Shown here: piece after piece, positions 1 to 64,000 of the stretch
Layout of the letters: each line of letters begins with the position of its first letter
Numbering within the stretch: the first letter of the stretch is position 1
Source: Gordonibacter urolithinfaciens
GTDB taxonomy: Bacteria > Actinomycetota > Coriobacteriia > Coriobacteriales > Eggerthellaceae
Reading direction: 5' to 3'
DNA length: 64,000 bases
NCBI RefSeq assembly: GCF_900199375.1
Contig: NZ_LT900217.1
Location: 1,922,001 to 1,986,000, forward strand
Translations under genes and position numbers: made by a program
The notes under the pieces: model-generated
The model's database searches: none
The model's input: the letters and a program-made list of their open reading frames with translations, nothing else
Told to the model about the DNA's origin: nothing

Positions 1-1785
1 CTCATCGCCGACATGTCGCAGCAGTTCGAGAGCCGCTACGACACCGAGAACACCGAGTGGGTTCCGCCCGAGATGATCGTGGTCTGGGGATGCAACCCCA
101 TCGCCTCGAACTCCGACAACTTCTACGGCGGCTGGGTCGTCGACTGCATGCAGCGCGGCAGCCGGTTGATCACCGTCGACCCGTCGCTCACCTGGTTGGC
201 GGCCCGTTCCGACTACTGGCTGCGCCTGCGCCCCGGCACCGACGGCGCGCTCGCCCTGGCCATGCTCAACGTCATCATCTCCGAGGATCTCTACGACCGC
301 GAGTTCGTCGAGAAGTGGTGCTACGGGTTCGACGAGCTTGCCGAGCGCGTCAAGGAATGGACGCCGGAGCGGGCGGAGGCGGTGTGCTGGGTTCCGAAGG
401 ACACCATAATCGGGGCGGCGCGCGCCTACGCGAAGGCCAAGCCCGCCACCGTCCACTGGGGCCTGCCCATCGACCAGGCGGTTGTCGGTATCCCCACGGC
501 GCAGGCCATCAACGCGCTGTGGGCCGTCACCGGCAACACGGACGTGCCGGGCGGCAACATCATCATCCGCAACGCGTTCGAGCAGAACGTTTCGTACAAC
601 TACGGCTACCAGACCCTTCCCGCCGAGGTGCAGGCCAAGCGCATCGGCGCGGAGTACCCGCTCATGTCCAAGGCCGGGTTCAGCTCCACGGCCCATTCGG
701 ACTCCATCCTGCAGGCCATCGAGACCGGCGAGCCGTATCCCATCCGCATGCTCTGGCTTTCCTCCACGAACCCTATTGCCAACATGGCGTCCGACGCGCC
801 GCGCGTCTACCGGGCGGTGCGCACCCTCGACTTCGTCGTGGTGTCCGACCCGTTCCTCACCCCCACGGCCGTGGCGTTTGCCGACGTGTTCCTGCCGGCG
901 TCCATGAGCTGCGAGCGCAACACGCAACGCGTGTGGTGGGTGCCGCTGCGCGGCATGAAGAAGGTGACGCAGTTCGCCGACGTGCGTTCCGACGACACCA
1001 TCGTCACGGACCTCGGACGCCGCCTGCATCCCGAGAACTTCCCCTGGACCGACGACATCGGCTGGACGAACGACATCCTCGTCAACGACACGCCAGGTTA
1101 CGACGGCGACTTCGAGCAGCTGTGCAAGGACGTGTACGTCTATCCCGCGTTCGAGTACCGCAAGCACGAGAAGGGCCTGCTGCGCCCCGACGGGCAGCCC
1201 GGTTTCAACACGCCGTCCGGCCGCATCGAGCTCTACAACAGCATCTTCGCGCTGTGGGGCTACGACCCGCTGCCGCAGTGGGAGGAGCCATCCTGCTCGC
1301 CGTACGCCTCGCCGGAGCTGTACGAGCAGTACCCCTTCGTGCTGACGACGGGCGCGCGCTCGGTGGAGTTCTTCCATTCCGAGCATCGCCAGCTGGAGAC
1401 GAGCCGCGAGTTCCACCCCGATCCGCTGTTCGAGATGAGCCCGAAGGCTGCCGAGGCCGCAGGGCTGTCCGAGGGGGATTGGTGCTGGCTGGAGAACCAT
1501 CGCGGCCGCTGCCGCCAGAAGCTGCACGTGAACCCCTCGCTCGACGACCGCGTGGTGCGCGCCGAGCACGGCTGGTGGTTCCCGGAGCAGGAGGCCGCGG
1601 AACCCGTCCTGTTCGGGGTGTTCGACTCCAACATCAACAACCTGTTGCCGCAGTGCGAGAACGGGCCGACCGGTTACGGTGCCCCGTACAAGAACCAGCT
1701 GTGCCGTGTGTACGCCTGCACGGAGGAGAACAGCGCCGAGCTGCCCACGGCATGCGTGACGAGGAAGGACGGGTACTCGAAATGA
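1..1785 (+). CDS. Molybdopterin-dependent oxidoreductase, catalytic subunit, 5' truncated by window edge
   Basis: The reading frame is open from the first base, so the N-terminus (signal peptide, any Fe-S motif) lies outside the window; 594 codons remain. The visible part is a bis-MGD (DMSO reductase superfamily) fold. It has the typical 'VVWGCNP' strand-turn, an 'RPGTDGALALAMLNVII' segment, an 'STNPIANM' segment, and a C-terminal molydopterin-dinucleotide-binding barrel ending in 'GAPYKNQLCRVY'. The motif 'HGWWFPE' near the C-terminus is of the kind seen in acetylene-hydratase and catechol-dehydroxylase-like branches of the superfamily, as I recall it. The stop codon overlaps the start of the next gene by 4 bases (ATGA), so the small ferredoxin is very likely its electron-transfer partner. 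The substrate cannot be read from the sequence; an aromatic or catechol substrate is only a guess based on family and host. Confidence 0.88.
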   Translation, partial: LIADMSQQFESRYDTENTEWVPPEMIVVWGCNPIASNSDNFYGGWVVDCMQRGSRLITVDPSLTWLAARSDYWLRLRPGTDGALALAMLNVIISEDLYDREFVEKWCYGFDELAERVKEWTPERAEAVCWVPKDTIIGAARAYAKAKPATVHWGLPIDQAVVGIPTAQAINALWAVTGNTDVPGGNIIIRNAFEQNVSYNYGYQTLPAEVQAKRIGAEYPLMSKAGFSSTAHSDSILQAIETGEPYPIRMLWLSSTNPIANMASDAPRVYRAVRTLDFVVVSDPFLTPTAVAFADVFLPASMSCERNTQRVWWVPLRGMKKVTQFADVRSDDTIVTDLGRRLHPENFPWTDDIGWTNDILVNDTPGYDGDFEQLCKDVYVYPAFEYRKHEKGLLRPDGQPGFNTPSGRIELYNSIFALWGYDPLPQWEEPSCSPYASPELYEQYPFVLTTGARSVEFFHSEHRQLETSREFHPDPLFEMSPKAAEAAGLSEGDWCWLENHRGRCRQKLHVNPSLDDRVVRAEHGWWFPEQEAAEPVLFGVFDSNINNLLPQCENGPTGYGAPYKNQLCRVYACTEENSAELPTACVTRKDGYSK

Positions 1786-2111
1786 GCGCTAACGCATTGA
1801 TGATCGACTACGAGTTCTGCACGGGCTGCCACGCCTGCGAGGTGGCCTGCAAGAAGCATTTGGGCCTGCCCGCGGGCCAGCACGGCATCCGCGTGCTCCA
1901 GGACGGCCCCCGCGAGCTGGAGAACGGCAGGTGGGAGTACAACTTCCTGCCCATGCCCACGTCGCTGTGCGACCTGTGCGCCTCCCGCCTGGCCGAGGGC
2001 AAGGACGCCGCCTGCGTCCACCACTGCCCGGCCCACTGCATGGCGCTCGGGCCGGCCGAGGAGCTGGCGGCGAAAGCCGCCGAGAAGACGCGGTGCGTGG
2101 TCTTCTCCTAG
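1782..2111 (+). CDS. Small 4Fe-4S ferredoxin-type electron-transfer subunit
   Basis: A 109-residue protein, much shorter than a standard DmsB-type beta subunit (about 200). It has an N-terminal 'CTGCHACEVACKKH' cluster motif and a second Cys set 'CDLC' plus 'CVHHCPAHC', which together could bind two 4Fe-4S clusters. There is no signal peptide. The start overlaps the stop of the catalytic subunit (ATGA), which indicates translational coupling and a one-to-one complex. It probably passes electrons to the molybdenum centre. Short ferredoxin partners of this kind accompany several actinobacterial reductases and dehydroxylases (family knowledge); the donor is not encoded nearby. Confidence 0.85.
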   Translation: MSANALMIDYEFCTGCHACEVACKKHLGLPAGQHGIRVLQDGPRELENGRWEYNFLPMPTSLCDLCASRLAEGKDAACVHHCPAHCMALGPAEELAAKAAEKTRCVVFS

Positions 2112-2128
2112 GCTCCCGGATAGAGGCA

Positions 2129-2157
2129 GCCGGCACCCAGCGATGCATGGTGCCGGC
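2129..2157 (+). other. Intra-operon hairpin
   Basis: Perfect 9-bp inverted repeat (GCCGGCACC / GGTGCCGGC, loop 2138-2148) between the small ferredoxin and the zinc-ribbon gene. No T-run follows, so it is more likely an mRNA-processing or partial-termination element than a full terminator. Confidence 0.45.
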
Positions 2158-2197
2158 CGAGGACAACGCAAACGTTTCGACAGACAAGGAGAATCCT

Positions 2198-2443
2198 ATG
2201 TGCTTCAGACCAGCCACGGTCGCCCCCGACAAGACCTGCCCTGCATGCGGCGCAACCTGTGCCGGGGACGCAACGACGTGTTCCGCGTGCGGCGCCGACC
2301 TGCCCCAGGCCGCAATGCCCCCCATGCCGGGCACTCCCGGCGCGCCCGGTGCTCCGGGAGCGCCGAAGCCGCCGGAGGCGCCGGGAATGCCCGGGGCACC
2401 CGCGAAGCCGGGGGCCCCGCAGCCTCCCAGTTCGGCCAGCTAG
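2198..2443 (+). CDS. Zinc-ribbon protein with Pro/Gly/Ala-rich tail
   Basis: An 81-residue protein. Residues about 13-32 form a zinc ribbon with two CxxC knuckles ('CPACGATC' and 'CSACGA'). The rest is a low-complexity, collagen-like tail of PG-A/P repeats ('PGTPGAPGAPGAP'). The start ATG at 2198 is preceded by AAGGAGA. It sits between the ferredoxin and the MFS gene of the same strand and probably belongs to the operon. Function is unknown; a cytoplasmic scaffold or chaperone role is speculation. No signal peptide or membrane segment is visible. Confidence 0.72.
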   Translation: MCFRPATVAPDKTCPACGATCAGDATTCSACGADLPQAAMPPMPGTPGAPGAPGAPKPPEAPGMPGAPAKPGAPQPPSSAS

Positions 2444-2459
2444 CGCGAGGCGGGCGTCC

Positions 2460-3681
2460 ATGAGGCGCGAAGACGGCGCGCGCCGGCACTATGCGCGGGT
2501 GGCGTTGCCGCTCATGCTGGTCGCGCTGTCCGTGACGGTTATCCAGTACCAGATACCCACCATCATGGAACGCATCATGGACGAGTTCTCTATGGATGCC
2601 GGCAGCGCTTCGTGGCTCATGTCGGTGTTCACGCTCGTCGGGATTGTCGCCGCCCTGCCCGTCGGAGGCCTTGCCGGACGGGTCGGGGCGAAAAGGCTCA
2701 TGGTGGGTGCGGCGTTCCTGGCCAGCCTTGCCGCCTTGGCCTCGGCGTTCGCCAACGCGGCGCCCATGCTGCTCGCCCTGCGCGCCCTCGAGGGCCTGGG
2801 CTTGGTCGCCATCATCGCGAGCGGGCCGTTGGTCATGCAGCGCTGCGTCGATCCTCGCTGCATCGGATCGGCCACGGGCATCTGGATGCTCGGGGGCATG
2901 CTCGGGGCGACGCTGGCGGGCATCTCGAGGCTGCGTGCTGTACGAGGCGGTGGGTTTTCGCGGGCTTTGCCTCGCCTATGCGGGCCTGGCGGCGCTCTCG
3001 GGGGTGGTTTTGCAGGTGGCGGTGAAGGTGCCGCAGGACGATGCGGCGGGCGGTCTTGTTAACGAGCGCGTTCCTTCTGGGACGACCCCGCGCAGACTGG
3101 TATTGGCCGAAGGGAGGCTGCGTGTGTTCCTCGCGCGCGACACGTGGTGCTTCCTAGTGCCGTTTGCGCTGTTCCAGATGCTTTTGCTGAGCGTGCTGTC
3201 GTTCGCGCCGACGGCGATGCAACAGCGGGGCGCGGGGGCGGTGGAATCGGGGTTCGCCAGCACGCTTCCCATGCTGCTGGCCATCGTGTCGTCGTTGGCG
3301 TTCGGCCGGCTCTCCGATCGTTTCGGGCGAAACAAGCCGCTCTACCTTACGGGGATGCTCACCATGGCGCCATGCGCGTTGCTGCTCTTGACGACGACGG
3401 GTCCGGTCATGTGGGCGGCGGCTGTGGCCATGGGATTGTTCGCGATGGGCGCACCGACCGTGGTCGTGGCCGCGTACCCGCGCATGCTCGGCAAGCCGGA
3501 GCTTCTTGGCGTCGGGATGGGCGTGCTGCTGCTCGTGCAGTCGCTTGGCCAGTTCCTCGGGTCGTTCGTTCCTTCGCTTCTGCTCGGGCCCGACCTGACG
3601 CAGTGGGCGCTCTGCGGTGCGGTGCTGTGTGCGGCGGGTTTGGCGGGGGCGGCCCTGGTCGTCGCGTGCAGGTTCGATTGA
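2460..3681 (+). pseudogene. MFS transporter with a frameshift near 2925-2930
   Basis: Two overlapping frames together encode one Major Facilitator protein of about 400 residues. The first frame starts at ATG 2460 ('MRREDGARRHYARVALPLML') and carries about the first five helices to 'GATLAGIS' near 2927. The second resumes at 'GCVLYEAVGFRGLCLAYAG' from 2929 and continues through the remaining helices, with the MFS A-type loop 'FGRLSDRFGRNKPLYLTG', to TGA at 3681. One extra base around 2925-2930 restores a single frame. Either the gene is broken or the assembly has a one-base error. Its position, downstream of a molybdenum oxidoreductase and upstream of a secreted beta-propeller, suggests uptake or export of the substrate of that enzyme. 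Confidence 0.82.
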
Positions 3682-3753
3682 GGGGAGGTGCGGCGAGAAG
3701 GATAACGGAAAGCTTGGCGCGTGCAAGGGGAAAACAAAGACGAGGAGGAAGCT

Positions 3754-4758
3754 ATGGACGAGACAATGGTAAACCGGAGGAGCTTCGTGAAGGGGCTCGG
3801 CCTGATGGGCGGCGTGGCGGCCATGGGGATGATCGCCGGTTGCTCGTCGGAGCCGGCGACGGCGAACGATGCCGACCCGAAGGAGCAGCCGCAAGCGGAG
3901 GCCCAGCCGTCGGTTTTGGCGGAGGGTGCCAGCTGGGAGCTGGTGGCGCATGTGGAGGATGGCGGCCTGATCGAAGGCCTCAACTTCTCGCAAGATGGGA
4001 CATTGTGGTTCATCGACGTGGTCAAGGGCCGCATCCATAAAGTGGTGGACGGCGAGGCCGTGACCGTTCACGACAACGAGGGGAAATCGATGCCGAACGG
4101 TGCCAAGTTCATCGACGGCACCACCATGCTTATCACCGACCGTTCCCAGGGGCTCTGCCGGTACGACACCGAGACGGGAGAGTATTCCGTTTGGGTTCCC
4201 AACTTCAACGGCACCCCGTTCAACGGCTTGAACGACCTCGTGCTCGACGGCCAGGGCGGCGCCTACTTCACCGACCCCGGGCAGTCGGACTATTTCAAGA
4301 GGATCGGTTGCGTCTACTACGTGAAGTACAACGAGGACGAGCCTGCGCTGCAGCTCATCCAGGATGGCATTGCCTACCCGAACGGAATCACGCTCTCGCC
4401 CGATGGGCAGTTCATCTACGTTGCCGAGTTCAACACGAACTCGCTCGTGTGCATCCCGTCGGCGGCGTACACGTTGGGCCGTGCCACGCCCTATGTGTTC
4501 GCACGCATGGACGGCGGCCATGGCCCCGACGGCATCACCGTCGATGCTGACGGCAACCTCTACGTGGCCCACCTCGAGGCGAAGGAAGTGCTGGTGTTCG
4601 ACAAGGACGGCTTCCAGATAGAGCGCATACCCGCCCCGGAGGACGCCGATATCTTCGTCGACAACCTCTGCATTCACGACGGGTACCTCTATATCTGCGA
4701 GTTCGGAAGCAGCAACATCTACCGTATAGCCGTGACGGCTGAAACAGGGGAGAAGTAA
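3754..4758 (+). CDS. SMP-30/gluconolactonase-like beta-propeller protein, Tat-exported lipoprotein
   Basis: A 334-residue protein. ATG at 3754 is chosen over an upstream GTG (3721) because CGAGGAGGAA lies just before it and the Tat motif then falls near the N-terminus ('NRRSFVKGLGLMGG'). The signal ends in a lipobox-like 'IAGC', so it may be a Tat-translocated lipoprotein. The body shows repeated propeller blades typical of the SMP-30/LRE family ('EGLNFSQDGTLWFIDVVKGRIHKV', 'PNGITLSPDGQFIYVAEFNTN', 'GPDGITVDADGNLYVAH'). Family members are metal-dependent lactonases or hydrolases; the substrate is unknown. It is the last plus-strand gene of this cluster, before a convergent hairpin. Confidence 0.85.
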   Translation: MDETMVNRRSFVKGLGLMGGVAAMGMIAGCSSEPATANDADPKEQPQAEAQPSVLAEGASWELVAHVEDGGLIEGLNFSQDGTLWFIDVVKGRIHKVVDGEAVTVHDNEGKSMPNGAKFIDGTTMLITDRSQGLCRYDTETGEYSVWVPNFNGTPFNGLNDLVLDGQGGAYFTDPGQSDYFKRIGCVYYVKYNEDEPALQLIQDGIAYPNGITLSPDGQFIYVAEFNTNSLVCIPSAAYTLGRATPYVFARMDGGHGPDGITVDADGNLYVAHLEAKEVLVFDKDGFQIERIPAPEDADIFVDNLCIHDGYLYICEFGSSNIYRIAVTAETGEK

Positions 4759-4778
4759 AGGGACATAAAATTTGACGG

Positions 4779-4806
4779 GGAGGGGGTTCGGCATGCGTCC
4801 CCCTCC
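4779..4806. terminator. G/C hairpin between convergent genes
   Basis: GGAGGGGG (4779-4786) pairs with CCCCCTCC (4799-4806) around a 12-nt loop. It lies between the stop of the SMP-30-like gene (+) and the stop of the polyferredoxin gene (-). There is no clear T-run. Confidence 0.45.
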
Positions 4807-4847
4807 GTTCGTATTCGCAAACTGCCTGCTGGCATGCTGTGCGGAGC

Positions 4848-6089
4848 TCAGGCGTTTGATCGGCGCTCGGGGAGGACGCGGCGTTTGGGTATGAGGATCT
4901 CCTGGGGATCGAGGGCGAAGAGCTCGGCGGCGGTGAGGGTCTCCTCGCAGGTGAGGGCGCCGTAGCGGCAGGTGGCCTCGCAGACGCCGCAGTCGCGGCA
5001 GCGGGCGGGGTCGAATTCGAGCAGGGTGCGGCCGCCGGGCGCCCGGCCGATTCTTCGCAGGGCCTCGGTGGGGCAGAACAGGGCGCACTGGGCGCATCCC
5101 GAGCATCGCTCCACGTCGATGCTCATGCGCGGGGCGAGCACGCGGGGGACGACCGCGTCATCGCCAGCGAGTCCTGCGGCGTGCAGGTCGTCGAGCAGCT
5201 GCCAGCGGCGGGTGTCGGGTTTGATCGGGGCATCGTCGCCCACAGGGGCGTCCGCGAGCGATTGCAGCTGGCGGGCGGTCTCTGCCCGCGCAGTATCGAG
5301 CAGCGAGGCTCCTACCTGGGCGAACAGGCCGCGGCGGGAAAGCTCGCCGGTGGCATCGGCCTCGGGCGCAGCTTCGAGGTCGCGCAGGCTGGCGCCGTCG
5401 GCCGTCTCGAAGGTGGCGTCGATTCCCGCCACGGCGCAGATGCGTCGGGAGCCGTCGACGGCGGCGCGCACGAGCTCCGCGGCATCGGTCAGTTCGCATG
5501 ACGGGCAGGCATCAAGCGGAACGGCGATGCGCTCGGCGCCGTTGCAGGCCAGGTGGACGAGCAGCGCCACGTCGACCCACGCGAGGCATGGCAGCACGAC
5601 GACGCGGCTGCCGTCGAGGCGCAGGGCCTGCGCCAGCCGCTCGCAGGCGAAGCCGGCGGTTGGCGGCTCGATGGGCGTTGCGGCTTCTTCCCCGACGCTG
5701 TTCGATGCGCCCGCGGCCGCCGTTTCCGCGGCCGCCCGCTCGCGCGCTGCAGTGCCAGCGGCGTCCACCTGCGCGATCAGCCCTCCATCGTCGAGCGGCG
5801 GCAGCGCTAGCAGCGCGTTCGTGGGGCAGGCGACCACGCAGGCGCCGCAGCGCACGCATGCCTCGTCGTCGATGCGCGGGCCGGCGTCCCTCACCGCGTC
5901 CACCGAGCCGTAGAACGCGGCCCCCTCCACGGCCGCCGCACGCACGACGATGGCTCCGACGGGGCACGCCTCGGCGCAGGCGGCGCACGAGGACTCGCGG
6001 TCGCGCACGCGCAGGCAGCGCCCGCCGTCGAGCGCTGCCATCGGCGGCCGCTCGGCCAGGCGCTCGGCTATGGCGATCAGATCGGGCAC
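4848..6089 (-). CDS. 4Fe-4S polyferredoxin-like protein (four cluster motifs)
   Basis: A 413-residue protein starting at GTG 6089 with AAGGGGG upstream. Two ferredoxin motifs lie at the N-terminus ('CAACAEACPVGA', then 'CVRCGACVVACPTNA') and two at the C-terminus ('CSGCAQCALFCPTEA', 'CRDCGVCEATCRYGA'). They are separated by a roughly 200-residue central region with 'VVLPCLAWVD' and 'DACPSCEL', which may be another redox or regulatory domain. No signal peptide, so it is probably cytoplasmic. It lies 18 nt after the threonine aldolase gene on the same strand. The electron donor and acceptor are not evident; it may serve one of the oxidoreductases nearby. Confidence 0.8.
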   Translation of the reverse strand: MPDLIAIAERLAERPPMAALDGGRCLRVRDRESSCAACAEACPVGAIVVRAAAVEGAAFYGSVDAVRDAGPRIDDEACVRCGACVVACPTNALLALPPLDDGGLIAQVDAAGTAARERAAAETAAAGASNSVGEEAATPIEPPTAGFACERLAQALRLDGSRVVVLPCLAWVDVALLVHLACNGAERIAVPLDACPSCELTDAAELVRAAVDGSRRICAVAGIDATFETADGASLRDLEAAPEADATGELSRRGLFAQVGASLLDTARAETARQLQSLADAPVGDDAPIKPDTRRWQLLDDLHAAGLAGDDAVVPRVLAPRMSIDVERCSGCAQCALFCPTEALRRIGRAPGGRTLLEFDPARCRDCGVCEATCRYGALTCEETLTAAELFALDPQEILIPKRRVLPERRSNA

Positions 6090-6107
6090 GGCAGCCCCCT
6101 TCTTCCC

Positions 6108-7145
6108 TTACAACAGGGCCAGCAGCTCGTCGACGGCCTCGGGCCGTGTGGCCCAGCTGGTCGCGAAGCGCACGACGGTGCGGCCGTCGGGCGTGAGCTC
6201 CCAGAAGCCGAACGAGGCGTGCTCGGCCAGGCGCGCCTTGGAGGCGTCGTCCAGCGCGACGAACTGCTGGTTGGTGGGCGAGTCGAGGTGCAGGTCGTAG
6301 CCCTTCGCGCGGAACCCCTCGGCCAGGCGCTGCGCGAGCGCCACGGCGTGGCGGCCGGCGTTCACGTAGCGCAGCCCGCTGTTCTCCTCCTCGAACAGCA
6401 CGTCGAACTGCAGCCCCAGGAAACGCCCCTTCGCCAGCAGCGCCCCGCGCTTCTTCATGAGCGTGAAGAAGTGGTCGTCGAGCTCCGGCTTGGTGAACAC
6501 CACGGCCTCGCCGCACAGTGCGCCCACCTTCGTGCCGCCGATATAGAACGCGTCGCACAAACGCGCGATGTCGGGCAGCGTGACGTCGGCACCCACGGCG
6601 GCAAGGCCGTAGCCCAGGCGCGCGCCGTCCATGAACAGCCGCATGCCGAAGTCGCGGCACACCTGCGAAAGCGCCTCGAGCTCGGCCAGCGAGTAGACGG
6701 TGCCGTACTCGGTGGGATGCGAGATATACACGGCCCCGGGCGCCACGATGTGCTCGCGGTTCTCGTCGGCCCAGTACGCCTCGCAGAGCGCCCGCACCTC
6801 GGCGGCGTCCAGCTTCCCGTCGTGCTGCGGCAGCGGCAGCGTCTTGCGTCCACACGCCTCCACCGCGCCCGCCTCATGGGCGGTGATATGCCCGGTTGTG
6901 GCGGAGATGATGCCCTCCCACGGTCGCAGGATCTGGTCGGCCACCGCGGCGTTCGCCTGCGTGCCGCCCACGAGGAAGTACACGGCAGCCTCGGGGCACG
7001 CGCACGCCTCGCGGATGCGGCCGCGGGCGCGCTCGCACACCTCGTCGGTGCCGTAGCCGCTCGTCTGGTCGAGGTTTGTTGCAGCCAGCCGCTCGATGAT
7101 GGCCGGATGCGCACCCTCCATATAGTCCGAATCGAAATGAAGCAC
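6108..7145 (-). CDS. ltaE: Low-specificity L-threonine aldolase (PLP-dependent)
   Basis: A 345-residue beta-eliminating-lyase/aldolase-family protein, starting at GTG 7145 with GGGGAGGGG upstream. Visible family features are the N-terminal 'FDSDYMEGAHPAI', the 'GTQANAAVADQIL' PLP-phosphate region, 'FMDGARLGYGLAA' and the Schiff-base lysine region 'YIGGTKVGALCGEAVVF'. The expected reaction is cleavage of L-threonine or L-allo-threonine to glycine and acetaldehyde. It sits between a LuxR regulator (18 nt upstream) and the polyferredoxin, all on the minus strand, so it may be cotranscribed. Family assignment is firm; substrate specificity is inferred. Confidence 0.88.
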   Translation of the reverse strand: MLHFDSDYMEGAHPAIIERLAATNLDQTSGYGTDEVCERARGRIREACACPEAAVYFLVGGTQANAAVADQILRPWEGIISATTGHITAHEAGAVEACGRKTLPLPQHDGKLDAAEVRALCEAYWADENREHIVAPGAVYISHPTEYGTVYSLAELEALSQVCRDFGMRLFMDGARLGYGLAAVGADVTLPDIARLCDAFYIGGTKVGALCGEAVVFTKPELDDHFFTLMKKRGALLAKGRFLGLQFDVLFEEENSGLRYVNAGRHAVALAQRLAEGFRAKGYDLHLDSPTNQQFVALDDASKARLAEHASFGFWELTPDGRTVVRFATSWATRPEAVDELLALL

Positions 7146-7163
7146 CGGTTGCCCCTCCCCGTT

Positions 7164-8792
7164 CTACGATGTGTACTGTTGCATATAGTCTAGGATTTCC
7201 TGGCGCGAGTGCAAGCCGGTCTTCGCATAGATGCGCTTGATATGCGCATGGGCGGTGCCCGGCGTGATGTAGAGCTCCTCGGCCACGCGCTTCTGGGTGT
7301 AGCCGAGCGCGTAGAGCGCGAGCACCTCCATCTCGCGGTCGGACAGCAGGAACTGCCGCCCCATCTCCTCGGCGTTGTGCTTCATGGACGCCTGGCGCAC
7401 GTCGGCCAGGCTCTCGTGCTCGTCCAGTCCCATGATCTTCACGAGGACACTCTCCTGCCGGGCGTTCTGCTGCTCCTGTTCCTGAACGTCGCGGCGTGCG
7501 ATGTTCAGGAACTGCACGAAAATGACCTGGGCCGATACGACGATGCATGATCCCATGAGCGCATTCATGAGCGTCTCGTTCGGCACAAGGTCGAACGACC
7601 CCAACAGCGCCACGCGCGCGATAGCGCGGCATCCCAGCCACACGAGCCAGCCGGCGATGGCGTAGTAGTACGGGTCGCGCCAACCGTAGCTCATGAACGC
7701 GATGACGACGTACCAGGTGAAAGCCACCATGAGCGCGTTGAGCGTGGTGGTGAACACGGCGCCTATGTCCAACATGTCGGGGAAGGCGGCATAGGCAACG
7801 AGCGCGAGGCAGGCCAGAAGCTCCATGACGATGAAGATGCCCACGGTGAGCACCCGCTGGCGGCCGTGCAGGACCAGCGCTATGATAGCACCGCTAATAC
7901 CGACGGTGAGCAGGCCATACGCTGCGCGTGTCACCGGTGTGAACGCGATGGCCTCGCCGCTGGGATAGCCGCGCAGCAAGCCGATCACGACAGAGAGGAC
8001 GCCTATGCCGATGGCCGTGGCCGCGAGGAACTGCTTGCTCTGGATCATGGTCTTCGTGAAGCCGAAATAGTCGTTGGACTGCGATGCTCCTGCCGCGATG
8101 TCGTGCGGCTGCGTGCGTTTTCTGGCCCAAAGCATGCACGGGTACTGCACCAGCACGAGCACGGTGGCAACCAGGTTCCCCACGGCGACGGGCAGCAGCG
8201 TGCACAGGTAGATTTCGACTTCGCTCAAGATGAGAGCCGAGAACACGAACAGGGCCGCGACGATGGTGCCGGTGCCGCGGGCTCGGCGCAGCCAGTAGTA
8301 GATGGTGGCCGACGACACGAGCGTGCAGAGTGCGCTCAAGGCGAACCTTACGGCTGGGTTGTTGATATCGGCCAGCTCGGGCGTTGCCAAGGCCACGAGC
8401 GTGAAGGCCTCCAACGCGATGCAGATGCGCATGGCGGCGTTCGTGACGCGCTTGCCGAGGGAGACCTTGCCAACCGATATGACGACGAAGAACACGGCCA
8501 GTACGCTCAAGGTCACGAGCATGGCGCCGTCGGTGAAGATGCCCTCGTCCGTGCTGGTGTAGCTGCCATAGCTGGCAACGATAAGCCCTGCCCGTCCGAA
8601 CGCAAGGCCCACCACGAGCGGCCAGAGCTGTGCGCAGGTGCGCAAGAAGTCGCCCGGTGTCTGCCGGGCGCTGTGCTCGTCTTCTGTTTGCTTTGCGATG
8701 GTGCCAGCATGACCGTCTGCGGTCGGCTCCAGGCGGCCGGATGCCCGCTCGGCTGTGCGGGCCGCTGCCTCATGGGGCGCTTGATATGCCAA
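7164..8792 (-). CDS. LuxR-family regulator with large multi-spanning membrane domain
   Basis: The N-terminal part holds about a dozen hydrophobic helices. The C-terminal 65 residues are a LuxR helix-turn-helix ('LLSDREMEVLALYALGYTQKRVAEEL', then 'TPGTAHAHIKRIYAKTG'). The start is uncertain: the frame opens at TTG 8885 and has an ATG at 8825. I prefer TTG 8792 because GGGGAGGA lies about 8 nt before it, giving 542 residues. Membrane LuxR proteins of this type are abundant in Eggerthellaceae, often beside oxidoreductase operons (family knowledge); the membrane part is presumed to sense a ligand. The divergent promoter of the NifU-like gene carries a palindromic box (8959-8975) that could be its target. 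Confidence 0.85.
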   Translation of the reverse strand: MAYQAPHEAAARTAERASGRLEPTADGHAGTIAKQTEDEHSARQTPGDFLRTCAQLWPLVVGLAFGRAGLIVASYGSYTSTDEGIFTDGAMLVTLSVLAVFFVVISVGKVSLGKRVTNAAMRICIALEAFTLVALATPELADINNPAVRFALSALCTLVSSATIYYWLRRARGTGTIVAALFVFSALILSEVEIYLCTLLPVAVGNLVATVLVLVQYPCMLWARKRTQPHDIAAGASQSNDYFGFTKTMIQSKQFLAATAIGIGVLSVVIGLLRGYPSGEAIAFTPVTRAAYGLLTVGISGAIIALVLHGRQRVLTVGIFIVMELLACLALVAYAAFPDMLDIGAVFTTTLNALMVAFTWYVVIAFMSYGWRDPYYYAIAGWLVWLGCRAIARVALLGSFDLVPNETLMNALMGSCIVVSAQVIFVQFLNIARRDVQEQEQQNARQESVLVKIMGLDEHESLADVRQASMKHNAEEMGRQFLLSDREMEVLALYALGYTQKRVAEELYITPGTAHAHIKRIYAKTGLHSRQEILDYMQQYTS

Positions 8793-8958
8793 AACCGATC
8801 CTCCCCGTTCGTATAATGGCAACATGGTAACGCTTCGGCCGCCGTGCGTAATCGTCGTCGGCTTTTTGTAAACAAACTGGGTCAACTATTCCCGCGCTCT
8901 CGTTCTCGCGCGGCGTGGAAATCAGGATAGCAGGACTTTCCGCCGCGAAACCGAATTT

Positions 8959-9002
8959 TATCCCTAAAGAGGGTAGGCCGGCGCGGGGGCAACGTGCATT
9001 AT
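8959..9002 (+). promoter_or_regulatory. Box A promoter of the NifU-like gene
   Basis: TATCCCTAAAGAGGGTA (8959-8975) with CCCT/AGGG arms, then 21 nt, then a -10-like CATTAT (8997-9002). The same arrangement recurs twice near 21.4 kb. The box centre is separated by 29 nt from the -10, which fits a class II activator site overlapping the -35 region. The gene starts at 9087. Confidence 0.6.
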
Positions 9003-9086
9003 TGAACCATTCGGTGAAGCTTTCCGCTGCCGTCCGCTCGCGCTTCGTCGTTCGGCGGACGGTCTGACGACGAGAAGGAGCAGGCG

Positions 9087-9704
9087 ATGGGAGAGTCGAG
9101 GAACGTGTACGTCGAGCCAGACGAGCGCGCCGTCATCCGCACGGCCGACGTGTACCAGACGGAGGTCGAGGCGGGTACGGGCGGCTACTCGGACACGCTT
9201 TTGGCCGTGGTGGCGAACTTCAAGAACAGCGGCGCCCCCGAGGGCTTCAACGCGCAGAGCATGGTGGGCAAGTCGAAGCGCGGCGAGGTGGCCCTGCGTC
9301 TGTTCGCCGTCATCGATCCGGAGGCGGAGACGTTCGTGCGCATGGGCTTCAAGTCGCGCGGCTGCCTGGCCATGACGGCGTGCGCGAGCACGATCTGCTC
9401 GATGGTAGAGGACAAGACGTTCGCGGAAGCGCTGGCCATAAGGCCCGAAGACGTGAAGGCTGCCCTTGACGGCGTGCCGTCGGACAAGCTGCACACGACG
9501 TACTTCGCCACGGAAGGCGTGCGCGCCCTCGTGGGCGACTTCCTCATCCGTCGCGGTGCGTCCATCGAGGAGTTGGACCGTGCGGTGCCGTGCGACGAGC
9601 TGTCCATCCCCTGTGCCATGTGCGAGCACTGCTCGCTGCGCGACGCGCGGGTGGAGCTGCTGTTCGGCGGCGAGGACGACGGGGCGGAAGAGGTGCGCGC
9701 ATGA
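9087..9704 (+). CDS. NifU/IscU-like iron-sulfur scaffold protein with extra C-terminal cysteines
   Basis: A 205-residue protein. Residues about 20-110 resemble the IscU/NifU N-terminal scaffold, including 'VVANFKNSGAPEGFNAQS' and the Cys region 'SRGCLAMTACASTICSMV' (Cys93, Cys99, Cys104), with 'EDKTFAEAL' after it as in IscU. A second Cys group, 'PCAMCEHCSL' (Cys176, 179, 182), sits near the C-terminus and is not part of ordinary IscU. The start ATG follows GAGAAGGAGCAGGCG. It overlaps the next gene by 4 bases. A role in Fe-S cluster assembly or repair for the many Fe-S oxidoreductases is plausible; the first 25 residues and the tail are unusual. Confidence 0.68.
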   Translation: MGESRNVYVEPDERAVIRTADVYQTEVEAGTGGYSDTLLAVVANFKNSGAPEGFNAQSMVGKSKRGEVALRLFAVIDPEAETFVRMGFKSRGCLAMTACASTICSMVEDKTFAEALAIRPEDVKAALDGVPSDKLHTTYFATEGVRALVGDFLIRRGASIEELDRAVPCDELSIPCAMCEHCSLRDARVELLFGGEDDGAEEVRA

Positions 9705-10777
9705 GCGAAGAGGCGATGGGGCCGGCGTGCGCGGACGGTTTCGGCGAGGCTGCGTCCGAGGATGCCGCCGCGCGTGAGCTGGCCGAGCACAACGCGCTGG
9801 CGGACGTGTTCGACGACGTGCGCGCGCAGTCGGCGCAGAGCGCGCTGGTGGAACCCACGCGCTGGCCGGAGATCGGCCTGGTGCCCGAGCATCTGGATGC
9901 CGAGGAGTTCGAGATGCTCGTGTACGAGTATCTGGAGGACGAGCGCGCGGCCCAGGCCGAGGACGAGGCGGATGCCGCGCCCGTGTACCGCACGGCCACG
10001 CGGGCGGTGGGCGTGCCGCGGGCGTTCGGGGGCTCTGCGCCTGCCGAGGCGGCGGCGGACGGCGTGTTCGCGAATGCCGAGCCGGAGGATGCCGAGGAGG
10101 CAAGCGCTGGGGTGGCAGATGCCGAGGCTACGGCTTGCAACGAGGTGTCGTTCGATCCGGCAGCTGCCGATGCTTCGGGCGAAGCCTTAGAGGGCGCGCC
10201 GTCGGCCTCGGAGACGGCTGCTGCCCGTGAGACGGTGAAGGCGTCGCCGGCCGCGGCGCCGCCCGAGGGCGATGATGGCGGCGACCCTTTTGCAGGCGTG
10301 GAGCTTCCCCCTGGCTACCGCTTGGTGGAGATGGAGGGCGAATTCGTGCTCGTGCCTGACGAGGAGGCCGAGCCCGTGGAGCGTGCCATCGACTGCTCGG
10401 GTATCGTGGCGTTGGTGGGCGCGCACAGCTACTACCTGTACGACCGCACCGTCATGACCGATGCCTACGCGCACTGGGCGTTCCTGGCGGCTGAGGACGA
10501 CAACGTGGTGACGTTCGTGGACTGCGTGCGCGAGGACTCTCGCATATATCCGCGCCCGCTCGCCGCATCCAGCCTAGGCAACCCGCCGTTCAACCTGGCA
10601 GAGGATGCGGTCGCCCAGACATGGGATATCGTGCGCGAGTCGGGCGCCTATCCCGACATCCAGCAGACGACAGCCTCGAACGGGGACGTCTACTACTTCT
10701 CGACGGAGCACCTGAGCCCGGCATACGCCGCCTCGCTGGCCGAATGGGACGCGGTGGAGCGCAAGATGCATTTGTAG
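9701..10777 (+). CDS. Hypothetical acidic protein, coupled to NifU-like gene
   Basis: A 358-residue protein starting at ATG 9701, overlapping the previous stop (ATGA). The N-terminal half is acidic, Ala/Glu-rich and probably disordered ('EDEADAAPVYRTATRA', 'EGDDGGDPFAGVELPPGYRLVEMEGEFVLVPDEE'). The C-terminal third (from about residue 225, 'DCSGIVALVGAHSYYLYDRTVMTDAYAHWAFLA') looks folded and contains several aromatic residues. No signal, membrane segment or known motif is visible. I do not recognise the family. The overlap suggests it acts with the scaffold protein. Confidence 0.72.
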   Translation: MSEEAMGPACADGFGEAASEDAAARELAEHNALADVFDDVRAQSAQSALVEPTRWPEIGLVPEHLDAEEFEMLVYEYLEDERAAQAEDEADAAPVYRTATRAVGVPRAFGGSAPAEAAADGVFANAEPEDAEEASAGVADAEATACNEVSFDPAAADASGEALEGAPSASETAAARETVKASPAAAPPEGDDGGDPFAGVELPPGYRLVEMEGEFVLVPDEEAEPVERAIDCSGIVALVGAHSYYLYDRTVMTDAYAHWAFLAAEDDNVVTFVDCVREDSRIYPRPLAASSLGNPPFNLAEDAVAQTWDIVRESGAYPDIQQTTASNGDVYYFSTEHLSPAYAASLAEWDAVERKMHL

Positions 10778-10780
10778 GGT

Positions 10781-10806
10781 GACGGGGATGAGGCATCATC
10801 CCCGTC
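10781..10806. terminator. Bidirectional hairpin terminator
   Basis: Perfect 11-bp inverted repeat GACGGGGATGA / TCATCCCCGTC with a GGCA loop, between the convergent acidic-protein (+) and slipin (-) genes. No strong T-run. Confidence 0.6.
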
Positions 10807-10884
10807 CCTGTGTCTCGCGCAGAAGGGTTGGGTGGCAGAGAGGCGGGGCGATGTCTCGCATGCCTCCCTGCCACGAGATTCGGT

Positions 10885-11844
10885 TTATTTGTTCTCAGGA
10901 GCGGCTTTGCCGGGAGCCTTTTCAACGAAGCCCTCGGCGTAGGCGCTCGGCACTACGAGGGAGCCACCCGATTCCCGCAGGCTTTGGTTCACGAGATGCA
11001 TCTGGCGCAGCTTGAAAGCAAGCTCGTCTTCCTTGTAGATGTCGGTGGCATCGTGCAGCATGGCGGCCACGTCTTTCTCTACTTCCGCCAGCACGATGCG
11101 CGCGTCCTTCTCGCGCTCCGCTTTTGCTGCTGCGGCCATGGTGTCTTGGAGGTCCTTGGGGATGACGATGTCGCGGATTTCCACCGACATGATGGATACG
11201 CCCCACGAGTTTGTCTTCTCTTCGATTTTTTCGCGCAATTCCTGGTCCAGTTTGTCGCGATGAACCGTTACGTCGGAGAGGCTGTTTCGTCCGATTGCAT
11301 CACGCAGGGCGGTTTGCGCCGCCATGGATACGGCGTCGTAATAGTTCTCCACCTCCATGCATGCCTTTTCGGCATCCCAGATCATCCAGAATATGGCGGC
11401 ATCTACGTTAACAGGCACGAGGTCGGAGGTCAGGATCTCTTCTGCACTGAAGCCCGTCAGCATGGTGCGCAAGTCTGCCTTCAGGGCAACGTGCTCGATG
11501 AACGGGATGGTGAGGTATAGACCGGGGCCTGCCATGCGGTTGTATGCGCCGAATCGCAGGATGACGTCGCGTTCCCACTGCGAGGCAATATGTACCGTGA
11601 AGATGGCGATGGTTGCAAAAACGAGACTCGAGCATAGCACCCAGATGCTCATTTCCCCTGTTGACATATATCCGATAGAAGCGACGACCGCGAATACGGC
11701 GACAAAGACGAAGGCCGAGAAAACATTCGAGGCATTGTCGTCAACGTGCCTGGTGCTCGGTGAATTGAGAAATTCGATTTCGCCGGATCGAGCATTCGCG
11801 CTGCCCGAGGCGCCGGCTTTCGCTCTGTTATTGAACAATCCCAT
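10885..11844 (-). CDS. SPFH/band 7 (slipin/stomatin-like) membrane protein
   Basis: A 319-residue protein with two hydrophobic helices at about residues 40-90 ('FSAFVFVAVFAVVASIGYM', 'IWVLCSSLVFATIAIFTV'). These are followed by a band 7 domain ('ERDVILRFGAYNRMAGPGLYLTIPFIEHV', 'TSDLVPVNVDAAIFWMI', 'VSIMSVEIRDIVIPKDLQ') and an Ala/Glu-rich helical tail. Slipins organise membrane microdomains. ATG 11844 is preceded by AGAGGAGAAG and overlaps the end of the GntR gene by 17 bases, so the two are translationally linked. The regulator probably controls this gene together with itself, a common arrangement for YtrA-type regulators and membrane-stress proteins. Confidence 0.88.
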   Translation of the reverse strand: MGLFNNRAKAGASGSANARSGEIEFLNSPSTRHVDDNASNVFSAFVFVAVFAVVASIGYMSTGEMSIWVLCSSLVFATIAIFTVHIASQWERDVILRFGAYNRMAGPGLYLTIPFIEHVALKADLRTMLTGFSAEEILTSDLVPVNVDAAIFWMIWDAEKACMEVENYYDAVSMAAQTALRDAIGRNSLSDVTVHRDKLDQELREKIEEKTNSWGVSIMSVEIRDIVIPKDLQDTMAAAAKAEREKDARIVLAEVEKDVAAMLHDATDIYKEDELAFKLRQMHLVNQSLRESGGSLVVPSAYAEGFVEKAPGKAAPENK

Positions 11845-12316
11845 ATTCGCTCTTCTCCTCTTCCGCTTTTCGGGCCTTGCGTTCCAGTTCGTCGATAATC
11901 GAAAGCATGCGCTCGCGTGCTTCGCGGTACGTCATGCCTTTCGACCGGTATTGCCTGATGCAGTTTTCAAGCAGCGCGTCGATGGCGTCTTCTTCGGATT
12001 CTTCCGACGAGATGTTCCTTTGAACGAACATGCCGCGTCCTCGTGCGGATACAGCCAGCCCTGAAAGCTCGAGATCGCGGTACGCTTTTGTCACGGTGTT
12101 GTAGTTGATCTTGGCTTCGGCGGCTATGCTGCGCACGCTTGGGAGCTGTTCGCCAGGTTTGAAGAATCCCGTGCGAATCAGATAGGCGAAGCGGTTTCGC
12201 AACTGAGCCCAGATGGGCAGGTCGGATGTCTCGTCCACGCGAAACAACGGGTTGTCGTCGTTACTTTGCAATCTGTCACCTTTTAGATCGAGCTGGATAG
12301 AATAGGTGGAGTCCAT
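11828..12316 (-). CDS. GntR-family transcriptional regulator, YtrA type
   Basis: A 162-residue protein. The winged helix-turn-helix is at about residues 30-100 ('PIWAQLRNRFAYLIRTGFFKPGEQLPSVRSIAAEAKIN', 'NTVTKAYRDLELSGLAVSARGRGMFVQR'). Only a short helical tail rich in Glu/Arg follows. Lack of a large effector domain is the YtrA-subfamily hallmark; these usually repress their own operon of membrane or transport genes. It lies between the slipin (overlapping) and the NrfD gene (22 nt away), all minus strand. The probable operator is at or near the divergent promoter around 13270-13320 or upstream of its own start. Confidence 0.88.
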   Translation of the reverse strand: MDSTYSIQLDLKGDRLQSNDDNPLFRVDETSDLPIWAQLRNRFAYLIRTGFFKPGEQLPSVRSIAAEAKINYNTVTKAYRDLELSGLAVSARGRGMFVQRNISSEESEEDAIDALLENCIRQYRSKGMTYREARERMLSIIDELERKARKAEEEKSEYGIVQ

Positions 12317-12337
12317 GTATCAGGCGCGACGCCTCAG

Positions 12338-13216
12338 TCAATGGACTCCGCATGTAATGAGGCAATAACGCAAGCATAATCCGCCAAGCAAGCAAATGAA
12401 GTCCGAGACAGGTATGGCACGGCATTCCTTTCGAGTAATCGAGTAGGTTTCGAGCGTAATGGGCAGCGCGATTCCCATGCCAATCACGCCTACGCCCGCA
12501 ATGGCCAGCATCTCGGGTTCCATCAAAAGGCTGAGGGAAGCGTCTGCCAAGGGGTTCCGAAAAGCCGCGTTGACGAATAAGGTCAAGAATACTACCTCTA
12601 CAGCAAGGCAGGCCACATGGCATATCTGGAGCGGCTTGGTCGCGCGCAACAAAAGGGACTGACCTTGCGTGAACCAGTCGATTAACAGCACGACGGATAC
12701 TCCCGATGAAAGAGAGGAAAACACAAACAGGACGATGATTGACCAATGATTCCAAAAGGGGATGCTGCCCTGGAAAAGGAATATTCCCGTATAGGCCATC
12801 GTCGCCAGGGCCCCGATGCAGCAAAGGGCTTCGACGATATCCAGCCAACGCCCGCGAAGGGTAAGGGGGCTGTTCGGCAGCGATGCCGCCAGCAGAAGCG
12901 CCGCCAAAAGGGCTTCGATGGCGAGCGTATAGGCACCGAAGGTGATGACAGTGGGATGGGGAAGAAAGAACACCATCAAAGCGCGCCCGGGGTTCCCTAA
13001 GTCTCCGAGCAGGCAAATCATTGCGAAAGCGAGCAACAGAAAACCCACGGTGTATGTTCGGCTGCGCAACGACTCGAATGCTGTGAGCAGGCGGGCAGGG
13101 TTCTCGGAGCGGCGAAAAGCGAAACTCCACGCAGACATGACGAAAAGCGCGCCTGCAGCTGCGCCGCCCAAGAACAAATACACTATGACCAAAGATCCGT
13201 ACAAAGCACCCCGCAT
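12338..13216 (-). CDS. NrfD/PsrC-like polytopic membrane protein (orphan)
   Basis: A 292-residue protein with about eight predicted helices and the NrfD/PsrC signature layout ('GSLVIVYLFLGGAAAGALFVMSAW', 'GDLGNPGRALMVF', 'GAYTLAIEALLAALLL', 'FQGSIPFWNHWSIIVLFVFSSLSSGVSVVLLI'). Such proteins exchange quinol electrons with Fe-S subunits of oxidoreductases. No Fe-S or molybdenum subunit is encoded on the same strand here; downstream are a GntR regulator and a slipin. It is divergent from the DMSO-reductase-type operon, whose own anchor is DmsC-like, so it may be an alternative anchor or a relic. Confidence 0.82.
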   Translation of the reverse strand: MRGALYGSLVIVYLFLGGAAAGALFVMSAWSFAFRRSENPARLLTAFESLRSRTYTVGFLLLAFAMICLLGDLGNPGRALMVFFLPHPTVITFGAYTLAIEALLAALLLAASLPNSPLTLRGRWLDIVEALCCIGALATMAYTGIFLFQGSIPFWNHWSIIVLFVFSSLSSGVSVVLLIDWFTQGQSLLLRATKPLQICHVACLAVEVVFLTLFVNAAFRNPLADASLSLLMEPEMLAIAGVGVIGMGIALPITLETYSITRKECRAIPVSDFICLLGGLCLRYCLITCGVH

Positions 13217-13275
13217 TCATTCCGATCGAGTCTTCCGGCATTATCCCACGAAATGATTCTCTAGGGAAATACTTA

Positions 13276-13304
13276 TTGACTGAAACAGTGAATCGCAATA
13301 CTAT
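13276..13304 (+). promoter_or_regulatory. Sigma-70-type promoter of the dms-like operon, with overlapping inverted repeats
   Basis: TTGACT (13276-13281), 17 bp, TACTAT (13299-13304). The -35 overlaps a near-palindrome TTGACTGAAACAGTGAA (13276-13292), and GTCACCAGTGAA (13305-13316) follows the -10. These CAGTGAA-type elements are candidate operators. The predicted transcript has a leader of about 180 nt before 13491. Confidence 0.55.
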
Positions 13305-13367
13305 GTCACCAGTGAATGAATACGGCATCGTCCGTCGGCCGCGGAGGGGATGGCGTGTTTCCATTCA

Positions 13368-13401
13368 GTGGGCGAACCGTAACAAAGGGTGGGTCGCCCA
13401 C
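13368..13401 (+). other. Leader hairpin upstream of dmsC-like gene
   Basis: GTGGGCGA (13368-13375) pairs perfectly with TCGCCCAC (13394-13401) in the predicted 5' leader. I could not match the region to a known riboswitch by eye. Confidence 0.35.
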
Positions 13402-13490
13402 ATCCTGTTAGGGGTCTGTCCGAAGAAGGATGGCGCGTCGCGCGAGCACCTGCCCATCTTCGGCACCGAAGCTGATAGCGAGGTGTTGCA

Positions 13491-14249
13491 ATGATTTCTG
13501 AATTCCCATTGCTCCTGTTCACGACTTTGGCCGGCCTGGCCGCCGGTGCCTATGCGGTGAGAGCCGTGTTCCCGGTGGGCGAGGATGCCAAGAAAGCGTG
13601 GCTGTTCCCGCTGGTATGCGGTATCCTTTTGGCCGTTGGCTTGGTGGGCCTGCCGCTGCATCTAGGTCGTCCCGAACGCATGCTCATCGCGCTCACGCAG
13701 CCCGGCGCCATGATTGCTCAGGAGGCATACTGGTCGATGGGCCTGGGTGTCATCCTGATCATAGATTTGGTGGTTTCCAAGGTAAAGGGCTCTGCGCCGC
13801 GTGCGCTGCGCATCGTGGGCGCCGTCGCGGCGCTCGGCCTCACGTTCGTGATGGCCAACGCCTACTTCATGTCGGTCGGCATCCCGGCATGGGCATCGTG
13901 GCAGACGTTCCCGCTGTTCATTTTGGGCAACCTGGCCATGGGCGCGGCGCTCCTGGTGCTGTTCGAGGCGAAGCTGGCCGAGGACGGCACGTACCTGACG
14001 GCGTCCGCCGTCTTGGGCGTGCTCGCCGTCGTCGCCATCGCGTTGGAAGCCGTGCATTTCGCGGGTGTCGGCGCGGACATGGTACTGCTGGTTATCGGCG
14101 CCGTGGCCGTGGCCGCAGCCGCCGTGCTGCAGTTCATGGCGAAGTCGGGCAAGTTGTCGCCGAAGACCGCCGTGCTATCCGCGTTCGCCTGCGCTTTCGT
14201 CGGCGTCGCCTTGGCCCGTTACGGCTTCTACGCCGCATACGCTCTGTAA
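13491..14249 (+). CDS. dmsC: DmsC-like membrane anchor subunit
   Basis: A 252-residue protein, about eight hydrophobic helices, matching the DmsC family in length and in the N-terminal 'PLLLFTTLAGLAAGAYAVRAVF' and 'LHLGRPERMLIALTQPGAMIAQEAYW' motifs. The latter resembles the conserved 'hLGRP...A..n...SwlsrE' anchor motif. It would hold the Fe-S subunit at the membrane and oxidise menaquinol. Here it is the first gene of the operon, 15 nt before the catalytic gene, whereas in E. coli dmsC is last. Confidence 0.82.
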   Translation: MISEFPLLLFTTLAGLAAGAYAVRAVFPVGEDAKKAWLFPLVCGILLAVGLVGLPLHLGRPERMLIALTQPGAMIAQEAYWSMGLGVILIIDLVVSKVKGSAPRALRIVGAVAALGLTFVMANAYFMSVGIPAWASWQTFPLFILGNLAMGAALLVLFEAKLAEDGTYLTASAVLGVLAVVAIALEAVHFAGVGADMVLLVIGAVAVAAAAVLQFMAKSGKLSPKTAVLSAFACAFVGVALARYGFYAAYAL

Positions 14250-14264
14250 GGTAAGGGGGAGAAA

Positions 14265-16754
14265 ATGACCGACATTACTTCCAGCAAATCCCGCGGCTTC
14301 ACCCGCCGCTCGTTCATCGCGGGCGCCGCGGCCCTCACTGCTGCCGGCGCTTTGTCCGGTTGCTCGGCTACTGCCAAGGGACTCGCCCCGCATGCGGCCG
14401 ACTCGTCGAAAGCCGGCGTTGAGGAGATCTTCTCAGGTGCGTGCCGCTCTCAGTGCATTCAGGGCTGTTATCTGAACGTGCACGTGCGTGACGGTCAGAT
14501 TGTGCGCACTACGGCTGGTCGCATCGAGGAAGAGCCGTTCTACGAACATATCTGCCCGAAGGGTTTAAGCCACCCTGCTCGCGTTTACAGCGCCGGGCGC
14601 CTGCAATACCCTATGCGCCGTGTGGGCGAGCGTGGTGCTGGTGAATTCGAGCGCATTTCCTGGGATGAGGCCATCAGGGAGATCGCTGACAAATGGAAGG
14701 GTTATCGCGAGGAGTTCGGTCCGGAATCCATCGCCTTCTTCATGGGCAGTGGCAACACGGCCGTGCTGGGCGGCGGCACAGCAGACGGGTCGGTCATGCA
14801 GCACCTGCAGACCGTCATGGGCGCTTGCAGCGTGCTTCCCGATCGCGACATCGCGTTCCAGTCGGCCATGTCGAAGATGTTCGGTCCTGGCGGTGCGTTC
14901 GTGTCCCCCAAAGAATGGAGTGGCGCCAATCATATCGTCATCTGGGGCTGCAACCCCGCCGTTTCCTGCAAGCGCATGATGCACCTCTACCTTGATGCGA
15001 AGGAGGCGGGCGCGCAGCTTACCACCATCGATATTCAGTACAACACCAATGTAGCGAAGTCCGATTGGTACGTCCCTGTCCATCCTGCAACCGACGGTGC
15101 GCTTGTGTTCGGCATCTTGAGCGAAGTTATTGCCCAGGGCTGGCAGGACTCCGAATTTTTGCGAGCCCATACCGAGGCTCCTTTCCTGGTGAAAGAAGAC
15201 AACACGTTCTTGCGCATGAGCGATTTGGGTGTTCCGGCTAAGGAGGGCCCGGTGAACGCTATGACGGGCAAACCTACCGTCATTGACCCTGAAGTGGTGT
15301 GGGACGAGGCGACACAGTCCGTCAAGCCCTATTCGGAAGCCGAAATGCCTGCGCTCGAGGGTATCCCCGGAGAGGTAGAAGGTTTTAGAATCCGTCCGGT
15401 GTGGAGCATGATTCTCGAAGCTATTTCCGCTTGGACACCCGAGCGCGCCTCTGAGACCTGTGGCGTGCCCGTTGAAGACATCAAGCGCCTTGCGCGCATG
15501 TATGGCCAGGAGGGCCCCGTGCTCACCGGCATGAACCAGGGCTTGAACCATTACTTCAATGCCATCTACACTTATGATGCCATCTTTGCCCTTATGCTTA
15601 TCACGGGCAACATAGGCAAGCCTTCTGCAGGCGTCATTTCCGGCGGTGGCAGCTTCGGCATCAGCAACTCAAAGGGCTGCATAAACCAGCCTAGCTCCAA
15701 AGGCGAAAAGCCTGCGGGTCCCGGTCGCAATATCAACTGGACTGCGCTGTACGGCATTGTCCATGACCAGGAATTACTGGGCAAACCGTTCCCACTGAAG
15801 AGCCTGTACTGCTCGTGCACCAACATCGTGTCGAACCAGACCGAGCAGAACGAGACCATCAAATCGCTGCAGGAGATAGAGTTTTTGGTTGTCCAGGAAA
15901 TGACCATGAGCGACACGGCCCTGTATGCCGATATCCTGCTGCCAGCTTGCCATTGGTTCGAGTGCGAAGATGTGCGCGTTCGTTCGTACAACATGCCGTA
16001 CCTTTTGTACAACGACAAGGCGATTGAGCCCCTGTACGAAAGCAAGCCCGACTTCGACATTTACAAGATGATCGGAACTGCCATGGGCTTCGGTGATTTC
16101 TTCGACTTCACCGAAAAAGACTATATTTCTCTGTGGCTCGACAGTCCTGTGGCAAAGAAGGAGGGTGTCACATACGAATCGCTTCGCGAGACGAAGATTG
16201 CCCGCAATCACCAACTTAAAGACAATCCGCTTCTAGGTGGTAAATTCTTCTACCAGAACGGCCGTGCCAAGCTTTGGACGGAAAAGGTCGTTCCCGAGTA
16301 TAACCTGGGCCAAGAAGTCGACGAGAGCAAGGAGCACCTGCTTCTGTACTGGGAGCCGGCGCGTGAGGCAAACCTGGAAGCGCCCATTCGCGAGAAGTAT
16401 CCGTACTCTGTGCTTGGCGAGCATATGCGCACGCGCAACCACACGCAGTGGTGGGATGTGGGCTATATGAAGGAATACGAGAGGCAGCCAGTTGCGCGCT
16501 TCAACCCTCATGACGCCAAGGAGCTGGGGATTGCCGAGGGCGATACCGTGCGCCTCTACAATGATAGGGGCTCGGTAACGCTGTTGGCCACCATTAACGC
16601 CGGCCAAGCGCCCAAGACCATCAACTGCCCGCGTAGTTTCCTTACGCGCGAGCACATCGATGGAGATTTCGCAACCATCTCGTTTAACGACTACAACCAG
16701 GTGACGCGCAATCAGTGCTACTTCGACCAGGCCGTTGCCGTCGAGAAGCTGTAG
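14265..16754 (+). CDS. dmsA: DMSO reductase-type molybdopterin oxidoreductase, catalytic subunit (Tat-exported)
   Basis: An 829-residue protein. Twin arginines 14-15 sit in 'FTRRSFIAGAAALTAAG', followed by a possible lipobox Cys33. A 4Fe-4S motif follows at Cys60, Cys64, Cys68 and Cys97 ('ACRSQCIQGC', 'HICPKG'). Bis-MGD contacts include 'HIVIWGCNPAVS', 'VHPATDGALVFGIL' and 'LYCSCTNIVSNQ', with a C-terminal barrel ('AEGDTVRLYNDRGSVTLLA'). The product is expected outside the membrane, reducing an S-oxide or N-oxide with electrons from DmsB and DmsC. Substrate is inferred from family only; Eggerthellaceae carry many diverged DmsA paralogues. An AAGGGGGAGAAA ribosome-binding site precedes ATG 14265. 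Confidence 0.88.
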   Translation: MTDITSSKSRGFTRRSFIAGAAALTAAGALSGCSATAKGLAPHAADSSKAGVEEIFSGACRSQCIQGCYLNVHVRDGQIVRTTAGRIEEEPFYEHICPKGLSHPARVYSAGRLQYPMRRVGERGAGEFERISWDEAIREIADKWKGYREEFGPESIAFFMGSGNTAVLGGGTADGSVMQHLQTVMGACSVLPDRDIAFQSAMSKMFGPGGAFVSPKEWSGANHIVIWGCNPAVSCKRMMHLYLDAKEAGAQLTTIDIQYNTNVAKSDWYVPVHPATDGALVFGILSEVIAQGWQDSEFLRAHTEAPFLVKEDNTFLRMSDLGVPAKEGPVNAMTGKPTVIDPEVVWDEATQSVKPYSEAEMPALEGIPGEVEGFRIRPVWSMILEAISAWTPERASETCGVPVEDIKRLARMYGQEGPVLTGMNQGLNHYFNAIYTYDAIFALMLITGNIGKPSAGVISGGGSFGISNSKGCINQPSSKGEKPAGPGRNINWTALYGIVHDQELLGKPFPLKSLYCSCTNIVSNQTEQNETIKSLQEIEFLVVQEMTMSDTALYADILLPACHWFECEDVRVRSYNMPYLLYNDKAIEPLYESKPDFDIYKMIGTAMGFGDFFDFTEKDYISLWLDSPVAKKEGVTYESLRETKIARNHQLKDNPLLGGKFFYQNGRAKLWTEKVVPEYNLGQEVDESKEHLLLYWEPAREANLEAPIREKYPYSVLGEHMRTRNHTQWWDVGYMKEYERQPVARFNPHDAKELGIAEGDTVRLYNDRGSVTLLATINAGQAPKTINCPRSFLTREHIDGDFATISFNDYNQVTRNQCYFDQAVAVEKL

Positions 16755-16767
16755 GAGGACTGATACT

Positions 16768-17433
16768 ATGACTCGATATGGTATGGCTATCGACCTTGAG
16801 CGCTGCGTTGGCTGCCAAGCATGCGCCACGGCATGTAAGATCGCCAACAATCTGCCCAAGGATATAACCTACAACACGGTGTATACAAGGACGAGCACCA
16901 ACCCGGACGATTTCGGCACGGCAGTCGTGCATGGCGCTACTGCCAACGATAATGCATTCGGCGAGTTTCCAAACTGCATGCTGGAATTCCTGCCAGTGCA
17001 ATGCCAGCACTGCGACAATCCCCCGTGCCTGAGCGTATGCCCGACAGGTGCGACGAAGAAACGTGCTGACGGCATCGTATATGTCGACAACTCGCTGTGT
17101 ATCGGTTGCCGCGCGTGCATGATGGCATGCCCGTACGATCACGTGCGGTCGATGAACGAAGGTGCGCCCGAGTATTATCTCGATGTTGTGGTGGGTGAAG
17201 CTGATGCACCGACGCACGAGGCTGGCACGGTGGAAAAGTGCACGTTCTGCCATAACCTGGTCGATCGTGGCGAAGTGCCGGCGTGCATGCAACTGTGCAT
17301 GGGTCGCGCCCGGTTCTGGGGCGATTTGGACGACCCGGAGTCCGATGTATCGAAAGCCATCGAAGGGCGCAGCTACTACAAGTTGCGCGAATCGGCGGGA
17401 ACCAGCCCCAATGTGTTCTATCTCACAAAGTAG
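16768..17433 (+). CDS. dmsB: DmsB-like four-cluster 4Fe-4S subunit
   Basis: A 221-residue protein. ATG 16768 is preceded by GTAGGAGGA, which also contains the dmsA stop. It has the four-cluster pattern of DmsB/PsrB proteins: 'CVGCQACATACK'-type first motif (read as CVGCQACATAC), 'CQHCDNPPCLSVCPTGA', 'CIGCRACMMACPYDH' and 'CTFCHNLVDRGEVPACMQLC'. The conserved 'ARFWGDLDDPESDVSKAI' tail is also present. It moves electrons from the membrane anchor to DmsA and is expected to be carried across the membrane with the Tat-signalled catalytic subunit, since it has no signal of its own. Confidence 0.9.
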   Translation: MTRYGMAIDLERCVGCQACATACKIANNLPKDITYNTVYTRTSTNPDDFGTAVVHGATANDNAFGEFPNCMLEFLPVQCQHCDNPPCLSVCPTGATKKRADGIVYVDNSLCIGCRACMMACPYDHVRSMNEGAPEYYLDVVVGEADAPTHEAGTVEKCTFCHNLVDRGEVPACMQLCMGRARFWGDLDDPESDVSKAIEGRSYYKLRESAGTSPNVFYLTK

Positions 17434-17439
17434 CCGTTT

Positions 17440-17471
17440 GAGCCGTCGCGTCCTGCTGTGCGCGACGGCTC
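17440..17471 (+). other. Intergenic hairpin between dmsB and the chaperone gene
   Basis: Perfect 11-bp inverted repeat GAGCCGTCGCG / CGCGACGGCTC with a 10-nt loop, no T-run. It probably protects the upstream mRNA or attenuates expression of the chaperone and membrane genes relative to dmsCAB. Confidence 0.5.
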
Positions 17472-17493
17472 CCCAATAGGTGGAGTGGTTCAT

Positions 17494-18219
17494 ATGGGTG
17501 AAGGCATCGAATGGAAGCTTCATCGGGCTGTAGGTTTATCCGACCTCGCATCACTTCTGGCGACTGGCTTCTCCTTTCCGGACGGTAAGCTCGCCCAAGC
17601 GCTTTCCGACGGGGCATTTCTCGATGATTGGCGTGCGAGCATCGTCGATGCGTGCGGCAGGGAATCGGCGGGCGATGCGCGCTTGTCAAGTCGCTGTGCT
17701 GTGGCTTTCGCTGAAACCGACGAAGGGCTGTTGCGACGCGAGTACAGCCGCCTTTTCCTGGCACCTGGTGTCGACGTGCCGATTTGGCCCTACGAGAGTC
17801 CTTTTTTACATCGTATGGTGGGCGCCGAAGGAGCTCCGTCGCTGTTCCGAACTCGCATTTCGATGGACGTCGAGCGCTGCATGGCAGCAGCGGGCGTGGT
17901 CACGGTCGATCTGTGCCGAGAACCTGTCGACAGCGTATTCCACGAATTCGAGTTTCTGGCGCATCTACACGCTTGTATCGGCGAGGCGCTTCGAGTTGGA
18001 GACGGTGACGCCGAGAGGGAATGGCGCGACCGTCTGTGCTCGTTTGCCAGCGATCATGCTTTGAAGTGGCTTCCTGCTTTCATGCAGGAAGTGGCGGACT
18101 TCAGCCGCTTGGGAGAATATCGTGCATTTGCCCGTTTGGGTGTGCGCTATTTGGGTGAACTGGCGACCGAAACGGGAGCCGATATTGGAATTGTGAGCTC
18201 TGCGTCCTGCAAGGGGTGA
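17494..18219 (+). CDS. TorD/DmsD-family redox enzyme maturation chaperone
   Basis: A 241-residue protein; ATG 17494 is chosen over GTG 17458, which lies inside the hairpin, and AGGTGGAG precedes it. It is all-helical with the TorD/DmsD pattern: 'LLRREYSRLFLAPGVDVPIWPYESPFLHR' (the YxxLF...PxxPxES segment), 'SVFHEFEFLAHLHACIGEALR', and 'FASDHALKWLPAFMQEVADF' (like W.P.F). These chaperones bind the Tat signal and help insert the molybdenum cofactor, here presumably for the dmsA product upstream. Confidence 0.85.
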   Translation: MGEGIEWKLHRAVGLSDLASLLATGFSFPDGKLAQALSDGAFLDDWRASIVDACGRESAGDARLSSRCAVAFAETDEGLLRREYSRLFLAPGVDVPIWPYESPFLHRMVGAEGAPSLFRTRISMDVERCMAAAGVVTVDLCREPVDSVFHEFEFLAHLHACIGEALRVGDGDAEREWRDRLCSFASDHALKWLPAFMQEVADFSRLGEYRAFARLGVRYLGELATETGADIGIVSSASCKG

Positions 18220-18223
18220 TCGC

Positions 18224-18946
18224 ATGACGTTTCTGATCGTGTTCGCATGTACGGCAGCGGCGGCGTTTCTGCTGAAACCGGCCATCAAAAAGGTGCCGGT
18301 GGCGTGGTACGTGTCGGCAGGCATCCTGATGGTGCTCTACGTTGCGGGGCTGCAGGGCTGGCTGCCGTTGCCGGCTCCGGTTCGCAGCGTGCTGTTCCTG
18401 CTGCTGCAAAAGGGCACCCTTGCGGTTGCGCTGTTCGCGGTGGTGATGTTCATCGGCGCGCTCCCGCGCGATTCGGGGCCGCGCAAGCATCTCATGCCCA
18501 TCCGTGCCGAGCTTTCCGTCATCGCATGCATCCTGGTATGCGGGCATATCGTCGCGTACTGCCTGTCGTACGTGCCGCGCATGATGGGGGCGGGTGGCGT
18601 TAACCCCTTCGTCGCCGTCGGGTTGGCGGTGGCAGCGGCTATCACCGTGCTGCTAGTCGTGCTGGGCGTCACGTCGTTCAATTCCGTGAAGGCGCGTATG
18701 AGCAAGCAGATATGGGTCAAGGTGCAGAAGTGGGCTTACGTGTTCTTCGGCTTGACGTACGTGCACGTGCTGGCCATGCTCCTGCCGAGCGCTCTCGGTG
18801 GTGGCGCTGCAGCCGTGCAGAGCGTGGCGGCTTACACGGTCGTGTTCGGCGCGTACGCCGTGTTGCGCGTGGCTCGCGCCAAGCGGGAATCAGGGGGCTG
18901 TATCAAAGACCCCAGATCGCAAGCCCGACAGGTGACCGCCTCGTAG
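18224..18946 (+). CDS. Ferric-reductase-like transmembrane protein
   Basis: A 240-residue protein with about six helices. 'CGHIVAYCLSYVPRMM' and 'FGLTYVHVLAMLLP' place histidines inside helices in the manner of haem-binding ferric-reductase/MsrQ-like cytochromes. It starts 4 nt after the chaperone stop, so it is in the dms-like operon. It may supply electrons or anchor a haem, but a role specific to this operon is inference. The last 25 residues are polar ('RESGGCIKDPRSQARQ'). Confidence 0.7.
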   Translation: MTFLIVFACTAAAAFLLKPAIKKVPVAWYVSAGILMVLYVAGLQGWLPLPAPVRSVLFLLLQKGTLAVALFAVVMFIGALPRDSGPRKHLMPIRAELSVIACILVCGHIVAYCLSYVPRMMGAGGVNPFVAVGLAVAAAITVLLVVLGVTSFNSVKARMSKQIWVKVQKWAYVFFGLTYVHVLAMLLPSALGGGAAAVQSVAAYTVVFGAYAVLRVARAKRESGGCIKDPRSQARQVTAS

Positions 18947-19025
18947 GGCAAGTGCTCTGCTCTTGCCCTACGCTCGCCCCGGGAGAGACGGCGAGGCGAG
19001 GCTTTTGATGCAGCTCCCGCGCCTC

Positions 19026-19064
19026 CATGCAGAAGGCCCCGACGATGTCGGGGCCTTCTGCATG
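19026..19064. terminator. Strong bidirectional hairpin
   Basis: Perfect 18-bp stem (19026-19043 with 19047-19064, sequence CATGCAGAAGGCCCCGAC and its complement) with a GAT loop. It sits between the convergent dms-like operon and the aldehyde oxidoreductase gene. No T-run, but stability is high. Confidence 0.7.
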
Positions 19065-19130
19065 TATAAGGGTGCAGGCGCCGGGAAAGGGGAAGGAGGG
19101 GGAGGCCGGCGCCTGCTCGAGGTTGTCAGT

Positions 19131-21269
19131 TTACGGCAGCAGGTTGAGCGACTGCAGCTCTTCCTTCACGTCGGCCATGCCGTACGCGTCGAGGCAGGCG
19201 GCCGTGGGGCAGCCCAGCTTCTCGTCCCAGCCGAACTTGCCGTACACCATGCCGAGCGCCGTCTGGAAGTCGTCGCGGTCCATCTTGTCGGTGCCTTCCG
19301 TGAACGGCTTCTTGTCCGGGTCCTTGTCGAAGGCCCAGGCGGTGATCACGTCGTGGTCGGCGCGCAGGTCGTTGTTGCCGAGCGAGCCGTCGGCCTTCGT
19401 CATGCCGCGCACCGTGTTCGCGCGCTGCAGCGTCATGATCTTGGCGCCGGCCTGGTACAGGTCGTCGGTGGTCAGGTCCTCGCCGGTCACAGCCTTGAAG
19501 AACTTGGCCTCCAGGTCGAGGTCGCCGCGGTAGTTGCGAGCTTTCGTGGGGCTCATGGTCATGGGCCACACCCAGTTGCACAGCGTGAGCGAGTCGTGCA
19601 GCACGTCGGTCACGAGGCTCCACCAGGCGAAGTTCGCCTTGTGGTCGTTCATGGGCGTGTAGTTCTTGTCCTGGTCGATGGCGTCGGCGCCGCCCCAGAC
19701 CTCCTCGGCGATCTGCTGCTTCAGCTCGAAGGGCAGGCCGCAGCCCTGGAAGTTCACGGCGGAGTGGATCATGTCGTCGCGGTTGAACATCATGTTGTAC
19801 ACGGCGCCCACCTGGCCGAAGCACTCGATGGCGTGGTGCACGGGCCAGCCGCGGTAGTTGATGAGCGTGGACTTCGCGTTGTCGAACCACGCCTGCTCGT
19901 TCCAACGCTCGCACCACACGTACGGGCCGTGGGCCAGATACGAGATCTCGGAGTCGTTCTGCGCGATCTTCGTGAGGATCTCGATCATGACCGTGGGGTC
20001 GCGGCGATCGGCGTCGAACTTGCCCCAGTCGATGGAGGCGTACTCGTCGGCCGGCAGCACGCGCTTGAACACGCCGTTGGCGTGGCAGTAGGCGATGTCG
20101 CGGTAGAGCTGGGCGTAGTTGCACCACAGGCCCAGGTTGTCCATCGTGTTGGACGTGGTGGTGTCCCACAGGATGGAAAGGTCGCCGTCGTCCTTCAGGC
20201 CCATCTTCAGGAAGGGCTCCATGTACACGCTCACGGGGAAGTTCGCCGCGCAGGTGTTGCCCGCGGTCTCGTAGCCCGTGGTCTCCTTCGTGCCCTCCAC
20301 GCGCAGGTCGGAGTAGCAGTGGATGGGGCAGCTGTGGCAGCCGTTCATCTTGATGGTGTACTTCGAGGCGGCCTCGCCCAGGTCCTTCGTGGACTTCATG
20401 CAGCGGTAGCCCACGGTGTTGATCTCGCCGGGCTTCGGCTCGCCCGTCTCGATGGGCTCGCCCTCGGCGGCCTCCCAGAACAGGCCCTTGCGCGCCGTCC
20501 AGCGGGAGCCCTTGTCGTAGTACTCGGCCCACTCCTGCTGGGTGGAAGGCACCACGTGGTTGTTGTTCGAGCCGATGATCTCGCGCAGCATGTAGTCGGA
20601 CAGGTCCGCCACCGTCTGCGGGTCCTTCACGTTCACGGAGCCGTCGCCTTCCACCACGAGGGCCTTGAGCATCTTCGAGCCCATGACCGCGCCCGTGCCG
20701 GCGCCGGCGGAGTGGTTGCGCGAGTTGATGATGCAGGAGTACGGCGTGAGGTTCTCGCCCGAGGGGCCGATGGCGGCCACGCAGGCCTGCACGCTCTCCT
20801 TGCGGCAGAGCGCCTCGGTGGCGGCGCGGGTGCCCAGGCCCCACACGCCGGAGGCGTCCTTGATGGTCACCTGGTCGTTCTTGATGTTCAGGTACACGGG
20901 CTTGCTGGAGGCGCCCTCCACCACGATGGCGTCGTAGCCGGCCAGCTTGATCTTCGCGCCCAGCATGCCGCCGCAGTGGGCATCGACGATGAGGTGGTCC
21001 TTCGAGAACGTGGACAGCGAGCAGATGGTGGTGCGGCCGGCCAGGGGCACGCCGGAGGCCGTGAGGGGGCCTACGGCAAAGACGATCTTGTTCTCAGGGG
21101 AGAAGGGATCGGTGCCGGCGGGAACCTCGTCGAACATGATCTTGTTCGCCAGGCCCATGCCTCCGATGTATTCTTTGTAGGGGTCGGTCGGTTGCGTCGT
21201 GACCGAGCCGGTGCTCAGATTGACGCGGAGGATCTTACCGGCCCATCCGTACGATGTTTCGTCAGCCAT
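19131..21269 (-). CDS. Aldehyde:ferredoxin oxidoreductase family, tungsten enzyme
   Basis: A 712-residue protein; ATG 21269 is preceded by TTTGGAGATGCAAC, and the frame continues upstream without function. It starts 'YGWAGKILRVNLSTGSVT', the canonical AOR N-terminus, with 'YIGGMGLANKIMFDEV' and 'ENKIVFAVGPLTASGVPLAGR'. The 4Fe-4S cysteines are 311, 314 and 318 ('GCHSCPIHCYSD'), with a distal Cys in 'GCPTAACLDAYG' close to the C-terminus. There is no signal peptide, so it is cytoplasmic. It would interconvert carboxylic acids and aldehydes (or a related substrate) using low-potential electrons. A Tat-type ferredoxin gene is divergent from it, and both promoters carry box A. Confidence 0.9.
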   Translation of the reverse strand: MADETSYGWAGKILRVNLSTGSVTTQPTDPYKEYIGGMGLANKIMFDEVPAGTDPFSPENKIVFAVGPLTASGVPLAGRTTICSLSTFSKDHLIVDAHCGGMLGAKIKLAGYDAIVVEGASSKPVYLNIKNDQVTIKDASGVWGLGTRAATEALCRKESVQACVAAIGPSGENLTPYSCIINSRNHSAGAGTGAVMGSKMLKALVVEGDGSVNVKDPQTVADLSDYMLREIIGSNNNHVVPSTQQEWAEYYDKGSRWTARKGLFWEAAEGEPIETGEPKPGEINTVGYRCMKSTKDLGEAASKYTIKMNGCHSCPIHCYSDLRVEGTKETTGYETAGNTCAANFPVSVYMEPFLKMGLKDDGDLSILWDTTTSNTMDNLGLWCNYAQLYRDIAYCHANGVFKRVLPADEYASIDWGKFDADRRDPTVMIEILTKIAQNDSEISYLAHGPYVWCERWNEQAWFDNAKSTLINYRGWPVHHAIECFGQVGAVYNMMFNRDDMIHSAVNFQGCGLPFELKQQIAEEVWGGADAIDQDKNYTPMNDHKANFAWWSLVTDVLHDSLTLCNWVWPMTMSPTKARNYRGDLDLEAKFFKAVTGEDLTTDDLYQAGAKIMTLQRANTVRGMTKADGSLGNNDLRADHDVITAWAFDKDPDKKPFTEGTDKMDRDDFQTALGMVYGKFGWDEKLGCPTAACLDAYGMADVKEELQSLNLLP

Positions 21270-21365
21270 GTTGCATCTCCAAATCTTGGATAGACTACTG
21301 AGGTTCGTGTTGTGTGGGAACCGTCGGCCGCGATGCGAGCGCTGACAACAATCGTCGTGCCGCCA

Positions 21366-21409
21366 GTATGCCGACCCGCGCGCCCAGGGTATACCCTCTT
21401 TGGGGGTAA
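21366..21409 (-). promoter_or_regulatory. Box A promoter of the aldehyde oxidoreductase gene
   Basis: On the minus strand, TACCCCCAAAGAGGGTA (21409-21393; perfect TACCC/GGGTA arms) is followed by 21 nt and a -10-like CATACT (21371-21366). It matches the box at 8959-8975 at 15 of 17 positions with identical spacing. The gene starts at 21269. Confidence 0.65.
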
Positions 21410-21439
21410 TTCCGCAAAATCGCCGTTCAGGAAGCAGAA

Positions 21440-21483
21440 TTCCCTCAAAGAGGGGAGGGCGTCCATCCAGCGCACGGCATACT
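21440..21483 (+). promoter_or_regulatory. Box A promoter of the Tat-ferredoxin operon
   Basis: TTCCCTCAAAGAGGGGA (21440-21456), 21 nt, CATACT (21478-21483). Together with the box at 21393-21409 it accounts for most of the 389-bp gap between the divergent genes. The transcript would have a leader of about 170 nt before 21659. Confidence 0.6.
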
Positions 21484-21658
21484 TCCAAGTGTTGTGTGGT
21501 ACCGCGAATCGGAAGCGAGCCGAGCGCAGCCACCCCGAGGGCGCACGCCCGCCGCGCGAAGGCGACGGCGGGGAGACGAGCGAGCACGAGCGCGCCGGCG
21601 GGGGAGGCATACGGAAACGACACTCACGGAACTTAAGTGAGGGAGGGAGCACCAGGCT

Positions 21659-22420
21659 ATGTCAGATTCCAATCTGCACCAGAACACCTCCGAGGACCAG
21701 GGCGTCCCGAGCGGCGCGCCTGCGACGAACGGAACCGCGCCCGCGCCCGAGAACGTGGCAGGCGAGGGGGATCGTAAAAGCAAAACCTTCACGCGGCGCA
21801 GCGTGCTGGCCATGGCGGGCTGCGGCGTTGCCGGCCTCGTGGTCGGCGGCGTGCTGGCCTCGTGGGGCGTGACGTCGAAGTCCATCGCCTCCGGGCGCAT
21901 CGAGATCCGCACGACGCCCACGAAGATGATCGTGACCGACCGCGCCCGCTGCTCGGGCTGCCAGCGCTGCGAGATGGCGTGCACGCTGAAGAACGACGGC
22001 CGCGTCTGCCAGCACATCGCGCGCGTTCGCGTGTGGCCCAACTACAACTTCGGCACGAACGTGGGCAGCACCGACGGTGCCTACGGCAACTGCGAGTTCA
22101 CCGTGGAGCACTGCAAGCAGTGCGAGGATCCCGCGTGCATGAACTACTGCCCCGTGCATGCCATTTACGCCGACGAGAAGTCCGGTGCGCGCAAGGTGGA
22201 CGCCGACCGCTGCATCGGCTGCGGCATGTGCAGCCAGGCGTGCCCGTGGAACATGCCGGTAGTGGATTCCGAGACGGGCGTGTCCACGAAGTGCATCTCG
22301 TGCGGCCGCTGCGCCGAGCAGTGCCCGAACGGCGCCATCAAGTTCATCGACTGGGAGGATATCGCGCAGAAGGTCATCGACCAGGGCGTCGTGAGGACGA
22401 CGACCCTCGTGCAGGCGTGA
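21659..22420 (+). CDS. Tat-exported 4Fe-4S ferredoxin subunit
   Basis: A 253-residue protein with an unusually long n-region of 45 residues before twin arginines 46-47 ('FTRRSVLAMAGCGVAGL'). Four Fe-S motifs follow: Cys98/101/104/108 ('CSGCQRCEMAC'), 'CKQCEDPACMNYCPVHA', 'CIGCGMCSQACPWN' and 'CISCGRCAEQCPNGA'. It is predicted to lie outside the membrane or be anchored by the uncleaved signal. It is divergent from the cytoplasmic aldehyde oxidoreductase and upstream of a chaperone and a thiosulfate-reductase-like set. The partner is therefore ambiguous: it could be the molybdenum enzyme at 23225 or the tungsten enzyme. Confidence 0.85.
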   Translation: MSDSNLHQNTSEDQGVPSGAPATNGTAPAPENVAGEGDRKSKTFTRRSVLAMAGCGVAGLVVGGVLASWGVTSKSIASGRIEIRTTPTKMIVTDRARCSGCQRCEMACTLKNDGRVCQHIARVRVWPNYNFGTNVGSTDGAYGNCEFTVEHCKQCEDPACMNYCPVHAIYADEKSGARKVDADRCIGCGMCSQACPWNMPVVDSETGVSTKCISCGRCAEQCPNGAIKFIDWEDIAQKVIDQGVVRTTTLVQA

Positions 22421-22440
22421 TGACGCCCGGTGCAGCCCCC

Positions 22441-22467
22441 GCTTTCCGTGCCATTGGCTCGGAAAGC
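22441..22467 (+). other. Intergenic hairpin
   Basis: GCTTTCCG (22441-22448) pairs with CGGAAAGC (22460-22467) between the Tat-ferredoxin and chaperone genes. Short, no T-run. Confidence 0.35.
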
Positions 22468-22493
22468 AGCGAAAACGGAAAGGAGGATGAGCG

Positions 22494-23174
22494 ATGATGG
22501 AAGACGAGGCCGTGTTCTCGGTGCTTGCCCAGTGCTTTGGCCCCGTGGACGAGGGCTCTTGGAGCCAGCTGGTGGGTAGCTCGCTGTGGTCGGACTTCCT
22601 CGACGGTGCCCGCCGCGTCATGCAGGCAGACGAGCTGGGCGTGCAGGCAGCCCCCCTCGCACGGGCGCGCAAGCGCTGCCCGCTGCAGGAGTTCCTGTCG
22701 TCGGGCGAGGTGAACGCGCTGTTCGCGCCGCCGACATACGACGAGAAGCAGGCCTTCGCCGCCCGCCACTTCACGGGAGGGCTCCCCGAGTCCGCCGTGC
22801 CGGTGGAGTCGCTCTACCGCACGTGGTCTGCAGGGGCCGCGCCCGCTCCGTTCTCGCAGCAACAGGGGCTGTACCTGGGAGATTCGGCGCACTACCTGCG
22901 CGAGCTGGTCGAGCGGCTGGGCATGGAGGTGCCGCCGGCGTTCTCGGCGTGCCCCGACCACCTGGCGCTCGAGCTCGATCTCGTGGCCGTGATGCTGCGG
23001 TCCGGCATGCGGGAGGAGGCCCGGCAGTTCCTCGCGGAGCGCTTCGCCTGGCTCACCGCGTACCGCATGCGGCTCTTGGCCCTGGAGGACGAGGCCCGCT
23101 TCTACATCGGGCTCGTCGACGTGATCCTGGCCATTCGCGCGCAGCAGACGACCGCCGATGCGGTGGTCGCATGA
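22494..23174 (+). CDS. TorD-like redox enzyme chaperone
   Basis: A 226-residue all-helical protein with features of the TorD superfamily: 'VPVESLYRTWSAG', 'GLYLGDSAHYLRELVERLGMEVPPAFSACPDHLALELDLVAVML' (the P.....DHL..EL segment is strongly typical), and 'REEARQFLAERFAWLTAYRMRL'. ATG 22494 follows AAAGGAGGATGAGCG. It is expected to bind the Tat signal and cofactor site of the molybdenum subunit encoded 50 nt downstream. Confidence 0.83.
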   Translation: MMEDEAVFSVLAQCFGPVDEGSWSQLVGSSLWSDFLDGARRVMQADELGVQAAPLARARKRCPLQEFLSSGEVNALFAPPTYDEKQAFAARHFTGGLPESAVPVESLYRTWSAGAAPAPFSQQQGLYLGDSAHYLRELVERLGMEVPPAFSACPDHLALELDLVAVMLRSGMREEARQFLAERFAWLTAYRMRLLALEDEARFYIGLVDVILAIRAQQTTADAVVA

Positions 23175-23224
23175 GCGCCGACGATAAGAGAACTCACGTG
23201 CATGCATACAGAGAGGAAACAGCT

Positions 23225-25426
23225 ATGTCAGAAAACGCTATAACCAGGCGAAGCTTCCTGGCTGGCAGCGCTGGGGCGGTTGCGCTCACGGCGGCAGCCG
23301 GCTATATGGGCTTCGACGCTTGGGAGCAGGCGCATGCTGATGACGCATCGGGAGGCGGCGAGACCAAGACCGTCCACACGCTGTGCAACGCCTGCTCGAG
23401 CAAATGCGGCTACACGGCCTACGTGGTCAACGGCCGCTTGACGAAGCTCATCGGCGATGCCGACCACCCCTACTCCAAGGGCAAGCTCTGCGCCCGCGGC
23501 TACGGCTACTCGCAGATCGCCTACTCGGAGGATCGCCTCACCGACCCGCTGAAGAAGAACGAGCAGGGCAAGTTCGAGGCCATCTCGTGGGACCAGGCGT
23601 ACAGCGAGATTGCCGAGAAGGTGCGCGCCATTATCGACGCCGACGGCCCGCAGGCACTGGCCATGGTGCAGGACCCGCGCCCCAGCGGCAAGTACTACAC
23701 GAAGCGCTTCATGAACGCGCTGGGGTCGGCGAACGTGTACACGCACGGCGCCGCCTGCAACCTGTCCAAGGAAAGCGGCATGACTCAGGCCATCGGCACG
23801 GGCAGCTACTCGTCCGACGTGGCGAACTCCAAGATGACCATGTTCATCGGCCGCAGCTACGCTGACGCCATCCGCCCCAGCTCCGTGGTCGCGCTGCAGA
23901 AGGCGCACGAGAAGGGCGCGCACATAGTGCTGGTGGACCCGCGCTGCAACAACAGCCGCGTGTTCGCCGACGAATGGGTGCCCATCAACCCGGGCACCGA
24001 CCTCGCGCTCGTGCTGGCCATGAGCAACGTGCTGGTGACGCGCGGCCGCTACGACAAGGAGTTCGTGGCCGCGAACACCGTCGGCTTCGACGAGTGGGCA
24101 AAGGAGCTCGCGGAGTACCCGCCCGAATGGGCCGAGGGCGTCACGGGCATCCCGGCCGACACCATCGCGCGCCTGGCCATGGAGTTCGCCGAGGCGGCCC
24201 CCGCGGCCTCCATCGAGCCCAGCTGGCGCGGTGCGTTCGGCTGCTCGTACGAGAACTCGGGCGAGACGGCGCGCGCCATCTGCCTGTTCAACACGCTCTT
24301 GGGTTGCTGGAACCAGAAGGGCGGCGCCCTGTTCACGCCCAGCGTGTCGGCCGGCAAGCTGGCCGACGAGCGCTTCGCCGACCCGAAGAAGCCCGAGGGC
24401 AAGCAGGTGGGCGCGGCCGAGTACCCGCTCGCGCTGTCGAGCATGGGCACGAACCTCGCCGCCGCCCAGGCCGCCGAGGACGGTACCGTGAAGGGCATGT
24501 TCTTCTACAACTCGAACATGGCCGCCGGCTACTCGAACACGGCGAAGCTCGCCGAGCTCTTGGGCAAGCTGGACCTCATGGTGGTCGTGGACGTGCAGAT
24601 GTCCGAGACGGCGATGCTCGCCGACTACGTGCTGCCCGACACGAGCTACCTGGAGCGCCTGGAGCTGCCCGAGTTCATCGGCGGCAAGGTGCCGGCCGTG
24701 GCGCTGCGCGACCAGGTGATCGACGTGGTGCACCCGAACACGAAGCCGGTCGACCGGATATTCTCCGAGCTGGCCGAGGCGTGCGGCGTGGGCGAGTACT
24801 TCCGCTTCGGCGTGGACGAGCTGGCCGACGCGCAGCTGCAGACGGTGGGCCTTTCGCTCGATGCGCTCAAGCAGACGGGCACGGCGCACTTCCCCGAGAA
24901 GGAATTCGCCTACGGCACGGCGCCGAAGTTCAAGACGCCTACCGAGAAGGTGCAGTTCACAAGCGAAGCGTGCGAGAAGGCGGGGTTGTCGGCCGCACCC
25001 GTGTGGGTGGAGCCGGCCGTCATGCCCATGGGCGACGAGCTGCGCCTCATCGGCGGCAAGCAGGCCATCCACAGCCACACGCAGACCGCGAACATCGAAG
25101 ACCTCATGCAGATCACGAAGGATTACGACCTGACCCGCGTCTGGATAAACGCCGACGTGGCCAAGCGCCTGGGCATCGAGGACGGCGACGAGGTGGAGGT
25201 GTCGAACCCCCAGCACACGGGCCGCGTCCGCGCGAAGGTGACGCAGCGCATGAACCCCACGGCGCTGTACATGCCCAGCCACTACGGCTGCTCGTCGCCC
25301 GACCAGCACACCGCCTACGAGGTGGGCCTGCGCCAGATGGACTTCGTGCCGTTCCATTTGGAGCCGGCTTACGGGGGCGCGTGCACGCAGGAGGCGGTCG
25401 TGACCGTTAAGAAGGTAGGTGCGTAA
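23225..25426 (+). CDS. Thiosulfate/polysulfide reductase-like molybdopterin subunit (Tat-exported)
   Basis: A 733-residue protein starting at ATG 23225 (GAGAGGAAACAGCT upstream). Twin arginines are at 8-9 ('ITRRSFLAGSAGAVALTAAAG'). The 4Fe-4S motif is Cys54, Cys57, Cys61 and Cys89. A Cys178 in 'YTHGAACNLSKESG' is at the position of the molybdenum ligand; a Cys ligand is typical of the PhsA/PsrA and NapA branches, not of DmsA (Ser). 'LVDPRCNNSRVFADEWVPINPGTDLALVLAM' and the C-terminal barrel are intact. With the following PsrB-like and NrfD genes it forms a complete membrane-bound reductase. Thiosulfate, polysulfide or a related substrate is inferred. Confidence 0.88.
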   Translation: MSENAITRRSFLAGSAGAVALTAAAGYMGFDAWEQAHADDASGGGETKTVHTLCNACSSKCGYTAYVVNGRLTKLIGDADHPYSKGKLCARGYGYSQIAYSEDRLTDPLKKNEQGKFEAISWDQAYSEIAEKVRAIIDADGPQALAMVQDPRPSGKYYTKRFMNALGSANVYTHGAACNLSKESGMTQAIGTGSYSSDVANSKMTMFIGRSYADAIRPSSVVALQKAHEKGAHIVLVDPRCNNSRVFADEWVPINPGTDLALVLAMSNVLVTRGRYDKEFVAANTVGFDEWAKELAEYPPEWAEGVTGIPADTIARLAMEFAEAAPAASIEPSWRGAFGCSYENSGETARAICLFNTLLGCWNQKGGALFTPSVSAGKLADERFADPKKPEGKQVGAAEYPLALSSMGTNLAAAQAAEDGTVKGMFFYNSNMAAGYSNTAKLAELLGKLDLMVVVDVQMSETAMLADYVLPDTSYLERLELPEFIGGKVPAVALRDQVIDVVHPNTKPVDRIFSELAEACGVGEYFRFGVDELADAQLQTVGLSLDALKQTGTAHFPEKEFAYGTAPKFKTPTEKVQFTSEACEKAGLSAAPVWVEPAVMPMGDELRLIGGKQAIHSHTQTANIEDLMQITKDYDLTRVWINADVAKRLGIEDGDEVEVSNPQHTGRVRAKVTQRMNPTALYMPSHYGCSSPDQHTAYEVGLRQMDFVPFHLEPAYGGACTQEAVVTVKKVGA

Positions 25427-25968
25427 TGGCCCGTTACGGAATGCTCATCAACACCAAGAAATGCATCGGCTGCTACGCGTGCCGCGTGGCCTGCCAGCGC
25501 CAGAACGACCTGCTGCCCACGCAGGACTTCATCCGCTACGAGGAGCACGAGACGGGCACGTATCCCAACGTGGCCATCGAGACGGTGCCGCTGCAGTGCA
25601 TGCACTGCGAGGACGCCCCCTGCGTGGCCGTGTGCCCCACGGGCGCGGCCTTCATCGGTGCCGATGGCATCGTGGGAGTGGACGAGGGGCGCTGCATCGG
25701 CTGCAAGTACTGCATGGCCGCCTGCCCCTACCAGGTTCGCGTGCACAACGAGAAGACGGGCACGGTTGACAAGTGCCGCTTCTGCACGGTGTCGGCCGAG
25801 ACGAGCGGCACGAAGATGTGCTCGTGCGTGGAGGCGTGCCTGACGAACGCCCGCATCTTCGGCGACCTGGACGATCCCGAAAGCGATATCTCGAAGGAGA
25901 TCGCCGCGACGAACGCCCAGCCCATAGCGGGCGACCTGACCAAATCCAAAGTATTCTACGTGAGGTGA
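25426..25968 (+). CDS. PsrB/PhsB-like 4Fe-4S subunit
   Basis: A 180-residue protein whose ATG shares one base with the stop of the previous gene (TAATG). Four cluster motifs are visible: 'CIGCYACRVACQ', 'CMHCEDAPCVAVCPTGA', 'CIGCKYCMAACPYQ' and 'CRFCTVSAETSGTKMCSCVEAC', followed by 'ARIFGDLDDPESDISKEI'. The extra Cys in the last motif ('MCSCVEAC') is slightly unusual. It links the NrfD anchor to the catalytic subunit. Confidence 0.9.
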   Translation: MARYGMLINTKKCIGCYACRVACQRQNDLLPTQDFIRYEEHETGTYPNVAIETVPLQCMHCEDAPCVAVCPTGAAFIGADGIVGVDEGRCIGCKYCMAACPYQVRVHNEKTGTVDKCRFCTVSAETSGTKMCSCVEACLTNARIFGDLDDPESDISKEIAATNAQPIAGDLTKSKVFYVR

Positions 25969-25974
25969 TGAGCG

Positions 25975-26868
25975 ATGTCTTTTGAACCTATCTGGGGCGC
26001 CATCATCGCATGGTACCTGTTCCTCGCCGGTCTGGGCGGTGGCGCGTTCATCACCTCCGCCTTCCTGGGTTGGCGCCATCCCGAGGCCGTGTCGATGCGC
26101 AAGGTGGGGCACCTCATCGCCCCCATCGCGGTCATCATCGGCCTGGTGCTGCTCATGTTCGATGCCGAGGGAGGCCTGCACAACCCGCTGCGCTTCGCGC
26201 TGCTGCTGACGAACTTCGGCTCCGTGATGACGTGGGGCGTCGTGTTCCTGGGCGGCTTCACCGTGGTGGCCCTGGTCGTGGTGGTGCTGGACTTCCTTAA
26301 GAAGTCGGTGCCGGTGTGGCTGGACATCGTGGGCGTGGTGTTCGCGGTGTGCGTGGCCGTGTACACCGGCGCGCTCTTGGGCGTGTGCAAGACGTTCCCG
26401 CTGTGGAACAACGCGCTGCTGCCCATCCTGTTTTTGGTGTCGGCCGTCTCGGCCGGTGCTGCCAGCGTGCTGCTGGTGGCCGTTATCCGCCATGCGGACG
26501 AGTTCAACCGCGTGGGCGTGCTGAAGAAGTTCCACTTCTGCCTGCCCATCATCGAGCTGGTGCTGGTGGCCTCGCTCATGTTCATTACCAGCTTCAACTC
26601 CGTTGCGGGTTGGAACTCGGTCATGAGCTTGCTGGTGGGCCAGTACGCGCCGCTGTTCTGGATCGGCCTGGTGCTTATCGGCCTCGTGCTGCCCACGGCG
26701 CTGGAGACATGGCTTTTGTTCTTCAGCCCGAAGGAGTTCGAGGAGAGCCGCAAGGCCCACTGGATCAGCTTCGGCTCCGATGCCGGCGTGCTGGTGGGCG
26801 GCTTCCTGCTGCGCTTCCTGGTGGTCATGGCGGCCCTGCCGGTGACGATCACGGTGCCCATGCTGTAG
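25975..26868 (+). CDS. NrfD/PsrC-like membrane anchor
   Basis: A 297-residue protein with about eight hydrophobic helices. It begins 'WGAIIAWYLFLAGLGGGAFITSAFLGW', the NrfD family start, with 'LMFDAEGGLHNPLRFALLLTNFGSVMTWGVVF' and 'GVCKTFPLWNNALLPILFLVSAVSAGAASVLL'. It would oxidise menaquinol and pass electrons to the Fe-S subunit. Last gene of the operon; the terminator lies 31 nt downstream. Confidence 0.9.
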   Translation: MSFEPIWGAIIAWYLFLAGLGGGAFITSAFLGWRHPEAVSMRKVGHLIAPIAVIIGLVLLMFDAEGGLHNPLRFALLLTNFGSVMTWGVVFLGGFTVVALVVVVLDFLKKSVPVWLDIVGVVFAVCVAVYTGALLGVCKTFPLWNNALLPILFLVSAVSAGAASVLLVAVIRHADEFNRVGVLKKFHFCLPIIELVLVASLMFITSFNSVAGWNSVMSLLVGQYAPLFWIGLVLIGLVLPTALETWLLFFSPKEFEESRKAHWISFGSDAGVLVGGFLLRFLVVMAALPVTITVPML

Positions 26869-26899
26869 CTGCGACCGAACAAGTAGTGCATCTGCCACG

Positions 26900-26930
26900 C
26901 GCCGCCCCTTTCGAGGGGCGGCGTTTTTTT
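26900..26930 (+). terminator. Rho-independent terminator
   Basis: Perfect 10-bp stem CGCCGCCCCT / AGGGGCGGCG with a TTCG loop followed by seven T (26924-26930), directly after the thiosulfate-reductase-like operon. Confidence 0.92.
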
Positions 26931-26999
26931 GCATGAAAGGGACGGTGTGTAGGTTGACTCAACCGTTGATTGAGTTGAAGTGTTGCGGAACCGTAAATT

Positions 27000-27028
27000 T
27001 TGCACGGGCCTTCGGGGAACGGTAAAAT
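27000..27028 (+). promoter_or_regulatory. Promoter of the VTC/CotH/GT2 operon
   Basis: TTGCAC (27000-27005), 17 bp, TAAAAT (27023-27028), with the first start codon at 27062. Just upstream, ACTCAACCGTTGATTGAGT (26957-26975) holds an inverted repeat (ACTCAA / TTGAGT) that could be an operator. Confidence 0.55.
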
Positions 27029-27061
27029 CAGCTTTCTAATAAAGAGAAGCCTGAGTCCCGC

Positions 27062-27757
27062 ATGAGAAACATTAGCCGAAAAGAGAAGAAGTTCCTCGTC
27101 GACCTGACGAGTGCGAAGAAGCTCGAAGGGCTGCTCTCGCAAGTGATGCCCGGCGATCCGCACAATGGCTCACGCGGCTACCCGGTACGGTCGCTCTACT
27201 TCGACACGCTGCACGACCGCGACTTCGCAGAGAAGCTGTTCGGCACCGATCCGCGCCGCAAGGTGCGGCTGCGCGTGTACGACCCAGCGGCGGACTTCGC
27301 GCTGCTGGAGCTCAAGCAGAAGCAGGGAGAGAACCAGCGGAAGCGCTCGCTGCCCTTGACGCAGGCCGAGGCGCGCCGCCTCATCGACGGCGATTTCGAC
27401 GTGCTGCTCGGTCGCGAGGAGCCCTTCGCCGCGGAGATGCACGCGCTCATGAGCATCAACGGCTATCGGCCGAAGGCCGTCGTCGAGTACGACCGCACGG
27501 CCTTCATCGCGAAGGAGAACAAGACGCGCGTGACGTTCGACCGGTCGATCCGCGCGACCGAGCTGAACTACGACCTGTTCGACCCGAAGCTGCCCCTGTA
27601 TCCGGTGTTCGACCCGTTCAACGTGGTGCTGGAAGTGAAGTTCGACGGTTTTCTGCTCAGCTACGTCCGGTCGGTGCTGAATATGGCGGACAAGAGCGAG
27701 CTGTCGGTGAGCAAGTACTGCCTGGCGCGCGGCGCGCGCATGGCGTACCAGTTCTAA
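27062..27757 (+). CDS. VTC-domain protein (polyphosphate polymerase-like)
   Basis: A 231-residue protein covering a single VTC catalytic fold. The basic and acidic residues expected to line the tunnel are visible: 'RNISRKEKKFLVD', 'VRSLYFDTLHDRDF', 'RRKVRLRVYD', 'LLELKQKQGENQRKRS', 'AVVEYDRTAFIAK', 'NVVLEVKFDGF', 'LSVSKYCLARG'. In yeast Vtc4 this domain makes polyphosphate from ATP; bacterial stand-alone VTC proteins are poorly understood. It is the first gene of a six-gene operon whose next genes encode DUF4956 and CotH proteins, a recurring neighbour set in bacteria. Confidence 0.85.
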   Translation: MRNISRKEKKFLVDLTSAKKLEGLLSQVMPGDPHNGSRGYPVRSLYFDTLHDRDFAEKLFGTDPRRKVRLRVYDPAADFALLELKQKQGENQRKRSLPLTQAEARRLIDGDFDVLLGREEPFAAEMHALMSINGYRPKAVVEYDRTAFIAKENKTRVTFDRSIRATELNYDLFDPKLPLYPVFDPFNVVLEVKFDGFLLSYVRSVLNMADKSELSVSKYCLARGARMAYQF

Positions 27758-27769
27758 AGAGGAGAGAGC

Positions 27770-28453
27770 GTGAAAGAGCAACTGTACCAGCTGTTCCAGG
27801 GCACCACGGGCGCGCCCACGGTGGAGGACCTCCTGCTGCGCGTGGGCGTGTCGGTGGTCATCGGCCTGGCCATCTTCGTGTCGTACTGGATCTCGCATGC
27901 GGGCACCATCTACTCGCAGAAGTTCAACATCAACCTCATCACGCTCACCATCCTCACGGCCACGGTGATGACGGTCATCGGCAACAACATCGCGCTGTCG
28001 CTCGGCATGGTGGGCGCGCTGTCCATCGTGCGCTTCCGCACGGCCATCAAGGACCCGCGCGACACCACCTACATCTTCTGGGCCATCATCTGCGGCATCT
28101 GCTGCGGTGTGGGCATGTTCCTGGCGGCGGCCATCGGCAGCGTGGCCGTGTTCGTGGTGCTGCTCATCCTGGGGCGCGTGCGCAACGACGTGCGGACGCT
28201 TTTGATAGTGCGCGCCGCGCGCACGCAGGAGCTGCCCATCGAGGGCAAGGTGTACGAGTATTTCGGCGGCCGCGCCGTGCAGCGCGTGAAGAACACCACG
28301 GAAACCGACGTCGAGTTCATGTTCGAGCTGTCCCGCGGCATGCTCGACCGCGCGCAGAAGAAGGCCGAGCGCCCTATCACCGACGAGCTGTACGCCCTCG
28401 GTGGCATCGATTACGTGAACATCGTGGCGCAAAACGACGAGATAGGCAGCTAG
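27770..28453 (+). CDS. DUF4956 membrane protein
   Basis: A 227-residue protein from GTG 27770 (AGAGGAGAGAGC upstream). Three or four helices lie in residues 20-140 ('LLRVGVSVVIGLAIFVSYWIS', 'LITLTILTATVMTVIGNNIALSLGMVGALSIVRFRTAIKDPRD', 'FWAIICGICCGVGMFLAAAIGSVAVFVVLLIL'). The 'GALSIVRFRTAIKDPRD' motif is the DUF4956 hallmark. A soluble C-terminal domain of about 85 residues follows. DUF4956 genes commonly neighbour VTC genes; function is unknown, possibly a channel or membrane partner of the VTC protein. Confidence 0.85.
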   Translation: MKEQLYQLFQGTTGAPTVEDLLLRVGVSVVIGLAIFVSYWISHAGTIYSQKFNINLITLTILTATVMTVIGNNIALSLGMVGALSIVRFRTAIKDPRDTTYIFWAIICGICCGVGMFLAAAIGSVAVFVVLLILGRVRNDVRTLLIVRAARTQELPIEGKVYEYFGGRAVQRVKNTTETDVEFMFELSRGMLDRAQKKAERPITDELYALGGIDYVNIVAQNDEIGS

Positions 28454-28463
28454 CGCGTTGGCC

Positions 28464-30026
28464 ATGGAGGCATTGCGAGGCAGGAAATACCAGCTCATAG
28501 CCGTGGCGGCCATCGCGGCCGTCGTGGCTGCGGGCGTCGTGGGCACGCTGGCGGACGCGAACAAGCTGCTGCCGGAGCGGTACCATCAGCATGAAAAAGC
28601 CCAGCAGCTGGCCGACCTGCCAGAGGCCGACCGCGCGGCGGCGTCCGGCACCAACACCGATGCGGCCACCTTCGCCTCGCACCTGCCGGTCGTGAGCATC
28701 GACACCGGCGGGCAGGAGATACCGGGCGAGCTCGTCCGCGACGAGAACGGCAAGACCATCGAAGGCGGAGACGGCCGGGCCGTCGTCACTGCTGCGCCTT
28801 CCGGCGAGCCGTCCATCACCGCCAGCCTGGTCGCCTTCGACGCCGAGAGCCAGGACGCGGTGCGCGCGAACCGGCTCTCCGACGAGCCTGAGATTGAAAG
28901 CTCGTGCCTGCTGCGCATCCGCGGCAACTCATCGCGCGCTTTCGACAAGAAGAACTACCAGATCACGTTCGTGAAAAGCGACGGAACCGACAACGACCAA
29001 GAGTTCTTGGGCATGGCGAAGAGCGAGACGTGGACGCTGCACGGTCCCTCGCTCGACAAGACCCTCATGCGAAACTACCTGGCGTACGGCATCGCTGGCG
29101 AGTTCATGAACGACTACGTGCCCGACGTGCGCTATTGCGAGCTGTTCATCGACGGCGAGTACCAGGGACTCTATCTGGCAACCGAGACGGTGAAGGTGGA
29201 GGACGGCCGGCTCGACCTCAACCCCGCCGATCCGAAAAGCCCCACGACCAGCTACGTGCTCGGCATAGATCTGACGGGCTCCGGTCCGCTGACCATCTCG
29301 GATTTCCTCCGCTACACGCTGCGCCTGAGCAAGTACATGAACATCGAGTATCCGAACGCGACCACGCTCACCGATGAGCAGAAGGCGTGGATCGAGCAGG
29401 ATGTGAGCTCGTTCGAGAAGGCTTTGTTCTCGTACGACTACGACACCCGCGACTACGGATACGTCAACTACATCGACGTCGACAGCTTCGTTGATTCTTT
29501 CGTGTGGAACGAGTTCGTCATCAACGACGATTTCGCCGCTTACTCGACGTATCTGTACAAGGACGTTCGGGGCAAGCTCACGCTGGGGCCTCCTTGGGAC
29601 TTCAACAACGTGTTCGACAATTATCGACTGGCCACGCCTACTGACAAGTTCTACCTGGTCGATCGTGCGTGGTACTTCATGCTATTCAAAGACGAGGCGT
29701 TCACCGAGCGCGTGATCAGCCGCTATAGGGAGCTTCGGGCGGGCGCGTTGAGCGAGGAGCACCTCAACGCCTACATCGACGAGACGACGGAGTACCTGGG
29801 CCCGGTCGTGGAGCGCAACTTCAAGGTGTGGGGCTATCTGCTCGACGCTGAAAATGTTTCCCATGCGCAGAAGGTTGAGCCTGACGAGCGGAACCCGCGC
29901 TCGTTCGACGAGGCCATCGATCAGTTGAAGTCGTTCGTGACGGAGCGCGGTGCGTGGCTCGACGGTTCCATCGAGCATCTGCGCCAATACTCTCATGAGT
30001 CGGCCGTCAAGAAGTTCAACCATTAG
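28464..30026 (+). CDS. CotH kinase family protein, secreted or membrane-anchored
   Basis: About 520 residues; ATG 28464 is used, with a TTG two codons earlier as an alternative. There is one N-terminal hydrophobic helix ('LIAVAAIAAVVAAGVVG'), so the protein is extracytoplasmic. The CotH pattern follows: 'CLLRIRGNSSRAFDKKNYQITF', 'LGMAKSETWTLHGPSLDKTLMRNYLAYGIA', 'CELFIDGEYQGLYLATETVKVEDGRLDL', then 'LTLGPPWDFNNVFDNY', which matches the conserved metal-binding 'WDwD' region with an N instead of the second D. CotH of Bacillus is an atypical spore-coat kinase. Here the neighbours suggest phosphorylation or modification of a surface polymer or protein. Confidence 0.85.
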   Translation: MEALRGRKYQLIAVAAIAAVVAAGVVGTLADANKLLPERYHQHEKAQQLADLPEADRAAASGTNTDAATFASHLPVVSIDTGGQEIPGELVRDENGKTIEGGDGRAVVTAAPSGEPSITASLVAFDAESQDAVRANRLSDEPEIESSCLLRIRGNSSRAFDKKNYQITFVKSDGTDNDQEFLGMAKSETWTLHGPSLDKTLMRNYLAYGIAGEFMNDYVPDVRYCELFIDGEYQGLYLATETVKVEDGRLDLNPADPKSPTTSYVLGIDLTGSGPLTISDFLRYTLRLSKYMNIEYPNATTLTDEQKAWIEQDVSSFEKALFSYDYDTRDYGYVNYIDVDSFVDSFVWNEFVINDDFAAYSTYLYKDVRGKLTLGPPWDFNNVFDNYRLATPTDKFYLVDRAWYFMLFKDEAFTERVISRYRELRAGALSEEHLNAYIDETTEYLGPVVERNFKVWGYLLDAENVSHAQKVEPDERNPRSFDEAIDQLKSFVTERGAWLDGSIEHLRQYSHESAVKKFNH

Positions 30027-30041
30027 GGAAGGGAGGGGTCC

Positions 30042-32282
30042 GTGAAGAAGTTCATCATCGCTGCCGCGTGCCTGTTCGCGCTGGCGGCTTGTGCGGCGTT
30101 CGCCGTGTTCGGCACGAGCGTGAGCATCGATCTCGACCCCTCAAAGCCCGTGACCGCCTGGGTGCGCCAAGAGGGACGTGCGATCCAGATCGATCGCGGC
30201 GACGGTTGGGAGGATTTCGAGATACGCGGCGTGGACATGGGCGCGGGCATCCCCGGGCATTTCGCCACCGACTACGCCATCGACAAGGAGACGTACCTGC
30301 GATGGTTTCAGCAGGTCAAGGATATGGGTGCGAACACCATCCGCGTCTACATCCTGCTGGGCACCGACTTCTACGAGGCCTTCTACGAGTTCAACAAGGA
30401 TAATCCCGATCCGCTCTACCTCATCCACGGCGTGTGGATCGATGACTACGCGCAGAACTCCCATATGGACGCATACGACCCCGCCTATCTCGGGCGGTTC
30501 AAAGAGGATGCGCGCACGGTGGTGGACGTGATACACGGCCAACGTTGGATCGAGCTTGGCCGGCTGTCCGGAACGGGCATGTACACGAAGGACATCTCGC
30601 CATGGGTGCTCGGCTACATCCTGGGCGTCGAATGGGAGGCGCCTACCGTCATCTACACCGATCGCACGCACGAGGGCATGGGCACCTACCATGGCTCCTA
30701 CGTGAGCAGCACGTCGGAGGCGAGCGCGTTCGAGATCATGCTCGCCCAGGTGGGCGATGACCTGATGGGCTACGAGTCCAAGCGCTACAAGCAGCAGCGG
30801 CTGCTTGCTTTCAGCAATTGGCCCACCACCGACCCGATGAGCTATCCGCTGCCGCTGCAGCTGTTCTTCGAGAAGTACAGCCAGGTGGATGTGGAGAACA
30901 TCGTGGCCGAGGAGACCGTGGTGTCGGGCATGTTCGCCTCTTACCACGTGTACCCCTACTATCCCGACTACCTGCAGTACCTGCCCGAATACGCCAACGC
31001 TGTGGACGATACGGGCCAGGTGAACACCTACCGCGCGTATCTGGAGACGCTCGTTGCGCACCACAGCGTGCCGGTTGTCATATCGGAGTTCGGCGTGCCC
31101 AGCTCGCGCGGGCGCGCCCAGGTGGACGCGAACACCGGTCGCAACCAGGGCGGCATGAGCGAGGACGACCAAGGGAGGGCCATCGTTCGCTCCTATGTCG
31201 ATATCATGGCTTCGGGATGCGCGGGGTCGGTGATCTTCACCTGGCAAGATGAATGGTTCAAACGCACGTGGAACACCATGGCCAACGTGGATCTGCTGAA
31301 GACGCCCTACTGGAGCGACTACCAGACCAACGAGCAGTATTTCGGGCTTTTGTCGTTCGACCCTGGCACGGAGCGCAGCGTGAGCTATGCGGACGGCGAC
31401 GACGAGGAGTGGACGGACGCAGACGTGATCGGCGAGGCCGACGGTCGCACGCTGTCGATGAAGTACGACGAGAAGTTTGTGTACCTCATGGTGCGCGGAA
31501 GCGACGTCGGACCGGGCACGCCGCTGTACCTGCCAGTGGACACGACGCAGAAGACGGGCGCAACGGCCAGCGCCGACCCGGTCGTGTCGTTCGAGCGTGC
31601 GGCCGACTTCCTCATCGTGCTCGACGGCGAGGACGAGAGCCGCGTGCTGGTGCAGGAACGCTACGAGGTCATGCGCGCCATGGCGTTGCGCACCACGACC
31701 GGCGAGGATCCTTATGAGAACATCCCTGCGAAGGACACGACCCGGTTCAAGCACATCGACCTGGTGCTGCAGACCATAACGGAAACCCAGGCCATTGCAG
31801 ATGCGGTCGCCAACCAGAAGAACGCCATCGCGGACAATTTCTACTTCGAGTCCTACGAGACCGGCAAACTCGTCTACGGGGACGCGAACCCCGCGCACGA
31901 AAACTTCGACTCGATGGCCGACTTCTGCTATGGCGACGGGTTCGTGGAGATCAAGCTGCCGTGGCAGCTGTTGAACTTCTCGAATCCCTCCGAGATGCAG
32001 ATCCACGACGACTATTACGAGCACTACGGCGTGGAGAACATGAAGATCGACCGCATGTACGTGGGAGTGGGTGACGGCGCGGACGGGCAGGCCATCCCGC
32101 TGTTCGAGAAGCCGCTCAAGGGCTGGGGCACGAAGGTGACGTACCACGAGCGCCTGAAGGAGAGCTACTACATCGTGCAGCGGATGTGGGCGGAAGGCGT
32201 CCCGGCCGAGGAGCTGTGGCGCGAGGACGCGGCAACGGGTGGTGAGACGACGGATGCCGTCGTAGCGGGCGGCACCTCGTGA
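30042..32282 (+). CDS. Extracellular glycosidase-like protein (TIM barrel plus C-terminal beta domain)
   Basis: A 746-residue protein from GTG 30042 (GGGAAGGGAGGGGTCC upstream). It has an N-terminal signal or anchor helix ('FIIAAACLFALAACAAFAVF'). Residues 60-400 look like a glycoside-hydrolase TIM barrel: 'IRGVDMGAG', 'YLRWFQQVKDMGANTIRVYILLG', 'GYILGVEWEAP' (Glu197, candidate acid/base) and 'VPVVISEFGVP' (Glu349, candidate nucleophile). Residues about 440-720 form a beta-rich domain ('GRTLSMKYDEKFVYLMVRGSDV', 'GFVEIKLPWQLLNFSNPSEMQIHDD') like those that bind carbohydrate. It probably trims or transfers the polymer made by the GT2 enzyme. The stop overlaps the next start. Confidence 0.72.
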   Translation: MKKFIIAAACLFALAACAAFAVFGTSVSIDLDPSKPVTAWVRQEGRAIQIDRGDGWEDFEIRGVDMGAGIPGHFATDYAIDKETYLRWFQQVKDMGANTIRVYILLGTDFYEAFYEFNKDNPDPLYLIHGVWIDDYAQNSHMDAYDPAYLGRFKEDARTVVDVIHGQRWIELGRLSGTGMYTKDISPWVLGYILGVEWEAPTVIYTDRTHEGMGTYHGSYVSSTSEASAFEIMLAQVGDDLMGYESKRYKQQRLLAFSNWPTTDPMSYPLPLQLFFEKYSQVDVENIVAEETVVSGMFASYHVYPYYPDYLQYLPEYANAVDDTGQVNTYRAYLETLVAHHSVPVVISEFGVPSSRGRAQVDANTGRNQGGMSEDDQGRAIVRSYVDIMASGCAGSVIFTWQDEWFKRTWNTMANVDLLKTPYWSDYQTNEQYFGLLSFDPGTERSVSYADGDDEEWTDADVIGEADGRTLSMKYDEKFVYLMVRGSDVGPGTPLYLPVDTTQKTGATASADPVVSFERAADFLIVLDGEDESRVLVQERYEVMRAMALRTTTGEDPYENIPAKDTTRFKHIDLVLQTITETQAIADAVANQKNAIADNFYFESYETGKLVYGDANPAHENFDSMADFCYGDGFVEIKLPWQLLNFSNPSEMQIHDDYYEHYGVENMKIDRMYVGVGDGADGQAIPLFEKPLKGWGTKVTYHERLKESYYIVQRMWAEGVPAEELWREDAATGGETTDAVVAGGTS

Positions 32283-33394
32283 AGATCGAGTGGCTCATAG
32301 CGTTCTACCTGTTCATCAGCGTGATGATGATCGCGTTCAACTTCGGGTACCTGGCCTACGAGAAGCTGCACGCGAAGCGCTTCGACGCGCGGACGAAGCG
32401 GCTCGCGGAACTGCTGGGCGACGAGATCGAGCGCAACGCCGCGTTTCCCACCGAGGAGCACAAGCGCACGCTCGAGCGCGCGATGCGCCGGATGGCCGGC
32501 ATGGAGTCGTTCGACCTGACCATGGGCCATCTGCTGGAGCAGGACCCCGCCAAGAGCGAGCGCTACCTGCACGGCATCGCCACGGTGTTCGACCACCTCA
32601 CCTACCACTTCGCGAAGAAGGACGACCTGCACCGCGCCTACTTCGCCTACATCGTGAAGCGCTGGTACCGCGAACGGCCGGCCGGCAACACCGTTGAGCA
32701 GGCGCTCCTGCGCTACGTGCGCGAGGGCTCGTTCTACGCTCGGCAGAACGCGCTCGAAGCGCTTTCGCAGGTGGGAAGCGCCCGCGCGCTGGCCGAGGCT
32801 ATCGCCACGCTCGAGCGCGACGGGGAGTTCCACAGCCCCAAGCTCATCACGGAGGCCGCGCTCGCGTTCGCGGGCGAGGCGACGGAGCTGGAGGCCGAGC
32901 TCAAGGAGCGCGTCGGGCGCTTCAGCCCCCACACCGTCGCGGCCCTCGTCAACTACCTGCGCATGGCGGGTCTGGGCGATCCCGACGTCATCCTCGCCCT
33001 CATGCGCGACGAGCGGGAGGACCTCGAAGTGCGCCTCGCGTGCATCCGCTACTTCATGCGCCGGCACTGGCCGGCCGCCGAGGCCGACCTGCTCAAACTC
33101 GCCTCCGACAACGATCCGGCGCGCTGGGAGTACCGGGCCATCGCGGCCACGGCGTTGTCGAATTATCCCGGCATGGAGGCCGTCGAGGCGCTGAAGGGGT
33201 GCCTCTCGAGCCCCTCGTGGTTCGTGCGCAACAACGCGGCGAAGACCCTGTACGACTACGGCCTCGCGCTCGACGACCTCGCCGACGTCATGAACGGCCC
33301 CGACGCCTACGCGCGCGACATGCTCGCCTACCACTGGGAGCTCAAGCGCGTGGAGGAAGAGGAGCGCAAGCGGAAGGAGGCGCTTCCGGTATGA
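32279..33394 (+). CDS. Membrane-anchored HEAT-repeat protein
   Basis: A 371-residue protein from GTG 32279, overlapping the previous stop by 4 bases. One N-terminal helix ('WLIAFYLFISVMMIAFNFGYLAY') anchors it. The rest is a helical solenoid with HEAT-like units such as 'YARQNALEALSQVGSARALAEAIATLE', 'DLEVRLACIRYFMRRHWPAAEADLLKLASD', 'YRAIAATALSNYPGMEAVEALKGCL' and 'WFVRNNAAKTLYDYG'. Such proteins are scaffolds. It overlaps the GT2 gene (ATGA) and probably assembles the synthase with its partners; the side of the membrane is uncertain but the topology suggests a cytoplasmic solenoid. Confidence 0.82.
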   Translation: MKIEWLIAFYLFISVMMIAFNFGYLAYEKLHAKRFDARTKRLAELLGDEIERNAAFPTEEHKRTLERAMRRMAGMESFDLTMGHLLEQDPAKSERYLHGIATVFDHLTYHFAKKDDLHRAYFAYIVKRWYRERPAGNTVEQALLRYVREGSFYARQNALEALSQVGSARALAEAIATLERDGEFHSPKLITEAALAFAGEATELEAELKERVGRFSPHTVAALVNYLRMAGLGDPDVILALMRDEREDLEVRLACIRYFMRRHWPAAEADLLKLASDNDPARWEYRAIAATALSNYPGMEAVEALKGCLSSPSWFVRNNAAKTLYDYGLALDDLADVMNGPDAYARDMLAYHWELKRVEEEERKRKEALPV

Positions 33395-34818
33395 TCGCCA
33401 CCACCGTGACAGCCGCGGCGATCGTGCAGGGCTTCCTGTACTTCGTCGGCGTGTTCTTCGTGCTGTACCTCATCGGGTACTCGACGTTTCTGTTCCTGTC
33501 GGTGACGGTGGGCTCGTCCATCCTGCACCGGCGCAAGCGCGAGGCCCACTACAAGAGCACGCTCGAGGTGGACTGCTACGTGCCCATCACCATCGTCGTG
33601 CCCGCCTACAACGAGAGCGTGACGGTGGAAAGCTCCCTGCGCTCGCTGCTCAACCTGGACTACACGCTCTACGAGGTGATCGTCGTGGACGACGGCTCCA
33701 CCGACGATACCGCGCAGACGGTCATCGACGCGTTCGACCTGCACCCCATCGACCGGCCCGTCCGCCGGCAGGTGCCCTGCGCGCCCGAGCGCGGCGTGTG
33801 GTACGGGCGCGTGGGGCGCATTCCGGTCACGCTCATCTCCAAGGAGAACGGCGGCAAGTCCGATGCGCTCAACATGGGCATCAATGCCTCGCAGTACCCC
33901 TACTTCATCTGCATCGACGCCGACTCCGTGCTGCAGTACGACTCGTTGCGCGAGATAGCCGCGCCGCTCGTGGAGCACGAGAACGTGGTGGCCGTGGGCG
34001 GGCTCGTGCGCATCTCCAACGGCATCAGCATCAAGGACGGCCGCCTGACCAACTACTCGCTGCCGAAGAAGATCATCCCCGCCATGCAGGTGCTGGAGTA
34101 CGATCGTTCCTTCCTGTCGGCGCGCATCCTGTTCGACCAGTTCAACGGCAACCTGATCATCTCGGGAGCGTTCGGGCTGTTCCGCAAGGACCTGGCCATC
34201 GCGTGCGGCGGCTACGACCTGGACACGGTGGGCGAGGATATGGAGCTGGTCACGAAGCTGCACGTGTTCTGCCGCACCAACGGCAGGGACTACCTGATAA
34301 AGTACGCGCCCGACGCCATCTGCTGGAGTCAGGCGCCCGAGACCCTGCGCGACCTGGTGAAGCAGAGGCGTCGCTGGCACACCGGCCTGTTCGAGACCAT
34401 GACGAAGCACTGGCGCATGTTCGCCAACCTGCGGTTCGGTCTGGTGAGCTTCTTCTCGTACACGTACTTTTTGATCTACGAGCTGCTCTCTCCCGCCATC
34501 GAGCTGTTCGGCCTGGCCACGGTGGCGGTGGCTGTGGCGTTCAACTTCATCAACATCCCGTTCATGATCATGTTCTTCGGCATCTACGCCGTGTTCGGGG
34601 CCGTGATGTCGCTCACGGCGTTCTTCTCGCGCGTGCAGACCCGCGACCTCAAGCTCTCCCCGCGCGACGTGGCGAAGGCGCTGCTGCTGTCGCTCTTCGA
34701 GGTGACGGTGCTCCGCTTCGTCCTGGCCACCACCCGCATGTTCGCGCTGCTGGGCTATCGCCGCAACCGCGGCCGCTGGGGCAGCATCAAGCGACAGAAG
34801 ATCGACGTCGAGAACTGA
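33391..34818 (+). CDS. Processive family 2 glycosyltransferase (polysaccharide synthase)
   Basis: A 475-residue protein starting at ATG 33391, overlapping the HEAT gene. One N-terminal helix (residues 12-40), then a GT2 domain: 'ITIVVPAYNES' (67-75), the UDP-sugar motif 'VVDDGSTDD' (98-106), 'DADS' (176-179), 'GEDMELV' (281-287, catalytic base region) and 'QRRRW' (325-329). Three or four C-terminal helices follow. This D, D, D, QxxRW layout is that of processive synthases such as PgaC, HasA or BcsA. It probably makes and exports a homopolymer. No BcsA PilZ domain is present. Last gene of the operon. Confidence 0.9.
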   Translation: MIATTVTAAAIVQGFLYFVGVFFVLYLIGYSTFLFLSVTVGSSILHRRKREAHYKSTLEVDCYVPITIVVPAYNESVTVESSLRSLLNLDYTLYEVIVVDDGSTDDTAQTVIDAFDLHPIDRPVRRQVPCAPERGVWYGRVGRIPVTLISKENGGKSDALNMGINASQYPYFICIDADSVLQYDSLREIAAPLVEHENVVAVGGLVRISNGISIKDGRLTNYSLPKKIIPAMQVLEYDRSFLSARILFDQFNGNLIISGAFGLFRKDLAIACGGYDLDTVGEDMELVTKLHVFCRTNGRDYLIKYAPDAICWSQAPETLRDLVKQRRRWHTGLFETMTKHWRMFANLRFGLVSFFSYTYFLIYELLSPAIELFGLATVAVAVAFNFINIPFMIMFFGIYAVFGAVMSLTAFFSRVQTRDLKLSPRDVAKALLLSLFEVTVLRFVLATTRMFALLGYRRNRGRWGSIKRQKIDVEN

Positions 34819-34860
34819 ACGAGCGAACGATCCCTCCTGGTCGTTCCGAGCGAGAGGCTC

Positions 34861-34982
34861 TTGTCGTCCTGAGCAAGCGCAGCGAGTCGAACGATCCCCA
34901 TGCGATGTCAGCCGTAGCGCTTCCTGCTCGCGCCGCGCGGGATCCTTCAACTCCATGCTGCGCACGCCGAACGAGATGACAG
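34861..34982. repeat. Imperfect inverted repeat, dispersed intergenic (REP-like) element
   Basis: Arm 1 (34861-34897) reads TTGTCGTCCTGAGC..., then GCGCAGCGAGTCGAACGATCC. Arm 2 (34940-34982) reads in reverse complement as TGTCATCTCGTTC..., then GCGCAGCATGGAGTTGAAGGATCC. The arms would form a long hairpin. The pattern 'GTCxTCCTGAGC...GCAGCGAGTCGAAGGATCC' is a familiar dispersed repeat in many bacterial genomes, as I recall; the copy number here cannot be judged from one window. A partial extra arm lies at about 34829-34855. Confidence 0.55.
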
Positions 34983-35207
34983 CCGGAGGAGTACCTCGTA
35001 AAAAAATGCTTTCCGATGCACAGAAATCAACGCGGTGAAGTGTTTTGGTGGGCTCCGTTACTCCTGCACGCGCACTCATGGTTTCTGGGGGAGCGTTTCC
35101 CCTGCTCGGAAAATGATGGGATGAGCCAAACGCCCCTCGCGAACTTCACAGCGGCACGTTCTGTGCATCTGAGAACCCGAAAATACGAAGACAGGATCGC
35201 GGCCGAA
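34983..35207. other. Non-coding stretch downstream of the GT2 operon
   Basis: Part of the 525-bp gap between convergent genes. It has lower GC than its neighbours. A short open frame (35016-35279, 87 codons) has no ribosome-binding site, runs through the palindrome at 35208 and has no recognisable product, so I do not call it. Nothing else is seen. Confidence 0.4.
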
Positions 35208-35243
35208 AATGTCGAGAAAGGGGCTGCCCCCTTTCTCGACATT
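35208..35243. terminator. Long perfect hairpin between convergent genes
   Basis: AATGTCGAGAAAGGGG (35208-35223) and its exact complement CCCCTTTCTCGACATT (35228-35243), 4-nt loop. No clear T-run on the plus strand. It separates the GT2 operon from the convergent alkylsulfatase gene. Confidence 0.6.
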
Positions 35244-35343
35244 GCGATAATCCGATTTTCCCATCCGTGGAAATCCTAACTTTCAATACCGTATTTCCGC
35301 AGGTGAGGCAGCTGGAAGAAAAGAGGGACCGCCTCCTTTTGGG

Positions 35344-37413
35344 CTATTTTTGCGGCTCCACGATGTTGAAGAAGAAGTCGAAGTCGACCAGGTGCTCGGT
35401 GAGCTTCTTCAGCACGTCGGGGTCGCCGTCCACCTGGATGCTCTTCGCTTGGGCGTTCTCGTCGCGGTTGAGGATGGCGAACAGGTCCAGGCGCGGCGGG
35501 GTGAGCGTGGCGTCGGCGTCCGCATACTGCACGCCGCGCTCGTAGAGCACGACGCCCGCGCGCACGGTGAGCGCGTAGGGGTCGTCGTCGGTGAACGCGA
35601 GGTTCACCACGAGGTCGAGGTCGGCGGCCGCGTTCGCGTCGAGCAGGATGCCCAGGTAGTCCAGCATCATGTCGGGCGTCATGGCGCGTAGGATGTCGGC
35701 GCTTCCGCTGGCGCGGAACTTCGGGTCGGCGTCCACGCCGCCGCGCAGCTCCTTTGCGGCGGTGAGGTAGGCGTTGCGCCACGGGCCGGACTCGGCCGCG
35801 TAGCCTAGCTGCTCGAGCGCGTCGGCGCACAGCAGGCGGGCGGGCTGGTTGGACGGGTCGGCGAACACGAGCAGGTTCGTCACTTCGGCCACCCATTGGT
35901 ACTGGCCGTCGTCGAAGTCGGCCTGGGCCTTCGCCAGCACGGCATCCGCGTCGCCGAAGTACTCGACGAACTTGCCCGCCGACTCCCCCGGCGGCAGCGC
36001 GTTCAGGTGCACGGGGTTCGCGTCGTACCAGCCCATGTACTTCTGGTAGACGGCTTTCGCGTTGTGCGCGATGGTGCCGTAGTACTGGCGCGTGTACCAG
36101 CTTCGCTCGAGCGCGGGCGGCAGTTGGATCAGGTGCGCGATCTCGTTTGACGTGAGCCCCTGGTTCAAGTACATGAGCGTCTGGTCGGCGATGAACTTGT
36201 ACATCGCGGCGGTGTTCACCAGGTACTCGCGGATGAACTCGGCGCCCCAGTGCGGCCAGTTGTGCGCTTGGAACGTCACCTCGGCCAGGTCGCCGTAGCG
36301 CGCGAGCGTTTCCATGAGGTAGTTCGCCCATGCGTTGCCGTCGCGCACCTCGGCGCCGCGCAGCGTGTACAGGTTGTGCAGCGTGGCCGTGCAGTTCTCG
36401 GCCACCCACAGGGCTTTGAACTGGGGGAACCACGTGTTCATCTCGGCTGGTGCCTCGGTGCCGGGCGTCATCTGGAACTCCATGAGCACGCCGTCAACCT
36501 CGCGCGTCTCGCCCGTGGCCGTGATCAGGTCGTTCGGTGCGATGTAGGACACAGTGCCGGTGGACTGCCCCATGCCGATGCCGATGGAGAGCTTGCCTTG
36601 CGGCCCCGGCTCCAAAAACGTGCCGTACTGATACCCCGCGCGGCGGCCCATCGCGTTGCCGGCATACACGTTCTCGGCCACGGCGTGCTCCGCGAAGCCG
36701 CTGGGGACGATGAGGGGGATGCTGTGCGCGGCCACGTCCTCCTCGCTGACGATTCCCTTGATGCCGCCGTAATGGTCGACGTGTGGATGGCTCATCACGA
36801 TGCCGGTGATGGGTCGCTCACCCAGGTGCTCGGTCACCAAGGCGAAGGCTGCGCGCGAGCATTCGCAGCTCATGAGCGGGTCGAACACGATCCAGCCCGT
36901 CTCGCCGCGCACGAACGTGATGTTGGTCATGTCGTAGCCGCGCACCTGGTAGATGCCGTCGGCGACCTCGAACAGGCCGAACAGGTGGTTCAGCTGCGCG
37001 TTGCGCCAGAGGCTGGGGTTGGCGGTGTCGGGCGCGCCGGCCGGTTGGCCGTCGGCTCCGTCCAGAAACGCGTAGGCTTTCTGGCTCCACACCACCTTGC
37101 CGGCGTCGTCCGCGATCTCGAGCGCGTCCGGCGCGGCGATGAGCCCCCGGCTGGCGAATTCGCGCTCCCGCTCGTCGGAGAAGTCGAGCAGCGCGTACAC
37201 GGCGTCGTTGGCGTCGCGCGTGGCTTCGGTGGCCGGCTTGGGATCGGCCGTGAGGTTACCGAGCGCGGAGCCTGCGGCGGCGGAGGAGCCGCCCCCGCCG
37301 CTCGCGCCGTTGGCCGAGCAGCCGCACACGGCGGCCCCGGCGGCCACGAGCGCCCCGGTTGCGAACGTCCCGGCGATGAACGTGCGTCGATCGATGCGAT
37401 GATTGCTGGTCAT
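35344..37413 (-). CDS. Alkylsulfatase (BDS1/SdsA1-like metallo-beta-lactamase fold), Tat-exported
   Basis: A 689-residue protein; ATG 37413 is chosen because it puts the twin-arginine motif at residues 9-10 ('DRRTFIAGTFATGALVAAG') with a lipobox-like Cys after it. The MBL zinc motif is 'VMSHPHVDHYGG'. The family's dimerisation region ('WFPQFKALWVAENCTATLHNLYTLRGAEVRDGNAWANYL', 'RQYYGTIAHNAKAVYQKYMGWYDANPVHLNALPP') and the C-terminal SCP2-like domain are present, so it is full length. It would hydrolyse primary alkyl sulfates. It follows the large surface-protein gene by 7 nt, in one operon driven from the box B promoter at 41.7 kb. Confidence 0.88.
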   Translation of the reverse strand: MTSNHRIDRRTFIAGTFATGALVAAGAAVCGCSANGASGGGGSSAAAGSALGNLTADPKPATEATRDANDAVYALLDFSDEREREFASRGLIAAPDALEIADDAGKVVWSQKAYAFLDGADGQPAGAPDTANPSLWRNAQLNHLFGLFEVADGIYQVRGYDMTNITFVRGETGWIVFDPLMSCECSRAAFALVTEHLGERPITGIVMSHPHVDHYGGIKGIVSEEDVAAHSIPLIVPSGFAEHAVAENVYAGNAMGRRAGYQYGTFLEPGPQGKLSIGIGMGQSTGTVSYIAPNDLITATGETREVDGVLMEFQMTPGTEAPAEMNTWFPQFKALWVAENCTATLHNLYTLRGAEVRDGNAWANYLMETLARYGDLAEVTFQAHNWPHWGAEFIREYLVNTAAMYKFIADQTLMYLNQGLTSNEIAHLIQLPPALERSWYTRQYYGTIAHNAKAVYQKYMGWYDANPVHLNALPPGESAGKFVEYFGDADAVLAKAQADFDDGQYQWVAEVTNLLVFADPSNQPARLLCADALEQLGYAAESGPWRNAYLTAAKELRGGVDADPKFRASGSADILRAMTPDMMLDYLGILLDANAAADLDLVVNLAFTDDDPYALTVRAGVVLYERGVQYADADATLTPPRLDLFAILNRDENAQAKSIQVDGDPDVLKKLTEHLVDFDFFFNIVEPQK

Positions 37414-37420
37414 AGGGGTC

Positions 37421-40400
37421 TCACTTTCGCTTGGAATTGCGGAGCCATCGGCGAGATAGTATTGCCGCCGTGCCTGCCACCGCCAGAAGGGCTCCGAGGG
37501 CTCCCATCCAGCCAGCCGCAGAATCGGCGGTGGGTGCGAGCTTCGTGCCGCCGCCCGACGCATCAGGTTTCGCGACCGGCGGGACCTCTGCGCTATCCAC
37601 GATCACAGCGAAGGGCGACACCTCGCTCACCTGCACCGTCGCCACCCCGTCGGCGACGTGGGCATCGAGCGCCACCATGCCGTCGGGATGCTCTTGGAGC
37701 ACCGTGACGTTGCTTCCCGCAAAAGCCGCAGGCACGGGAATCCGCAGCGTGACAGGCCCGCCGAGCGCCGTCTGGCCCGACTTCCTCCCGTTCACGGGCA
37801 GCAGGGCCCGATAGGCCGCTGCCAGCTCTCCCAGCAGGTCGGCCTCTTTCGCGTGCCGCACGAGCGCGTCGTGGCTGGCGCTTCCTTCGTCAAGCGCCTC
37901 TAGGGACAGCACGGCCCCGGCATGGATGGTGCCCTGCAGCGTGATGCCGGTGGCGCCGTCGGTCAGAGTGCGCTCGATCAGGGGATCGCTCACCAGGTAG
38001 GGGAAGCCTGCGTTCGTGTCGGCACTGTACGCCCAGTAGCGCATGTCGCCGGAAACCTGCTCGTTCAGCATGTCAGCGAACTCCTGCGACATCATGGTCG
38101 CGGTGGGCAGCTCGGCCAGGCTCGCGTCCTCGGCGTCGCCTACCGATCCTTCCCCTATCGGGCTCTGATCGAACTGCGCGAACGTATAGCCGAAGAACAC
38201 GTCATGGTGGTTCGATCCGATGAACGTGCCCGCCACGGTGGAGGGTTTGGGACGCAAAACGCCGATAGCCCCCGAATACGAGTTCACCACCTCGCCACGG
38301 TTCTCGCCGACGAGCCCGCCGAAAAGTACCTGCGGGTCCGTCGTCCAGCCAAGGGCGTAGCTGTTCCACACCGAGGATCCGTCCGCGGCGCGACCCACCA
38401 AACCGCCCGCTGTCGAAGCGATCACGTCGGCTCCCGACCAGCAGTTCACCACGTCGCCGTGGTTTTCACCCACCAGTCCGCCCGCGAGCGTGCTGCGAAC
38501 GGTGGCGTTCAGCAGGCGGAGCTCTTCAGGGGTGATGGTTCCCGAGCTGGGTGCGTGATACCACGTTTGCGCCGTGCCCGTGGAGCAGTTCTCTATCCGC
38601 CCGTGGTTCGCTCCGGCCAGCACCCCGATAACGTGGTTCGTGGTGAATCCGAAAAAGTCCGTCCCGTACACGGCCAGGTTGCGCACGGTGCCGCCGTCTC
38701 CGATGACGCCGAACAAGCCCCCGAAGGTTATGTTTTTAAGGGGGCTGTCCGAGACGTCCATGCTCATGGAAAAGCCGCCGATGCCGAATCCGGCCCCGTC
38801 GAAGGTGCCGGTGAACGGATGCTCCTCGCTGCCGATGGGGGCAGTCCAAGCGGGGGCGGGGCGGCGCGTGTTCTCGATGTTGCCCGTCAGGCGGAACGTG
38901 GCATGCTCGTACATTGCGGGATGCTGCTCGTAGGCGGCGGACACGTTGACCAGATCGTCGAGCGTGCTGATCAGGTACGTTCCCTCAGAGTCGGTGGCGA
39001 AGTGCAACGGGTTGGGCATGGCCTCGCCCGGCGTGGCTATCAGGTAGGCATCCTGGTACGGCATGCAGAACGCGAAGGTCATCGTGGTTCCCGACCCCTC
39101 GGCAAGCAAGGCGGCCTCGGAGCTCGCGATGGTTTCCAGCTCGTCGCCGTTTGCGTTTTTGAGCACAAGCGAATCGAGGGCGACGGGATCGGAGGCAGTG
39201 ACGGCCACCTTGACGCAGGTTCCGGCGGGAACGTCGGCTGGCAGCTGGTTCCCGGCCAGGTCGGTCGTCTCTATCGCGAGCCCGTCTGCGTTCGCGACGT
39301 GCAGGCGGCTCGTTTCCCGCTTGTCGGGGTTGCGCGCCAGCACGACGAGCATGGCGGGGTCTCCCGCAGAATCCTCCATGGTGAGCTTGACCTTGGCCGA
39401 GTTGTAGTCGCCGTTGGTCGGGATGGCGGTTCGGTACAGATTGAACAGCGAGTAATGGTTTTGAGACAGGGCGCCCGTGTGAGGCGCCGGAGAGACGTAG
39501 CTGTTCATGAGCACGTAAGGCGCCTGCCCGATCGACGTCATGCCGTTTCTTCGAAGGTGCTCGACGAGAGAGCCGCGTGAGCCCGCATAACTGGGTTGGC
39601 TGACCAGGGGCGCGAGCGGGCCGAAATCTGCGGGAAGCGCGTACACGCCGTCTTTCGTGGACTGCACATTGAAGAAATCCTGGTCGGGGAAGCCGTAGTA
39701 CTCGGGGGTGAACAGCATGCCGCCGAAGGGTATCTTCTCCCAATAGCGCAGACCGTGAATGAGGTCGCCATGCTTCTCTCCGTACGAGAGGTTCCGGCTG
39801 CCATCGACGACCAAGAACGGCGCGCCTTTCACGGCGGCGCGATACACCGGCATCGTAGGGGCGGTTCTCACCGCCTGCGACGTGTAGAACGCCGTGGTGG
39901 TCGCCTTGCCGTTGGGGTCGGGCAGCCGGTACTTGAACGATCTGCTGGCCGAGCTCGCGTAGTCGAAGTCGTACTCGGTTTGGAAGTCGTAGGGGCGCAT
40001 GAGGGTGAGGAGGTCGGTGCGCGGCCACGAGGCGTCGCCGTCTTTGTTCGCGAATTCGGATGCGGTGAAGTTGATGTCCCTCACGATGCGGTTGAGGTTC
40101 GTGACCAGATTGTTTTCGAGGTCGGCCGCCTTTGTGCGCAGGTCGGCGTCGGCGGGGGCGTTGTCGGCCTTCGCCTTCCAGTAATCGTATTCGAGGCGCT
40201 GCACGTAGGCGACTATGTTCAGGTTCATCACCACGTCGTTGATGCCGGCGGTGAGCAGCGCGTAGCGCTGGTGGTCGAAGGCGAGCGCTTCGTCGGCGTA
40301 TTGGTCGAGGTTGTGCAGGTAGCGATGGTTGGTGTAACTGCCCATGAATATGCCGTAGGTTTCGATGGTGGTCAGGTCGGCCTCGTAGTCGAGCTTGTCG

Positions 40401-41221
40401 AACGCTGCCACCAGCGCGCGCTCCTTGGTTTCGGCCGCTTCGCGCCGTGCGCTTTCGTTGGCGGTTCCCCATGCTTCCGCGTACGCCTTCGAGGCATCGA
40501 TGAACTCGCGGTAGGCGGTGAGCGCGGGCGCGTACACCGAGTCGCTCATCTTGATGATCTGTGCCCGCTGGTTTTCTATCTGATTGAGCGTCACGGTCTG
40601 CTCGAGTGCGTTGAACTGCGCGTCGATGCTGTTCTCGAGGTCGCCAAGCTGTTGGCTCAGGTCTTGCACGGCTTGCAGGATCTGATCGCATTCGTGCTCG
40701 ATGCCGGAGCTGCCTCCCAGCAACCCGTCCACGAAGTCGAGCACTTTGTTCAGCTGCTCGGCGTCCTGCGGGTCGACCGCTTCGTTCAGCGCCTTGAAGG
40801 CGACCGTTTCCGCCAGGCCGAAAACGACGCCGTACACCTTGTCGAGCACCCAGTCCCCGGGGCCGCGCACCTCGGGGTCGTCACTACTGGCCGGGGCGAT
40901 GGCGGGGGCGTTCTCGTTGGCGTCGCCTTCCGGCTTGTCGGCGGCATCGGTTGCGGGATTGCCGGAGGGATCCGTCGCAGGCTCGTCGGCGGGATTGTCC
41001 GCCGGCTTGGCCGCAGGGCCGGCTGCCGGATCGTCGCTCGGGCCGTCCGGCGCGGGCGCGTCCTGCGACTCGGGCGCGCCTCCCTCTCCTTGCATGGCGA
41101 AGGCGGTTACGCTGCCCGTTCTGGAAATCGGAGCCATGAAGCCGATCAAGCTCAACGCAAGCAGGAGGCAGAGCGCCGAGCGCAGGGACTGGGACGTTCG
41201 CTTGCGGGCGGTGATGCTCAT
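37421..41221 (-). CDS. Large surface protein with coiled-coil, GLUG repeats and LAPTAD sorting signal
   Basis: A 1266-residue protein. The signal peptide is 'SLRSALCLLLALSLIGFMAPIS'. Residues about 45-100 are Pro/Ala/Asp repeats ('PADEPATDPSGNPATDAADKP' type, low complexity). Residues 100-300 are helical with coiled-coil character ('LQAVQDLSQQLGDLENSIDA'). GLUG-type units appear at about 790-1000 ('GGLFGVIGDGGTVRNLAVYG', 'GGLVGENHGDVVNCWSG', 'GGLVGRAADGSSVWNSYALG'). The C-terminus 'LAPTAD', a helix and 'SRRWLRNSKRK' form a cell-wall sorting signal of LxxT[A/G]D type. Its start overlaps the four-helix-bundle gene (ATGA). Probably a cell-wall adhesin or structural protein. Confidence 0.8.
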   Translation of the reverse strand: MSITARKRTSQSLRSALCLLLALSLIGFMAPISRTGSVTAFAMQGEGGAPESQDAPAPDGPSDDPAAGPAAKPADNPADEPATDPSGNPATDAADKPEGDANENAPAIAPASSDDPEVRGPGDWVLDKVYGVVFGLAETVAFKALNEAVDPQDAEQLNKVLDFVDGLLGGSSGIEHECDQILQAVQDLSQQLGDLENSIDAQFNALEQTVTLNQIENQRAQIIKMSDSVYAPALTAYREFIDASKAYAEAWGTANESARREAAETKERALVAAFDKLDYEADLTTIETYGIFMGSYTNHRYLHNLDQYADEALAFDHQRYALLTAGINDVVMNLNIVAYVQRLEYDYWKAKADNAPADADLRTKAADLENNLVTNLNRIVRDINFTASEFANKDGDASWPRTDLLTLMRPYDFQTEYDFDYASSASRSFKYRLPDPNGKATTTAFYTSQAVRTAPTMPVYRAAVKGAPFLVVDGSRNLSYGEKHGDLIHGLRYWEKIPFGGMLFTPEYYGFPDQDFFNVQSTKDGVYALPADFGPLAPLVSQPSYAGSRGSLVEHLRRNGMTSIGQAPYVLMNSYVSPAPHTGALSQNHYSLFNLYRTAIPTNGDYNSAKVKLTMEDSAGDPAMLVVLARNPDKRETSRLHVANADGLAIETTDLAGNQLPADVPAGTCVKVAVTASDPVALDSLVLKNANGDELETIASSEAALLAEGSGTTMTFAFCMPYQDAYLIATPGEAMPNPLHFATDSEGTYLISTLDDLVNVSAAYEQHPAMYEHATFRLTGNIENTRRPAPAWTAPIGSEEHPFTGTFDGAGFGIGGFSMSMDVSDSPLKNITFGGLFGVIGDGGTVRNLAVYGTDFFGFTTNHVIGVLAGANHGRIENCSTGTAQTWYHAPSSGTITPEELRLLNATVRSTLAGGLVGENHGDVVNCWSGADVIASTAGGLVGRAADGSSVWNSYALGWTTDPQVLFGGLVGENRGEVVNSYSGAIGVLRPKPSTVAGTFIGSNHHDVFFGYTFAQFDQSPIGEGSVGDAEDASLAELPTATMMSQEFADMLNEQVSGDMRYWAYSADTNAGFPYLVSDPLIERTLTDGATGITLQGTIHAGAVLSLEALDEGSASHDALVRHAKEADLLGELAAAYRALLPVNGRKSGQTALGGPVTLRIPVPAAFAGSNVTVLQEHPDGMVALDAHVADGVATVQVSEVSPFAVIVDSAEVPPVAKPDASGGGTKLAPTADSAAGWMGALGALLAVAGTAAILSRRWLRNSKRK

Positions 41222-41601
41222 GAGGAGGCTCCTTGGTCTGGGCGGTCGGGGGAGGGCTGGTCGGCAGGAGGGGGCGGGGGCGGGGGTTCTCCGGCCAGCA
41301 CTTCCTGCAGTTCGGTTCCCATTTGGCGGACGCGAGCAGCTTCGAGCTCGGTCAGGTAGCCGGAGCGCACGGCCATCTCCAGGTAGTAGCTCACCTCTTC
41401 GATGGCGGCTGCGGCCTCGCGGGCACGGGACGCCTGGGCGGCGCCGGCCAGATCTTCCAGATCACGCGCCGCCATGCCCGCGCGCACGCCGGCGGCCAGC
41501 ATTTCGGCGGCAAGGGGAAAGCGCTCGGGCTTTTCTCGCAAGTACCGCACGAGCTCGGCCACGCGGATAGCGAAGTCGAACGCATCGTTCGATCGGTTCA
41601 T
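41218..41601 (-). CDS. Four-helix-bundle protein (S23/bAvd-like fold)
   Basis: A 127-residue protein. ATG 41601 with GAGGAGGGG directly upstream is chosen over TTG 41634, which would lie about 10 nt from the predicted transcription start. The helical core ('DAFDFAIRVAELVRYLREKPERFPLAAEMLAAGVRAGMAARDLEDL', 'EEVSYYLEMAVRSGYLTELEAARVRQMGTELQEVL') follows the pattern of the 23S-intervening-sequence/bAvd four-helix-bundle family, whose members bind nucleic acid or act as retroelement accessory proteins. The tail is Pro-rich. No reverse transcriptase or variable repeat is present here. First gene of the operon with the 1266-residue surface protein; role unknown. Confidence 0.7.
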   Translation of the reverse strand: MNRSNDAFDFAIRVAELVRYLREKPERFPLAAEMLAAGVRAGMAARDLEDLAGAAQASRAREAAAAIEEVSYYLEMAVRSGYLTELEAARVRQMGTELQEVLAGEPPPPPPPADQPSPDRPDQGASS

Positions 41602-41651
41602 GGGCCCCTCCTCGGTGGTCGCGTGGAATGGCAAGCTTCCCTGCGCCTTTC

Positions 41652-41698
41652 ACGATAGCGAGACCCGCCGGAGAAAAACATCATTCGGGATGAGGTTT
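41652..41698 (-). promoter_or_regulatory. Box B promoter of the four-helix-bundle/surface-protein/alkylsulfatase operon
   Basis: On the minus strand, AAACCTCATCCCGAATGAT (41698-41680) contains the near-palindrome 41681-41693, followed by 22 nt and a -10-like TATCGT (41657-41652). Same layout as the promoters at 50.7 and 55.8 kb. The palindrome centre is separated by 29 nt from the -10. Confidence 0.65.
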
Positions 41699-41771
41699 TG
41701 GGAAACGGTTTTCGCTCGAAGTGCGAGCCTGCCCAATCAGCCGCTCACGCGGATTCCCTTACCTGAAAATG

Positions 41772-41819
41772 TCGGATTTTCTTAAATGAGAACTTCGGAT
41801 TTTCTAAACCGTTTATAAT
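41772..41819 (+). promoter_or_regulatory. DUF4143 gene promoter with direct repeats
   Basis: TCGGATTTTCTTAAA (41772-41786) is repeated as TCGGATTTTCTAAA (41795-41808), 23 bp apart, about two helical turns. A perfect -10 TATAAT follows at 41814-41819. The gene starts at 41855. The repeats are candidate operator half-sites on one face of the DNA. Confidence 0.6.
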
Positions 41820-41854
41820 GAGGGAGCGACAAAGCGCTCGGAAGGAGCATCGCC

Positions 41855-43162
41855 ATGCCTCATGCCAACCTCAAGCCCGACGGTTATCTGCCTCGCATCG
41901 TGGACGAGCAGGTTGCGCATTATTTGCGCGTGTTCGGCGCCGTCGAGGTGGCGGGCGCGAAATGGTGCGGCAAGACGTGGACGGCTCTAGCTCATGGATC
42001 GAGCGTCAGCTACGTGGAAAACGATCTGGGCATCGCCAAAGAAGACCCCTCTCTTATGTTGTTGGGAGAGAGGCCTCATGTGGTGGACGAGTGGCAGCTG
42101 GCTCCTTCCATCTGGGATGCCGTTCGGCATGGCGTAGACGCGCAGCGCGGTTTGCGGGGCGGGTGGATATTGACAGGCTCTTCGACGCCCGTATCTCGAG
42201 GAGGCGGCGAAGACGCCCCGAAGCACAGCGGCGCCGGGCGGATCGGGCGGGTGCGCATGCTTCCGATGAGCTTGGCCGAATCGGGCGAGTCGGCATGCAC
42301 GGTATCGCTCGCCTGCCTGTTCGAAGGGGAGTTCACGTCGAGCAAGGTGCCTTCGGACACGCTCGAGCTCGTTAGGCTCGCCTGTCGGGGAGGGTGGCCC
42401 GAAGGGATCGACCTCGACGCTGAAGACGCCCAACTGCTCGCCCGCGATTATCTGAGGCTCCTTTTCTCGGAAAGCGTTCCCCGGCACGGCAAGGACGGGA
42501 GAGCAGCTCGGAAACTGGTGGCATCGCTTGCGCGCAACCTCGGGCAGTCGCCCACCTACAAGACGATCCTCGCCGACATGTACGGCGAGGAAGACGAGCC
42601 CGGGGCGCTTATGTCGGAGGTGACCCTCGCCTCGTACCTCGACTTGTTGAACCGTCTGTATTTGACGGAGGAGGTGGAAGGGTGGGTTCCTCCTCGACGT
42701 TCTCGGAAGCGCCTCTCCGTCAAGCCGAAGCGCTACTTTGCCGATCCTTCCTTGGCGGTCGCGACGCTTGGCATGTCCCCGCAGTCGCTTTTGGATGACT
42801 GGCAGACGTTCGGGCTCGTGTTCGAGAATCTCTGCATGCGGGACCTCATGGTGTATGCCCGTGCCCTCCCTTTGGCTGGCGACGTGCCGGTTCGCTACTA
42901 TCGCGACGATGCCGGCCTCGAAGCCGACGCCATCGTGGAGCTGGCGGATGGGCGTTGGGCGGCCTTCGAGTTCAAGGTGGGTGAGTCGAAAGTCGGAGAG
43001 GGCGTGGCCAGCCTCAAGCGGCTGCGTAAGAAGGTGTCGGAGAACCCGAAGGCGAGAACTAGCCCTCCAGAGTTCCTCGCCGTCATAGCGGGCGTGTCGG
43101 AGTACGCGCGGAAGGTCGAGGACGGCGTGTACGTGATTCCTTTGCGTGCCCTATGTGCTTGA
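41855..43162 (+). CDS. AAA ATPase with DUF4143 C-terminal domain
   Basis: A 435-residue protein preceded by GGAAGGAGCATCGCC. N-terminal P-loop ATPase: 'VAGAKWCGKTWTALAH' (Walker A at about residues 33-42) and 'PHVVDEWQLAPSIWDAVRHGVD' (Walker B). The C-terminal DUF4143 domain contains 'LEADAIVELADGRWAAFEFKVGESKV', a PD-(D/E)xK nuclease-like D...ExK pattern. The helical middle 'SLARNLGQSPTYKTILADM' is typical of the family. Such proteins are common in bacteria, sometimes as solitary selfish or defence-like genes; the function is not established. It lies between the surface-protein operon and a MalT-like regulator gene. Confidence 0.85.
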   Translation: MPHANLKPDGYLPRIVDEQVAHYLRVFGAVEVAGAKWCGKTWTALAHGSSVSYVENDLGIAKEDPSLMLLGERPHVVDEWQLAPSIWDAVRHGVDAQRGLRGGWILTGSSTPVSRGGGEDAPKHSGAGRIGRVRMLPMSLAESGESACTVSLACLFEGEFTSSKVPSDTLELVRLACRGGWPEGIDLDAEDAQLLARDYLRLLFSESVPRHGKDGRAARKLVASLARNLGQSPTYKTILADMYGEEDEPGALMSEVTLASYLDLLNRLYLTEEVEGWVPPRRSRKRLSVKPKRYFADPSLAVATLGMSPQSLLDDWQTFGLVFENLCMRDLMVYARALPLAGDVPVRYYRDDAGLEADAIVELADGRWAAFEFKVGESKVGEGVASLKRLRKKVSENPKARTSPPEFLAVIAGVSEYARKVEDGVYVIPLRALCA

Positions 43163-43241
43163 GAGCGGGCCGCCTTATGCGCGGATTGACGTGCGACGGA
43201 AGGTTTCGGACCGCAGCATGCGCCGAAAGGAAGGGAGAGGC

Positions 43242-45800
43242 ATGAACCGCGACGACGCAGAGCTGATTCTCAGCGAGAAGTTCGCACCGGCGGACCTTCC
43301 CGACGTGTGCGCGCCGCGCCTGCGGGTGGTGGACGCCATCGGCCGAGCCGTCCGCACGCGGCGCTTCGTGTACCTGGGCGCGCCGGCGGGCAGCGGCAAG
43401 ACGGTGTCGGCGCTGCTGTGGCTGAAGAAGGCGAAGCGCGCGTGCGTGTGGATCGGCCTCGACCGCTACGACGACGTGCCCTCGGTGTTCTACAAGCAGC
43501 TGGCGACGGGGCTCTACTCCATCCAGCCGGATAACGCGGGCATGCGCGCCGTGCTTGAAAGCCCGACGTTCTCCGCGTCGCCCGTGGAGCACACGGTGCA
43601 GCTGGTGATGGAGATGCGCCCGCTCGAGCGCCGCTACGCGCTGGTCGTCGACGACCTGCACCTCATTCGCAACCGCGAGATCGTCAAATCGCTGCCTGCC
43701 GTGCTCCGCCGCCTGCCCGGCGCGTTCGCCGTGCTGCTGCTGTCGCGCGCCGAGCTGCCCGAGGAATGGCGCACGCTCGGCGGCGCGGAGGGCCCGGCGG
43801 TGCTCGGAGCGGACGATCTGCGATTCGCGCCCGACGAGATACGCGGCTACTTCAACGCGCTCGGCCGCTTTCCCACGCCCGACGAGACGCGTCTCGTGCA
43901 CGCGGCCACCGAGGGGTGGGCCATCGGCGTGGCGGCGCTCGCGAAGTCGGATCGCACGGACGGACGCAACGGCCACTACCTGTTCGCGAGCTATTTCGAA
44001 GAGCAGGTGTGGGGTGCTTGGGACGACCAGCTGCGCTCGTTCTGCCTGGCCACCAGCGTGGCAGAGGAGTACGACCCGACGTTGGCGGCACTGCTGTCCG
44101 GGCGCGACGACGCCCGGGAGGTCATGGAGCGCCTCGCCCGCACGAACACCTTCCTCTCGCGGTTGCACGGCGACACGTACCGTTACCATCACCTGTTCCG
44201 CGATTTTCTGCGCGAGAAGGCCGCGGAGGCGGGCGTGGACCGCGTGGTGCTCTGCAAGCGCGCGGCCGAGCACTTCCGCGACCGGCACGACTACACGCGC
44301 GCCTTGCGGTTCTGGTTCGAGAGCGGCGATTTCTCCGGCATGGACACCTACCTGCTGCTGTTCCTGTTCGAGAACGCGCGCGGCTCGGTTGCCGACTACG
44401 CGGACTTCCTGCGCACGCTCGATATCGAGTCGCTTCCCGCCGACGCGTACCGCGTGTGCCCGCCTTTGCGCGTGCTGGCCGCGTGGTACTTCTATCTCAC
44501 CAGCCAGCGCACGGCGTTCGAGCACCACCTGGACGAGCTGTACCGAGCCCTGCCGCACATCGCGGCGTCGGATTCGCGGTTCATGGAGTTCGCGCTTCTG
44601 GCCTACAGCGTGGACCACCGCACCACCATCATCGAGAAGGCGCGGAAATTCTCGCTGTTCGGCCGGTTCGTGAAGCGCTTCACCCCGGCGGGGCTGGCCA
44701 CCGAGATCGCGTCGTTCACGCACAACCTGCCCTATCCGCATCGCAGCAACGTGGATTACTCGGCCATCGTGCTGGAGGACGGCGGCATGGAGCTGATCGG
44801 CCGCACGTTCGCGCCGCTGCTGGGGGCGGAATGGGGTTACGTGCGTCCGCTGCTGCCCGCGTGCTTCGCCTACGAGCGCAATCGGCTGGACGAGGCGCTC
44901 GCCGGGCTGCGCGAAACCGAGAAGGCGCTCGTGCCGGAGAACCGCGAGGACGGGCGCGCGTGCATCATGGTGATGAAGCACGCGACGTTATGGCAGATGG
45001 AGCGCGAATCGGAGGCTGCGGCCGCGCTCGATGACCTCGTGGCGCTCACGGAGGCGGAAGCGCCGCATTTCCTACCCAACCTGAAAGCGTACCGAGCGAA
45101 GCTCGCGCTGTTCGATGCGGACAAGCGCGCAGCGCGTGCGTGGCTGGACGAGTACTTCGTCACCGACGTCGAGCGCATCGTGTTCGTGCGCTCGTTCCAG
45201 CACTTCACCACCGCGCGAGCGCTCATCGTGCTCGGGGAGGCGGACGAGGCCGAACGCCTGCTGGAACGCTTGCGCGCGTTCGGGCGGTCGTTCAACCGCC
45301 CGCTCGACGTGGGCGAGGCGTGCGCGCTCCTGGCGGCGCTGTTGTGGGCCGCGCGTCGTCGGGCCGAGGCTGTGGACGTGCTGATCGAGGGGATGGAAGC
45401 GCTCGCGCCTTACGGGTTCTTCCGCGTGGTGGCCGACGAGGGCGCGGCGGTGGAGCCGGTGCTGAAGAGCCTGGTCGAGCGTCTGGCGCGCTCGGGCTAC
45501 GACGGGCCGCTCGAGCGCGCGTTCGTGCAGGAGGCCTACCTGGCCGCGCACGATCGCGCGCGGCGCTTCCGCGGCGTATGCGCCAACCTCGGCGTGCGCA
45601 CCAAGCCGGTGAAGCTGTCGCCGCAGCAGAAGCGCGTGCTCGAACTGCTCGCGCGCGGCCTGCGCAATTCCGAGATCGCCGCCGAGACCGGCTTGTCGCT
45701 GCCCACGGTGAAAAGCCACGTGCAGGCGACCTACCGCAAGCTGGACGTCCACGCCGCGCCCGACGCCGTTCTGCGCGCGCGAGAGCTGGGGCTACTGTAG
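43242..45800 (+). CDS. MalT-like large ATP-binding LuxR regulator (paralogue 1)
   Basis: An 852-residue protein; ATG 43242 follows AAGGGAGAGG. Walker A 'GAPAGSGKT' is at residues 46-54 and 'YALVVDDLHLI' is Walker B. The C-terminal LuxR domain reads 'KLSPQQKRVLELLARGLRNSEIAAETGLSLPTVKSH'. The middle is helical repeats, as in MalT. Length matches LAL regulators (about 850-900). It is a close paralogue of the gene at 50835, with about seven differences in the first 90 aligned residues. The next gene, convergent and 14 bp away, encodes a surface protein. Likely an ATP-dependent activator of surface-protein genes via box B; the ligand is unknown. Confidence 0.88.
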   Translation: MNRDDAELILSEKFAPADLPDVCAPRLRVVDAIGRAVRTRRFVYLGAPAGSGKTVSALLWLKKAKRACVWIGLDRYDDVPSVFYKQLATGLYSIQPDNAGMRAVLESPTFSASPVEHTVQLVMEMRPLERRYALVVDDLHLIRNREIVKSLPAVLRRLPGAFAVLLLSRAELPEEWRTLGGAEGPAVLGADDLRFAPDEIRGYFNALGRFPTPDETRLVHAATEGWAIGVAALAKSDRTDGRNGHYLFASYFEEQVWGAWDDQLRSFCLATSVAEEYDPTLAALLSGRDDAREVMERLARTNTFLSRLHGDTYRYHHLFRDFLREKAAEAGVDRVVLCKRAAEHFRDRHDYTRALRFWFESGDFSGMDTYLLLFLFENARGSVADYADFLRTLDIESLPADAYRVCPPLRVLAAWYFYLTSQRTAFEHHLDELYRALPHIAASDSRFMEFALLAYSVDHRTTIIEKARKFSLFGRFVKRFTPAGLATEIASFTHNLPYPHRSNVDYSAIVLEDGGMELIGRTFAPLLGAEWGYVRPLLPACFAYERNRLDEALAGLRETEKALVPENREDGRACIMVMKHATLWQMERESEAAAALDDLVALTEAEAPHFLPNLKAYRAKLALFDADKRAARAWLDEYFVTDVERIVFVRSFQHFTTARALIVLGEADEAERLLERLRAFGRSFNRPLDVGEACALLAALLWAARRRAEAVDVLIEGMEALAPYGFFRVVADEGAAVEPVLKSLVERLARSGYDGPLERAFVQEAYLAAHDRARRFRGVCANLGVRTKPVKLSPQQKRVLELLARGLRNSEIAAETGLSLPTVKSHVQATYRKLDVHAAPDAVLRARELGLL

Positions 45801-45814
45801 GGGGAGGTGGCTCT

Positions 45815-48800
45815 TTACCGATCGTCCTCCTTTCCGCGGAAGCCGAGCGATGCGGCCAGGGCGGCGCCGGCCGTCACGACGGCCACGGCGATGAGGTGCA
45901 GCGGGCCCTGACGGTCTCCGGTCCTGACGAGGGGCTTAGGTTGCGCGGGGTCCGTCGAGCCGGGCGTGGGCTCCGGCGTGGGCGCGGGGCCCGGTTCGGG
46001 CTCGGGTTCCGGCTGGGCGAAGTCCGCGTAGCCGTAGAACGCTTCGTCGCCGATGCTGCCTGCCGGTATGGAGCCCGGCGCCTTTTGCGTGAACAGCGAG
46101 TCCGCGTACCAGGCGTTCGTGCCCGCTTTGGCGCTCTCGAACGTGGGCGGCGCGATGGGCAGCTCGCCGTCGAGCACCGTGTGGGAGGTCGGGTTTCCTG
46201 CGGGGTTCTTGCCGATGCCCGCGAAATAGAACAGCGGATACTCGATGAGCCTCCACTTGGCGTACAGGCTGATGTCGCCCGTCGCGCCGCGGGGGATGAC
46301 CGTGACGGGCTGCGAGAGAGAGCTGTCGGCGAACCATCCCTCGAACGCATAGCCCTCCTTCGAAGGGTCGCGCAGGGTGACAGTCGTGCTGTCGTTCATG
46401 AGCGTAGCGGGGTTGTCGGGGCTGTTCGTTCCGCCGTCCAGCTCGTATGAGACGGCGTACTCGTTCTGCGACCAGGCGCTGTACACCGTCGTCTGCCCGG
46501 GGCCGGACGCGAACGGGGGTTCAAACGGGTTTGCCAGGTCGGCGTCGGTGAACCAGCCATCGAACTGGGCGCCCACCATCGCGGGGGCGATGCTAGGCAG
46601 GGGCATGTGCTTCGTGAGGGCGTACGTCGGTCCGCCGGGCAGAAGGCCCTCGGTGTCGCAGGTGAGCAGGTGGGCGGCGCGCTCTGGCAGGACCACGCCG
46701 TAGTTGATGATGAAGTACTCGTTGATGGGCAGCACCTTGTTCACCGTGGGGCTGTCCAGCGAAAGGCGAGCTTCGACTTCGAACACCCGCGCGCCGTCGC
46801 CTCCCGAAGGAGTAAGGGGCCAGTAGCTTGAGCTTTGGTCGGAGGCGGGATAGTCGCCTTGAAGCGTATGCAGTCCGTCTGTGAGGGCGAGGTCCTTGCT
46901 CGTTCCGACATTGCGTCTGCCGTTCTCGTAGGTGTACCTGGAGAGGGTGATTTTGCCGAGGCATGGGTCGCCCGCAGCGTCCTTCACGGTGAAGGTCATG
47001 TCGAATGTGCAGCCATAGGGGACGAAGAACTCGTCGCGGTGCTGGACGATGGTGTTGTCGTCGGTGGGCGTCAGTTCGAGCGTGACGGTCGGCACCATCC
47101 TGAGCGTCGCCGCAGCTGCGTCGGGGTCGGCGATTGCGCTCGTTAGCTCGACGCCCAGCCGCGCCGGTTGCGAGCGCACCGTCGGCACCACGCCGCTTGC
47201 GTTGACCGTCCGGTCCATCACGTCCACGCAGAAGAGCGTTCCGTTCCACAGGGTGTCGGCCGCATCGATGGCGTAGTCGGGTCCCGTTTCGCCTACGACG
47301 GGCTTCCATTCCGCATAGGCATTGTTGCTTGTGTCGAGGTAGAACCACTGATAGCTCAGGGCCTCGCCGCGTTGGGAGTGCGCCTGCACGGAGAACGTGG
47401 CGGGGGTCCCTCCAAACACGGTCACGCTTTTCGGCTGCTCGTCGATGGCGGGGACGTCGCCGCCTATCGTGGTGCCGACGATCGCCGGGCTGTAGGCGCT
47501 CGGGTTGCTCTGGCCCAGGTCATCGTAGGACTGGAACCGCACCTGCCGGGTGTCGCCCGCGGCGAGGCCGTCTTCGATCCAGAACCTGCCCGTGTCGACG
47601 CCCATCACGTTGCCGGCGGGCACCGTCCACTCGTTGGTGCTCGTGGGCAGCGCAACGCCGTAGGCTCCTGCGGGACGGGTGGTGTTGTTGCTCCAGGCCC
47701 AGATGATGCTGTGCTCGTTCGCGCTGTAGGCCATGGGATAGAGCGGAAGGCTCTTCGGCGCGGCGCCCGACCCGGTTCCCTCCACCACGTAGCCGATGAC
47801 GAGCGGGTTCTTCGCCACGGCATCGGTCTGCCACACGGCCAGGCGCGTGGCGTAGGAGTATTCGTTCCCACCGTGCGTCAGGTAGGAAAGGGGGTGCAGC
47901 GAGGGCAGCGACGTGGAGAACTGCGCGCCCTTCGTCTGCGAGGACACCCAGCTGGCGCCGCCCGTCGCCTCGGCCTTCCATCCCGCGTGGCCGCTCACGG
48001 ACAGGGCGATGCCGATCGTCTCTTGGGCTTGCACGGCCAAGGACATGCCTCCGCCCACGGTTATGTCGAACCCGTTGGTGAACTGGGACGTGTCGGTTAC
48101 CGTGATCTCTGCCGAGGCCGTCGAGCCCTTGTCGGCGGCAACCTGCACGTTGGGGCCCGCGAGCAGGGCGTTGCCGTTGTTGTGCACGTTCGCGATCTGG
48201 CTCGTTTGAGTGGGATAGGTGGTGGGGTCGCCCTGCGTGTGCGGGAACACGGCGGCCATGTCGATGGGCGGCACGTCCGGAGATCCCACGTTCGCCGCCG
48301 CATTGTTGTAATCCTCGAGCGTCATGAGCCCGAGGGTGGAATCGTAGGTGTTGTCCACCTTGTAGGCTACGTGGACGTTTCCCGCTTTGGTGCCCACCTT
48401 TTCCGGCCCCCACTGCGTGCCGGGCGCGGCGTGCTTGTTGTATTCGTCGAGATAGTCCTGCGTGACCGTGAACTCGGGCACGTACACGTCGTACTCGTAG
48501 ACGACCACCGGTACCGCCGACGTCACGACCATGGTCCTGCCCGCGTACTCCTCATACGTTAGCACGCGTTCGACGTTGCGCTCATGATAGTAGCTGCCCA
48601 CGTAGTTGAGCATCGCCTCGAAATCGAAGCCGCCGCCCAGCATGGCGCTGTTTCCGAGGATCCCCGCGCCTAGGAGCAGCTCGGCGGACATGTTGAAGCC
48701 GCCGCCCAGGCCCCACCTGCCCTCGGTGCCCGCCGATTCGGACGACGAGATGCCGAAGGTCGTGGTGCCGATGTCCGTTTTCTCCTCGCCGAGCCGCTCG

Positions 48801-50680
48801 TCGGAAAGCTCGCTCCAATAGGGCACGCTGGCCAGGATGGCAAGGGGTTGCGGCGCGCTCCAGCCGAACGATTTGGACTTCAGCGCGAACTTGAACGCGT
48901 TGTTCTTGTTGATGTCGCAGGCGGCGATGGTCAAAAACGTGCCGTTGTCGTCGGTGCTCGCGTTGTGGATGAAGCTGGGATCGGTGTCCTCGGTTGCGAG
49001 CTTGCCGTTCTGCTCCAGCACCCAGCGCACGTCGAAGGTGACCTTGTAGTTGCTCGATTCCACCGCCCCGCTCTGCACGATGAGCTGTTCGGTGCCGATG
49101 TTGGTTTTGGCGAAGTTGCCGGATACCGCTTTGGTGATGAAATGGTTGCGGTAGCCCGTCAGATCCATGTGGTACAGCGAGGTGAAGCTGCTGTCCCTGA
49201 AGTGCGCCGCCTCCGAATCGCCCTTTTTGTTCGTGGACGAGAGCGAGAACACGTACCCCTCCAAGAAGAGCAGGTCGTTGGCCTCGGAGCGCAGGAACTT
49301 GCCCGTGGCGAGCGCGGCGGGCGCGCACATCTCGTACTGCACGAAGATGTCGCTGAGAGCGGGCACTTCCTGCGGGACGTCCCAGACGTACTGGTAGATT
49401 TCCTTCACCGTGTCGAACGTGAACATCTGCACGAGGTTTTTCTCCGGAACCATCCAGCCCACCTGGTCGCCTTTGCTGTAGGCGTTGTAGTGGCCGGCCA
49501 TGATGAGCTCGGGTACGCCGTTGCCGTTGAGGTCGGTCTGCAGCGTCGAGGCGAACCGCATGCGATACGACCCGAAGTCGGGGATGTAATGGTAAATCCG
49601 CTCGAGCCGGGGCCGCGTTTCCTTGGTCTTTCTCGAATAGATGGCCATGTATGAGAACGGGCTGTGGCTTCCGTAGCCGTTCTGGTAGGTGAGCGGCAGG
49701 CTCAGGGTGACAACGAGGTCGTCGTAGCTGCCGTGCGAGAACGTGGCCAGGTGGACGATGGGCATGCGCCAGTCGCTGGAGCTGATGCTGAAGCTGGTGT
49801 TGATGTCGCCGAGGTAGAGTCTCTGCTCCTCGACGAGTTCTCCCTTTGAGGAATCGAAGCGGTAGACGATGATGAAAGGATTGTAGGACCAGGGAGTGTA
49901 GATGGCGAGCTCCTGGTTTCCGTCGCCGTCGAAATCGCCGCCGACCATGGCAAGCAGCCCGAGCGAGCCCTCCTGCTGGATATGCTCCATGATGAGCGGG
50001 TTGTCTTTCACGGTCAGGTCTTCGTGGGCTCTGGCCAGCGTTTGAACCCGTCCGTTCGAGAAGCGCTGCAGCTGGATGTCCTGCCCGCTTTCCCGATCTT
50101 TGCCGTGGCGTGACTTATAGGTGCCCGTGTAAATGGTGTTCGAAACGATGAGCTGCTCTCCGCTGTGTTCGAGCGTGCACGCGTTGTTCGCGTGGTACTG
50201 GTATTCCTTCCAGTTGGTGTCGAGGGAGGTCGACCCCAGGGTTTTGCGAGCCATGCTGTCGAGCTTCATCGAGGATGCGGTGAGCGCCTCGAGGCTGTCG
50301 GCGACGTAGGCGCTCCCCTTGTCGTAGCCGGTTCGGTTCATGTAGCCCACGTAGAGGTTCTGCGGGTCGAGCGTCGTGAAGCCCGCGAGGGGATCGCTCG
50401 ACGTGTCGTCGTTGAAGTCGGCCGGCGCGACGGAGGTGTCCAGGTTGAAGGCGCGGTACGATGAGGCGTCGGGGAAATAGTTCTGCGCGTTCGCCTGCGA
50501 CGTGGCTGCTGCAGTGTCGGCCGATGCGGGCACCGCAGCGTCGAGCGCCGCTTCGTCCGCGTGCGCGCGGGGGATGAGCGACCCGACGGAGCCGAGCGAG
50601 CATGAGATCGCCACCACGCCTGCTCCTGCCACGAACGAGCGCCTTGTCAACGTTATGCTGCTGCCGTGTTTCTCGGACAT
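45815..50680 (-). CDS. Giant Tat-exported surface protein with propeller, Ig-like and InlB-type repeats, LVRTGD anchor
   Basis: A 1621-residue protein; ATG 50680 has AAGGAG upstream. A twin-arginine signal ('TLTRRSFVAGAGVVAISCSLG') is notable for a sortase substrate. Residues about 150-560 show FG-GAP/VCBS-like propeller units ('GGDFDGDGNQELAIY', 'TDLNGNGVPELIMAG'). An Ig-like domain is at about 1150-1230 ('QPKSVTVFGGTPATFSVQA'), and two Listeria-Bacteroides repeats near 1430-1560 ('QFDGWFTDADLANPF', 'GYAFEGWFADSSLSQPV'). The C-terminus is 'LVRTGD', a helix and 'GFRGKEDDR', a sortase sorting signal. Probably an adhesin or environment-sensing surface protein. Its promoter carries box B. Confidence 0.85.
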   Translation of the reverse strand: MSEKHGSSITLTRRSFVAGAGVVAISCSLGSVGSLIPRAHADEAALDAAVPASADTAAATSQANAQNYFPDASSYRAFNLDTSVAPADFNDDTSSDPLAGFTTLDPQNLYVGYMNRTGYDKGSAYVADSLEALTASSMKLDSMARKTLGSTSLDTNWKEYQYHANNACTLEHSGEQLIVSNTIYTGTYKSRHGKDRESGQDIQLQRFSNGRVQTLARAHEDLTVKDNPLIMEHIQQEGSLGLLAMVGGDFDGDGNQELAIYTPWSYNPFIIVYRFDSSKGELVEEQRLYLGDINTSFSISSSDWRMPIVHLATFSHGSYDDLVVTLSLPLTYQNGYGSHSPFSYMAIYSRKTKETRPRLERIYHYIPDFGSYRMRFASTLQTDLNGNGVPELIMAGHYNAYSKGDQVGWMVPEKNLVQMFTFDTVKEIYQYVWDVPQEVPALSDIFVQYEMCAPAALATGKFLRSEANDLLFLEGYVFSLSSTNKKGDSEAAHFRDSSFTSLYHMDLTGYRNHFITKAVSGNFAKTNIGTEQLIVQSGAVESSNYKVTFDVRWVLEQNGKLATEDTDPSFIHNASTDDNGTFLTIAACDINKNNAFKFALKSKSFGWSAPQPLAILASVPYWSELSDERLGEEKTDIGTTTFGISSSESAGTEGRWGLGGGFNMSAELLLGAGILGNSAMLGGGFDFEAMLNYVGSYYHERNVERVLTYEEYAGRTMVVTSAVPVVVYEYDVYVPEFTVTQDYLDEYNKHAAPGTQWGPEKVGTKAGNVHVAYKVDNTYDSTLGLMTLEDYNNAAANVGSPDVPPIDMAAVFPHTQGDPTTYPTQTSQIANVHNNGNALLAGPNVQVAADKGSTASAEITVTDTSQFTNGFDITVGGGMSLAVQAQETIGIALSVSGHAGWKAEATGGASWVSSQTKGAQFSTSLPSLHPLSYLTHGGNEYSYATRLAVWQTDAVAKNPLVIGYVVEGTGSGAAPKSLPLYPMAYSANEHSIIWAWSNNTTRPAGAYGVALPTSTNEWTVPAGNVMGVDTGRFWIEDGLAAGDTRQVRFQSYDDLGQSNPSAYSPAIVGTTIGGDVPAIDEQPKSVTVFGGTPATFSVQAHSQRGEALSYQWFYLDTSNNAYAEWKPVVGETGPDYAIDAADTLWNGTLFCVDVMDRTVNASGVVPTVRSQPARLGVELTSAIADPDAAAATLRMVPTVTLELTPTDDNTIVQHRDEFFVPYGCTFDMTFTVKDAAGDPCLGKITLSRYTYENGRRNVGTSKDLALTDGLHTLQGDYPASDQSSSYWPLTPSGGDGARVFEVEARLSLDSPTVNKVLPINEYFIINYGVVLPERAAHLLTCDTEGLLPGGPTYALTKHMPLPSIAPAMVGAQFDGWFTDADLANPFEPPFASGPGQTTVYSAWSQNEYAVSYELDGGTNSPDNPATLMNDSTTVTLRDPSKEGYAFEGWFADSSLSQPVTVIPRGATGDISLYAKWRLIEYPLFYFAGIGKNPAGNPTSHTVLDGELPIAPPTFESAKAGTNAWYADSLFTQKAPGSIPAGSIGDEAFYGYADFAQPEPEPEPGPAPTPEPTPGSTDPAQPKPLVRTGDRQGPLHLIAVAVVTAGAALAASLGFRGKEDDR

Positions 50681-50736
50681 GCCTGCTCCTTGCGTACGGG
50701 GTTGAAACTCTAACGATGCAATCGTGTTTCGCTTCG

Positions 50737-50783
50737 AATATACGCTCGGAGGCGGGGCGGCACCATCATACAGTATGAGGTTT
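50737..50783 (-). promoter_or_regulatory. Box B promoter of the 1621-residue surface protein, overlapping the luxR paralogue 2 promoter
   Basis: On the minus strand, AAACCTCATACTGTATGAT (50783-50765) with perfect TCATAC/GTATGA arms (50766-50778), 22 nt, then TATATT (50742-50737). On the plus strand the same box sits upstream of TATACT (50789-50794), so its TCATAC overlaps the -35 position of the divergent regulator gene. Binding could activate the surface gene and repress the regulator. Confidence 0.65.
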
Positions 50784-50834
50784 TGGGGTATACTCTCGAT
50801 AAAAAGCCGGGTTGCGACGGCGGAAGGGGCGGCG

Positions 50835-53390
50835 GTGGCAGACGATCTCATCCTCAGCGACAAGTTCGCTCCGGCGGCGCTGCCGGACGTGTGCGCGCCG
50901 CGCCTGCGGGTGGTGGACGCCATCGAGCGCGCCGTGCGCACGCGGCGCTTCGTGTACCTGGGCGCTCCGGCGGGCAGCGGCAAGACGGTGTCGGCGCTGC
51001 TGTGGCTGAAGCAGGCGAAGCGCCCCTGCGTGTGGATCGGCCTCGACCGCTACGACGATGTTCCCTCGGTGTTCTACAAGCAGCTGGCCCTGGGCCTGTA
51101 CTCGGTGCAGCCGGGCAACGACGGCCTGCGCGTCGTGATCGAGGAGCCTGGGTTCTCGCTTTCGCCGGTGGAGCACCTGGTTCGGTTGCTGGCCGAGATG
51201 ACGCCGCTCGAGCGCCGCTACGTCCTGGTGCTGGACGACGTGCACCTCGTAGAGAACCGGGAGATCCGCAAGTCGCTGCCCGCCGTGCTCAAGCGCCTGC
51301 CGCGGGCGTTCAGCGTGCTGCTGCTGTCGCGCGCCGAGCTGCCCGCGGAGTGGGCCGTGCTCGGCGCCGACGGCGGCCCGGCCCTGCTGGACGCGGCCGA
51401 CCTGCGCTTCACGGCCGACGAGATACGCGGCTACTTCCAGGCGCTCGGTCGCGACCTCGCGCCCGACGAGGCGGGCGCCCTGTTCGAAGCCACCGAGGGG
51501 TGGCCCATCGGCGTGGCGGCGCTCGCGAAGTCCGACCGCGCGACGAGGGGCGGCAGCAGCACGCTGTTCGCGAGCTTCTTCGAGGAGCAGGTGTGGAACA
51601 CGTGGGACGAAAGCCTGCGCGCCTTCTGCGTGGCCACCAGCGTGGCGGAGCAGTTCGACCCGGCGCTTGCCGAGCTGCTTTCGGAGCGCGCCGACGCGGC
51701 CGCCGTCATGGAGGAGCTTGCGCGCACCAACACGTTCCTCATGCGGCTCTCGGACACCCTGTACCGCTACCACCACCTGTTCCGCGACTTCCTGCGCGAG
51801 AAAGCCGCCGAAGAGTGCGTCGACCGCGCCAAGCTGTGCAAGCGGGCCGCCGAGTTCTTCCGCGCGCGTGGCGACTACACGCAGGCGCTGCGGTTCTGGC
51901 TGGAGAGCGGCGATTTCAAGGGCATGGACACGTACCTCTTGCTGTACCTGTACGAGAGCAGCAGCGGCTCGGTGGCCGACAGCGCCGACTTCATGGGCAC
52001 GCTGCGGCTGGACGACCTGCCGGACCGCGCGTACCGCGACTGCCCGCCGCTGCACATCCTGGCGCTGTGGTACGACTACCTCACCGGCCAGCGCGAGCGG
52101 TTCGAGCACCATCTGGACGAGCTGTACCGCGCGCTGCCGCGCATCGCGGCCTTCGACCCGCGGTTCATCGAGTCCGCCACGCTCTCGCATAGCATCGACC
52201 ACCGCACCACCATCATCGACAAGGCGCGGAAGTTCTCGAAATTCGGGCGCCTCATCAAGCGCTTCACGCCGAAGGGCCTGGCCACCACGCTCGCGTCGTT
52301 CACGCAGAACCTGCCGTACCCCCACCGCAGCAACGTGGACTACTCGGCCATCGCGCTCGAAGAGGACGGGATGGGGCTTTTGGGCAAGACGTTCGCGCCG
52401 CTGCTGGGCACCGAGTGGTGCTACGTGCGCCCGCTCATCCCCGCCTGCTTCGAGTACGAGCGCAACCGCCTGGATGCGGCGCTTGCGGGCATCGACGAGG
52501 CGCGGCGCGCGCTCGTGCCCGAGAACAAGGAGGACGGCCGCGTGTGCATCGGCATCATGGAGCATGCGGTGCTGTGGCAGATGGGGCGCGCGGACGACGC
52601 CGCCCGCGCGCTGGCCCAGCTGGAGGCCTACGTTGCGCAGGAAGCGTCGCAGTTCTTGCATAACCTGCGCGCCTACCAGGCGAAGCTCGCGCTGTTCGAC
52701 GCCGATGCCCGCGCGGCGCGCTCATGGCTCGACGAGTACTTCGTCGTGGAGGCCGAGCGCATCGGCCTCGTGCGGGTGTTCCAGCACTTCACGACGGCGC
52801 GGGCGTACATCGCGCTCGGACGTGCGGAGGAGGCCGAGGCGCTGCTCCGCGACTTGGTCGAGTTCGGGCGCGGCTTCAACCGGCCGCTCGACGTGGGCGA
52901 GGCGGGCGCGCTTTCGGCGTCGCTGCTGTGGGCGCGCGGCCGCAAGGACGAGGCGGTGGACGCGCTGGCGGAGGCCCTGGAAGCGCTCGCGCCCTACGGG
53001 TTCTTCCGCGTGGTGGCCGACGAGGGCGCATCGGTGGAGCCGGTGCTGAAGAGCTTGGCCGCGCGCATTGCGCGCCCCGGCTACGATGGCCCGCTCGAGC
53101 GCGGTTTCGTGCAGGAGGCGCTGCTGGCCGCGCACGAGCGCGGCCGCCGATTCCGCGGTGTGTGCGCGAACCTTGCCGCGCCGCGCGCCGGCAAGCCGGT
53201 GAAGCTGTCCCGCCAGCAGGCGCGCGTGCTGTCCCTGCTGGCGCGCGGCCTGCGCACTCCCGAGATAGCCGAGCAAACGGGCCTGACCGTCCCCACCGTG
53301 AAGAGCCACACGGCCGCGGCCTACCAGAAGCTCGGCGTCCACAACGTTATGGACGCCGTCCTCAAAGCCCGCGAGCTGGGGCTGCTGTAG
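50835..53390 (+). CDS. MalT-like large ATP-binding LuxR regulator (paralogue 2)
   Basis: An 851-residue protein. GTG 50835 is chosen because CGGAAGGGGCGGCG precedes it, the start matches paralogue 1, and the plausible -10 (50789-50794) lies upstream of it but downstream of earlier in-frame starts. Walker A 'GAPAGSGKT' is at 43-51, Walker B 'YVLVLDDVHLV', and LuxR domain 'KLSRQQARVLSLLARGLRTPEIAEQTGLTVPTVKSH'. It is convergent with, and 9 bp from, another surface-protein gene, repeating the arrangement of paralogue 1. Divergent from the 1621-residue protein. It probably controls one or both through box B. Confidence 0.88.
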   Translation: MADDLILSDKFAPAALPDVCAPRLRVVDAIERAVRTRRFVYLGAPAGSGKTVSALLWLKQAKRPCVWIGLDRYDDVPSVFYKQLALGLYSVQPGNDGLRVVIEEPGFSLSPVEHLVRLLAEMTPLERRYVLVLDDVHLVENREIRKSLPAVLKRLPRAFSVLLLSRAELPAEWAVLGADGGPALLDAADLRFTADEIRGYFQALGRDLAPDEAGALFEATEGWPIGVAALAKSDRATRGGSSTLFASFFEEQVWNTWDESLRAFCVATSVAEQFDPALAELLSERADAAAVMEELARTNTFLMRLSDTLYRYHHLFRDFLREKAAEECVDRAKLCKRAAEFFRARGDYTQALRFWLESGDFKGMDTYLLLYLYESSSGSVADSADFMGTLRLDDLPDRAYRDCPPLHILALWYDYLTGQRERFEHHLDELYRALPRIAAFDPRFIESATLSHSIDHRTTIIDKARKFSKFGRLIKRFTPKGLATTLASFTQNLPYPHRSNVDYSAIALEEDGMGLLGKTFAPLLGTEWCYVRPLIPACFEYERNRLDAALAGIDEARRALVPENKEDGRVCIGIMEHAVLWQMGRADDAARALAQLEAYVAQEASQFLHNLRAYQAKLALFDADARAARSWLDEYFVVEAERIGLVRVFQHFTTARAYIALGRAEEAEALLRDLVEFGRGFNRPLDVGEAGALSASLLWARGRKDEAVDALAEALEALAPYGFFRVVADEGASVEPVLKSLAARIARPGYDGPLERGFVQEALLAAHERGRRFRGVCANLAAPRAGKPVKLSRQQARVLSLLARGLRTPEIAEQTGLTVPTVKSHTAAAYQKLGVHNVMDAVLKARELGLL

Positions 53391-53399
53391 GGATCGCCG

Positions 53400-55766
53400 T
53401 CAGTCCCGCTTGGCGCGGCGGCGCCTTCCGGCGGCGATGCCGATGGCGAGCGCGGCGGCTCCCGCCACGCAGACGAGCAGCTCGGTCAGGGCGCTGTCGC
53501 CGGTTGCGGCGAGGGCGGGCTTGGCCTCGGGCTTGGGAAGGGGCTTGGGGTCGGGCTTCGGGGCGGCGTTGACGGTGAGCGTGCCGCCCGCATAGGACAC
53601 GTTGTAGTTGGCCTGGTTGTCCACGATGCCGCCGTCGATGGCGATGACGAGGGAGCCGGCCGCCGTCGTGTCGCCCGCAACCGACAGGCGGGGTTCCTGG
53701 ACGACGCGGTCGGAGCCCGCCAGCCCTTCGGCGGCGTAGCCGAGCGACGGCAGGGAATCGCCCGCCGTCATGGAGGCGTCGAGCGCGCGGAACACGAGCG
53801 ACGCCTTGTCGATGGCGAAGTTGAGCACGAGCGGCTCGCCCGTGCAGGGCGCGTTCTGGGGCAGCGCGAACGTCGCCCGGTAGATGCCGGCCGCAGTGGG
53901 CGGCGCGGAAGTGGGGCCGTAGGCCGTGCCATCGGCGGCCGTGCCGGTGTAGGAGATATCGAACGGTCCGTTGTAGGAGAGGGGGCTCGTCGTGCCGGCG
54001 GGTGTGTAGACGGCTGTCGGCGCTCCCGTGTAGCCCGCCTGCGGAGCGCCGTCGTAGACGAGGCCCGTGGCGGCTGTGGGCCCAGTGACAACGCCGTCGG
54101 CGCGTGCATAGCGCACGGTCACCTCGGCCGTGCTGTTCTCGTAGTTGCCAATGGCGGAAAGCTCCACGGTCACGGTGTCGGTCGCGCTGTCCAAGGCGTC
54201 GGCTTTGGCCGTGAGCGCGAGCGTGCCCGATGCGTCCACCGAAGCGTCGGCGAGGCCTTCCGACGTGAACGACTTCACGGCGTAGGCGGGTCCGGAGCCC
54301 AAATCGCCCGGCAGCCCCGGCACGCTTGCGAGGTCGATGGTAGCCACGCCACTGGGTTGCAGCTGTGCGTCGGCATGTATCGTGGCGAATGCGGGGGCCT
54401 TGTCGATGGTGAAGTCGAACGCGGTCGAGCCCTTGCATACGTGGCCCGGCGAGATCGCTATCGTCACCTGGTAGGTGCCGGCGTTCGTGGGCGGCGTGGT
54501 GGAATCGTAGCGCGTGCCGTCGGCGGCCGTGCCGGTGTAGGAGATGGAGAACGTTTCGCCTGGCAAAGTGCCGTAGTCCACGCGGTTGCCATTGTAGAGG
54601 TAGTAGGCTGTCGGGGTTCCCTCGAAGCCCGCATGGGGTTGGCCGTCGTATTCGACGGGCGAGGGCAGCGCGGTCACACCTTCGATAGCCTTCACTGTCT
54701 CCCTAAAGTACTGCACGTGCAAGGTGACGTTGAAGTCCTCATGGTTTTCGAGCGCGCTCATCCGAACCGTCACGGCGTCGTAGGCGTCGTCGCCCTTGCC
54801 GTTGGCGTAGACCTTGAGATAGGCCACGCCGTTTAGGTACACGATCTCGGCTTTATACAGACCCTGGGTTTCCGTCATGTCCGTGATGATCGTGTACGTG
54901 GCGGACGTGCTGCCCTTCGGTATTGAATACACGGGCATGCTATAGGAGGCGCCGTACTCGTTCCATACCTCGTGCTTGGTCGCTTCGTTGATATCCGGCA
55001 TCGGCATTTTGACTATCATGACCTCACCTGATACGTTGTACGTGCCGGGAGGGGTCTGCAGATCGTAGTTGCAGCTAGTCGGGTTGTTGTAGGACACGCT
55101 TGTGGCCTTGAACGGCTTTCCTGTAGGTGTGCCGTTCTTGGTTGCGACGTTGCCATCGGGGACGTGCCCGCCTGCGTCTAGCGCGTCGCCGGTTGTGGTT
55201 ATGTCCACCTGGCCCTCGTCGGTGGGCGCCAGGCCCGTGAATGCTGTCAGCTTGATGTCCGTGAACGTCGGCGTTTCCGAGTAGTCGTAGGGCCTCGTGG
55301 CGTTTTCGTCGCTGGGAGAAACGGTGGCGGAGAGCGCGGCCCGCTCGATGGTGAAGCTCCTTGCGGAGGGAGCTGCCGTGCAGGGCGCGCTGTCGGGCAG
55401 CGAGAGCTCTACCTGGTAGCTGCCGGTTTGCGCAGGCGCCTCGGTGGTGGGGCCGTAGGAATGCTCGTAGGCCGTGTTCGGGTAGACGGTACCCGTGTAG
55501 GTGGCGATGAACGGCCCGGTGTACGTTTGATCGGTTCCGGCGCCGTCCCGGTACGTGCAGTACGGGGTTCCTCCGTAGCCTTGCTGCGGCGCGCCATTGT
55601 ACGTGGGGTTCTGGATTTGGGAGATGCCCTTGATCTCGCCTGTTGGTTTCGCGTCGGCGTGGGCGTTTCCGTTGGCGCTGAGCGAGAACGACAGCGCAAG
55701 CGTAAGCGCGAGCACCAGTGCTCCGAAAGCCGCGGCGCTGCGCGAGATCTTCTGGATGCGAGACAT
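53400..55766 (-). CDS. Surface protein with three MBG-type repeats and LAATGD anchor
   Basis: A 788-residue protein; ATG 55766 has AAAAGGGGTTGTT upstream. The signal peptide runs to about 'NAHA/DA' (residue 37). Three repeats of about 90 residues share the pattern 'YNGAPQQGYGGTP', 'EYDGQPHAGFEGTPTA', 'VYDGAPQAGYTGAPTA'. Each is followed by 'SYTGT...G...Y..T..PP...G.YQV.....P....C......F.I.KA', an MBG/bacterial Ig-like unit. The C-terminus 'LAATGD', a helix and 'GRRRRAKRD' form a sortase signal. Convergent with the regulator gene. Likely a cell-wall adhesin or stalk. Confidence 0.82.
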   Translation of the reverse strand: MSRIQKISRSAAAFGALVLALTLALSFSLSANGNAHADAKPTGEIKGISQIQNPTYNGAPQQGYGGTPYCTYRDGAGTDQTYTGPFIATYTGTVYPNTAYEHSYGPTTEAPAQTGSYQVELSLPDSAPCTAAPSARSFTIERAALSATVSPSDENATRPYDYSETPTFTDIKLTAFTGLAPTDEGQVDITTTGDALDAGGHVPDGNVATKNGTPTGKPFKATSVSYNNPTSCNYDLQTPPGTYNVSGEVMIVKMPMPDINEATKHEVWNEYGASYSMPVYSIPKGSTSATYTIITDMTETQGLYKAEIVYLNGVAYLKVYANGKGDDAYDAVTVRMSALENHEDFNVTLHVQYFRETVKAIEGVTALPSPVEYDGQPHAGFEGTPTAYYLYNGNRVDYGTLPGETFSISYTGTAADGTRYDSTTPPTNAGTYQVTIAISPGHVCKGSTAFDFTIDKAPAFATIHADAQLQPSGVATIDLASVPGLPGDLGSGPAYAVKSFTSEGLADASVDASGTLALTAKADALDSATDTVTVELSAIGNYENSTAEVTVRYARADGVVTGPTAATGLVYDGAPQAGYTGAPTAVYTPAGTTSPLSYNGPFDISYTGTAADGTAYGPTSAPPTAAGIYRATFALPQNAPCTGEPLVLNFAIDKASLVFRALDASMTAGDSLPSLGYAAEGLAGSDRVVQEPRLSVAGDTTAAGSLVIAIDGGIVDNQANYNVSYAGGTLTVNAAPKPDPKPLPKPEAKPALAATGDSALTELLVCVAGAAALAIGIAAGRRRRAKRD

Positions 55767-55828
55767 AACAACCCCTTTTGTCGAGATGGGAGCCGAAGCG
55801 GCCACTCGGTGCCTATGCCGCCAGCGCC

Positions 55829-55875
55829 AGTATACGAGTCCCGAAAATGCAGAACTATCATCCGGGATGAGGTTT
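55829..55875 (-). promoter_or_regulatory. Box B promoter of the MBG-repeat surface protein
   Basis: On the minus strand, AAACCTCATCCCGGATGAT (55875-55857) with perfect TCATCC/GGATGA arms (55858-55870), 22 nt, TATACT (55834-55829). Same spacing as the two other box B promoters. The gene starts at 55766. Confidence 0.68.
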
Positions 55876-55962
55876 CAGCCGATACTTTTCTCCGCGCGCG
55901 AAACGGGGAGCGGGGGCGTGCGCAGGAGCGCGGCGTATGAGCTGGGGTTGCTGCGGCAAAAA

Positions 55963-55994
55963 GAAACGCGCGGCCGATGCCTGCCGCGCGTTTC
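55963..55994 (-). terminator. Rho-independent terminator of the ABC transporter gene
   Basis: Minus-strand reading: perfect 12-bp stem GAAACGCGCGGC / GCCGCGCGTTTC with an 8-nt loop, followed by the T-rich TTTTTG. It lies about 33 nt after the transporter stop codon. Confidence 0.82.
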
Positions 55995-56002
55995 CGGAGT
56001 TC

Positions 56003-56017
56003 GGGGGGGGGGGGGGG
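56003..56017. repeat. Homopolymer of 15 G
   Basis: Fifteen consecutive G on the plus strand between the stop codon of the ABC transporter gene (56027) and its terminator. It is outside any coding sequence. The length may vary between cells, or be an assembly estimate. Confidence 0.85.
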
Positions 56018-56026
56018 TCGAGGTGC

Positions 56027-59000
56027 CTACTCGCTTCGCAGCGCCTCCACGGGGTCTTTGCGGCTGGCGGCGCTCGAGGGGATGAGGCCGGCCAGGAACG
56101 TGAGGAACACGCTGATGCCCACGAGCACGATGGCCGCCTGCCACGGCAGCGAGGCCACGTCCGCCACGTCGAACAGCGAGTACACGATGGCGTTGGCGGG
56201 TATGCAGGCCAGCGCGGTCAGGCCGATGCCGATGACGCCGGCCGTGAAGCCCACGATGATGGTCTCGGCGTTGAACACGCGGCTGATGTCGCCCTTGCTG
56301 GCGCCGATGGAGCGCAGGATGCCGATCTCCTTCTTGCGCTCGAGCACGCTGATGTAGGTGATGACGCCGATCATGATGGACGACACCACGAGCGAGATGG
56401 CCACGAACGCCACCAGCACGTAGCTGATCATGTTCACGATGTCGGTGACCGAGGACATGAGCGTGCCCACGAAGTCGGTGTAGGTGATGACCTTGTCCTC
56501 CTGGCCGTCGGCCGTCATGCGGTCGTTGTAGCCGTCGAGGATCTCGATGACCTTTTCCTTGCTCTCGAAGTCGATGGGGTAGATGTCGATGCCGCCCGGC
56601 TTGGCGGGGTCGGCGTAGCCCAGCTTCTTCAGGTTGTTGTCGTAGGTGGCCTCCTCGGTGCTCATGAGCGACATCATCAGCTCGCCGAGCTCTTCCTCGC
56701 TCATGTTCATCTGGAAGGCGTCTTTGAACTTGTCGGGGTCGATGGACATGGCGGAGGCCATGTTGTTCGCCATCTGGTTCATCGACTGCTGGAGCGCGGT
56801 GGTCACCTGCGATTGTAGTTCGTTCGCCATGGCCCCCATGTACGTGGTCATAGTGATTTGGACGTAACCTTGGAGGGCGGTGGCCAGCTGGGCTTTGAGG
56901 GCGTCTTGGTCGATCATGCCCTGCACGCCGGCCATGATCTGGGCTTGGATTTCTGGCTGGTTCATCCATTCCTGGGCAGAAAGGGGCTTTGTGTAGTTAG
57001 GGTTGTCTACCATATTGCCGGTGGGCTTGCCGTTAGCATCAAGCTCGGGAATCTTCGGTGGATTCTCGGCGAGATGCTGTTGGAGATAGCCCGCGTACCC
57101 CTCCATCAAAGTGGACATGAGGGTGCTGACCTGGTCGACCGGTAAATCGATGTTGAGCGATCCGGCGATCTCGTCCATATTCGGCTCGGGGGCGGCGGGC
57201 ATGTTCTGCAGGCTGCCCTGCAGGTTCAAGGCGTTGGACATGTCCACGGACAGCTTGCTCTGGTCGATGGTGAACGCGGCTTGGATGGCGTCGCCGTCGA
57301 TGGTGAACAGCGACTCCATGTTGAAGCCGTTCTCGTCGGCCTCCTCATCGTCGAAGGACTTGCCGGTGAACACGTTCGTGTCGAGATGCGCGATCTGGTC
57401 CTTCACGATGGCGCTGTCGGCGGCCTGGTCGATCACGTAGGAGGTCAGCGAGGCGGGGTAGTTCAGTCCCGAGCTCAGCATGGTGGCGGTGGCGTCGTCG
57501 CGCGGCTGCACCACGCCCACCACGTGCACGTCCTCGCCGTTCTCCACCAAGTCGCGCATGTAGTCGGTGTCGTCGGTCTTGTCTTTCCACACGTTGAACT
57601 CGTCGTCGCGCTGGTAGTAGTCGGCGGCGTTCACCAGCTTGAACGTGACGCCGAGAACATCCTCGTAGGAGGGGTCCTCTATGTCGGCGGGGGCTTCGAT
57701 CTCCTCTTCGGCCGCGAACTTCTTCACCATGTCGTCGAGCTCGGCGGGGTCGCGCAGGCCCAGCGTGTACAGCATGAGGTCGCTCATGCCGCCGTTGCCG
57801 GTGAGCACGAGCACCACCTCGGTGGGGCTCTCGGGCCAGCGACCGGCCTTCACGTCGTACTGGTTCTGGTAGAGGCCCGGGTCGCTCGGCATCTCGTAGA
57901 ACGTGTCGGTGCTCATGGACATGGACATGAGGCTGTTCGAGCTGGTGGACGAGCCCAGCCCCAGCGCGGAGAACGACTTGTCGGGGTTCACCTGGCGCAG
58001 CTTCTCGGTGTTCGAACTGTATATCTGCGGCGCCACGTTGTAGGTGTACTCGATGGCGTTCGTGTACTGGTCGATGTCGCTCTCGCCGGAATCGAGGTAC
58101 TTCTTGAGCGAGGCCAGGTCGTTCGACCCGATGCTCGACACCATGTTCGACACCATCTCCACCACGTGCACGGAGTCCTCGCCCTTGTCCTCGGCGCCGC
58201 CCGATGCCTCCGCCCCTTCGCCCGCCGCGCCGAACATCATGGACGTCATGTCGAAGCCGGTGCTCTGGATTTGCAGGGGGTACTCGGAGAGCGTCTCCTC
58301 CTCGACCGATTTGATGTAGTTGTTCACGCCGTTGGCGAGAGCCAAGATGGCCGCGATGCCGATGATGCCGATGGAGCCCGCGAACGCCGTCATGAGCGTG
58401 CGGCCCTTCTTCGTCATGAGGTTCTTGAACGACAGCGCGAGCGCCGTGAGGAACGACATCTTCGTGCGGCGCACGGGCTTCTCGCTTACGCGCAGGTCCT
58501 TGGCGGTGGGGACGAACGGGTCGGTGTCGCTGCGGATGACGCCGTCGGAGAGGTTCACGATGCGGGTGGCGTACTGCTCGGCGAGCTCCGGGTTGTGCGT
58601 GACCATGATGACCAGACGGTCGTTCGCGATCTCCGTGAGCAGATCCATGATCTGGACGCTCGTCTTGGAGTCGAGGGCGCCGGTGGGCTCGTCGGCCAGC
58701 AGGATCTCGGGGTCGTTGATGAGGGCGCGCGCGATGGCCACGCGCTGCATCTGGCCGCCGGAGAGCTGGCTCGGCTTCTTGTTCACATGGTCGCCCAGGC
58801 CCACTTGCTCGAGTGCGGCCACGGCGCGGTCGTGCCGCTCGGCGCGCGACTCGCCCGACAGCGTGAGCGCCAGCTCCACGTTGGAGAGCACCGTCTGGTG
58901 GGGGATGAGGTTGTAGCTTTGGAACACGAAGCCGATGCGGTTGTTGCGGTAGGCGTCCCAATCCTTATCTTTATATTGTTCGGTGGAGATACCGTCGATG

Positions 59001-59188
59001 ACGAGGTTGCCCGAGTCGTAGTGGTCGAGGCCGCCCACGATGTTGAGCAGCGTGGTCTTGCCCGAGCCGGAGGGGCCGAGTATCGCCACGAACTCGTTGT
59101 CGCGGAACGACACCGACACGTTGTCGAGCGCGGTTTGCGTGAAGTCCGCCGTGGTGTAGGACTTGCATATGTTGAGCAGTTGCAGCAT
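56027..59188 (-). CDS. MacB-like ABC transporter, ATPase fused to FtsX-type permease
   Basis: A 1053-residue protein; ATG 59188 is chosen over an upstream in-frame start at 59305 because the ATPase domain then begins at residue 1. N-terminal NBD: Walker A 'GPSGSGKTT', signature 'QLSGGQMQRVAIARAL', Walker B 'ILLADEPTGALD' and His-switch 'VTHNPELA'. A linker follows, then one helix at about 290-320 ('GSIGIIGIAAILALANGV'), a large extracytoplasmic region of about 550 residues, and three C-terminal helices ('ISYVLVAFVAISLVVSSIMIGVITYISV', 'TAGVIGIGLTALACIPANAIVYSL', 'AAIVLVGISVFLTFLAGLIPSSAA'). This is the MacB layout. Probable export or mechanotransmission of peptides or lipoproteins; substrate unknown. 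Confidence 0.9.
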   Translation of the reverse strand: MLQLLNICKSYTTADFTQTALDNVSVSFRDNEFVAILGPSGSGKTTLLNIVGGLDHYDSGNLVIDGISTEQYKDKDWDAYRNNRIGFVFQSYNLIPHQTVLSNVELALTLSGESRAERHDRAVAALEQVGLGDHVNKKPSQLSGGQMQRVAIARALINDPEILLADEPTGALDSKTSVQIMDLLTEIANDRLVIMVTHNPELAEQYATRIVNLSDGVIRSDTDPFVPTAKDLRVSEKPVRRTKMSFLTALALSFKNLMTKKGRTLMTAFAGSIGIIGIAAILALANGVNNYIKSVEEETLSEYPLQIQSTGFDMTSMMFGAAGEGAEASGGAEDKGEDSVHVVEMVSNMVSSIGSNDLASLKKYLDSGESDIDQYTNAIEYTYNVAPQIYSSNTEKLRQVNPDKSFSALGLGSSTSSNSLMSMSMSTDTFYEMPSDPGLYQNQYDVKAGRWPESPTEVVLVLTGNGGMSDLMLYTLGLRDPAELDDMVKKFAAEEEIEAPADIEDPSYEDVLGVTFKLVNAADYYQRDDEFNVWKDKTDDTDYMRDLVENGEDVHVVGVVQPRDDATATMLSSGLNYPASLTSYVIDQAADSAIVKDQIAHLDTNVFTGKSFDDEEADENGFNMESLFTIDGDAIQAAFTIDQSKLSVDMSNALNLQGSLQNMPAAPEPNMDEIAGSLNIDLPVDQVSTLMSTLMEGYAGYLQQHLAENPPKIPELDANGKPTGNMVDNPNYTKPLSAQEWMNQPEIQAQIMAGVQGMIDQDALKAQLATALQGYVQITMTTYMGAMANELQSQVTTALQQSMNQMANNMASAMSIDPDKFKDAFQMNMSEEELGELMMSLMSTEEATYDNNLKKLGYADPAKPGGIDIYPIDFESKEKVIEILDGYNDRMTADGQEDKVITYTDFVGTLMSSVTDIVNMISYVLVAFVAISLVVSSIMIGVITYISVLERKKEIGILRSIGASKGDISRVFNAETIIVGFTAGVIGIGLTALACIPANAIVYSLFDVADVASLPWQAAIVLVGISVFLTFLAGLIPSSAASRKDPVEALRSE

Positions 59189-59238
59189 GAGGTGCCTTTC
59201 GGGGCACGCTTCGCGGAGGAAGCGCAGGTGTAACGCAA

Positions 59239-59261
59239 TGGTTGATAGTCCGTCAACCATG
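59239..59261 (-). promoter_or_regulatory. Palindrome upstream of the ABC transporter gene
   Basis: ATGGTTGA (59239-59246) and TCAACCAT (59254-59261) form a perfect 8-bp inverted repeat with a 7-nt spacer. On the minus strand it contains TTGACG, followed 17 nt later by TTACAC, a weak promoter match. It is a candidate operator for a dimeric regulator not encoded nearby. Confidence 0.5.
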
Positions 59262-59389
59262 CTCGATTCTCCCGCTTGCCCGTGCTGAGAATCCCCAATC
59301 TTCACCGAGTTTACCGAACGGTTACCTTTGACGCGCGGTTTCTGGAGGGCCTATTTCGGAATGCCCCCGGGCGCGTTGCCGCTTTGCCT

Positions 59390-59395
59390 TATAAT
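59390..59395 (+). promoter_or_regulatory. -10 element of the membrane protein gene
   Basis: TATAAT, 34 bp before ATG 59429. I see no good -35, and no box A or box B at the usual distance. Confidence 0.5.
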
Positions 59396-59428
59396 GTGTG
59401 GTTCGAATGAAGGAAGGAAAACGTCACG

Positions 59429-60664
59429 ATGAAGGCACTCGCGCGCGCATGGTCACCAGTGAGCCTTGCGCTGTCTTGCGTCCTTGCGAGCATCGCCCTG
59501 TGCCTGCATGCCGACAACATTCTGCTGTACGCGCTTGAGAAGGCCGGCGCTGCCGAATTGTTCGTCTGCGCGTTCCTCGGCGGGGCGGCGGCGCTCTGCC
59601 TGGCTGTGGCCGTGTCGGCGCACGACGACGAGCAGCGACGGTGGTCTATCGGCGTGGGGTTGGCGAGCGCCGGGGCGGGCATCGCCTTCGCGCTGCTGCT
59701 GGACGTGCTGCCGGCACCGATGGTGTCCGTGTGCTCGGGCGGGCTGCTGGGCTTCGGCCTGACGTGCCTGCTGCGGCAATGGGGGCGCTTCTACCGCTCG
59801 TTCACGTTCCAGGGCGCGCTGCTCAATACGGGGCTGTCGTTCCTGCTGGCATCGCTGTGGTGGTTCGCCATGGTGCACGCCGGCTCGCCCTTCCTGTTCT
59901 GCCTGGGGCTTATCGTGCTGGTGCTGAGCGGCGGCCTTCCGCTTCTGGCCAGCGATATCGTGCGGGCGGACGAGGTCAGGGCAGGGCTGCGTGACCGCGA
60001 GGAACGGTGGGTGCCGCATGTGTCCATCTGGCAGGTCATGCGCCAGGGATGGGCGGCTGTGGTGGGCCTCATGTTCAACTTCTTCGTCATCGGGCTGACG
60101 TTCTGGCCGCTTGCCGCCGGCCTGGGCTCCGGCATTGTGCCGAAGCCCCTGGCGTACGTGCTGGTGGTTGCGGTGGTATGGCGGGTTGCCGCGCGCGTGC
60201 GCGAGCCCCAGGGCGGCATGCTGGAGGCGTTCTACCGGGTGGCGCTCCCCGTGGCGGCGACTTTGATGCTGGCCAGCCCCTTGCTGTCGGGGGTGTTCCC
60301 CGGCGTGGATGGGATGGTGCTCTCGATTCTTTCGTACTTGGGCGTTGCGACGATCAACGTACTGGGGCTCGTGGTGCTTTTCTGGTCTGCGAAAAGCTCC
60401 GAGGTGGGGTTCTCGAAGATGTTTGCAGCGTTCTGCGCCAGCTGTGCTGCCAGCTTGGCGCTGGGCATGCTTGTATTCCAGCTCTTGGGGCCGGAGGCTT
60501 CGCGCTGGTTTGCGCTGGTGCTGCTCGTGGCCTATCTGGGGGCCGTGCTGCTGGGCGAGGTTTGGCGTACTGCGATGCGTGCGCATGCGGCAGCGCCGGG
60601 CTCCTCGGGCGGCGAATCCGCCTGCGAATGCGAGGCGGTCGATGTCCTGGAGGGCGGTGACTGA
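59429..60664 (+). CDS. Polytopic membrane protein resembling the sensor half of membrane LuxR regulators
   Basis: A 411-residue protein with about twelve hydrophobic helices. Helix layout and segments such as 'WQVMRQGWAAVVGLMFNFFVIGLTFWPLA' and 'SILSYLGVATINVLGLVVLFWSAKSSEVG' resemble the N-terminal domain of Eggerthellaceae membrane LuxR proteins like that at 7164-8792. The usual C-terminal helix-turn-helix is absent: the tail is only 'RAHAAAPGSSGGESACECEAVDVLEGGD'. It may be a stand-alone sensor, a transporter of the same superfamily, or a truncated regulator. No frameshifted HTH is visible immediately downstream. Confidence 0.7.
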   Translation: MKALARAWSPVSLALSCVLASIALCLHADNILLYALEKAGAAELFVCAFLGGAAALCLAVAVSAHDDEQRRWSIGVGLASAGAGIAFALLLDVLPAPMVSVCSGGLLGFGLTCLLRQWGRFYRSFTFQGALLNTGLSFLLASLWWFAMVHAGSPFLFCLGLIVLVLSGGLPLLASDIVRADEVRAGLRDREERWVPHVSIWQVMRQGWAAVVGLMFNFFVIGLTFWPLAAGLGSGIVPKPLAYVLVVAVVWRVAARVREPQGGMLEAFYRVALPVAATLMLASPLLSGVFPGVDGMVLSILSYLGVATINVLGLVVLFWSAKSSEVGFSKMFAAFCASCAASLALGMLVFQLLGPEASRWFALVLLVAYLGAVLLGEVWRTAMRAHAAAPGSSGGESACECEAVDVLEGGD

Positions 60665-60669
60665 CGGCA

Positions 60670-60710
60670 GCTGCACGACAACGGGGCGCCGAAGGCTCCC
60701 GCCGTGCAGC
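60670..60710 (+). terminator. Hairpin downstream of the membrane protein gene
   Basis: GCTGCACG (60670-60677) pairs with CGTGCAGC (60703-60710), with an inner GGG/CCC pairing. It starts 6 nt after the stop codon; no T-run. Confidence 0.5.
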
Positions 60711-60791
60711 ACGATGGCCCGGCTCTGGTGGTCCTGTGCTGATTCTGGGAGTCCTTCCTCGGCGGTTTCCCCCTTCTTGCGGAGTGGGAGT

Positions 60792-60812
60792 ATCATTGAT
60801 TCCGACAATGAT
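60792..60812 (+). promoter_or_regulatory. Inverted repeat upstream of ferritin gene
   Basis: ATCATTG (60792-60798), 7-nt spacer, CAATGAT (60806-60812). A/T-rich dyad 49 nt before the ferritin ATG, in keeping with a Fur- or DtxR-type operator. Which regulator binds is not shown. Confidence 0.5.
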
Positions 60813-60860
60813 GGTAGCTGCGGTGCCGGCTGGCGCGCAGCGTGACTCCGAGGAGGAATC

Positions 60861-61376
60861 ATGGACGAGCGAGTGTACGAGCTGCTGAACGACCAGATCA
60901 ACAAGGAACTGTATTCCGCCTACCTTTATATGTCGTTTGCCGACTACTACGAGGACGAGGGGCTGTCCGGTTTCGCCAACTGGTACATGATCCAGGCGGC
61001 CGAGGAGCGCGACCATGCCCTGATCTTCCGCAAGTACCTGCTGGACAACGGCAAGTCCGTGCAGTTGAAGGGCATCGACCAGCCCGACAAGGCGTTCTCG
61101 TCGTACCTCGGGCCGCTGGAGGCCGCGCTCGAGCACGAGAAGTACGTGACGAGCCTGATCAACGACATTTACGGTGCGGCCCACGACGTGAAGGACTACC
61201 GCACCATGAAGTTCCTGGACTGGTTCATCGAGGAGCAGCTGGAGGAGGAGGCGAACGCCGAGGACATGATCACGAAGATGAAGCTGTTCGGCACCGATGC
61301 CAAGGCGCTCTACGACCTGGACCGGGAATACGCGGCACGAGCGTATACGGCGCCCACGCCGCTCGCGAACGCGTAG
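60861..61376 (+). CDS. ftnA: Ferritin
   Basis: A 171-residue protein; ATG 60861 is preceded by GAGGAGGAATC. It has the bacterial non-haem ferritin four-helix bundle and ferroxidase residues: 'LLNDQINKELYSAYLYMSFADYY' (Glu17), 'YMIQAAEERDHALIFRKYLL' (Glu, His of the EExxH motif), 'HEKYVTSLINDIYGAAHDVKDYRTMKFLDWFIEEQLEEEA' (second EQLEE region). It stores iron as ferric mineral in the cytoplasm. Single gene with its own probable operator and a downstream terminator. Confidence 0.95.
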   Translation: MDERVYELLNDQINKELYSAYLYMSFADYYEDEGLSGFANWYMIQAAEERDHALIFRKYLLDNGKSVQLKGIDQPDKAFSSYLGPLEAALEHEKYVTSLINDIYGAAHDVKDYRTMKFLDWFIEEQLEEEANAEDMITKMKLFGTDAKALYDLDREYAARAYTAPTPLANA

Positions 61377-61455
61377 CGCACAGGCGCGCCCTTCGGCAAG
61401 CGGACGGGGCGCGCGGTTGAAGATAGAAGGGGTCTTCCCGCAGGGGGATGATGAG

Positions 61456-61487
61456 AAAGGGTCGCAGGCTTTGGCTTGCGACCCTTT
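61456..61487. terminator. Bidirectional terminator between ferritin and tRNA-Val
   Basis: AAAGGGTCGCA (61456-61466) pairs with TGCGACCCTTT (61477-61487). T-rich sequence follows on the plus strand and the stem's own T/A end serves the minus-strand tRNA. Confidence 0.72.
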
Positions 61488-61493
61488 TGCTTT

Positions 61494-61568
61494 TGGTGGG
61501 CGATAACGGATTCGAACCGCTGACCTTGTGCGTGTAAAGCACCTGCGCTCCCGCTGCGCCAATCGCCC
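61494..61568 (-). tRNA. tRNA-Val(TAC)
   Basis: Minus-strand 75-nt cloverleaf. Acceptor GGGCGAT/ATCGCCC, D-stem GCGC/GCGC, T-loop TTCGAAT and an encoded CCA end. The anticodon loop TTTACAC gives anticodon TAC. The outermost anticodon-stem pair is a G-A mismatch. Confidence 0.93.
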
Positions 61569-61978
61569 TTGTCCCGCAACGCGTCGGATGACGGCGGGTC
61601 ATTCATTCTCCCACAGAATGCTGGTTCGCGCAATGCAGCGGGCCGGCGCAGCATTCTTTCATTTTCCATTCGGCAGGCGCTGTTGCGATACGCGACGGCT
61701 GTTGGTGCGCCAGGCGCCTTGGGCGCATCGCGCTGGCGGGGAGGTTTTCCACCGTCCGTGTTCCGCGCGCGGTCCCCGGTACGCCCGCCTCGGCATCGGG
61801 GGTTTTGGATTTCCGCTTGACCCATGCTGGATCCACGTTGGATCCGTGCATGGTTCCGACGGTCGGGATGCTGGAAACGTGCAAGATCGGGGCGGTTCCG
61901 CGTGGAGTGCCCTGACGGTTCCCGGGCAAGGTTGCGGATGCATACTGGGAGCACGGAATCCCGGATGCGGAGGCGACG
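61569..61978. other. Non-coding gap upstream of the Tad pilus genes
   Basis: A 410-bp gap. It holds the probable tRNA promoter (minus; TTGCGC, 17 nt, GAGAAT, overlapping CATTCTCCCACAGAATG at 61604-61620). It also has a direct repeat TGGATCC ACGT TGGATCC near 61828-61845, three GGTTCC copies (61852, 61894, 61917), and CATACT at 61941-61946 as a possible -10 for the pilus genes. No coding region is supported. Confidence 0.4.
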
Positions 61979-62698
61979 ATGAGACGAAGGAAGACGACGG
62001 TGGCGGGCATTGCCTGCGGCGTGCTGTGCGCGGCGTGCGTGCTCGCCTATCTGACCAGCGTGCGCGGCGAGGCAGATGCAGCCCGTGCGGAAGCGCTTGC
62101 CCGGTACGGGGGCGAGCAGGTGGAGGTATGCGTGGCGCGGCGCGACGTAGCCGCGGGCGAGAAGCTCGACGCAGCGGCGGTGGAGACGAAGCTGTGGGTG
62201 GCCGACCTGCTGCCCGCCGATGCCGTTCGCGCCGCGGGCGATGTGGTGGGGCGCATGGCAACGTCGTCCATCCTGGCGGGCGAGGTGCTGTCGCTCAAGC
62301 GGTTCGGCGAGGTGTCGACCTCGATCGACGTCCCAGCGGGTTTCGCCGCGCTGAGCGTGCCGGCGAAGACGGTGCAGGCCGTGGGCGGCGCGCTGGCGCC
62401 GGGGTCGCGGGCCGACCTGTACGCTTCGGGCGACACGTCGACGACGGCCGTGGCGCGCGACGTGCTGGTGCTGGCCACGAGTGCGGGCGGGGCCGACGGT
62501 GCGGTGACAGCCGACGTGACCTGGGTGACGGTGGCCGTGGAGCCGGAATCGGTGCAAGAGGTCATCGCGGCTTCGCGGAAGGCGGAGCTGTACTTCGCGC
62601 TGCCGGCGTCGGGTGACGCCGCGGGGGGCGGAGGGGCTGCCGGGCTGGCCCTTGGCTCGACGGTCGGTTCGGATGCTTCGAGGGAGGGGTCGCGATGA
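61979..62698 (+). CDS. cpaB: CpaB/RcpC-like SAF-domain pilus assembly protein
   Basis: A 239-residue protein; ATG 61979 follows GGAGGCGACG. One N-terminal helix ('TTVAGIACGVLCAACVLAYL'), then an SAF/RcpC domain: 'EVCVARRDVAAGEKLDAAAVETKLWVADLLPADAV', 'VGRMATSSILAGEVLSLKRFGE', 'GFAALSVPAKTVQAVGGALAPGSRADLYA'. This is the Flp/Tad pilus assembly protein CpaB, which acts outside the membrane with the secretin. The stop overlaps the next start (ATGA). Confidence 0.85.
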   Translation: MRRRKTTVAGIACGVLCAACVLAYLTSVRGEADAARAEALARYGGEQVEVCVARRDVAAGEKLDAAAVETKLWVADLLPADAVRAAGDVVGRMATSSILAGEVLSLKRFGEVSTSIDVPAGFAALSVPAKTVQAVGGALAPGSRADLYASGDTSTTAVARDVLVLATSAGGADGAVTADVTWVTVAVEPESVQEVIAASRKAELYFALPASGDAAGGGGAAGLALGSTVGSDASREGSR

Positions 62699-64000
62699 TG
62701 CCGACAGTGGCGCTGTGCGCGGATGCCGAGAGCATCCGAAGGCCCGACCTTATCGGGCTGGCAGGCGAGAGCCTGGCGCGACAGGAATGGCTGCGGCTGT
62801 TCTCGTCGGGCGAGGAGGCGCGGCGGTTCCTTTGCACGGACCGCAGCGTGGCCGAGGCGTGGGTTGCGGGCTGCGACGACGTGGAGCCCATCAACCTGGC
62901 GGCTGCGCTCAAACGCGATCGGGCGGACCTGCGCGTGTGCCTGCTGGCTTTCCAGGGAACCGGTTCGTTCATGAGCCGGGCGACGGCCGCCGGAATCGAC
63001 GCGTCGCTCACGCGCCAGGCGTTCGTCGAGCGCTATACCGCGGCGAAGCGCCGGCATGCGCTTGAGGGAGTCGCGAGGGAGCCCGGCCTAGCATCGGGCA
63101 AGGCCCGTATGGTGGGCGACGATGCGGCGCGGGCGATGCGCGAGCACGGCCAGGGAAGCGGCACGCTCGCGTTTGGCGGAGCAGTCGCCTCGGGAGGTGC
63201 CTTCGGCCGAGATCCGGTTGCGGAAGGCCGGGACTCCGGTGCTCCGCGCTCGGCCGTGCGGTTCGCTCCGGTCCCGGCGACAGCTTCCCGGCCGGCGGTT
63301 TCGGGGCGCCCGGCGTTCGTGCTGCCGGTGGTGAGCGGCTCCGGCGGTGCGGGCAAGAGCACGGTGGCCGCGCTGTCGGCGCTGTTCGCCCAAGGCTTGG
63401 GATACCGCACGCTGCTGCTGGATTTCGACCTGCGCTTCGGTGATGCGCACGAGCTGGTGGGCGTGCCCGACGCGCTTGCCGTGGACGAGGCGCTGTCGGC
63501 GCCCGCGCGGCTGGAGGGGCTTGCGCCCGATGGGCTGGTGCCTGCGGTGCTCGCCGCGCCGAAGCGGTTGGAGGATGCCGAGGCGGTGGTGCGCGAGGCG
63601 CCGCGTTTGCTGGACGAGCTGCAGGGCCGCTTCGACGTGGTGGTGGCGAACACGGGCGCATCGTGGGCGGAAGAGCACGCGCTGCTGCTCGAACGCTGCT
63701 CCAAGGCGCTGTTCCTGGTGGACCAGCGGCCCTCGTCGCTGCGCGCCTGCCGGCATGCGCTGGAGCTGTGCTCCCGCTGCGGTATTGCCACGGGGCCGTT
63801 CCTGTTCGCGGCGAACCGCTGCGCCAAGGGCGCGCCGCTCACGTCGATCGATGTGTCGTGCGCGCTGCGCGGCGTCCCGGCGGTGGAGCTGCGCGACGGC
63901 GGGAGCGAGGTGGAGGAGCTTATGGGAGCCGGTCAGCCGCTCGACCTCATCGCGGTGAAGAACGACCTGTGCACGAGCTTGGAGCACGTGTTGGTGGATA
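62695..64000 (+). CDS. cpaE: CpaE/TadZ-like MinD-family ATPase, 3' truncated by window edge
   Basis: Open from ATG 62695 (or 62698) to the last base with no stop; 435 codons are visible. Residues 1-205 are a variable receiver-like region and a Gly/Ala-rich linker. A MinD/ParA-type ATPase starts at 'PVVSGSGGAGKSTVAALSALFAQGLGYRTLLLDFDLRFGD', with the deviant-type Walker A at 215-223 and Walker A' region 'LLLDFDL'. 'RFDVVVANTGASWAEEHALLLERCSKALFLVDQ' resembles the switch II region. This fits CpaE/TadZ, which positions the Tad pilus machinery. The rest of the tad operon is expected beyond the window. Confidence 0.82.
   Translation, partial: MMPTVALCADAESIRRPDLIGLAGESLARQEWLRLFSSGEEARRFLCTDRSVAEAWVAGCDDVEPINLAAALKRDRADLRVCLLAFQGTGSFMSRATAAGIDASLTRQAFVERYTAAKRRHALEGVAREPGLASGKARMVGDDAARAMREHGQGSGTLAFGGAVASGGAFGRDPVAEGRDSGAPRSAVRFAPVPATASRPAVSGRPAFVLPVVSGSGGAGKSTVAALSALFAQGLGYRTLLLDFDLRFGDAHELVGVPDALAVDEALSAPARLEGLAPDGLVPAVLAAPKRLEDAEAVVREAPRLLDELQGRFDVVVANTGASWAEEHALLLERCSKALFLVDQRPSSLRACRHALELCSRCGIATGPFLFAANRCAKGAPLTSIDVSCALRGVPAVELRDGGSEVEELMGAGQPLDLIAVKNDLCTSLEHVLVD

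Follow-up and report, generated by a model that had tools for sequence, protein, structure and literature searches.

The 64,000-nucleotide stretch of Gordonibacter urolithinfaciens DNA analysed here (the window) contains, between divergent genes for an AOR-family oxidoreductase and a Tat-signal ferredoxin, two copies of a short sequence that face away from each other, which raises the question of what this sequence does, which genes it serves and which protein recognizes it. Both copies are 17-bp near-palindromes in which AAA is flanked by two 7-bp arms (consensus TACCCYC-AAA-GAGGGKA). The candidate operator or box on the AOR side (TACCCCCAAAGAGGGTA, 21392-21408, minus strand) is a 7-3-7 palindrome that matches the consensus without a mismatch, and the one on the Tat-ferredoxin side (TTCCCTCAAAGAGGGGA, 21440-21456, plus strand) departs from it at one position. 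On both strands, the sequence reads directly as a box followed after exactly 21 nt (N21) by the hexamer CATACT, at 21365-21370 on the minus strand and at 21478-21483 on the plus strand, in agreement with a preliminary description of the region; that description gave the plus-strand box its correct coordinates, but placed the minus-strand box at 21409-21393 instead of 21408-21392. If the hexamers are -10 elements, as the genus-weighted conservation at N21 presented below suggests, transcription would start near 21358 for AOR and near 21490 for Tat-ferredoxin. The predicted mRNA leader of the Tat-ferredoxin gene (window positions 21490-21658, 169 nt) is very G+C-rich, and the segment 21490-21661 folds somewhat better than shuffled sequences (z of -2.78, with 2 of 200 shuffles as good).

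The two divergent genes appear to encode parts of one enzyme. The product of the minus-strand gene (19131-21269) is an AOR-family large subunit, YdhV/WorL-like by its score of 1081.6 bits (cut-off 868) with NCBIfam PRK09849, which we take to be a YdhV-type model. The plus-strand gene (21659-22420) encodes a WorS-like Tat-signal 4Fe-4S protein (NCBIfam PRK09898, 225.4 bits, cut-off 213) whose translation contains FTRRSVLAMAG, the FTRRSVL motif of a Tat-bearing WorS having been read by eye rather than by a predictor. It is followed on the plus strand by genes for a TorD/NarJ-like chaperone (22494-23174; Pfam Nitrate_red_del 5.2e-11; TorD model 2e-08, below its cut-off), a second molybdopterin oxidoreductase that is PhsA-like and carries the Tat motif TRRSFLAG (23225-25426), a 4Fe-4S subunit that is NrfC/PhsB-like by profile matches (25426-25968) and an NrfD-like membrane subunit (25975-26868; Pfam NrfD 8.3e-40). 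The open frame of the second oxidoreductase extends from 22586, and its real start is probably 23225; because its match to the PhsA model (2.2e-123) reaches 412.9 bits, below the cut-off of 694, a PhsA-like substrate is not implied. Next to this cluster, genes for a VTC domain protein, a DUF4956 protein and a CotH kinase stand in a row (window 27062-30026), and farther along is a minus-strand gene for an alkylsulfatase-type protein with Lactamase_B and alkyl-sulfatase dimerisation domains (window 35344-37563).

Class V WOR enzymes of Coriobacteria comprise an AOR-family L subunit and a Tat-bearing S subunit together with a membrane subunit and one further pyranopterin subunit; Gordonibacter and Eggerthella are named as carriers, and a heterologously made member preferentially takes up tungsten, molybdenum being a possible metal of others (PMC13328260). 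That paper gives the class no physiological role. All four kinds of subunit are found in the window cluster, with the PhsA-like and NrfD-like genes downstream as the pyranopterin and membrane subunits of the Coriobacteria arrangement, and the likeness to Class V WOR (clade 41, relatives of E. coli YdhV) is by gene content rather than by tree. By this match, AOR and Tat-ferredoxin probably belong to a single exported tungsten/molybdenum oxidoreductase of Class V, as its L and S subunits (PMC13328260). The translated N terminus of AOR has no visible Tat motif, and we infer that AOR is carried out of the cell together with its Tat-bearing partner. Of the preliminary proposal that a cytoplasmic AOR and an exported ferredoxin share one regulon, the regulon is supported by the shared promoter architecture, but the cytoplasmic location of AOR is probably wrong.

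The proposed regulon includes a third promoter, absent from the preliminary description. On the plus strand, the element at 8959-9002 consists of the box TATCCCTAAAGAGGGTA (8959-8975; two mismatches to the consensus), N21 and CATTAT (8997-9002, a putative -10 with a predicted start near 9009), and it lies upstream of an open reading frame (9087-9704, plus strand) for a NifU_N-like protein with an Fe-S scaffold domain (Pfam NifU_N 3.8e-14; under the NCBIfam NifU/IscU cut-offs), which may help Fe-S assembly. A search of the window for CCNNAAAGAGGG-N23-CATNNT with at most two mismatches gave three matches, all of them exact; 100 shuffles that preserve dinucleotides averaged 0.20, and none of them contained three or more. 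When up to three mismatches are allowed, the 44-position pattern occurs in the genome of 3,294,868 bases at these three sites only, all of which belong to the cluster of a LuxR-type gene described below, and the reversed control has no match. When only the box core is sought and one mismatch is allowed, it is found three times in the window (0.73 expected; 6 of 100 shuffles reach three) and 35 times in the genome versus 39 times in the reversed control. It is the combination of box, exact spacing and hexamer that goes far beyond chance, and the core alone is not rare. The preliminary argument that a box and a spacing shared by two genes are hard to explain by chance agrees with the window shuffles and with the genome control, the latter belonging to a genome-wide search that had been proposed at the time.

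Conservation in related genomes had likewise been proposed as a check, and the sites are conserved. Among the genome of the window and 40 relatives (41 genomes), the pattern is present in eight, including all five of the genus, and the control in none of the 41; the 16 genomes from elsewhere in the order, outside the family, gave no match. Across 138 Eggerthellaceae genomes, the core pattern has 61 exact matches in 34 genomes, and its control has none in 138. Upstream position with respect to AOR, Tat-ferredoxin or NifU-like genes accounts for 59 of the 61 sites, the nearest recognised downstream gene being NifU-like at 21, Tat-ferredoxin at 21, AOR at 17 and an o9762-like ORF at one, with none at one that lies at a contig end. 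Nine of the 21 NifU-like sites stand 1.0-1.4 kb from the NifU-like gene, probably with another gene in between, and the predicted AOR leader is 79-95 nt long at all 17 AOR sites. Stretches around the AOR and LuxR genes were mapped with the proteins of the window, which gave 80 loci after joining, the window included; an AOR match exists in 71 genomes, and the AOR stretch was covered for 69 of these, G047 and G091 being left out. All 61 exact sites fall inside the 80 mapped loci, most of which keep the order LuxR / NifU-like / AOR / Tat-ferredoxin / TorD / PhsA-like / FeS / NrfD, the cluster being incomplete at contig ends or in the genomes named below. In the window, another molybdopterin oxidoreductase operon (13491-18946: the 13491 ORF, DMSO-reductase-like, FeS, NarJ-like and ferric-reductase-like genes) separates the NifU-like gene from AOR; G002 alone has a close copy of it (82-97% identity) within the 80 mapped loci, distant relatives of its parts are located elsewhere in L042 and L054, and the window pattern search found no box before it.

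Diverged boxes were scored by allowing up to two mismatches to TA[CT]CC[CT][CG]AAAGAGGG[TG]A. This consensus was read from the exact sites, and for that reason conservation within the box is partly by construction, but conservation of the hexamer is not. For three loci, two mismatches were also reached by the best of 50 shuffles of a single gap. When all boxes within two mismatches were collected from the 80 loci with the downstream sequence ignored, 149 boxes were obtained from 62 loci and 23 genera. With genera equally weighted, the strongest downstream conservation is that of the A (0.80) and the T (0.79) of the hexamer at N21, the commonest letters of which are CATAAT, with TATGAT or GATACT in some genera; a purine two bases 3' of the box is conserved more weakly by the same weighting. 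The form.A...T is present at N21 of 119 of the 149 boxes and at no other offset from 8 to 28 in more than 22. The mapped stretches contain 124 exact CCNNAAAGAGGG cores; CATNNT is exactly matched at the predicted position after 61 of them and not after 63, many of the latter bearing a variant hexamer there. The hexamer at N21 appears to behave as expected of a -10. Taking its last T as position -7, the box would therefore span -50 to -34 with its centre at about -42, close to the -41.5 of class II activator sites that overlap the -35 region, and the predicted geometry would be like that of a class II activator, as in the preliminary description. No sigma-70-type pair of -35 and -10 elements was found in 21250-21700.

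The candidate regulator is encoded on the minus strand at 7164-8792 (open frame to 8885), as the divergent neighbour of the third box and a conserved neighbour of the cluster. Its 573 residues end in a GerE/LuxR DNA-binding domain (residues 514-567; Pfam GerE 1.6e-12), which is a C-terminal helix-turn-helix of the LuxR/GerE type, and contain 12 hydrophobic segments, counted as hydropathy peaks of 19 residues that start between residues 87 and 442 on a simple hydropathy scale with a self-chosen threshold, in keeping with 10-12 transmembrane (TM) segments; the gene is close to the AOR / PhsA-like cluster and hence beside redox enzymes. DadR, HcdR and CadR of Eggerthella lenta are 12-TM LuxR regulators that activate molybdoenzyme genes upon exposure to substrates (PMC9734109). 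The protein of the window resembles them in its 12 N-terminal hydrophobic segments, its C-terminal GerE domain and the position of its gene beside a molybdopterin redox enzyme, and differs from them in its target enzyme and in the conserved, fixed-spacing putative operator, whereas the text of PMC9734109 that was examined describes no operator. Open-access PMC, from which most subscription journals are missing, yielded neither a printed operator for the 12-TM LuxR family nor a description of this box in the titles and the openings of abstracts among the matches listed. As whole words, promoter, transcription and LuxR have a single mention in PMC13328260, which is of the promoter of an expression plasmid. 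The window has two more GerE-domain matches, at 45612 and 53202 on the plus strand, in long open frames of 887 and 894 aa.

The presence of the box follows the presence of this LuxR. Exact sites exist in 34 of 65 genomes that have both LuxR and AOR, and in none of six with AOR only, six with LuxR only and 61 with neither. With up to two mismatches, the box is present in 58 of 63 AOR-bearing genomes with LuxR and in none of six without it (Fisher p of 3.9e-6, ignoring shared ancestry), and the box together with.A...T at N21 is present in 56 of 63 and none of six (p of 1.4e-5, ancestry again ignored); here, genomes with LuxR are the AOR-bearing genomes other than the six that have no match at 1e-20, some of the LuxR genes are on another contig, and the six represent four genera and include two genomes that are 85-86% complete. 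The mapped stretches of LuxR-bearing G092, G008, G149, G072 and G045, some of which are fragmented, contain no box within two mismatches. Genus g48 contains a genome that has box and LuxR (G081) and another that lacks the two (G082). Among AOR upstream regions, 56 of 68 from LuxR-bearing genomes have a box with at most two mismatches and 12 have only sites with at least three, compared to none of six with a box in LuxR-less genomes; the 68 include four regions without a mapped ferredoxin (L061, the second genes of L083 and L109, and L128), the L128 region is a faulty 7.7 kb and that of G005 is very short. All five genomes of the genus, that of the window included, keep both genes and boxes, the loss of which in close relatives would have spoken against the preliminary proposal; farther away, those 12 of 68 regions have lost the box at the two-mismatch limit. 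The link to this particular LuxR, made in the preliminary description, gains from its divergence from the third box and from the missing box in six of six AOR-bearing genomes without it.

The recognition helix of the LuxR orthologs is mostly TAHAHIKRIY or nearly so, and 20 further LuxR domains compared from the window genome all lack HIKRIY. In L069, L108, L127 and L129, the LuxR is only 27-32% identical, IKR is replaced by IRH or IRN and the boxes have three to five mismatches; in L069, L108 and L129, a -10-like hexamer can still be read at N21 of the best site by eye, without statistics. Changes in the box are not always matched by changes in the helix, because G090, G149 and G150 keep IKR and yet have AOR sites with three to four mismatches only. 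A box is present in G090, located by its position between the LuxR and NifU-like genes. Five genomes (G096, G021, G087, G102, G109; loci L083, L109, L069, L108, L129) have a second AOR gene, which in L069, L108 and L129 is adjoined by the diverged LuxR, as if enzyme and regulator had been duplicated together.

The reading preferred here, with a probability of roughly 0.78, is that each box serves as the operator of an activator-dependent promoter and that the three promoters are co-regulated, the likeliest activator being the 12-TM LuxR encoded at 7164-8792, which is assumed to be an activator by analogy with its relatives. In the proposed mechanism, binding of a substrate to LuxR at the membrane would be the trigger, a pair of GerE domains would occupy both 7-bp arms of the palindrome, and the bound protein, whose centre would lie some 42 bp before the start so that it overlaps the -35 region, would recruit RNA polymerase to a weak -10 (CATACT or CATTAT) that has no recognisable -35. 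The AOR large subunit, the predicted Tat-ferredoxin / TorD / PhsA-like / FeS / NrfD operon and the predicted NifU-like operon would be switched on jointly, such that the parts of one exported complex of Class V WOR type, perhaps with a helper for Fe-S supply, would be made at once.

A different GerE protein, such as a soluble NarL-type response regulator for nitrate or redox signals, might bind the box while the 12-TM LuxR acts elsewhere, which is unlikely but has some points in its favour. E. coli NarL, also of GerE type, binds a similar engineered palindrome, TACCCCTAAAGGGGTA, and the 7-2-7 NarL site of napF is located at -40 to -49 (PMC4549865). The palindrome described here resembles such a site in its TACCC arms and inverted heptamers as well as in the type of domain that would bind it; the title of a reference in PMC4549865 places the E. 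coli ydhYVWXUT operon, which includes the AOR relative YdhV, under FNR, NarL and NarP; and regulators of this kind are common, a relative of one response regulator of the window genome being present in 27 of 31 chosen genomes. On the other hand, the spacer of the box is 3 bp rather than the 2 bp of a 7-2-7 site, and NarL is a phosphorylated response regulator (PMC4549865), whereas the candidate here is a membrane one-component protein; the box may function as a NarL site does and yet be distinct from it. The survey of that one response regulator in 31 genomes, in which matches outside the window genome are 31-42% identical, found relatives in three of the six genomes that lack both LuxR and box (G049, G099, G100) and no relative in box-bearing G022; the other three LuxR-less genomes likewise lack one. 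Whereas a global regulon would be scattered, the sites of the window genome are all in the cluster of LuxR, the presence of which the box tracks. The survey of this one response regulator speaks against control by a NarL-type protein and may not hold for other regulators.

The palindrome might instead be the operator of a repressor, with a protein bound at about -50 to -34 that blocks the polymerase until a ligand releases it. By sequence, a palindrome over the -35 region fits either role, but repression is quite improbable, given that the AOR and ferredoxin promoters have a weak -10 and no pair of -35 and -10 elements, as expected of activated promoters, that the three 12-TM LuxR proteins tested in PMC9734109 are activators, and that the exact spacing exceeds what blocking would need. 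It is hardly credible that the palindrome is a product of chance or a structural element such as an RNA hairpin or terminator, although palindromes can form hairpins and one weak terminator-like match lies over the plus-strand box, when none of 100 shuffles reaches three sites and 23 genera keep a hexamer at a fixed distance that a hairpin would not need.

Activation by the 12-TM LuxR remains the preferred reading. An orphan exported redox enzyme has a promoter set that is real, conserved and well delimited, and as judged from genome comparison this set is most likely switched on by the neighbouring 12-TM LuxR. The shared promoter set is a practical handle on the purpose of this enzyme, and the box is a sequence-level lead on the place where a 12-TM LuxR binds. 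The promoter with its putative operator is short enough to be fused to the lacZ reporter of E. lenta (PMC9734109), with which a screen for inducers would point to the substrate.

A broader possibility, doubtful at present, is that the box is the first operator to be defined for the 12-TM LuxR family, whose membrane regulators would use 7-3-7 palindromes at about -42 and whose paralogs would keep the spacing and change the arms with the recognition helix. If such a family code were true, the regulons of dozens of LuxR proteins per genome, and hence the inducers of orphan gut redox enzymes, would be predictable from sequence. Inverted repeats of 7-d-7 form with a -10-like hexamer downstream were sought in 42 stretches near other LuxR-type genes, 39 from the window genome (two of them within the window) and three from G085 (one overlapping with the orthologous cluster). 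With CATNNT as the hexamer, the geometry of spacer 3 and N21 occurs eight times at six of seven pairs, compared to a mean of 5.5 per cell, and never at seven of seven; with TANNNT, it occurs three times at seven of seven, the joint highest of 264 cells (mean 0.38), and seven times at six of seven (mean 4.4). There is no clear enrichment of the 7-3-7/N21 layout near other LuxR genes in the 42 stretches, and as a general rule of the LuxR family it was set aside. Perfect 7-bp inverted repeats in 45 windows upstream of LuxR genes, for some of which (those with 0-4 predicted TM) frame picking was faulty, exceed shuffles at most spacers, among which a spacer of 3 (12 repeats, compared to 4.0 in 100-base-window shuffles) is not special. 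Of two further palindromes that came into view, CGCATCATTATAATGCG was rejected as a LuxR operator, being found in one of 138 genomes, where it overlaps TATAAT, probably by chance. The other, TCATCAATTATTGATGA, has the 7-3-7 size and is present in three of 138 genomes (G085, G087, G007); in G085 (L179, 9764-9809) it is flanked by a LuxR-type gene and, on the other side, by a divergent ORF from 9864, with TAAGCT at N21 facing the LuxR-type gene, and it may be the operator of another LuxR.
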